Part shown: one piece after another, positions 1 through 24,782 of the stretch
Layout of the letters: each line of letters opens with the position of its first letter
Numbering within the stretch: position 1 is the first letter of the stretch
The notes under the pieces: generated by a model
The model's input: only the letters and a program-made list of their open reading frames with translations
Database searches by the model: none
Told to the model about the DNA's origin: nothing
Made by a program: the position numbers and the translations under genes
From: a virus
Reading direction: 5' to 3' (one strand)
IMG/VR virus record: IMGVR_UViG_3300046002_000261
Location: 1 to 24,782 of that record
DNA length: 24,782 bases

Positions 1-5
1 GGACA

Positions 6-26
6 GCAATCACCAGGGGTGATTGC
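6..26. repeat. Perfect 9-bp inverted repeat with 3-base loop
   Basis: The arms are GCAATCACC (6-14) and GGTGATTGC (18-26), separated by AGG. The stem is perfect and could form a stable hairpin in DNA or RNA. No run of T follows, so it does not look like a standard intrinsic terminator. It could be a protein-binding palindrome or the end-of-transcript hairpin of an upstream gene outside the window. Confidence 0.6.
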
Positions 27-44
27 GTATCTCTTACTGGTTTG

Positions 45-81
45 GGTGTTCCGCTCTTGGGTCGCTCACGGTGTTCCGCTC
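45..81. repeat. 12-bp direct repeat pair, 25-bp period
   Basis: GGTGTTCCGCTC occurs at 45-56 and again at 70-81. The copies are identical and set 25 bp apart, before a C-rich run (81-86). It may be a binding site for a phage DNA-binding protein such as the terminase small subunit encoded just downstream. No function can be shown from sequence alone. Confidence 0.55.
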
Positions 82-117
82 CCCCCTGGTACTGTTACAT
101 TGGTTCGTTACCTAGCA

Positions 118-147
118 GAGAGTGGTTGCACAACCACGGAGAGTGGT
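118..147. repeat. GAGAGTGGT direct repeat pair with enclosed hairpin
   Basis: GAGAGTGGT occurs at 118-126 and 139-147, 21 bp apart, which is close to two helical turns. Between and partly overlapping them, GTGGTT (122-127) and AACCAC (132-137) form a 6-bp hairpin with a four-base loop. The pair ends one base before the GTAAC leader element of the next gene, so it is placed to act as an operator or packaging-protein site. Confidence 0.5.
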
Positions 148-169
148 GTAACAAATAAGTCTTTATGTG
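148..169 (+). promoter_or_regulatory. GTAAC leader element, copy 1 (terminase small subunit)
   Basis: GTAAC at 148-152 lies 22 bases before the ATG at 170, with AAGTCTTTAT between. The same GTAAC-to-ATG spacing recurs before four other genes in this window. There is no Shine-Dalgarno match between the element and the ATG. The shared spacing is an argument for starting the terminase small subunit at ATG 170 rather than GTG 167. Whether it acts as promoter or translational signal is unknown. Confidence 0.45.
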
Positions 170-607
170 ATGAAACAAAACGAAGAGATGACCTTAACTG
201 CTCCACAAGAGAAGTATCTGGATTGGCTGTGCACCGCTCCTGCGGAGCGTGTGCCAGCGTCTAAGAACAAGTACTCGATGGAGAACGCAGTGGACATCTC
301 TACGATGCGTAGGTGGGAAAAGAAAGACATCTTCCGTAGCCGCTGGAAGACACAGGTGGACGACATTCAGGGTTCGCCAGAGCGAACCCAGAAGCTTCTA
401 GACAACCTATACAACAAGGCCCTGGAGGGTGATACCAAATCCGCTGAACTGTATTTGAAAGCGACTAATCGGATGGCTCCGCCATCAGTAACGATTAGCT
501 CTAATAAGAAGACAGTGGATTTGACGGATGCTGAGTTGGATTCGTTGATTGCCACTATCGCAGAACGTGAGAAGGCTAATCGGAACCATTTGAAGGCTGT
601 AGTTTGA
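170..607 (+). CDS. terS: Terminase small subunit (HTH, DNA recognition)
   Basis: This 145-residue protein fits the phage terminase small subunit. That protein recognises the phage DNA, assembles as a ring and loads the large subunit for headful or cos packaging. Residues about 38-60 look like a helix-turn-helix ending in the typical STMRRWEKKDIFRSRW pattern. Residues about 68-103 match the usual oligomerisation helices (LLDNLYNKALEGD, then YLKATNRMAPP). The acidic tail around residues 118-135 (DLTDAELDSLIATI) is also typical of small subunits. The ORF can start at GTG 167 or ATG 170; I chose ATG 170 because of the shared leader spacing. It is separated from the large subunit by about 4.6 kb of fibre genes. 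The stop overlaps the TTG start of the next gene by four bases. The assignment rests on pattern recall, not a search. Confidence 0.7.
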   Translation: MKQNEEMTLTAPQEKYLDWLCTAPAERVPASKNKYSMENAVDISTMRRWEKKDIFRSRWKTQVDDIQGSPERTQKLLDNLYNKALEGDTKSAELYLKATNRMAPPSVTISSNKKTVDLTDAELDSLIATIAEREKANRNHLKAVV

Positions 608-738
608 TACTCGAAACATGTCCTACCTGTGCTGAGGTTTATCCTCCTTTGCTTACTTCATGGCTTTGCCCTACTTGTGGGGTTGATGACTATGAGAAGA
701 AGATGGCAATATTTGATTTGAAAGATGATAGGGAATAA
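604..738 (+). CDS. Tiny zinc-ribbon protein (two CPTC knuckles), TTG start
   Basis: A 44-residue reading frame starts at TTG 604 (TTGA overlap with the terminase small subunit stop) and ends at TAA 736-738, whose last base is the first base of the next ATG. It carries two knuckles, CPTC (residues 6-9) and CPTCG (residues 22-26), 12 residues apart. That is the classic spacing class of a small structural zinc ribbon. The C-terminal third is charged and probably helical. GAAGG lies about 10 bases before the start. Exact tiling between two genes and the paired cysteines are strong evidence that it is real despite its size. Its role is unknown; such proteins can bind nucleic acid or act as assembly cofactors. 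The start codon is the least certain part, as no ATG or GTG is available upstream of the first cysteine pair in this frame. Confidence 0.65.
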   Translation: MILETCPTCAEVYPPLLTSWLCPTCGVDDYEKKMAIFDLKDDRE

Positions 739-1076
739 TGGCTGTACCTAGCAAACAGAACTTGACGATGACTCGTGGCGACACGGAAAGTCTTGTTGTT
801 ACTATGACTTCTGATGGCACAACGCCAGTTGACATTTCCGGACGCACTTATCGTGCGCAGATAAGAACCACAAAAGATGCTGCTACGATTGATGCATCTT
901 TTACTTGCACTGTTACCAGTGCCTTGATTGGGGAAGTTACTTGTTCCATGACTGCTGGAGATACTGCTACTTTGGCTGTTGGCACACATTATTGGGATTT
1001 TGAAGAAAACAAAAGTGGCGTAATCTCGACTATTCTTGCTGGAACTGTGAATGTTTTGGCTGACGTAACTAGGTAG
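738..1076 (+). CDS. BppU-like baseplate / fibre-anchor protein
   Basis: The protein has 112 residues. The pattern is an early RGDTESLVVTMTSDG strand, then PVDISGRTYRAQIRT, a middle GEVTCSMTA strand, then GTHYWDFEE and a C-terminal LAGTVNVLADVTR. This resembles the small beta-sandwich N-terminal domain of lactococcal-phage BppU and related fibre-anchoring proteins. That domain attaches receptor-binding proteins to the virion. Here it stands alone directly before a collagen-like fibre, so I infer it is an adaptor for the fibre set or an accessory baseplate protein. It begins at the TAATG junction with the zinc-ribbon gene and ends two bases before the next ATG. There is no signal peptide or membrane segment. 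The family match is from memory of conserved patterns. Confidence 0.55.
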   Translation: MAVPSKQNLTMTRGDTESLVVTMTSDGTTPVDISGRTYRAQIRTTKDAATIDASFTCTVTSALIGEVTCSMTAGDTATLAVGTHYWDFEENKSGVISTILAGTVNVLADVTR

Positions 1077-1078
1077 TC

Positions 1079-2332
1079 ATGGCTATTACTGGTGTAACGG
1101 TTACTCGTGCCGATGAAACTAATGGTGTTGTTCGTACTGCAGTTGTAAGTCTTGTTGGTACTGCTGCCCTTGGTCCGGTTGGTCCCGAAGGTGCAGTCGG
1201 ACCTACTGGTGCCACGGGTGACACGGGTCCTGCCGGTCCAATAGGTGATTCAGCAACTATTACCGTTGGGACTGTTTCTGTTGGTCCTGCTGCTGTTGTC
1301 AACTCTGGAACTAGTGGCGAAGCAATATTGGATTTCACTTTGGAAACGGGTGCCACTGGTCCAACCGGACCTGTTGGACCCGCTAGTTTATCATTAGATG
1401 ATGTTGGTGATGTTACAATCACTTCTGCTACGGCAAACGATATTCTCAAATGGAATGGTTCTGCTTGGGTAAATGATACATCGTTGTTGGCTCTAAAAGC
1501 CCCTATTGCTTCTCCAACATTTACTGGCACGGTAACACTTGCTGCAGACCCAGCATCAGCACTACAAGCAGCAACAAAACAGTATGTTGATAATGTCTCT
1601 GCTGGAATTGTGGCGAAACCTTCTGTTCTTGGAGCAACAGTTTCCAATGTAACTGGAACCTATTACAACGGACCAAGTGACGATGGCGTAGGGGCTACTC
1701 TTACACACGATTCAAATGGTGTATTTCCAAGCGGTGCAGGTGGTGCTTCTGGTTGGGGCGTTGGAAAAGGGATTCTCCTAAAGAATCAAACCAACAAAGA
1801 AGAAAACGGTAGATACTTTGTATCAAACATGGGTTCGGTGTCAACCCCTTATGTCTTAACACGGTGTGGTTACTGCGATGAAGCAAGTGAAATACCAGGC
1901 GCTTACATTTTTGTTCAAGACGGAACATATGCTGGAACTGGGTGGATTCAGATTGTTGCAGACCCAGCAACATTTGTTGTAGGAACAGATGACATTGATG
2001 TTTTCCAATTTTCTGGTGCTGGCACATATATTGCTGGTGCAGGAATCGTCCTCACTGATAATTCTTTTTCAGTAGATACCACAACAATTCAAGCACGAGT
2101 AACAGATGTTTCCGATACGGAAATTGGTTACCTAAATGGCGTGACATCTGCAATTCAAACACAGTTGGATGCAAAAGTGGCAAAAGCTACTTTGACTACA
2201 ACTGGAGATACCTTTTATGCTAGTGCAGCCAATACGCCAGCGAGACTGGCTATTGGCGCTCCGGCAACCGTTTTAACCGTAACTGGTGGTCTTCCTGTTT
2301 GGGCTGCTCCTGCAGCAGCTACATGGGGATGA
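1079..2332 (+). CDS. Collagen-like tail fibre protein
   Basis: This 417-residue fibre has recognisable modules. Residues 1-30 form a beta-rich head. Gly-x-Pro/Gly-x-x collagen-like repeats follow at about 32-57 and 91-101, interrupted by a short beta unit. Residues 106-132 hold the widespread fibre motif LDDVGDV ... LKWNGSAWVN. Residues 139-154 (LKAPIASPTFTGTVTL) recur in the next gene. Residues 161-172 carry the ALQAATKQYVDN motif, and 346-366 the SDTEIGYLNGVTSAIQTQLDA repeat seen in many phage tail fibres. A larger domain between about 175 and 315 contains a CGYC pair (263-266). The collagen triplets predict a trimer. The likely role is receptor binding or fibre shaft. The C terminus is short and Ala/Pro-rich rather than a known chaperone. 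Confidence 0.85.
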   Translation: MAITGVTVTRADETNGVVRTAVVSLVGTAALGPVGPEGAVGPTGATGDTGPAGPIGDSATITVGTVSVGPAAVVNSGTSGEAILDFTLETGATGPTGPVGPASLSLDDVGDVTITSATANDILKWNGSAWVNDTSLLALKAPIASPTFTGTVTLAADPASALQAATKQYVDNVSAGIVAKPSVLGATVSNVTGTYYNGPSDDGVGATLTHDSNGVFPSGAGGASGWGVGKGILLKNQTNKEENGRYFVSNMGSVSTPYVLTRCGYCDEASEIPGAYIFVQDGTYAGTGWIQIVADPATFVVGTDDIDVFQFSGAGTYIAGAGIVLTDNSFSVDTTTIQARVTDVSDTEIGYLNGVTSAIQTQLDAKVAKATLTTTGDTFYASAANTPARLAIGAPATVLTVTGGLPVWAAPAAATWG

Positions 2333-2333
2333 T

Positions 2334-2355
2334 GTAACAGAAAGAACATGATTAT
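2334..2355 (+). promoter_or_regulatory. GTAAC leader element, copy 2 (second tail fibre)
   Basis: GTAAC at 2334-2338 lies exactly 22 bases before ATG 2356. The GTAAC overlaps the end of the upstream fibre gene's stop region. The interior, which ends in ATTAT before the ATG, is the least similar of the five copies, so this copy is supported mainly by spacing. Confidence 0.3.
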
Positions 2356-2856
2356 ATGGCGTTAACTATTCCAAACACTTTTGTCACTGGCACGACCGCA
2401 CTGGCTTCTGAGGTCAATGGCAACTTTACGGCCGTTAAAACTGAAGTAGATTTGAAATCACCGCTTGCTTCACCAACATTCACGGGTACTGTCACTATGA
2501 CGAAACCCGTAATTAACGGCACAAACCCAACAGGTGCGACATATACTCCGTCTTCTGGCTCACAAACTGTTGCATTGGATTGTGCATCAAACAACATGCA
2601 CATTGTTTCTGGCAACGTTTCTGGAACGGCAATAACCTTTACGGTCGCTAACGCAACAAACAATCAGCCGTTTATTGTCTCGGTTTTGCAAGGTGGCACA
2701 ACTGTTTCTACCATTGTTTCCTGGTTCGCTACGGTTCGTTGGGCTGGTGGCTCAGTTCCAGTTTTGACAGCAACATTGAATAAGCGTGACACTTTTGGGT
2801 TTATAAGAACTGGTGCGAATACTTATGATGGTTTTATTATTGGGCAGAACTGCTAG
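2356..2856 (+). CDS. Short tail fibre protein with shared fibre module
   Basis: The protein has 166 residues. Residues 5-30 give a short N-terminal section that reads like a virion-attachment segment (FVTGTTALASEVNGNF). Residues 33-48 (LKSPLASPTFTGTVTM) are nearly the same as a block in the preceding fibre. From about residue 66 the pattern SGSQTVALDC ... AITFTV ... VLQGGTT, then VRWAGGS ... LNKRDTFGFIRT and a final DGFIIGQ, matches a common C-terminal beta module of environmental phage fibres. That module probably forms the trimeric tip. It sits between two larger fibre genes, so it may be an alternative or accessory fibre sharing an attachment region. Start ATG 2356 is supported by the leader spacing, with no clear Shine-Dalgarno site. 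The function is inferred. Confidence 0.7.
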   Translation: MALTIPNTFVTGTTALASEVNGNFTAVKTEVDLKSPLASPTFTGTVTMTKPVINGTNPTGATYTPSSGSQTVALDCASNNMHIVSGNVSGTAITFTVANATNNQPFIVSVLQGGTTVSTIVSWFATVRWAGGSVPVLTATLNKRDTFGFIRTGANTYDGFIIGQNC

Positions 2857-2868
2857 TAGGGTTTTAGC

Positions 2869-4914
2869 ATGGCAATTATAACTGCTGCTGCTGGTGGCGG
2901 TAACTGGACAACTGGGGCTACTTGGACTGGTGGCGTTGCACCAACTGCAGCGGATGACGCTGTACTTACCGCTACTTCAGGAAACGTAACAATCAACTCT
3001 GGTGCCGTGTGTCGTTCACTGGATTGCACGGGTTATACGGGCACCCTAACTCATACTGCTGCAATAACGTTAAACATTGGTGACGCTACATCCGGGACTG
3101 GCAACGTTGCTCTTCGATTTGTGTCTGGAATGACTTATACAAAGGGTAGTACTACAACTTCGGCTATCAACTTGAAGTCTACCTCTGCAACGCAACAAAC
3201 TATTACTACTGGCACAAAAGTGCTTGGTAATTTGACCGTAAATGGTGTTGGTAGTTCATATCTTCTTTCTGATACTTTAACCGCTACTGCTGGTACGGTA
3301 ACTTTGACATCGGGAACTTTGAACACTAATGGTTTTGCTGTTACTTGTTCTACATTTTGGTTGTCTGGTACAACCGTTAGAACATGCACTTTGGGGGCAA
3401 GTACTATAACCTGTTCTTCAAATTGGTTTGCTGCTACTGCAACGAATTTAACTTTTAATGCGAACACATCAACAATTATCCATCAAGGTAATCAATTTGA
3501 AGGTGGAGGTAAAACATACAATATAGTGAATCTAACCAGCTCTACTAGTGTTTCTGGTGTAAATACTTTTGCAAATTTGACATTTACTGGAACTGCAAGT
3601 AAAACTAATGAATTGCAATTTCAGGACAACACAACGGTTACTGGTACTTTAACAATTAACGGTAACTCTACACTGAATAGAGTATTGGTTAGTTCTGGTA
3701 CTTTAGGAACTTCTCGAACTATTACGGCAGCAACATGGTCTGTATCGAATACCGACTTTCAAGATATTACTGGTGCTGGTGCTGGTTCACGTGATTTATC
3801 TGCTATTACGGGTCTTTCTGGTGATTGTGGTGGCAACAGTGGTTTTACATTTACTACTGCAGCAACACAAACTGCCAACGGTACAACATCTTTTAACTGG
3901 TCTACTGCTGCACGTTGGACTAGTCGTGTTCCTTTGCCACAAGATGATGTAGTCATCAATAACGCTTTTGGAACATCCCAAACAGTCACTTCCGATATGC
4001 CACGTTTGGGTAAAAGTATAGATTTTACTGGTGCAACATGGACAACTGCGTTAACTTTTGCTCTCCAGGTGTCTGGCACTCTTTATGGTTCGTTTACCAT
4101 GGTTGCCGGCATGACAACCAGCGGCGCTTCAACAACATTGTCCTTTCAGGGCAGGGGTGCATCTACGTTTAACAGTGCATCGAATACACTTACTTTTGGT
4201 TTTAAGGTGGATGCTGTTTCTGGTTCTGTAACTTTGGCTAGTAATGTGACTACAAATATTCGTACAATAACTGTTGGTAGTGGTACTTTTTCAGCGGTTA
4301 ATGGAGTAGACAACTATGTAATTACTACGGGATTCTTTAACATGATTGGTGGAACCGTAACCCTTGGTTCTGCAACACATATTTTTAATGCTGCGAGTAG
4401 CAATCCGTGGCAAAAAAGTGGTGGAACATTAACCGCATACACTGGTATCATTAAATTTACGGATACTGGTGCAACTGGTGTGAACTTTGTTGGTGGTGGA
4501 GCAACCTATGCAAATGTTTGGTTTGCTCGTGGAGCATCTACGGCAAGCATTACAATTACTGGGTCTAACACTTTTGGTGATTTGAGGGACAGTGGTACAG
4601 CGGCTCATTCTTTGCGATTTGCGGCTGGTACAACACAGACTGTTACGACATTTACTGTTTCTGGTAGTTCTGGTAATTTGATTACGTTGGACTCTGCTAC
4701 TACTGCTAGTTTCGCTCTTGTTAAATCGGGTGGTGGACAAGTTTCATCTGATTATTTGAACATTCAACATTCTGTTGCCACGCCATCATCAACTTGGTTT
4801 GCTGGTGTAAACTCTGTAGATAATCAGGCAGTTGTTACGGCTGGGTCGGGTTGGATATTTACTGCTCCAACTACTTCTACACCTAGTTCGTCATTCTTAT
4901 TTTTAACTATGTAA
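2869..4914 (+). CDS. Large beta-solenoid-like tail fibre / adhesin with internal repeat
   Basis: The 681 residues are dominated by Thr, Ser, Gly, Asn and short hydrophobic strands (TLTVNG, GTVTLTSGT, NLTFTGTA and similar), as in right-handed beta-helix or pectin-lyase-like fibres. The N terminus (residues 10-32, GGNWTTGATWTG ... APTAADD) is echoed at about residues 335-365 by FNWSTAARWTSRVPLPQDDVV. Each is followed by Val/Ile-rich strands and a LDCTG- or IDFTGATW-type segment, so the protein looks like a tandem duplication of a roughly 330-residue unit. No catalytic motif for a depolymerase can be asserted. The last residues (STPSSSFLFLTM) form a short hydrophobic tail. The product is probably surface-exposed and binds or degrades host polysaccharide; both roles are inference. 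It is the third gene of the fibre cassette. Confidence 0.7.
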   Translation: MAIITAAAGGGNWTTGATWTGGVAPTAADDAVLTATSGNVTINSGAVCRSLDCTGYTGTLTHTAAITLNIGDATSGTGNVALRFVSGMTYTKGSTTTSAINLKSTSATQQTITTGTKVLGNLTVNGVGSSYLLSDTLTATAGTVTLTSGTLNTNGFAVTCSTFWLSGTTVRTCTLGASTITCSSNWFAATATNLTFNANTSTIIHQGNQFEGGGKTYNIVNLTSSTSVSGVNTFANLTFTGTASKTNELQFQDNTTVTGTLTINGNSTLNRVLVSSGTLGTSRTITAATWSVSNTDFQDITGAGAGSRDLSAITGLSGDCGGNSGFTFTTAATQTANGTTSFNWSTAARWTSRVPLPQDDVVINNAFGTSQTVTSDMPRLGKSIDFTGATWTTALTFALQVSGTLYGSFTMVAGMTTSGASTTLSFQGRGASTFNSASNTLTFGFKVDAVSGSVTLASNVTTNIRTITVGSGTFSAVNGVDNYVITTGFFNMIGGTVTLGSATHIFNAASSNPWQKSGGTLTAYTGIIKFTDTGATGVNFVGGGATYANVWFARGASTASITITGSNTFGDLRDSGTAAHSLRFAAGTTQTVTTFTVSGSSGNLITLDSATTASFALVKSGGGQVSSDYLNIQHSVATPSSTWFAGVNSVDNQAVVTAGSGWIFTAPTTSTPSSSFLFLTM

Positions 4915-4920
4915 CTACTG

Positions 4921-4940
4921 TGTTACCGAACTAGGTAACA
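4921..4940. repeat. Inverted repeat spanning the leader of the holin-like gene
   Basis: TGTTACC (4921-4927) and GGTAACA (4934-4940) form a perfect 7-bp stem with loop GAACTA. The right arm contains the GTAAC element of leader copy 3. It lies between a fibre gene and the holin-like gene. It lacks a T-tract, so it is more like an operator or RNA structure than a terminator. Confidence 0.5.
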
Positions 4941-4955
4941 GGTTGTCCTATTGGT
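4935..4955 (+). promoter_or_regulatory. GTAAC leader element, copy 3 (holin-like gene)
   Basis: GTAAC at 4935-4939 lies 21 bases before ATG 4956, followed by GGTTG and CCTATTGGT. Copy 5 at 12260 shares TAGGTAACA, GTTG and CTATTGGT, a striking match for two intergenic stretches over 7 kb apart. No Shine-Dalgarno site is present before the ATG. Confidence 0.55.
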
Positions 4956-5171
4956 ATGGGAAAAATTAAAGCATTTGCGTACAATAATCCTGTTCGTGTA
5001 GCCGCATGGGTTACGTCGACGGTTGCACTTGTTTTGTCGGTAATATCTAGCGATATTCCGACAGAATCGGTAACTATGTTTATTTTGTCTACTCTTGGTT
5101 TGGGTGAATTTGCTCAACGGGCAGAAAACAAGAAAACAGATGAAGCACTGTTTACGGAGATTCCTGAGTAA
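4956..5171 (+). CDS. Small two-helix membrane protein, holin-like
   Basis: This 71-residue protein has a basic N terminus (MGKIKAFAYNNPVR), a first hydrophobic helix (about 13-31, VRVAAWVTSTVALVLSVI), a short polar turn, a second apolar helix (about 37-50, ESVTMFILSTLGLG) and a charged C-terminal tail (about 52-71). Size, two helices and charged tail fit a small phage holin, which would time lysis by permeabilising the inner membrane. No endolysin is visible in the window, so the lysis role is only plausible. It has its own leader element and inverted repeat, and sits two bases before the terminase large subunit start. An alternative is a membrane-anchored accessory protein of unknown role. 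Confidence 0.45.
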   Translation: MGKIKAFAYNNPVRVAAWVTSTVALVLSVISSDIPTESVTMFILSTLGLGEFAQRAENKKTDEALFTEIPE

Positions 5172-5173
5172 AC

Positions 5174-6766
5174 ATGGAACTCACAGACCTTCTCAATGAG
5201 AAGGAATGGCGCAAGTGTAAAGGTCCAGACAGTGCAACTACCGAGGAATTGGTGGTTGCATTCTCACACTTTTGTGCAAACTACTGGCACATTAGACATC
5301 CTGAGCGTGGTCGTATTAAGTTTGATATGCGTGAAGCCCAGCTTGAGACTGTGCGATGCTGGATTGAAGACCGATACACGATTGTGCTAAAGGCACGTCA
5401 GATTGGTTTTTCTACTCTGGCAGCGACATTTACTTTCTGGGAAACATTTTTTTGGCCCGACCGATTTACCGTAATGCTTTCACGCACAGAGCGTGAAGCT
5501 GCCAAGTTGCTTCAGAAAACTAAGTATGGTTATAAGATGATGCCTAGTTGGGTTCGCCAGCGTGGACCTGACCTGTTGTCTGATAACCAATTGAAGATGG
5601 TGTTTGCCAATGACTCTGCTATTGAGTCATTACCTTCTGGTAATGACCCTGCTCGTGGAGAATCTGTGTATCGAGTGTTTATTGACGAGATGGCGTTTAT
5701 CCCTAACGCTGCTGAAGCTTGGGCATCTATTGAGCCTATTGCGGACGTTGGTGGACGTGTGAACTGTCTTAGCACAGCTAATGGTGAAGGTAATATATTC
5801 CATGAATTGTGGGTTGGTTCTCAAACGGGCACTAATCGTTTTACTGGAATCTTTTTTCCTTGGTCTGCTGGAGACCGTGACCAAGCATGGTATGACGCCA
5901 AGAAGGCAGACTTGCCTGATTGGCAGATGGCACAGGAATACCCTGATGACCCTGATGAAGCCTTTATTCGTTCTGGACGTCCAGTGTTTGACCTTGAGGC
6001 AATACGATTAATTGAACCGATTGAACCCGACCGTGGATACTTGAAATCTTCTCCTGGTAGGAATAGTTACGATTTTATTGAAGATGGTGGTGCTTTTGCT
6101 ATTTGGGATTATCCGGCACGAGGTGAGACTTACGTTATTGGGGCCGACGTTGCAGAAGGTCTGGGGCATGGGGACTTCAGTTCTGCACACATCATCTCTG
6201 CCGATACCGGTATGGTTGTGGCGCATTGGCACGGGCACGTGGACCCTGACATTTTTGGTGAAGAGGTCTTGAAGGAGATTGGGTATTACTACAATCGAGC
6301 CTTGGTTGGTGTTGAATCAAACAACCATGGTTTGACTACTTTGAAGGGTCTGCAAAGGTCTGGTTATAGGAATATTTTTCGTCAGCGAAAGATGAACCAT
6401 CGTAATCCACAGATTAGTGAAACAATGGGTTGGAGAACGACTGCTGTGTCAAAGCCTTTGGCTATTGACGAACTGAACGCTGCTATTCGTGATGAGAGTC
6501 TTTCCCTGTATGACGGTAAGACTATGGCTGAATTACGTACATTTGTGCGTGAAGCCAATGGCAAGATGCATGGCTCTCCGCATGATGACCGTGTTATGTC
6601 TTTGGCGATTACCAACCAGATGTTGAAGTATGTTTGGTTGCCTGAGTACCGTTCTGAGGATGCTCCAATGAAGAACACTATGGGTTGGTGGGAGAAGTAC
6701 ATAATTCGAGACATTCAGCCACAGAATGCACGAATTGGTTCTTACAACACTTCTTCCAGTACTTAG
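5174..6766 (+). CDS. terL: Terminase large subunit (packaging ATPase and nuclease)
   Basis: This 530-residue protein drives ATP-dependent DNA packaging at the portal and cuts the concatemer. The ATPase domain shows a deviant Walker A of the KxRQxGxST type (KARQIGFST, 73-81), a Walker B strand ending in acidic residues (YRVFIDEMAF, with D171 and E172) and a coupling motif STANG (200-204). The RNase H-like nuclease domain supplies acidic residues in IGADVAEG (D325), VGVESNNHG (E381) and HDDRVMS (D471, D472). Length and order are typical of the family. It follows the holin-like gene with two bases between them; GGAG lies about 16 bases upstream of the ATG. The separation from the small subunit by fibre genes is unusual. 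The assignment is firm. Confidence 0.95.
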   Translation: MELTDLLNEKEWRKCKGPDSATTEELVVAFSHFCANYWHIRHPERGRIKFDMREAQLETVRCWIEDRYTIVLKARQIGFSTLAATFTFWETFFWPDRFTVMLSRTEREAAKLLQKTKYGYKMMPSWVRQRGPDLLSDNQLKMVFANDSAIESLPSGNDPARGESVYRVFIDEMAFIPNAAEAWASIEPIADVGGRVNCLSTANGEGNIFHELWVGSQTGTNRFTGIFFPWSAGDRDQAWYDAKKADLPDWQMAQEYPDDPDEAFIRSGRPVFDLEAIRLIEPIEPDRGYLKSSPGRNSYDFIEDGGAFAIWDYPARGETYVIGADVAEGLGHGDFSSAHIISADTGMVVAHWHGHVDPDIFGEEVLKEIGYYYNRALVGVESNNHGLTTLKGLQRSGYRNIFRQRKMNHRNPQISETMGWRTTAVSKPLAIDELNAAIRDESLSLYDGKTMAELRTFVREANGKMHGSPHDDRVMSLAITNQMLKYVWLPEYRSEDAPMKNTMGWWEKYIIRDIQPQNARIGSYNTSSST

Positions 6767-6787
6767 TAACGAATTGTCTTAATAGTT
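6766..6787 (+). promoter_or_regulatory. GTAAC leader element, copy 4 (CxxC protein)
   Basis: GTAAC at 6766-6770 begins on the last base of the terminase TAG stop and lies 22 bases before ATG 6788. GAATTGTCTTAATAGTT fills the gap, close to the GGTTGTCCTATTGGT of copy 3. No Shine-Dalgarno-like purine run is seen. Confidence 0.5.
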
Positions 6788-7015
6788 ATGGAAGAATTTC
6801 GTTGTTTGGATTGTCTATCGACTTTTATGGAGGCGGAACTCCCCAGAAGGGGTTCCATTTGTTTTAAGTGCCACATCAAAGGTATTAAATGGGGATTCAC
6901 TTACGGCAAAGAGGATTTTCATGGACCTACAGTTGTTGAGCGTCAGCGAGAGCAGATGCGACAGGCTGAGTCTGCCGGCATAAAGGCTGAACCAGTCGGG
7001 CAACGGTGGGTGTGA
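6788..7015 (+). CDS. Small CxxC zinc-binding protein next to terminase
   Basis: The 75-residue protein has CLDC (6-9) and CFKC followed by His (25-29), giving a four-cysteine zinc-ribbon layout. A conserved-looking C-terminal half follows: FTYGKEDFHGPTVVERQRE (about 37-55), then AGIKAEPVGQRWV. I recall similar small proteins near terminase or portal genes of actinobacterial phages, but could not check this. The function is unknown; a structural zinc site with possible nucleic-acid or assembly role is the most one can say. It lies between the terminase large subunit and a small membrane protein, ends one base before the next ATG, and carries the shared GTAAC leader. Confidence 0.7.
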   Translation: MEEFRCLDCLSTFMEAELPRRGSICFKCHIKGIKWGFTYGKEDFHGPTVVERQREQMRQAESAGIKAEPVGQRWV

Positions 7016-7016
7016 C

Positions 7017-7232
7017 ATGGAATCAGTCTGGGTTCCCATTGTCGTCGCAATCATCATGGGACCAATTGTCGTCATATTACAACTACTCAGAAGAGAGAAT
7101 ACCGACCAGCATGCAGAGGGACGCACATTATTACGGCTCATTGGGGATAAAGTCGATGAAGTTGGCAGCAAGATTGATGCTCATATTGGTTGGCATGAAG
7201 GTATTGAAGACAGCGTTGAGAAAGAGGACTAA
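7017..7232 (+). CDS. Small single-helix membrane protein with charged tail
   Basis: The protein has 71 residues. The N terminus is an uninterrupted apolar helix (about residues 4-24, VWVPIVVAIIMGPIVVILQLL) directly followed by RRE and a long charged, probably helical tail (GDKVDEVGSKIDAHI). There is no signal peptidase site, so it should stay anchored with the tail on one side. Similar short membrane proteins beside phage structural genes are often annotated as holin-like or as DUF2746-type. I cannot distinguish a lysis accessory from an unrelated membrane protein. GGTGGG lies about 10 bases before the ATG. Its TAA shares its last base with the ATG of the portal gene, indicating coupled translation. 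Confidence 0.55.
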   Translation: MESVWVPIVVAIIMGPIVVILQLLRRENTDQHAEGRTLLRLIGDKVDEVGSKIDAHIGWHEGIEDSVEKED

Positions 7233-9115
7233 TGGCTAGGACATCTAATCAGGAACTTATTACTCGTTATCGCAAGAAGATTAACCAGTCTCGTCGTTGG
7301 CGGGAAGAAGAGAAATACGACGACCTTTGGCGTCGTATGATTGATATGTATCGTGGAAAGCATTATGTAAAGTCCTCAGAGGCTGACCAGTTGTTGGTTA
7401 ACATTGCTTTTGCAACTATCAACGTTATTGCTCCGGGCGTCAGTGTTAACTACCCAAAGATTACTGTTAATGCTCGTAAGTCTGAACAGGCTCCTAATGC
7501 TGTTGTGACTGAAGCGATTGTCAACTATTGGTGGAGACACTATGAGTGTCAAAAAGAATTTCGTCGTGCCGTTAAAGACACTTTGATTTGTGGTCATGGT
7601 TGGGTTAAGACTGGTTATCGTTTTGTTGAGAAGGATGTGGAACATGAGGTTTCTGATGAACTTGCTGATGCAAGTCCCCAGTCGATAACTGAGTCTGCTC
7701 AGGTTATTACAGAAGACCGTCCCTTCGTTGAGCGTATTTCCCCTTTTGATGTTTTTGTTGATTCTGATTGCACATCAATGTCTGACATGCGTTGGATTGC
7801 TCAACGTATTCGTCGACCTTTGTCCGATGTCAAAAAGGACAAGCGATACAATTCTGTTGCCCGCAATGATGCACAGCCTAGCCACTACTCTCGTTATGGA
7901 CTAGAGGGTGTTAGTGGTCGTGATAGACCACGACCATCATCTGAGCCTGAAGATACTTATGTTGAGATTTGGGAGTATTACGATATTGATGCAGGCAAGA
8001 TGTCTGTGTTTTGTGATGGTGGTGACAAGTTCCTTGTGAACCCAACTGACATTCCATTCTCTTTTGGTCATCCATTCGTGATGATTCCGAACTATGAAGT
8101 ACCTGATTATTTTTATCCAATGGGTGAACTTGAGGCTATTGAGCCTTTGCAGATGGAACTCAATCAAACTCGTACTCAGATGATGAATCATCGTAAACGT
8201 TTTTCTCGTAAGTGGTTGTACAAGGAGTCAGCATTTGATGCTGACGGTAGGTCAGCACTCGAATCGGATGAAGACAATGTCATGGTTCCTGTTATTTCCG
8301 AAGAGAGCATCAATAGTGTTGTTGGTCCAATGCCGGCTATTATTAGTCCTCCAGAGTTTTATAATCAGTCTGAATTGATTTCTAGCGATATTGACCGTGT
8401 TTCTGGTGTATCGGAATATCAGCGTGGTTCGCTACCCGAGATTCGTCGTACGGCGACAGAAGCCGGCATTATTCAAGATGCCGCTAATGCTCGTTCGTCA
8501 GACAAGCTTGCTTTGATTGAGCGTTCTATTGCAGAGGTTGCACGTCGATTGGTTGCTTTGGCTCAGGAGTTTATGACTGGTGAAGCAGCAGTTCGTGTTG
8601 CTGGAACTGGAGCCAAACAGGTCTGGTTGAACTTTGACCGTGACTATCTACAGGGTGAGTTTGATTTTGAAGTTGAGGGTGGTTCAACACAACCAGTCAA
8701 CGAGACTGTGCGACGTCAACAAGCTGTTCAGGTTGTTGACGCGATGGCACCTTTTGTCAACACTGGTATTATTGACATGGCGAAACTTGCTGGTTATCTT
8801 TTGACTTACGGTTTTGGCATCAAGGATGGTGCATCGTTCATTGTGCCACCTCCTCCACCTGCGCCTCCCGCCCCTCCTGCACCTGAACCACAGATGCCAC
8901 CACAGGCAATGCCGCCACAAGGTATGCCTCCTCAGATGCCTCCGCAAATGGCTCCGATGGCACCGCAGGGTATTCCACAAGGTATGTTGCCACAAGACAT
9001 GGGTGCAGGATTGCCACCAGAACTTGCATCATTACCTCCTGAGGTATTGATGCAATTGATGCAACAAATTCAGGGTGGTCAGCAATCACCACCTGGCATG
9101 CCACCACAAATGTAA
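7232..9115 (+). CDS. Portal protein (podovirus type)
   Basis: This 627-residue protein should form the ring at the capsid vertex through which DNA passes. Portal signatures are the helical N terminus (RRWREEEKYDDLWRRMIDMY), the IAFATINVIAPGV segment (about 58-70), a conserved GHGWVKTGY (121-129), a PFDVFVDSDC region near 170-180, and a long stem/wing with PIEPLQ-type helical pieces in the middle. The last 90 residues (from about 536) are Pro/Met/Gln-rich with many PPQM and PPQG pieces, an unusual extended tail for a portal. It lies downstream of the terminase and upstream of the scaffold, the canonical order. The start ATG is coupled to the preceding stop, with GAGG just upstream. The role is firm; the tail function is unknown. 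Confidence 0.88.
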   Translation: MARTSNQELITRYRKKINQSRRWREEEKYDDLWRRMIDMYRGKHYVKSSEADQLLVNIAFATINVIAPGVSVNYPKITVNARKSEQAPNAVVTEAIVNYWWRHYECQKEFRRAVKDTLICGHGWVKTGYRFVEKDVEHEVSDELADASPQSITESAQVITEDRPFVERISPFDVFVDSDCTSMSDMRWIAQRIRRPLSDVKKDKRYNSVARNDAQPSHYSRYGLEGVSGRDRPRPSSEPEDTYVEIWEYYDIDAGKMSVFCDGGDKFLVNPTDIPFSFGHPFVMIPNYEVPDYFYPMGELEAIEPLQMELNQTRTQMMNHRKRFSRKWLYKESAFDADGRSALESDEDNVMVPVISEESINSVVGPMPAIISPPEFYNQSELISSDIDRVSGVSEYQRGSLPEIRRTATEAGIIQDAANARSSDKLALIERSIAEVARRLVALAQEFMTGEAAVRVAGTGAKQVWLNFDRDYLQGEFDFEVEGGSTQPVNETVRRQQAVQVVDAMAPFVNTGIIDMAKLAGYLLTYGFGIKDGASFIVPPPPPAPPAPPAPEPQMPPQAMPPQGMPPQMPPQMAPMAPQGIPQGMLPQDMGAGLPPELASLPPEVLMQLMQQIQGGQQSPPGMPPQM

Positions 9116-9118
9116 CGA

Positions 9119-9136
9119 TAAATATATAACTATAGA
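9119..9136 (+). promoter_or_regulatory. Possible promoter before scaffold and capsid genes
   Basis: The 42-base gap between portal and scaffold contains an AT-rich run ending in ACTATAGAG (9128-9136). TATAAC (9125-9130) could serve as a -10 box. I see no good -35 hexamer at the right distance. ACTATAGA also resembles the core of T7/SP6-type promoters, but there is only one copy and no polymerase gene in the window. A promoter here would fit the need for high scaffold and capsid expression. Confidence 0.22.
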
Positions 9137-9157
9137 GCAACCCCTTGAAAGGACTCC

Positions 9158-9943
9158 ATGAGTGAAGTAGTAAGCAATGAACCAGTAGTAGAAGTTGCCC
9201 CCGAGTTAGAAAGCGAAGGACAAGCAGCAGCTGCAGGAGAAATTGAAAGCCTAAGTGAGCAGGAAATTGAACTGCTTCCAGTTGATGAGTATGGCGACAA
9301 ATATGTTGCCGTTCAAGTCAATGGAGAAGAAGTAAGAGTTCCACTTAAAGAGGCGCTTTCTGGATACCAGCGTCAAGCGGATTATACTCGCAAGACACAG
9401 GAACTCAGTGAGCAACGGCGACAAGTACAGTTTGGTGGCGCATTGCAAGAAGCCTTGCAAAACGACCCAAGGGGTACTTTGGAATTGTTGAAGCAACATT
9501 ACGGATTAGACGAGACACCCTTATCCCCAGAGGAAGAGGAACTCCAAGACCCGGTTGAGAAACAATACCGACAGTTAGAACAACGAGTCCAGGCTTTTGA
9601 ACATCAAAAGGCTGCTGACGAGTTGGAGCGTACTGTTGCTTCGCTGCAAGCGAAATATGAGGACTTCGATGCAAATGAAGTTGTTTCTAAAGCTTTGGCT
9701 TTGGGTTCAACAAATTTGGAGGCTGTCTACAAGCAGATTTCGTTTGACAGGGTGTACGAAGATGCGCAAGCTATTCGTCAAATCCGCTCTAAAGCGGCTT
9801 CTGACGAACAGACCCGCACTAGTGCTAAGCGTCAAGCGGGAGTTGTAAGTGGTGGCACAACATCGTCAAGTGCTGATGTTTCTGCTAAACCAATTACATC
9901 ATTGCGAGAAGCATTTGAAGCTGCAAAGCGTCAACATTCTTAA
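9158..9943 (+). CDS. Capsid scaffolding protein
   Basis: This 261-residue, acidic, helix-rich protein lies just before the major capsid gene. The N-terminal 45 residues are very acidic. Residues about 48-85 carry the motif VQVNGEEVRVPLKEALSGYQ followed by RQADYTRKTQEL, which I associate with scaffold proteins of many environmental podo- and siphoviruses. Coiled-coil-like helices occupy about 120-165 and the C terminus (about 240-261) ends in a short basic helix, ITSLREAFEAAKRQH, as expected for the capsid-binding end. The protein would guide procapsid assembly and then leave or be degraded; no protease domain is visible. GAAAGGA lies about 10 bases before the ATG, a good ribosome-binding site. 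Confidence 0.8.
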   Translation: MSEVVSNEPVVEVAPELESEGQAAAAGEIESLSEQEIELLPVDEYGDKYVAVQVNGEEVRVPLKEALSGYQRQADYTRKTQELSEQRRQVQFGGALQEALQNDPRGTLELLKQHYGLDETPLSPEEEELQDPVEKQYRQLEQRVQAFEHQKAADELERTVASLQAKYEDFDANEVVSKALALGSTNLEAVYKQISFDRVYEDAQAIRQIRSKAASDEQTRTSAKRQAGVVSGGTTSSSADVSAKPITSLREAFEAAKRQHS

Positions 9944-9967
9944 CGCTTAACCCAAGGAGATAACAAT

Positions 9968-10906
9968 ATGGTCGCTGCAAACAGCAACTTTGATAATCTA
10001 TTAACAACAACCCTTGCGAACTATCGCAAGACTCTCACGGACAACGTGTTCACTGCACGTCCGTTGACTTACGCCCTCATGGAAAAGGGTCGCATTCGTA
10101 TGCTTAACGGCGGTACGAAAATTGTTGAGCCACTGATTTATGGTCAGAACTCGACTGTTGGTTCGTACTCAGGTTACGACTCAATTGCGCTTACCCCACA
10201 AGAAGGCATTTCCGCTGCAGAGTTTGAATGGAAGCAGTACGCTGCTTCGATTTCAATCAGTGGTATTGAAGAAGCCAAGAACAACGGTGAGCAAGAAATC
10301 ATCAACTTGTTGGAAGCAAAAATCATGCAGGCTGAAGAGTCGATGCGTGAGTCTTTCAACACGATGTTCTTTGCTGATGGAACTGGCAACAGCGGAAAAG
10401 ACTGGAACGGCCTTGGCAACTTGGTTGAATCCGGCAACACCGTTGGTGGCATTGACTCCAACACTTACACATGGTGGAAGTCGTACGAGGACAACGATGC
10501 TGTTGCCTTGTCGCTTGCTGACATGGCAACTGCCTACAACAGCGTTTCGGTTGGTAATGACCACCCAGACGTGTTGTTGACAACTCAGACTTTGTTTGAG
10601 AAGTACGAAGCATTGCTTCAACCACAACTCCGTTACACGGACACTAAGACTGCAGATGCTGGATTCCAGAACCTGTTGTTCAAGGCTGCTCCAGTAATGT
10701 ACGATGTGCATTGCACCGCAGGAACGTTCTACTTCCTGAACAGCAAGTACATCACTTTGGTTGGTCACTCAGACAAGTGGTTCTCACAGACCGCTTTCAT
10801 TTCGCCTGAAGACACAGATGCACGTTATGCGCTCATCATGTGCTACGGTAACTTGACTGTACGTAACCGTGCAAAGCAAGGCAAACTGACCGCTAAGACA
10901 GCCTAA
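9968..10906 (+). CDS. Major capsid protein (HK97 fold, likely)
   Basis: The protein has 312 residues. It follows the scaffold by 24 bases and has the strongest ribosome-binding site in the window (AAGGAG, nine bases before the ATG). Codon use seems more selective here, with many GCC, AAC and AAG codons, as expected for a highly translated gene. The N-terminal part (about 1-75) would be the N-arm. Residues about 80-115 form the E-loop/spine region with EFEWKQYAASISISGIEEAK, and a long helix follows (IINLLEAKIMQAEESMRESFN). A glycine-rich stretch (DGTGNSGKDWNGLGNLV, about 137-153) is typical of the HK97-type coat fold. There is no N-terminal protease domain or delta domain. Several hundred copies should build the shell. 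Confidence 0.85.
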   Translation: MVAANSNFDNLLTTTLANYRKTLTDNVFTARPLTYALMEKGRIRMLNGGTKIVEPLIYGQNSTVGSYSGYDSIALTPQEGISAAEFEWKQYAASISISGIEEAKNNGEQEIINLLEAKIMQAEESMRESFNTMFFADGTGNSGKDWNGLGNLVESGNTVGGIDSNTYTWWKSYEDNDAVALSLADMATAYNSVSVGNDHPDVLLTTQTLFEKYEALLQPQLRYTDTKTADAGFQNLLFKAAPVMYDVHCTAGTFYFLNSKYITLVGHSDKWFSQTAFISPEDTDARYALIMCYGNLTVRNRAKQGKLTAKTA

Positions 10907-10936
10907 GTTAACTACTAGAAAACAAGGAGAAATATT

Positions 10937-11362
10937 ATGCCACTATTAGCAAATGATACACAGGGTGCGGTAACACGTCACCGTCTTGAGGAATATGTTG
11001 CACAGCGTGAAAAGGTTACAGCAGTAGCCATCACTGACGCAGCAGAACCAACAGCAGCACAACTGCTTAACAGCAAGTTGTTTGTTGGTACACCAACACA
11101 AGATACAACCTTCACCCTTCCAACTGCAGCACTTGTGCTTGCAGCGTTGACGGATGAGGCAGTTGGAACTTCGTTTGAGTTCACAATCGTGAACCTTGCG
11201 TCAGGGTTCCAATACACGGTAACTACGGCTACTGGTTGGACGATTACCAACGGTGGAAACATGGTTGTGTTTGATGGAACTTCGGCAACATTCCTTGCTG
11301 TTGTAACATCATCGTCAGCAGTGCAGTTGTACCGCAAAAACTCTGGTGGTGCAGTTAAGTAA
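10937..11362 (+). CDS. Probable capsid decoration / head fibre protein
   Basis: The protein has 141 residues. The N terminus (about 10-30, GAVTRHRLEEYVAQREKV) is charged and helical. The rest is beta-rich, with TFTLPTAAL, SFEFTIVN, YTVTTATGWTI and VQLYRK strands resembling the compact beta modules of phage decoration or fibre-tip proteins. It lies immediately after the major capsid gene, with a strong AAGGAG site 11 bases before the ATG, so it is probably made in high amounts and sits on the capsid. The role is inferred from position, composition and strand pattern. A short head fibre is an alternative. There is no signal peptide or cysteine. Confidence 0.5.
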   Translation: MPLLANDTQGAVTRHRLEEYVAQREKVTAVAITDAAEPTAAQLLNSKLFVGTPTQDTTFTLPTAALVLAALTDEAVGTSFEFTIVNLASGFQYTVTTATGWTITNGGNMVVFDGTSATFLAVVTSSSAVQLYRKNSGGAVK

Positions 11363-11378
11363 GTAATCTGATTCGGAG

Positions 11379-11400
11379 GGGTGGAGGCCACACTCCACCC
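11379..11400 (+). terminator. GC-rich hairpin after the capsid/decoration genes
   Basis: GGGTGGAG (11379-11386) and CTCCACCC (11393-11400) form a perfect 8-bp GC-rich stem with loop GCCACA. It is followed by TTCC and an AT-rich stretch rather than an uninterrupted T run. It may be a weak intrinsic terminator or an attenuator that lowers expression of later genes, or an RNA-stabilising 3' structure for capsid mRNA. The next gene has its own ribosome-binding site 20 bases after the hairpin. Confidence 0.55.
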
Positions 11401-11431
11401 TTCCAAATCTATTTAGTTTTAGGAGATTAAA

Positions 11432-11587
11432 ATGCCATACAATTATGCTCAATTAGATAGTCATGCAAGTGCAACTCCGAAGTCTGGTACTCCTACGGCA
11501 CCAGGTTTGTACGGCAAGAGTTCGACACCAGTCAAAAAAGATAAGAATTATAAAGTTCGTCCAAATTCAGATAAGACAGGAAAATAA
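11432..11587 (+). CDS. Short hypothetical protein (51 residues), possible virion component
   Basis: ATG 11432 lies seven bases after AGGAGA and the frame ends at TAA 11585-11587, two bases before the next ATG. The 51 residues begin MPYNYAQLDSHASATP and end in a lysine-rich tail (KKDKNYKVRPNSDKTGK). There are no hydrophobic helices or cysteines. The good ribosome-binding site and the exact fit between genes support it as real. Its basic, proline-containing, probably disordered character resembles the next gene's product, so the two may work together, for example as minor capsid or DNA-associated proteins. No family is recognised. Confidence 0.6.
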   Translation: MPYNYAQLDSHASATPKSGTPTAPGLYGKSSTPVKKDKNYKVRPNSDKTGK

Positions 11588-11589
11588 TT

Positions 11590-12252
11590 ATGGCTATGGC
11601 AAAGAAGATGAAGCCTGGTGTTGCAAAACGAGTTTCTGACCGTAAAGCATTTGTGTCTGAGAATATGGCATCAAAGGGCACTACTGCTAAGCAGGCTCGT
11701 CAACGTTTTTACGTTCAGACTCGTATGTCTGAACTAGAGAAGAAGACTGGCAAGCCTGTATCTGCTGAGAAGCGTAAGGAGCTTCAACAGAAGTTTCAGT
11801 CTGGTGATGTAGCCCGCAAGGGTTTTGCTGCTCCTAAGAAGAAGATGAGTGGTTCTAGTTCATCTAGTTCTGTTGCTCCTAAGGTAACTCCTAAAGTTCA
11901 ACCTCGGACCGATACTGAAGGTCGTATGGGTCCTAAGTCGTCTCCGAAGGGTCGTCCTGCTACTTCCAACATGCAGGGTATCCGCGGTTATGGTCGTGTA
12001 GACTCTAAGGGACGTACTGGAATGGGTGCCACTGCACCAAAGAGGAGTGGTATGGCACAAGCTAATCCACGTACTGCTAAATTGGTTGGTGGAGTTCTTG
12101 GTGGACTAAAATCTATTGGTAGTTCTATTACTCCTAATCGTGCTAATCCTAGTCGTGTTTCTCAGTCTGCTGCAAAGAACAGAGCTGATAAGGCTGCGAT
12201 GAGTGCTCCCAAGAAGACCAAAAAGTCGACACCTGCTTATAAGACAAAATAA
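11590..12252 (+). CDS. Very basic low-complexity protein, possible DNA-binding virion protein
   Basis: The protein has 220 residues and is rich in Lys, Arg, Ser, Ala and Pro, with few acidic residues and no cysteine. Residues about 1-80 appear helical (MAMAKKMKPGVAKRVSDRKA, then QARQRFYVQTRMSELEKK). From about 83 it is low-complexity, with a run of serines (SSSSSS, about 88-93), PKVTPKVQP, many Pro-Lys and Gly-Arg pieces and a Lys-rich end (APKKTKKSTPAYKTK). Composition resembles histone-like or DNA-condensing phage proteins, but that is inference. It lies between the decoration-gene region and the Cys/His small gene. AGGA lies about 10 bases before the ATG. No family is recognised. Confidence 0.65.
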   Translation: MAMAKKMKPGVAKRVSDRKAFVSENMASKGTTAKQARQRFYVQTRMSELEKKTGKPVSAEKRKELQQKFQSGDVARKGFAAPKKKMSGSSSSSSVAPKVTPKVQPRTDTEGRMGPKSSPKGRPATSNMQGIRGYGRVDSKGRTGMGATAPKRSGMAQANPRTAKLVGGVLGGLKSIGSSITPNRANPSRVSQSAAKNRADKAAMSAPKKTKKSTPAYKTK

Positions 12253-12259
12253 CGTATAG

Positions 12260-12281
12260 GTAACAAGTTGGGCTATTGGTG
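12260..12281 (+). promoter_or_regulatory. GTAAC leader element, copy 5 (Cys/His small protein)
   Basis: GTAAC at 12260-12264 lies 22 bases before ATG 12282. TAGGTAACA, GTTG and CTATTGGT are shared in the same order with copy 3 at 4935. The spacing supports ATG 12282 over TTG 12276 or GTG 12279. No Shine-Dalgarno match lies between the element and the start. Confidence 0.55.
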
Positions 12282-12497
12282 ATGAACCAATCAGCCAAAC
12301 TTGCTCATACTTTATACGGGGAGCCAACTACTAAGCACTCCCGTCTTGCCCATGCAGAAGGCGCTCGTCTTGCTGCTCCATCAGGTCCGTATATCGGGCG
12401 TAATCGTTGCATAGCCAAGGATGACACATGTGAGGGCCCAAAAGCCCGTGGGACAGATTTTTGTATCGGACATCTAAGGAATAAGGGTGAGGCTTAA
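12282..12497 (+). CDS. Small Cys3-His zinc-finger-like protein
   Basis: The 71-residue protein has a likely metal site at its C-terminal end: C43, C50, C61 and H64 in the arrangement C-x6-C-x10-C-x2-H (RCIAKDDTCEGPKARG, then DFCIGH). I recall this kind of R-C-x-A-K ... C ... G-x-x-F/Y-C-x-x-H motif in small proteins of many phages of Gram-positive hosts, where the function is unknown. The N-terminal half is basic with several His. Upstream TTG 12276 and GTG 12279 are also in frame; I prefer ATG 12282 by the shared leader spacing. Its TAA shares its last base with the ATG of the adaptor gene. Possible roles are nucleic-acid binding or assembly, not demonstrable here. Confidence 0.65.
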   Translation: MNQSAKLAHTLYGEPTTKHSRLAHAEGARLAAPSGPYIGRNRCIAKDDTCEGPKARGTDFCIGHLRNKGEA

Positions 12498-13186
12498 TGG
12501 CTATAACACTTACAACATTGCGTTCACAAGTTCGGGACATGTCCGACCTTGATGCAACTGACTTGTCTGATGCTGTTATTGACCAGTTTGCTCGTGAGGG
12601 GTTCCAACGCATTTATGCGTTAGAACGCCGTTGGCCGATTCTTCAAGAATCGTACACATTTAATACCGTTGCTAATCAACGTGAATATACCATATCTACA
12701 ATTGGGGATATTCGAGAAATCATTTCCGTTGTTGACACATCATCACAGGGTGCCAGGCTTAGTTTGATTGATTACAACGATGCTGAGGGTATTTGGTTGG
12801 GCAACTTGGATGTTGCCAGTCGACCATACTTTTATAGTTTTTGGGACAAAAAGTTACAATTGTGGGCTAAGCCAGACATTGTGTATCCAATTACCGTACG
12901 TGCTTTTAGGAATCCTGTTTACACATGGTTGACTGATGTTTCTGAAGAGATTGACCTTGATGAGTGGTTTCATGCGATTCTTCCTTATTTTGTTCTTGCT
13001 CGTGTTTATCAACGTCAAGAAGATTCAGAACTTTCCAGTATGTATTTGAGGTCTTTTGATGAGGGTGTTGCATTTGCTCGTCGCGACTTGATGAAAGCAT
13101 CAAGTGCGCAACCTGTTGTAATGTCCGGCGGAAGACAGTATCCAACTATGAAGCGTTGGCTGCAGACTCTTGGTAGGACTCTTTAG
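12497..13186 (+). CDS. Head-to-tail adaptor (T7 gp11 / P22 gp4-like)
   Basis: This 229-residue protein has the layout of the podovirus adaptor that docks under the portal and connects it to the tail nozzle. It starts with a helix (TLTTLRSQVRDMSDLDATDL). DAVIDQFAREGFQRIYALERRW follows near 25-46, the typical 'ID..in.gyq.i....rw' element, then a beta section (YTISTIGDIREIISV and others). The second helical bundle is near 155-200 (EWFHAILPYFVLARVYQRQED). Length and position before a nozzle-like protein agree. GGTGAGG lies upstream of the ATG, which is coupled to the previous stop. The product is a virion protein of about 12 copies in known podoviruses. The assignment is by pattern and synteny. 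Confidence 0.65.
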   Translation: MAITLTTLRSQVRDMSDLDATDLSDAVIDQFAREGFQRIYALERRWPILQESYTFNTVANQREYTISTIGDIREIISVVDTSSQGARLSLIDYNDAEGIWLGNLDVASRPYFYSFWDKKLQLWAKPDIVYPITVRAFRNPVYTWLTDVSEEIDLDEWFHAILPYFVLARVYQRQEDSELSSMYLRSFDEGVAFARRDLMKASSAQPVVMSGGRQYPTMKRWLQTLGRTL

Positions 13187-13188
13187 TT

Positions 13189-14796
13189 GTGCCACAAATT
13201 CTTGTTGAGAGGCGTAACGATTTTACTGGTGGATTGAATCTTCGTGCTGACCAATTTCAGTTGGCTGACAATGAATCACCTGACATGTTAAACATGGAAG
13301 TCGACCCTCGTGGTGGTTTGTTTACTCGTGGCGCATTCCGAGATATCAATTCGACTGCCGTGTCTGGTACTTGGGCTCCGAAGCGTTTGACTTGGTTTAA
13401 GGGTTCTACGCAGTATTTGATGTTGACTACAGCAACATCTGTCTACCAGGGTACTGGTGGAAACTTTACTCGTTTGGATTTTGGTTCTGGCACACCTATT
13501 GTTTCTGCAAGCACAAATGGTTCATCGCTTGCCCAGTGGGGCAAGACGATGTACATTACGACTGGACAAGCCGGCGTTGCAACATATGAGTGGGAAGTTG
13601 CCAATACGTATGCGACTGCTCTGACTGCAAGTGGACCAACTTGGCAGGCTTATGCAAGTCCTGTCGGTTCATATTTTCCTAAAGCAGAACACACAATTCA
13701 GCACACAAACAAAATGTTTGTTGCGAACACAAAAGAAGATGGAACGGTTTACCCAAATCGTTTGCGTTGGTCTCATGAAGGTTTGCCAGAAGATTGGCTT
13801 CAATCTGACTATATTGACTTTAATGGTGGTGGAGATGGTATAACAGGTCTTGCTGTTGTTGCTGGACAACTTGTTATTTTCAAACCACAGGCTATTTATA
13901 TTTTGTTTGGTTATGACTCAACCGACCATCAGGTCGTTGAGCTATCTTCTAACCTTGGTGTAGATGGTCCGTCGTATGTAGCACAGTCCGAACAGGGAGT
14001 ATATTTTTATGTTCATGCTAAAGGTCTGTTTTACTATAATGGTAATACCGTTGTTGACCTATTTCAGAACTTGAAGTCAATGTATCCGCTTGGATACATT
14101 AACAGTAGTTACGACGACCAGGTTACTGTGTCCTATGTTGCTCGTCGTGTTTGGTTGAGTATTCCTTATTCAACTGGTGTTGCAGCAACTGTAGCAACTG
14201 TTAATTTTGTTTATGACCCAAGTATTGGTATTAATGGTTCTTGGACGAAAGTTGCTTCTGGTGATGGTTTTGGTTTGTTTGGTGGCACAGATTTTAAAAC
14301 TACTGCAGGTATTTCGGTTCCATTGATGATTCATCCAACTAAGGCTCGTGTTTTGGAGATTGAAATTTATTCTAGTGAAACGGATTTGATTGATGGTGAA
14401 GAAACGATTTTTGATTCTTATTACCGCACTGGTTGGTTTGATGGCAATAATTACTCAATGAAGAAGATGTTTCGTAGACCAGATTTTGTTTTAAAACAAG
14501 TTGATAGTCTTTCTGTTTTGAATGTTAAGGTTTTTCACGATTATGAAGAAGCGCTTGGATACCAAAGAAAAGATATCAGTGTAACTTTGCCTACTTCATC
14601 TAGTGGGTTTCTTTGGGATACATCTTTGTGGGATGAAGCAACTTGGGGGATGAAGTCTTCTGGTGCCGCTGTTGTACGTGGTTCGAATCTTGGTTTGGCT
14701 CGTTCTGTGCAACTTTTGTTTACTGGTCCGTCTGGACAAGAGTGGGGTATTGACAGTATCGCATATAAGTATAATAATCGGAAGGTTACGGGATGA
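13189..14796 (+). CDS. Tail nozzle-like protein (T7 gp12 / P22 gp10 type)
   Basis: The 535-residue protein starts with GTG at 13189, two bases after the adaptor stop, with TAGGA upstream. The N terminus has FTGGLNLRADQFQLADNESP, then MEVDPRGGLFTRGAF (residues about 12-48). This pattern is very common at the start of podovirus tail tubular B/nozzle proteins and P22 gp10-like plug proteins, which form a beta-propeller hexamer under the adaptor. The rest is strand-rich with repeated hydrophobic/aromatic strands (YLMLTTATSVYQG, LVIFKPQAIYILFGY, VYFYVHAKGLFYYNG), consistent with propeller blades. C-terminal residues from about 400 may form an additional domain (WGIDSIAYKY near the end). It stands between the adaptor and internal-protein genes. 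The family call is moderately confident. Confidence 0.65.
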   Translation: MPQILVERRNDFTGGLNLRADQFQLADNESPDMLNMEVDPRGGLFTRGAFRDINSTAVSGTWAPKRLTWFKGSTQYLMLTTATSVYQGTGGNFTRLDFGSGTPIVSASTNGSSLAQWGKTMYITTGQAGVATYEWEVANTYATALTASGPTWQAYASPVGSYFPKAEHTIQHTNKMFVANTKEDGTVYPNRLRWSHEGLPEDWLQSDYIDFNGGGDGITGLAVVAGQLVIFKPQAIYILFGYDSTDHQVVELSSNLGVDGPSYVAQSEQGVYFYVHAKGLFYYNGNTVVDLFQNLKSMYPLGYINSSYDDQVTVSYVARRVWLSIPYSTGVAATVATVNFVYDPSIGINGSWTKVASGDGFGLFGGTDFKTTAGISVPLMIHPTKARVLEIEIYSSETDLIDGEETIFDSYYRTGWFDGNNYSMKKMFRRPDFVLKQVDSLSVLNVKVFHDYEEALGYQRKDISVTLPTSSSGFLWDTSLWDEATWGMKSSGAAVVRGSNLGLARSVQLLFTGPSGQEWGIDSIAYKYNNRKVTG

Positions 14797-14972
14797 TGGA
14801 ACCACTATCGATTCCTGTTGTGACTACGTTGAAGTCTACGGATGCTGTTGCTATTCGTCAGATTGTTTCGTCTTTGATTCAGGCTATTGAGATGTTGCGT
14901 AGGGATGTTGAAGTGTTGAAGGTTTCCTCGCAGAGTAAACCTTCTTATGACAGGTATGGAGTAAAACGATAA
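14793..14972 (+). CDS. Short helical protein (59 residues) between nozzle and internal proteins
   Basis: ATGATGG at 14793 overlaps the TGA of the nozzle gene by four bases, and the frame runs to TAA 14970-14972, whose last base starts the next ATG. GGAAGG lies about eight bases before the ATG. The 59 residues have one amphipathic helix (about 17-44, AVAIRQIVSSLIQAIEMLRR followed by DVEVLKVSS) suited to coiled-coil assembly, and a basic tail ending YDRYGVKR. There are no cysteines and no membrane segment. The two exact overlaps make it a near-certain gene, though no family is recognised. It may be a minor tail or internal virion component. Confidence 0.7.
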   Translation: MMEPLSIPVVTTLKSTDAVAIRQIVSSLIQAIEMLRRDVEVLKVSSQSKPSYDRYGVKR

Positions 14973-15409
14973 TGGCATTTAATCCGGCAGAGTATGCAGC
15001 CCGTCTTCAGGCATTGATTAGTGGTTTTAATACACAGAGCAGTCGTTCTTTGTATCAGAATCAGATGTTGAATCAGAATGCACGTCGCACAATGGCTGAT
15101 GTTGGTACTCAGTATGACAAGCAGGCGCCACGTTTGGTGTCTGGTTATGGTCGTAGCGGTCGCAATACGGCAAATGTTAAGAGTGGTGCATTTGCTAGCG
15201 CAATGCAGGACTTTGCCAAACAGCGTGTTGATGAGACATCTCAAGCGCAGGGTGCGCTTGATACTAGTAATGCTTTTTATCAAAGTGACTTGGGTGAGCG
15301 TCAGGCACAATTGAAAGCAGACCAGAACGTTTTAGCACAGCAGAAGGCTCAGCAGATTGCTGACGATGCTGGACAAATAATGCAATATAGAGCAGGAGCA
15401 TACGCATGA
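14972..15409 (+). CDS. Probable internal virion protein, Ala/Gln-rich helical
   Basis: The protein has 145 residues, almost all helical by composition (many Ala, Gln, Asn, few Pro), with no cysteine and no hydrophobic span long enough for a membrane. It begins MAFNPAEYAARLQALISGF and has a long second helix rich in Gln and Ala (about 90-140). Such Gln/Ala-rich proteins immediately after the nozzle gene are often ejected internal virion proteins in podoviruses (compare the T7 gp14 region), which go into the cell envelope during DNA delivery. That is inference from position and composition. GGAG lies about 12 bases before the ATG. The TGA overlaps the ATG of the next gene (ATGA), indicating coupled translation. 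Confidence 0.55.
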   Translation: MAFNPAEYAARLQALISGFNTQSSRSLYQNQMLNQNARRTMADVGTQYDKQAPRLVSGYGRSGRNTANVKSGAFASAMQDFAKQRVDETSQAQGALDTSNAFYQSDLGERQAQLKADQNVLAQQKAQQIADDAGQIMQYRAGAYA

Positions 15410-17244
15410 GTGCAGATAGAATGGAACGACAGGCGATTTCAGCGGCAGCTGAGAAGAAGAAGGCTGATGACGCTGCTAGGGCTAGGCAACTTGCTCAGCG
15501 GGCTACTCCTGTTGTTAGCAAGCCTGTTGTTAGCAGGCCTGTTGCTAGTAATCCCGTTGTGGCACAGTTGCCAAAGCCTGCTACGACTGGTGTTAGTACT
15601 TATGATTGGGCTGGTGGCGCATCAGCGAAGCCCGAGAATCGTCCAAGGACTGCAGACCAGGCTGCTCGTGTTGGTAGTAATATTATGACCGTTGCTGCTG
15701 GTCAGCCGGCGTATAATTACGAAGCCGGTACTCCTGCACAGAACGCTGCTTATGATGCAGCGAATAGTTATAATCAGCCTGCAGCAGAAGTTGGTGCTGT
15801 GGACCCTCTTGGCGCTTATGGTGGTCTTGCTGGTTTAGTGACATCTTTGCAGGGTGGTGGTGGTGGCGGTGGTTCTACCGCAAAGACTGATTCACCTTTG
15901 GATTGGGCTAAGTGGAATGCTGAGCAGGAGGCTGCACGTGTTGCTTCAGGAACTTCCTTACGTGCTTTGCAGGGTTTGCAGGGTCGTTTGGCTTCTGGGG
16001 GTTATCGCGGCAATGCAGATGCCTTGTTGGGTTTGATTAACAATCAGAATACTGCTGGTCAATCTGCTATTACTGGCAATTATGATACCAATGTCCTCAA
16101 CACGAATGACGCTTTTGCTACTGACACTGGTTATGTTAATGATGTTTACAACACTGGTGTTCGCAATGTTAACGATATTTTTAACGCTGATACTGGTTAT
16201 GCTAACAGGACTTACGATACTGCAGTTGGTAATACTAACAATCTTTATAACACCGGTATTGGTAATATTAATGCTGGATATGATACAGCGCAGGGCATGA
16301 TTAATACTGGTTATGGTGATTTGAATACTTATTTAAATGCTAATCAGATTAATCCGTATGCGAATTTACAGCAGCAGGTAAGTCCTGTTAATAATGCTAT
16401 GGCAAATTATTTGAGTGCTTATGGTGTTTCTAATGACCCAGTAAATCAGCAGGTTCAGGCATCGCAGATGGCGAATCAGCAAGGTGCTGATTCGTACAAT
16501 CAGTTACAACAGTTGATGTCTGCTAATCAGTTGGCGAATAATCAGTCGAATCTTGATGTGTCACGTATGGCACAGAATTACGCAACCACTGGATTGGGTT
16601 CACAACGTGCTGCGTATCAGGCTAACGCTGATGCTGCACGGACTAATGCTCTTAATCTTTCTCAGTCTGCTTTGTCTGATGCCATGTATGGTGCTAATCA
16701 GTCCAGGACTGCTGGTTTGAATGCTGCTAGTTTGGGTCAAACTTCTGGTTTGTATGGTGCCAATCAAGCTCGTACTGCTGGTTTGAACGCCGCTGAATCT
16801 GCTAAGACAAATGCCATGAACGAATTGATGGGCAGAATTTATGGTGCTCGTTATGGTGTTGAAGAGGGTGTTGGTAATCGCAAGACGGCACTTGAGGAAT
16901 CTATTATTGGTGCTGGTGGCGCAGTTGATGGTTCTATTGCCGCTCCTATTGATGCTGGTTTTGGCATGGGTGAGACTGGTCCCGCTCCTATTGATGCTCG
17001 TTTTGGCCGTGGTGAGACTGGTCCTGCTGCACCTGTAGGGAAACCTGCAGGGAAACCTGCAGGGAAACCTGCAGGGAAACCTGCACCTGCGCCAACTGTT
17101 GCCCAGAAGACCGCTGCTGCTACTGCTGCAGCTAAGACTTATCCTAACTTCAAGGCTGCTTTGGATGCCCTGCATCCTAATTATAAGTTTGTCAATATGG
17201 CTGCAGCGAAGAAGAAGTTCCCTCTTTTGGCTGGCAAGTTTTAG
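15406..17244 (+). CDS. Repeat-rich internal virion protein
   Basis: The protein has 612 residues. Basic, Ala-rich N terminus (1-35), then a VVSKPVVSRPV repeat (about 36-46). Residues about 150-160 contain a glycine run (GGGGGGG). Residues about 225-315 are an imperfect tandem array around Asn-x-x-Tyr-Asn/Asp-Thr-Gly with blocks such as TGYVNDVYNTGVRNVNDIF, NTNNLYNTGIGNINAGYD and TGYGDLNTY. Around 430-465 a 16-residue unit YGANQ-RTAGLNAA occurs twice. Near 514-540 PIDA-FG-GETGP occurs twice, and at 545-560 GKPA occurs four times, from a 12-bp DNA repeat. The C-terminal 50 residues are basic and helical. AGGAG lies about eight bases before the ATG. It is probably an ejected or core protein, inferred from context and composition; I do not see a lytic transglycosylase motif. 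Confidence 0.6.
   Translation: MSADRMERQAISAAAEKKKADDAARARQLAQRATPVVSKPVVSRPVASNPVVAQLPKPATTGVSTYDWAGGASAKPENRPRTADQAARVGSNIMTVAAGQPAYNYEAGTPAQNAAYDAANSYNQPAAEVGAVDPLGAYGGLAGLVTSLQGGGGGGGSTAKTDSPLDWAKWNAEQEAARVASGTSLRALQGLQGRLASGGYRGNADALLGLINNQNTAGQSAITGNYDTNVLNTNDAFATDTGYVNDVYNTGVRNVNDIFNADTGYANRTYDTAVGNTNNLYNTGIGNINAGYDTAQGMINTGYGDLNTYLNANQINPYANLQQQVSPVNNAMANYLSAYGVSNDPVNQQVQASQMANQQGADSYNQLQQLMSANQLANNQSNLDVSRMAQNYATTGLGSQRAAYQANADAARTNALNLSQSALSDAMYGANQSRTAGLNAASLGQTSGLYGANQARTAGLNAAESAKTNAMNELMGRIYGARYGVEEGVGNRKTALEESIIGAGGAVDGSIAAPIDAGFGMGETGPAPIDARFGRGETGPAAPVGKPAGKPAGKPAGKPAPAPTVAQKTAAATAAAKTYPNFKAALDALHPNYKFVNMAAAKKKFPLLAGKF
17038..17085 (+). repeat. Four perfect tandem copies of a 12-bp unit (GKPA x4)
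   Basis: GGGAAACCTGCA is repeated exactly four times at 17038-17049, 17050-17061, 17062-17073 and 17074-17085. Each copy encodes Gly-Lys-Pro-Ala. The copies are identical even at third positions, unlike the other degenerate repeats in the same gene, so this array is recent. It could change copy number by slippage. Confidence 0.95.
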
Positions 17245-17265
17245 GGAACAAAAGGACTAATTAGT

Positions 17266-18534
17266 ATGGCTGACCCGTATAGCGACATGATTGCTGCATT
17301 GATTTCCAGCAAGGGTGGTTCTGATTTTTCGTCGAATACGATGGACCCTGTTATGCAGTATTTGAGTGGGTCGTTTCAGCAGGCTCCACAGTTTGATATT
17401 AATCAGTTGTACGAGCGTACTGCTCCTACTTTTATGTCTGCTGCTGCTCTTGGTGAGACATCTCCTCATGCCATTGCTGCTGCTCGTATCAAGTCTGGTC
17501 AGGCTCCTTGGGAGTTGTGGCGTGATAAGAACCTACAACAACAGTCTGGTATGAGTCCCGAAGAGTGGAAATCGTTTATTAACGATTTGGCAACTGAGCA
17601 ACAGACTGTCAAGAAGGCAATGCTTGACCAGAGTTTGCAACAAGATGTATTTCAGAAGGCTGGAATGCGTGGTGCTAATGCTTCTTACACTGATGTCAAT
17701 CCAGATGGTACTCAGACGTATGCTCCAGACGCTTATCAGTTTGCCCCGAAGCAATTCGATGAACTCCTTGCGAATCTTCCAGCTGAACTGACTTCTGATG
17801 CTGCTAGGCGAAAGTCTGTGGAAGCCAAGTATGGTGCTCCTGTTATGATTAGTGACCCAAAGAGAATTCGGGCAATGCTTGAACAGCAGGCTAAGTCTGA
17901 GGCTGGTCTGAAGGCTTCTCGTGATGTTTATGGTACTCCGATGTACGATGTTAATGGTGCTCCTGTTTTGAATGACAGTGGGCAACAGATGCGTAGCGGT
18001 GTTGCTGGTAGAGGTAATTTTATTGAGCGGACTGTTGGTGGTAATTTGGGTCGCACAAATACAGGTAAGGCTTTGGATTATGCCAATGATTCTGGTTTAT
18101 CTTGGAGTACCTTTAATCCTTTTGCCAAGGGTGCTGATAATCCAGATGTTACTTTGGCGATGCTTGAATCGGCTGTGCGACGTCCTTTGACTTCTGCTCT
18201 TGGTTTGAGACCGTTGATAGACAGACTTGGCATTACTCTTGGATTGAACAATGAGGACAAGAATCCTTCTTCCAAGAAGCAGTTGAACAAATTGGTCAAA
18301 CAACAGGGCAACAGGCCGATTGAGGACAAACGTGCCAGCGCAATTGGGCGTTCGGATGCGAACGCTATCAATGCTTATATGGACCGCAAGAAAGGTAGTG
18401 GTGCTAATACTCAGCGTCAAGCTGTAGCGCTTGCCGCACAAGTTCTTGCTTCTTTGGCAGAGCAGGGTGCTACTCCTTTGAAAACTGACATTATGAAAAA
18501 CGCTATGTTGAAGCGCACAACACGGAATGGCTAA
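17266..18534 (+). CDS. Probable internal virion protein, hypothetical
   Basis: The 422-residue protein is soluble, with no membrane segment or cysteine apparent. The N terminus is MADPYSDMIAALISSKGGSD. A helical section at about 90-140 contains MSPEEWKSFINDLATEQQ. A central section (about 130-260) contains charged short elements including a Gly/Asn stretch (NGAPVLNDSGQQMRSGVAGR). The C-terminal third is helical and basic, ending ATPLKTDIMKNAMLKR. It lies between the repeat-rich protein and the giant protein, and overlaps the giant gene's ATG by eight bases, so it belongs to the same expression unit. AAAGGA precedes the ATG by about 11 bases; GGAAC 21 bases before the ATG resembles the GTAAC leader but also includes this site. 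Function by position only. Confidence 0.55.
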   Translation: MADPYSDMIAALISSKGGSDFSSNTMDPVMQYLSGSFQQAPQFDINQLYERTAPTFMSAAALGETSPHAIAAARIKSGQAPWELWRDKNLQQQSGMSPEEWKSFINDLATEQQTVKKAMLDQSLQQDVFQKAGMRGANASYTDVNPDGTQTYAPDAYQFAPKQFDELLANLPAELTSDAARRKSVEAKYGAPVMISDPKRIRAMLEQQAKSEAGLKASRDVYGTPMYDVNGAPVLNDSGQQMRSGVAGRGNFIERTVGGNLGRTNTGKALDYANDSGLSWSTFNPFAKGADNPDVTLAMLESAVRRPLTSALGLRPLIDRLGITLGLNNEDKNPSSKKQLNKLVKQQGNRPIEDKRASAIGRSDANAINAYMDRKKGSGANTQRQAVALAAQVLASLAEQGATPLKTDIMKNAMLKRTTRNG

Positions 18535-21500
18535 CCCCGCAAAAAAGCCGATAGACATTGTTGCAAAGCTTGATGCAATTGCTGCAAAAGACCCAGTCTC
18601 TCGGTTGTCCGTTAAACGTCGTGCTGCTGTGCGACCTGACGTCTCTTGGCTTACCAAGAGTTCTCCTCTTGCCCCTCAGGGGCGTACATCCAATTTGCTT
18701 GCGCAATTGGATGCCAATCCTTATATAAAGAAAGATTTGCCGGCTCCACCTAAGCCTGGTCCTGGCGTAAGTGCGCTAAAGAATTTGCTTATGCCATTAC
18801 AGATTATTGATACGCCACGTCGTGCTGTCATTTCTGGTATTCGTGAGATTGTCGACACGATGGATAGTGACCCCAACACCAAGGTTTCGTTTGGGGATTT
18901 TTTGAATCAGACAAAAGATTTTGAATATGGATTTGGTAAGGCTTTTCCAATGAAGGGTTGGGCTGGTCGTATTGTTGGTCTGATTGGTGATGTTGCGTTA
19001 GACCCTCTGACGTGGGCTACCTTGGGTGGCACAATCGTTGCCAAGGGCACTATCAAGGCTTCTGGTGCGCAATTGTCTCATTTGATTGAAGGTGGGGTCG
19101 AAAGGGCTACTGCTGAACAGTTGGCAAAGGTTGGTGTCACGAAGTTGGGCGAAGACCTTTATCAGACTTCTGCTCGTAAGGCGTTGTTTGGTGTCAAGGG
19201 TTCTGGTCGTGCTGCTGCCAAGAGTGTTATTGGTCGTGAGGGTAGAGAGAAGCTTGCTGCTTTTACGCAGCAACGTATGGAGTGGATGACTAAGACTGGT
19301 GTTGCTAATTTTTCTAAAGAAGAAATAGCATCTGCTTATCGCAATATTGCGTTGCAGGGTAAACAAAATGTTCCAGAGATTATTGCTAAGGAACTAGGTA
19401 TCAAGGGCCCTGGTGTTTATTATTTTGGTAGTCGTGTCAAGGTTCCGGGTAGCGATGTAGTCGGTAAGTTTCTTGAGCGTGGTATTACTCGTACTCGTCT
19501 TGGTGTTGTGCAAACCAGGGGTATTGATGCATTGCATAGTGCGATAACACCTCGTGGTGTTGGCGCTATCGAGTACTTTGGTGAAGGTACTATTAAGAAG
19601 TACCGTGTTGCTTTGGCTAATGGTTCATTGTCTGACGAACAGGCACAGCTTGCGCGAGTCATTTTGAACGCCGATGATATTCGTCGTATTGGCTTTTCTG
19701 AAGCGGACTTCAACGCTGTTCAGCGTTTTGGTCCTTTGCGTGAAGAGATTATGAAGCCAGAGAATAATCCTGTGCGACAGTTGTTGGACAATGTTGAGAG
19801 TGGTCAGCCCATGATTGACCAAGCCGCAAGGCTTGGTATTTCGGATGAGCATTTAGCTTTGGCTCAACAGTTTCGTACTGTTATGGAAGACCTTCACAAT
19901 GTTACTGATACTGCTTGGCAGACGGTTGTTCCTGACCATGTTCTTGGTTATCAGAAGGGTTACTTGCCCCACAACTCCACTCAACAGTTTGTTGACTTGA
20001 TGGACGAAATTAGGACTACGCCAGCGATGGCTGGCTTGTTGCCCGATGATGGTAGTGCACTTCATATTGTTGGTAATTTCAGGCAACGTGGTTTGAAGGC
20101 TGGTTCCCCATTCTTTGGTAGGGAACTTACCGAAGCGGATTTGACGATTGACAATTTGAATGAAATTGTCAACACTTGGTTGCGTAGCGAGGGTCGTCCC
20201 GTGTTTGATGCTTTTGATACGGACATGAAGAATATTGTTCCTGCTTATATCCGTGGTCATGCAAACATGATGTCGAATGTCTCGATGATGAATGAGTTTA
20301 AGAAGACTCCTGAGTTTGTGAAACTTGTTGAGGGTTACTTTGGTATTGCTCCTGAGTACATGTTGCAGATGCACATGAATTCCGCCAAAGCTTTTGAGGG
20401 TGTTCTGACTGCTGTGCAGAATCTGCATTCTGGTCTCCGAGATAGTCTTGATGTTTTAAAATCACAACTTGAAATAAAGTATGGCAGCATGGATGCTGCT
20501 TTGATGGCATTGAAGAATCCTGCTGTTAGTGAAGCAGATGTTGCAGAGTTGTTGGGTCACTTAAATACCGCCATGGCTGATGCTGCCATGAAGCATGCTG
20601 AGATGGTTCGTGCTGATGGTGTTGTTGCTAGCATGTTGCCCGATACTGACGGTTTTGGTGTTTACGCAAGACATGCTGTCGAGTCTGCTAACTTGGAGAA
20701 GACGTTTAATGATTTGTCCCAAGAGGGTCTTGCTCTTCGTGGCGCTGAGTCATCACCGGCACACAATGAGGCTGTTGCTGAGTTTCTGACAAAGTTTGAG
20801 AAGTATACAGAAGATGCAGCGTTTCATGCACGTTCACAGAGAGAACTTATGGAGGTTTCTGCGTATCTTTCTCCTTTGGCTAATTCTTCTCCTTTGCAGA
20901 CTTCTGGTCTTTATGCTGAGGTTGTTAATGTTGTTAGGAAGTTGGGCGTTGGGCAACCTGTTGCGCCAACGAAGGCTGTACATAGTTTGGAACAAATTGA
21001 TGCCGTTGTAGCACGGCTTGGTGAGACTGGTTCTCGTGACGTGGCTGCTCTTTCTCCGGTTGTTGAGTCTCTCCGTGTCCATTTGAAGGAACGATTTCCT
21101 AGTATGGCGCAAAAGATTGATGAGATACTCAATGATGTTGTTGCTACTGCTAAGCGTCCCGCTGAGCGTGTTCCTACTACTGCTGAGGTTGCTGCTTTAG
21201 AGAAGGCTTCTAAGGCTGCTGCATCTCGTGCTTCTGTTTCTCCTCGCTTGGCTGCTCGCGCTGCCAAGCTTTCTGATGACTATCAGATTGCCCTTGATTT
21301 GGTTAAGAATAGTATTACTGGTTCTTCTGACTATACAGAGTCTTTGTTGAAGGTTCGTGTTTTGGTTGCACAGCAAAAGACTTCCATCGAGATTGCACAT
21401 TTGCGAGAAGTGTTTGCTTACTACGGTGTTGATTTGGGTGATTCAATTACCCAGGATGTTTTTAAGAAGAACGTTTCTTTTATTTCTAAGGGTCGTGACT

Positions 21501-24500
21501 TTGGTAAGTATGTTGATGATGGTGTTCGTGTTGAGATGGAGATTGCTGATTTAGAAAAGATTTCTAATGATTTGGCTTCACGTTTGAACGAGAGTATTCG
21601 TGTTCGTCCTGTTGTGCAACGTGTTGGCAAGAAGGTTGTTGAGCCAAAGATTCCTGCTGCTCAGGCGCAGAGTGAATTGAATATTTTGATGCAGTCTCCT
21701 GAATACTCTTTGGCTAAGTCTGCTCAGAATCGCAGTAGTTCTTTGATTACTCTTTCTGAATTGAATGGACAAAATGTTGATTGGACTCTTGGTGGTCGTG
21801 TTCCTTCTCCTACCCTACGTGCCGCACAATCTCTTGGTGGGGATATTCCTTTGACGATTCCTTCGGCTAAGTTTTGGAGAAACATCTTTGTGCAACACAA
21901 AGATGTTGGGCAGATTGTTACCTCTATAACCGATTGGGCGCATACTGATGCAGTCCTTCGTATTACCAATCCTGAGATGTTGGCTCGTGATGGTGTTGAC
22001 AAAATATCCTATGAGCGTTCGTTGCAGTATTTGGTTGATTATTTGCGAGAGCAAGATGCCCTTGGTGGTGTTTTGATTGCGAGTTTTGATACAGCATCCG
22101 CTAACCGCAGCATTATTGAAAAGTTTTGGGGTAGTTCTGGTGAGCGTCTTCTTCTTAAGAAGCAGGAGGAACTTGGTGCTATTGTTCTTGCTGATGGTGT
22201 TAAGTCTGCTACACCAGTTCAGATTGCCGATGCGCAGAAAGTTATTGCCGGCAACATTGATGTTCTAAAAGCAGAGCAGGCTAATTTGGCCGTTGAGACT
22301 ACACAAGCATCTGTTGATGCTGTGTACACACCTACTGTTCTTGATGATGCTTTTTCTAATCTTTCTATTGCACAGAATGAGTTGAAGTTAACTAGTCCTA
22401 AAGAACTTGCTGCTTCTATTGATTCTGAGCGTAGTGCTTTTGGCACCGAGGTTGATGCTGCCATAAACGATGTTGTCGATGTTGGTCCTGAGGGTCCTGT
22501 TGATTATAGGAGTTTACAGAAACTTAGGGCACGTCTTGGTTACGAGTTTACTGGTACCAATCCAGATGAAGCTGTCAGTTATAAGTTCCAGTTGGCTTTG
22601 TCTGACGGTCGGCGTTTTGCCGATGATGTTGACAATGTGATTGTCCACAGTCCTTTTGAGCAAAAGTCGCGTGAACAGTTGTTGCATGAGATTGAGACTT
22701 TGAAGCAGATGCGTAGCATGGGTGTTGAGACTTTTGAGATTAAGTCCGATGGTATTAGGCAGATGATTAAGGTCCGTGAGGATGCTGTTGGTATTAAGCG
22801 TCGTGCAGCATCTTCTAATGGTTTGCCGGTTTCTATTAAACTTAAGATGAAGCCCAAGAAGATTGATGGTAAGAATATTGTAGACCCTGCCACGAATCAG
22901 GTTGTTATGGAAGTTGATGTGCGACCTTCTCTTGTTGGTACCTATCGTCGATATGACGATGGTACTGCTTCTGGTCGTTTGTTTTTGCGTAGAGAAGATA
23001 TGACTGCTATGAAACCTTCGGTTCGATTTGCACGAGCCAAGCAGTTAAGTTCTACTGATAAGTGGGTTGAGGTTCGTTATCGTCCGATAACTCCAGATGA
23101 CGAAGTTAAATTTGTTTCTGATGTTGAGAAAGAGGCTCAGGGATTTTTCTCTTATCGTCAAAGACCTGGTGATGATGCTAGTCCTTTGCGATGGATGAAG
23201 ACCGTTGAATACGGTGATGAACAGTGGGCTCGTTCTACATCTGAGTATGGTTTTACTAGTGAGCAGGCTAATACTTTTGGCGGGGTTATCGAGGCTGCGG
23301 ATTCTCCAGATTTACTTGGTGTTGTTCCAGGGCTTCCTGAGTCTCTAACTGTTTCTCCACCCCCAAGACCAATGACTGCTAGTGAAGAGGCGATTGCTCG
23401 CTTGCAATCTGATTTGGAATCTATTTCTAGTACTGTTGACGCATCGAATGCGTCAAGCAAGAAGGCTCGTACTGCTGCACGTTCTGCTAACACTAAGGCT
23501 CAGAATCTTGTTACTGATTTGCAAACTCAGTTTGATTCAGTAAAAGGTTTGGTTGAACCTCATGACCCTGTTGCGATTAAGAAACTTGAAGACCGTTTGT
23601 TAGAAGTGCAAGACATGATTAATAGTACGCAACGTGGAGTTGCGTGGGACCGCAGGGTCAAGGTCAATCAGACTGTTCGTAAGAAGAGCAAGATTACTGG
23701 TAATTATTTTAATGAATCAAGGCCTGTTCCGTCTGGTCGCACAACTGTGCGTACTCGTGTTGCAGGTACTTCTTCTGCTGCTCGTTCTTACAATCAGGGT
23801 ATCAAGACTCTTGACGAGGGTATCGAGATGCTTCGTACCTTTGGTACTCGCGGTCCAGGGTTTGCTCATTTAGAGAATATTGCACAAAGGCAAATTCAAT
23901 TGCAGGCAGAGTACGAAGCTGCTGTTGCCGTTCTTGGCAACACCGAAGTTGAACAACGTTTGATGACAGGATTACAGAATTCTATTTTGACTATGGAGAA
24001 GTCCGGTCGTGTCACCAATACAGCTGGACAACAGGTTGGACAGTTTCCATCCAGCAATGTTCGTAAGTTTTTCCCTGACCTTGAAGAAGGTTGGCAGTAC
24101 CTGAGTCAAGGTGTTTACGGTGCAGGTGGTGTTAAGGGTGATTACGGTATTTATCCGGGTCTTGCTGGCTCACCAGAGTTTGTTGCATTGTGGAATCAAG
24201 CGAAGCGATTTGATGACCCTGAGTATTTGAGACAGATGCATAAGTATGTAGGTAGTTACACAAAGTTTTTCAAGGCTTATGCAACCATGACTCCAGGTTT
24301 CCATGTTCGCAACGGATTGGCTAACGCTGTGAAGCTTGTGTTCATGGGTGCTGAGTTCAATAATATGATTGAAGCCACCCCCTTGTACATCGACTGGATG
24401 AAGGCATCTAGGGCTGGCATGCAGTATGAGGATTGGGTTTTGACTAAGCCTTTAGAAGTTCGTGAAGTGCTGCGCACTGCACGAAAGTCTATGTTTGGTT

Positions 24501-24782
24501 CTGGAGGTGGAATTTTTACCGAAGACTTTAAGGATGCTGTTGGTGGTTCTCGTTTGTGGGACAACAAGCTTGTGCGATTTAATGCCAAGTGGGGTCAAGA
24601 GTCCGATAACTACAGTCGATTTGTTCTTGGATTTGATTCCGCTAAAAGCGGAATGGATGTTGGTATGGCACAAGCCAGAACTAAACGTGCGTTTTTTGAT
24701 TACGAAGACTTAAGTCAAGTAGATGAGATTATGCGACAGATTGTTCCGTTTTGGCTCTGGACGTCACGCAACTTGATATTTG
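18527..24782 (+). CDS. Giant internal virion protein (partial, at least 2085 residues)
   Basis: A single open frame starts at ATG 18527, overlapping the previous stop region, and has no stop before the window ends inside a codon at 24782, so the 3' end is missing. The N terminus (MANPAKKPIDIVAKLDAIAA) is unremarkable. Residues about 140-178 include MKGWAGRIVGLIGDVALDPLTW, an apolar segment with an LDPLTW motif. The middle is long, helix-rich and low in cysteine, with many Ala/Lys/Glu stretches. Near about 1907-1935 YTKFFKAYATMTPGFHVRN and near 2031-2085 RFVLGFDSA, then AFFDYEDLS and IVPFWLWTSRN resemble motifs I recall from giant virion or large polyvalent proteins of environmental phages. 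No polymerase or catalytic triad is asserted. Context and size suggest an ejected or internal core protein; it could also hold enzymatic domains beyond the edge. Confidence 0.7.
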   Translation, partial: MANPAKKPIDIVAKLDAIAAKDPVSRLSVKRRAAVRPDVSWLTKSSPLAPQGRTSNLLAQLDANPYIKKDLPAPPKPGPGVSALKNLLMPLQIIDTPRRAVISGIREIVDTMDSDPNTKVSFGDFLNQTKDFEYGFGKAFPMKGWAGRIVGLIGDVALDPLTWATLGGTIVAKGTIKASGAQLSHLIEGGVERATAEQLAKVGVTKLGEDLYQTSARKALFGVKGSGRAAAKSVIGREGREKLAAFTQQRMEWMTKTGVANFSKEEIASAYRNIALQGKQNVPEIIAKELGIKGPGVYYFGSRVKVPGSDVVGKFLERGITRTRLGVVQTRGIDALHSAITPRGVGAIEYFGEGTIKKYRVALANGSLSDEQAQLARVILNADDIRRIGFSEADFNAVQRFGPLREEIMKPENNPVRQLLDNVESGQPMIDQAARLGISDEHLALAQQFRTVMEDLHNVTDTAWQTVVPDHVLGYQKGYLPHNSTQQFVDLMDEIRTTPAMAGLLPDDGSALHIVGNFRQRGLKAGSPFFGRELTEADLTIDNLNEIVNTWLRSEGRPVFDAFDTDMKNIVPAYIRGHANMMSNVSMMNEFKKTPEFVKLVEGYFGIAPEYMLQMHMNSAKAFEGVLTAVQNLHSGLRDSLDVLKSQLEIKYGSMDAALMALKNPAVSEADVAELLGHLNTAMADAAMKHAEMVRADGVVASMLPDTDGFGVYARHAVESANLEKTFNDLSQEGLALRGAESSPAHNEAVAEFLTKFEKYTEDAAFHARSQRELMEVSAYLSPLANSSPLQTSGLYAEVVNVVRKLGVGQPVAPTKAVHSLEQIDAVVARLGETGSRDVAALSPVVESLRVHLKERFPSMAQKIDEILNDVVATAKRPAERVPTTAEVAALEKASKAAASRASVSPRLAARAAKLSDDYQIALDLVKNSITGSSDYTESLLKVRVLVAQQKTSIEIAHLREVFAYYGVDLGDSITQDVFKKNVSFISKGRDFGKYVDDGVRVEMEIADLEKISNDLASRLNESIRVRPVVQRVGKKVVEPKIPAAQAQSELNILMQSPEYSLAKSAQNRSSSLITLSELNGQNVDWTLGGRVPSPTLRAAQSLGGDIPLTIPSAKFWRNIFVQHKDVGQIVTSITDWAHTDAVLRITNPEMLARDGVDKISYERSLQYLVDYLREQDALGGVLIASFDTASANRSIIEKFWGSSGERLLLKKQEELGAIVLADGVKSATPVQIADAQKVIAGNIDVLKAEQANLAVETTQASVDAVYTPTVLDDAFSNLSIAQNELKLTSPKELAASIDSERSAFGTEVDAAINDVVDVGPEGPVDYRSLQKLRARLGYEFTGTNPDEAVSYKFQLALSDGRRFADDVDNVIVHSPFEQKSREQLLHEIETLKQMRSMGVETFEIKSDGIRQMIKVREDAVGIKRRAASSNGLPVSIKLKMKPKKIDGKNIVDPATNQVVMEVDVRPSLVGTYRRYDDGTASGRLFLRREDMTAMKPSVRFARAKQLSSTDKWVEVRYRPITPDDEVKFVSDVEKEAQGFFSYRQRPGDDASPLRWMKTVEYGDEQWARSTSEYGFTSEQANTFGGVIEAADSPDLLGVVPGLPESLTVSPPPRPMTASEEAIARLQSDLESISSTVDASNASSKKARTAARSANTKAQNLVTDLQTQFDSVKGLVEPHDPVAIKKLEDRLLEVQDMINSTQRGVAWDRRVKVNQTVRKKSKITGNYFNESRPVPSGRTTVRTRVAGTSSAARSYNQGIKTLDEGIEMLRTFGTRGPGFAHLENIAQRQIQLQAEYEAAVAVLGNTEVEQRLMTGLQNSILTMEKSGRVTNTAGQQVGQFPSSNVRKFFPDLEEGWQYLSQGVYGAGGVKGDYGIYPGLAGSPEFVALWNQAKRFDDPEYLRQMHKYVGSYTKFFKAYATMTPGFHVRNGLANAVKLVFMGAEFNNMIEATPLYIDWMKASRAGMQYEDWVLTKPLEVREVLRTARKSMFGSGGGIFTEDFKDAVGGSRLWDNKLVRFNAKWGQESDNYSRFVLGFDSAKSGMDVGMAQARTKRAFFDYEDLSQVDEIMRQIVPFWLWTSRNLIF

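Follow-up and report, generated by a model that had tools for sequence, protein, structure and literature searches.

Start-associated sequences, termed SAS and ESAS, are described from the Cluster K mycobacteriophages and the Microbacterium cluster EF phages, where SAS contains a Shine–Dalgarno (SD) site, lies 3–7 nt from the ATG and precedes non-structural genes (PMC3203893, PMC7302621). The Microbacterium cluster EC phages carry an 18-bp asymmetric motif (5'-TAGaCTATaGGTgTaAgC) in 12 similarly oriented copies, 21–30 bp before start codons in small intergenic gaps; a similar motif is found in cluster EI, and an EI phage also carries a sigma factor gene (PMC7302621). Among the phages of Gram-positive bacteria, the late regulators RinA, Ltr and ArpU are proteins of about 130 aa that are made late in the early block and switch on the late genes, and the Ltr of phi13 uses upstream repeats to act at a single late promoter, which has a TATA box (PMC13123087).

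We analyzed a 24,782-bp viral fragment (hereafter the window) that covers only a late region, with a terS-like gene, fibres, terL, portal, scaffold, capsid and a giant virion protein. The initial annotation had reported the pentamer GTAAC before the ATGs at 170, 2356, 4956, 6788 and 12282; all five copies were confirmed, at 148, 2334, 4935, 6766 and 12260, with spacings to the ATG of 22, 22, 21, 22 and 22 nt, respectively. The weaker relative that it suspected before 17266 (GGAAC, 21 nt from the ATG) is also real, as the orthologues have GTAACAAAAGGACTAATTAGTATG there. The copies and the first gene that they precede are as follows.

148..169, + strand: element 1, GTAACAAATAAGTCTTTATGTG, before the terS ATG at 170; heads the late operon
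170..607, + strand: terS-like gene, preceded by element 1; identity from synteny and the MW202803 annotation
2334..2355, + strand: element 2, GTAACAGAAAGAACATGATTAT, before the fibre gene ATG at 2356
4921..4940, no strand: inverted repeat TGTTACC-gaacta-GGTAACA, overlapping element 3; direct reading
4935..4955, + strand: element 3, GTAACAGGTTGTCCTATTGGT, before the ATG at 4956
6766..6787, + strand: element 4, GTAACGAATTGTCTTAATAGTT, before the ATG at 6788 of a Cys-rich gene (Zn gene)
12260..12281, + strand: element 5, GTAACAAGTTGGGCTATTGGTG, before the Cys gene ATG at 12282
17245..17265, + strand: element 6, degenerate, GGAACAAAAGGACTAATTAGT, before the ATG at 17266; SD inside; orthologues with GTAAC

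The Cys-rich gene at window 6788, after terL, is called the Zn gene below, and the one at 12282 the Cys gene. A PHROG search gave no match for the terS-like gene (170..607). The last part of the window (18528–24782) is the beginning of the giant virion protein, whose versions in relatives are 2,377–3,060 aa long, with conserved ends and a variable middle.

Like SAS and ESAS, the element is a repeated asymmetric motif at a near-constant distance before the starts of unrelated genes, in one orientation and in only part of the genome. Unlike SAS, with its internal SD 3–7 nt from the start, it lies 21–23 nt away, precedes late genes, mostly lacks an SD and has a candidate reader. The EC/EI motif differs in having another consensus and in standing upstream of the ribosome-binding site; no reader was proposed for it and no co-variation shown. 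Whereas phi13 Ltr has a single site of action, here the late region contains several dispersed short elements, each at a fixed distance from its ATG. T7 class III and T4 late promoters are likewise short and repeated through the late region, but no T7-type polymerase was found in 17 genomes of these phages and the element differs in sequence from the T4 late TATAAATA box. A phage regulator binds the stoperators of L5, which are also short, asymmetric and oriented and lie between genes, but, unlike the element, at no set distance from the ATG.

Within the window, GTAAC was found 20–24 nt before candidate ORF starts five times against 0.3 expected, and a spacing-tolerant pattern search of both strands gave 11 matches against 4.95 expected. 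As the excess in the window alone is moderate, the claim was tested on relatives. A terminase search yielded 80 related viral contigs, and full relatives were then fetched as a held-out set; these are uncultured viruses, and some contigs may be fragments. A terminase search of bacterial genomes, aimed at the host, returned only distant relatives (24–34% identity). The phages that carry the element form a large family of environmental podovirus-like phages that has been little studied.

In most relatives GTAAC is enriched 21–22 nt before late-strand ATGs and nearly absent on the early strand: nearly every relative with a late region has the element on the late strand, and very few have it on the early strand. 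Directly downstream of terL, most of the 80 contigs keep GTAACGA, followed by variable bases and an ATG at 21–22 nt. We then counted all 1,024 pentamers 20–24 nt before candidate ORF starts in groups of phages defined by the recognition helix of the putative regulator described below, seven of which have a tryptophan in that helix. GTAAC was the top pentamer in five of these seven (HAWRLRN, p = 3e-21; HAWRLSKK, 1e-13; HAWRLKN, 4e-8; HVWRLRN, 2e-7; SKPHVWRIRN, 3.5e-5) and among the best four in the two smallest, with terL identity to the relative G004 down to 64% among the phages ranked. The scan for enrichment proposed in the initial annotation was thus borne out in the relatives, and the pentamer did not occur elsewhere at equal rates.

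Counted by gene family with a generous search in which some start assignments are approximate, the element is present in 46/52 distinct orthologous upstreams of terS, 47/51 of the Cys gene, 18/20 of the gene at 17266 and 22/31 of a fibre-cluster gene; the element or a clade variant of it is present in all 88 of the Zn gene. The same loose search gave 3/107 distinct upstreams for portal, 4/81 for capsid and 3/46 for scaffold, control genes that carry SD sites. Comparison among relatives shows a real, spacing-constrained sequence element with a strong late-strand bias, tied to operon-head genes. That chance together with shared ancestry of the upstream regions produced it can practically be dismissed: the moderate excess within the window is compatible with this, but unrelated gene families share the element, GTAAC ranks first in divergent phages, the bases between pentamer and ATG vary although neither the pentamer nor its distance does, whole sets of copies switch to GTAGC and GTGAC (see below), and the held-out enrichment and pentamer ranking refute it.

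We rejected MW202803.1 (L088) as a further carrier, since neither a GTAAC element nor a sigma4 protein (see below) was found in it. This genome has about 39 palindromes of the form GTTTC-N2..8-GAAAC, where mononucleotide shuffles lead one to expect 0.17; two of them stand directly before terS and the Zn-position gene, and they resemble the dispersed palindromes of Cluster O mycobacteriophages. Its Zn-position gene (38887–39204) is labelled 'DNA-directed RNA polymerase' in the deposited annotation only.

The consensus before the ATG is tARGTAACRAAnnGnSYTAWTRGT in the sequence logo, with little conserved upstream of the pentamer. The downstream bases align better from the pentamer than from the ATG (6.15 vs 4.74 bits of information). 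Among 221 element-bearing upstreams, 163 have no SD; the starts are almost all ATG or GTG, though start selection favoured ATG. Copies lacking an SD stand 21–23 nt from the ATG in 157 of 163 cases, as do 52 of the 58 copies with an SD; the other six of the latter are at 25 or 34 nt, so that a fully fixed spacing was rejected. The proposed lack of an SD applies to most copies (terS, the Cys-rich gene after terL and the gene at 12282), but not to those of the gene at 17266 and the fibre cluster, which have AAAGGA or AGGAG.

Two relatives (G004 and G008) have an extra small ORF in front of terS, and in these the element lies 21 nt before the ATG of that ORF; the element thus follows the head of the operon. 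In G004 the ORF (L095, about 4614–4771) begins MKPRRAEP... and shows an ATGA overlap; the ORF is also upstream of terS in G008. Upstream of the Cys gene, several phages (e.g., L060, L045 and G008) have stable-looking hairpins such as CCCCCACCGAAAGGTGGGGG that stop a few nt short of the GTAAC and may be terminators of the preceding unit.

A divergent early/late control region adjoins terS, with the following features in the window.

94..98, − strand: reverse-strand copy (GTTACAT on +), pointing towards the early genes
107..111, − strand: second reverse-strand GTTAC, also present in G004 and in the closest relatives of the window
122..137, no strand: inverted repeat GTGGTTG-CA-CAACCAC, just upstream of element 1; direct reading

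The reverse copy GTTACAT stands behind a C-rich block, and its distance from the forward copy ranges from 2 to about 60 nt. The forward and reverse copies nearly touch in G013 (GTTACATGTAAC), which suggests that the pentamer requires no conserved sequence on its upstream side. Where the C-run block is present, the reverse copy reads GTTAC in 27 sequences, GCTAC in five and ACTAC in one. It has no start codon adjacent to it and switches together with the other copies in the GTAGC clade; in the GTGAC clade it is not GTCAC, i.e., it did not follow the switch. A conserved block, CCCCCCCTATAGTCCCCCCC, adjoins the reverse element (L100, about 3155–3195, in G013) and is shortened at window 81–98; it is possibly a replication origin or a G-quadruplex.

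The pentamer differs between clades. In one clade the Zn, Cys, terS and other genes have GTAGC, GTAGT or GTAAT, with some Cys copies remaining GTAAC; in a second, GTGAC is found at the Zn gene in 19/19 loci, at terS in 8/8 and at the Cys gene in 2/3. On the terL tree GTAGY has one origin and GTGAC two changes, one of them in a group of phages whose regulator has the helix motif HVWRL. Sequence comparison shows that in two clades the copies of the pentamer have changed jointly, with few independent switches.

The candidate reader emerges from the long relatives, where the early strand encodes, beside RusA, a protein of about 106–133 aa with a sigma-70 region-4 domain (hereafter the sigma4 protein). 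Of the fetched genome records, 36 contain it, as do 77 of 80 primase-bearing loci. The Pfam Sigma70_r4 profile matched it with E = 5e-6 and 26.5 bits against a cut-off of 24.1. An AlphaFold model has a mean pLDDT of 71, with a helical core near 90, and its best PDB matches in Foldseek are sigma factors, many at region 4, albeit with weak E-values of 0.015 or higher. Profile score and predicted fold together place the protein among sigma-70 region-4 domains. Sigma region 2 (PF04542) was detected in none of 17 genomes, with the control positive in 10 hosts; the protein is essentially a region-4 domain, not a complete sigma factor. As the contig of the window has no early region, we infer its sigma4 gene from relatives 96–97% identical in terL.

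Known regulators offer partial parallels. The −35 element of ECF sigma factors is GGAAC, which GTAAC/GGAAC resembles, and region 4 is also the domain found in the phage protein; unlike the ECF case, there is no detectable sigma region 2 in the 17 genomes, and the element is too close to the start codon for a normal −35. RinA is weakly similar to the sigma4 protein, below the cut-off: three of four sigma4 proteins scored 17.6, 17.9 and 18 bits with TIGR01636 (NCBIfam) against a threshold of 31.9 bits, and this family was absent from the 25 matches listed for the fourth. The sigma4 gene follows RusA in the distal part of the early block; in G004 it is about 12 kb from terS, on the opposite strand. 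The protein may be a RinA/Ltr-like regulator, though score and position fall outside what defines that family, and the element resembles the start-associated repeats of actinophages.

The recognition helix of the sigma4 protein reads GV[ST]K[TP]HAWRL in the GTAAC phages, with H-V-W (HVWRL) in a related group. The GTAGC clade has GYSDVH[IT]MR (HIMRI/HTMRL) at this place and the GTGAC clade GVSRMHASRL, the last being read on contigs linked to the late region only by 96% primase identity. Further, the identity of the sigma4 protein to that of G004 is 32–35% in the GTAGC clade vs 58–59% in GTAAC phages matched with it for terL, capsid and DnaB divergence from G004; at equal genome distance, this protein has thus changed out of step with the genome. 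A strict code of one helix residue to one pentamer was rejected, because three HVWRL phages (G045, G071 and G057) have both GTGAC and GTAAC sites in one genome, which indicates that specificity is graded rather than one-to-one. Hence, the early suggestion of a protein-binding site is well supported by the change of the pentamer with the recognition helix from clade to clade, provided that an exact match between the two is not expected.

Because the pentamer changes together with the sigma4-like protein, it is probably part of a phage-specific late promoter. Judging from these comparisons, we consider it reasonably probable that the element is the recognition site of such a promoter, read by the sigma4-like protein and probably yielding near-leaderless mRNAs. 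Other roles have to be weighed against this. First, the sites could be stoperator-like operators or road-blocks at which the sigma4 protein silences or paces late transcription. We regard this as unlikely: short, asymmetric, intergenic sites in one orientation and the paired inverted copies at terS and at window 4921–4940 would suit it, but a road-block has no need of a fixed distance from the ATG, yet most copies are 21–23 nt away. Moreover, no other conserved late promoter was noticed by eye in the terS control region.

Second, the pentamer could be a translation-initiation element that aids ribosome binding from about 20 nt upstream on mRNAs without an SD. The nearly fixed distance to the ATG, the frequent lack of an SD and the resemblance to the actinophage start-associated sequences, for which a role in translation has been suggested (PMC3203893), are in its favour. 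Pairing of the element with 16S rRNA was considered and not supported. This role, also raised in the initial annotation, is disfavoured and seems to us quite unlikely on several counts: the conserved reverse copy, which has no start codon beside it, takes part in the switch of the GTAGC clade, spacings of 25 or 34 nt occur among copies with an SD, the pentamer varies by clade with a DNA-binding domain, and the early genes are nearly devoid of it.

Third, a promoter for a T7-type single-subunit RNA polymerase would account for the TAAC...CTATWGG arrangement, with its T7-like spacing and start sequence; by-eye alignment matches the TAA-to-CTATAGG spacing to that of T7, and some copies read CCTATAGGGT. 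This is highly improbable and was rejected, as the polymerase (PF00940) was found in none of 17 near-complete genomes in a search in which T7 itself scored 1e-110, and the covarying gene encodes a sigma4 domain. The giant virion protein was likewise discarded as an N4-type polymerase; the G004 copy has no Pfam hit, and a crude motif scan was unconvincing.

Returning to the late promoter, the sigma4-like protein would bind the pentamer and direct RNA polymerase to the heads of late units; this would most likely be the host enzyme, given that neither a T7-type polymerase nor sigma region 2 was detected in the 17 genomes. An ordinary −35 box was rejected, as its spacing would place the transcription start inside the gene; the geometry of a box read by sigma region 4 must then be non-canonical. 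Transcription would start about 17–22 nt downstream of the pentamer, at or just before the ATG, and the late mRNAs would be near-leaderless, with the SD-bearing copies serving leadered or read-through mRNAs. Among the roles first proposed, a promoter for near-leaderless transcripts thus remains the best reading, the start point being one that we infer.

More tentatively, and again from sequence, we envisage that a region-4-only factor reads a five-base code about 20 bp before the start codon and that the host polymerase begins at the ATG. The 22-bp cassette would then combine the promoter and the translation start of each late operon, and the code could be swapped genome-wide through the recognition helix, giving rise to private promoter alphabets.

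Start-associated repeats have been reported in phages since 2011 without a known reader or function. Comparative genomics here supplies a candidate reader, the region that would set its specificity, namely the recognition helix, and natural variants of that specificity, which together turn a descriptive puzzle into a direct test of binding and promoter activity. If true, a late factor consisting of region 4 only and a promoter abutting the start codon would constitute an unusual transcription architecture in common environmental phages.
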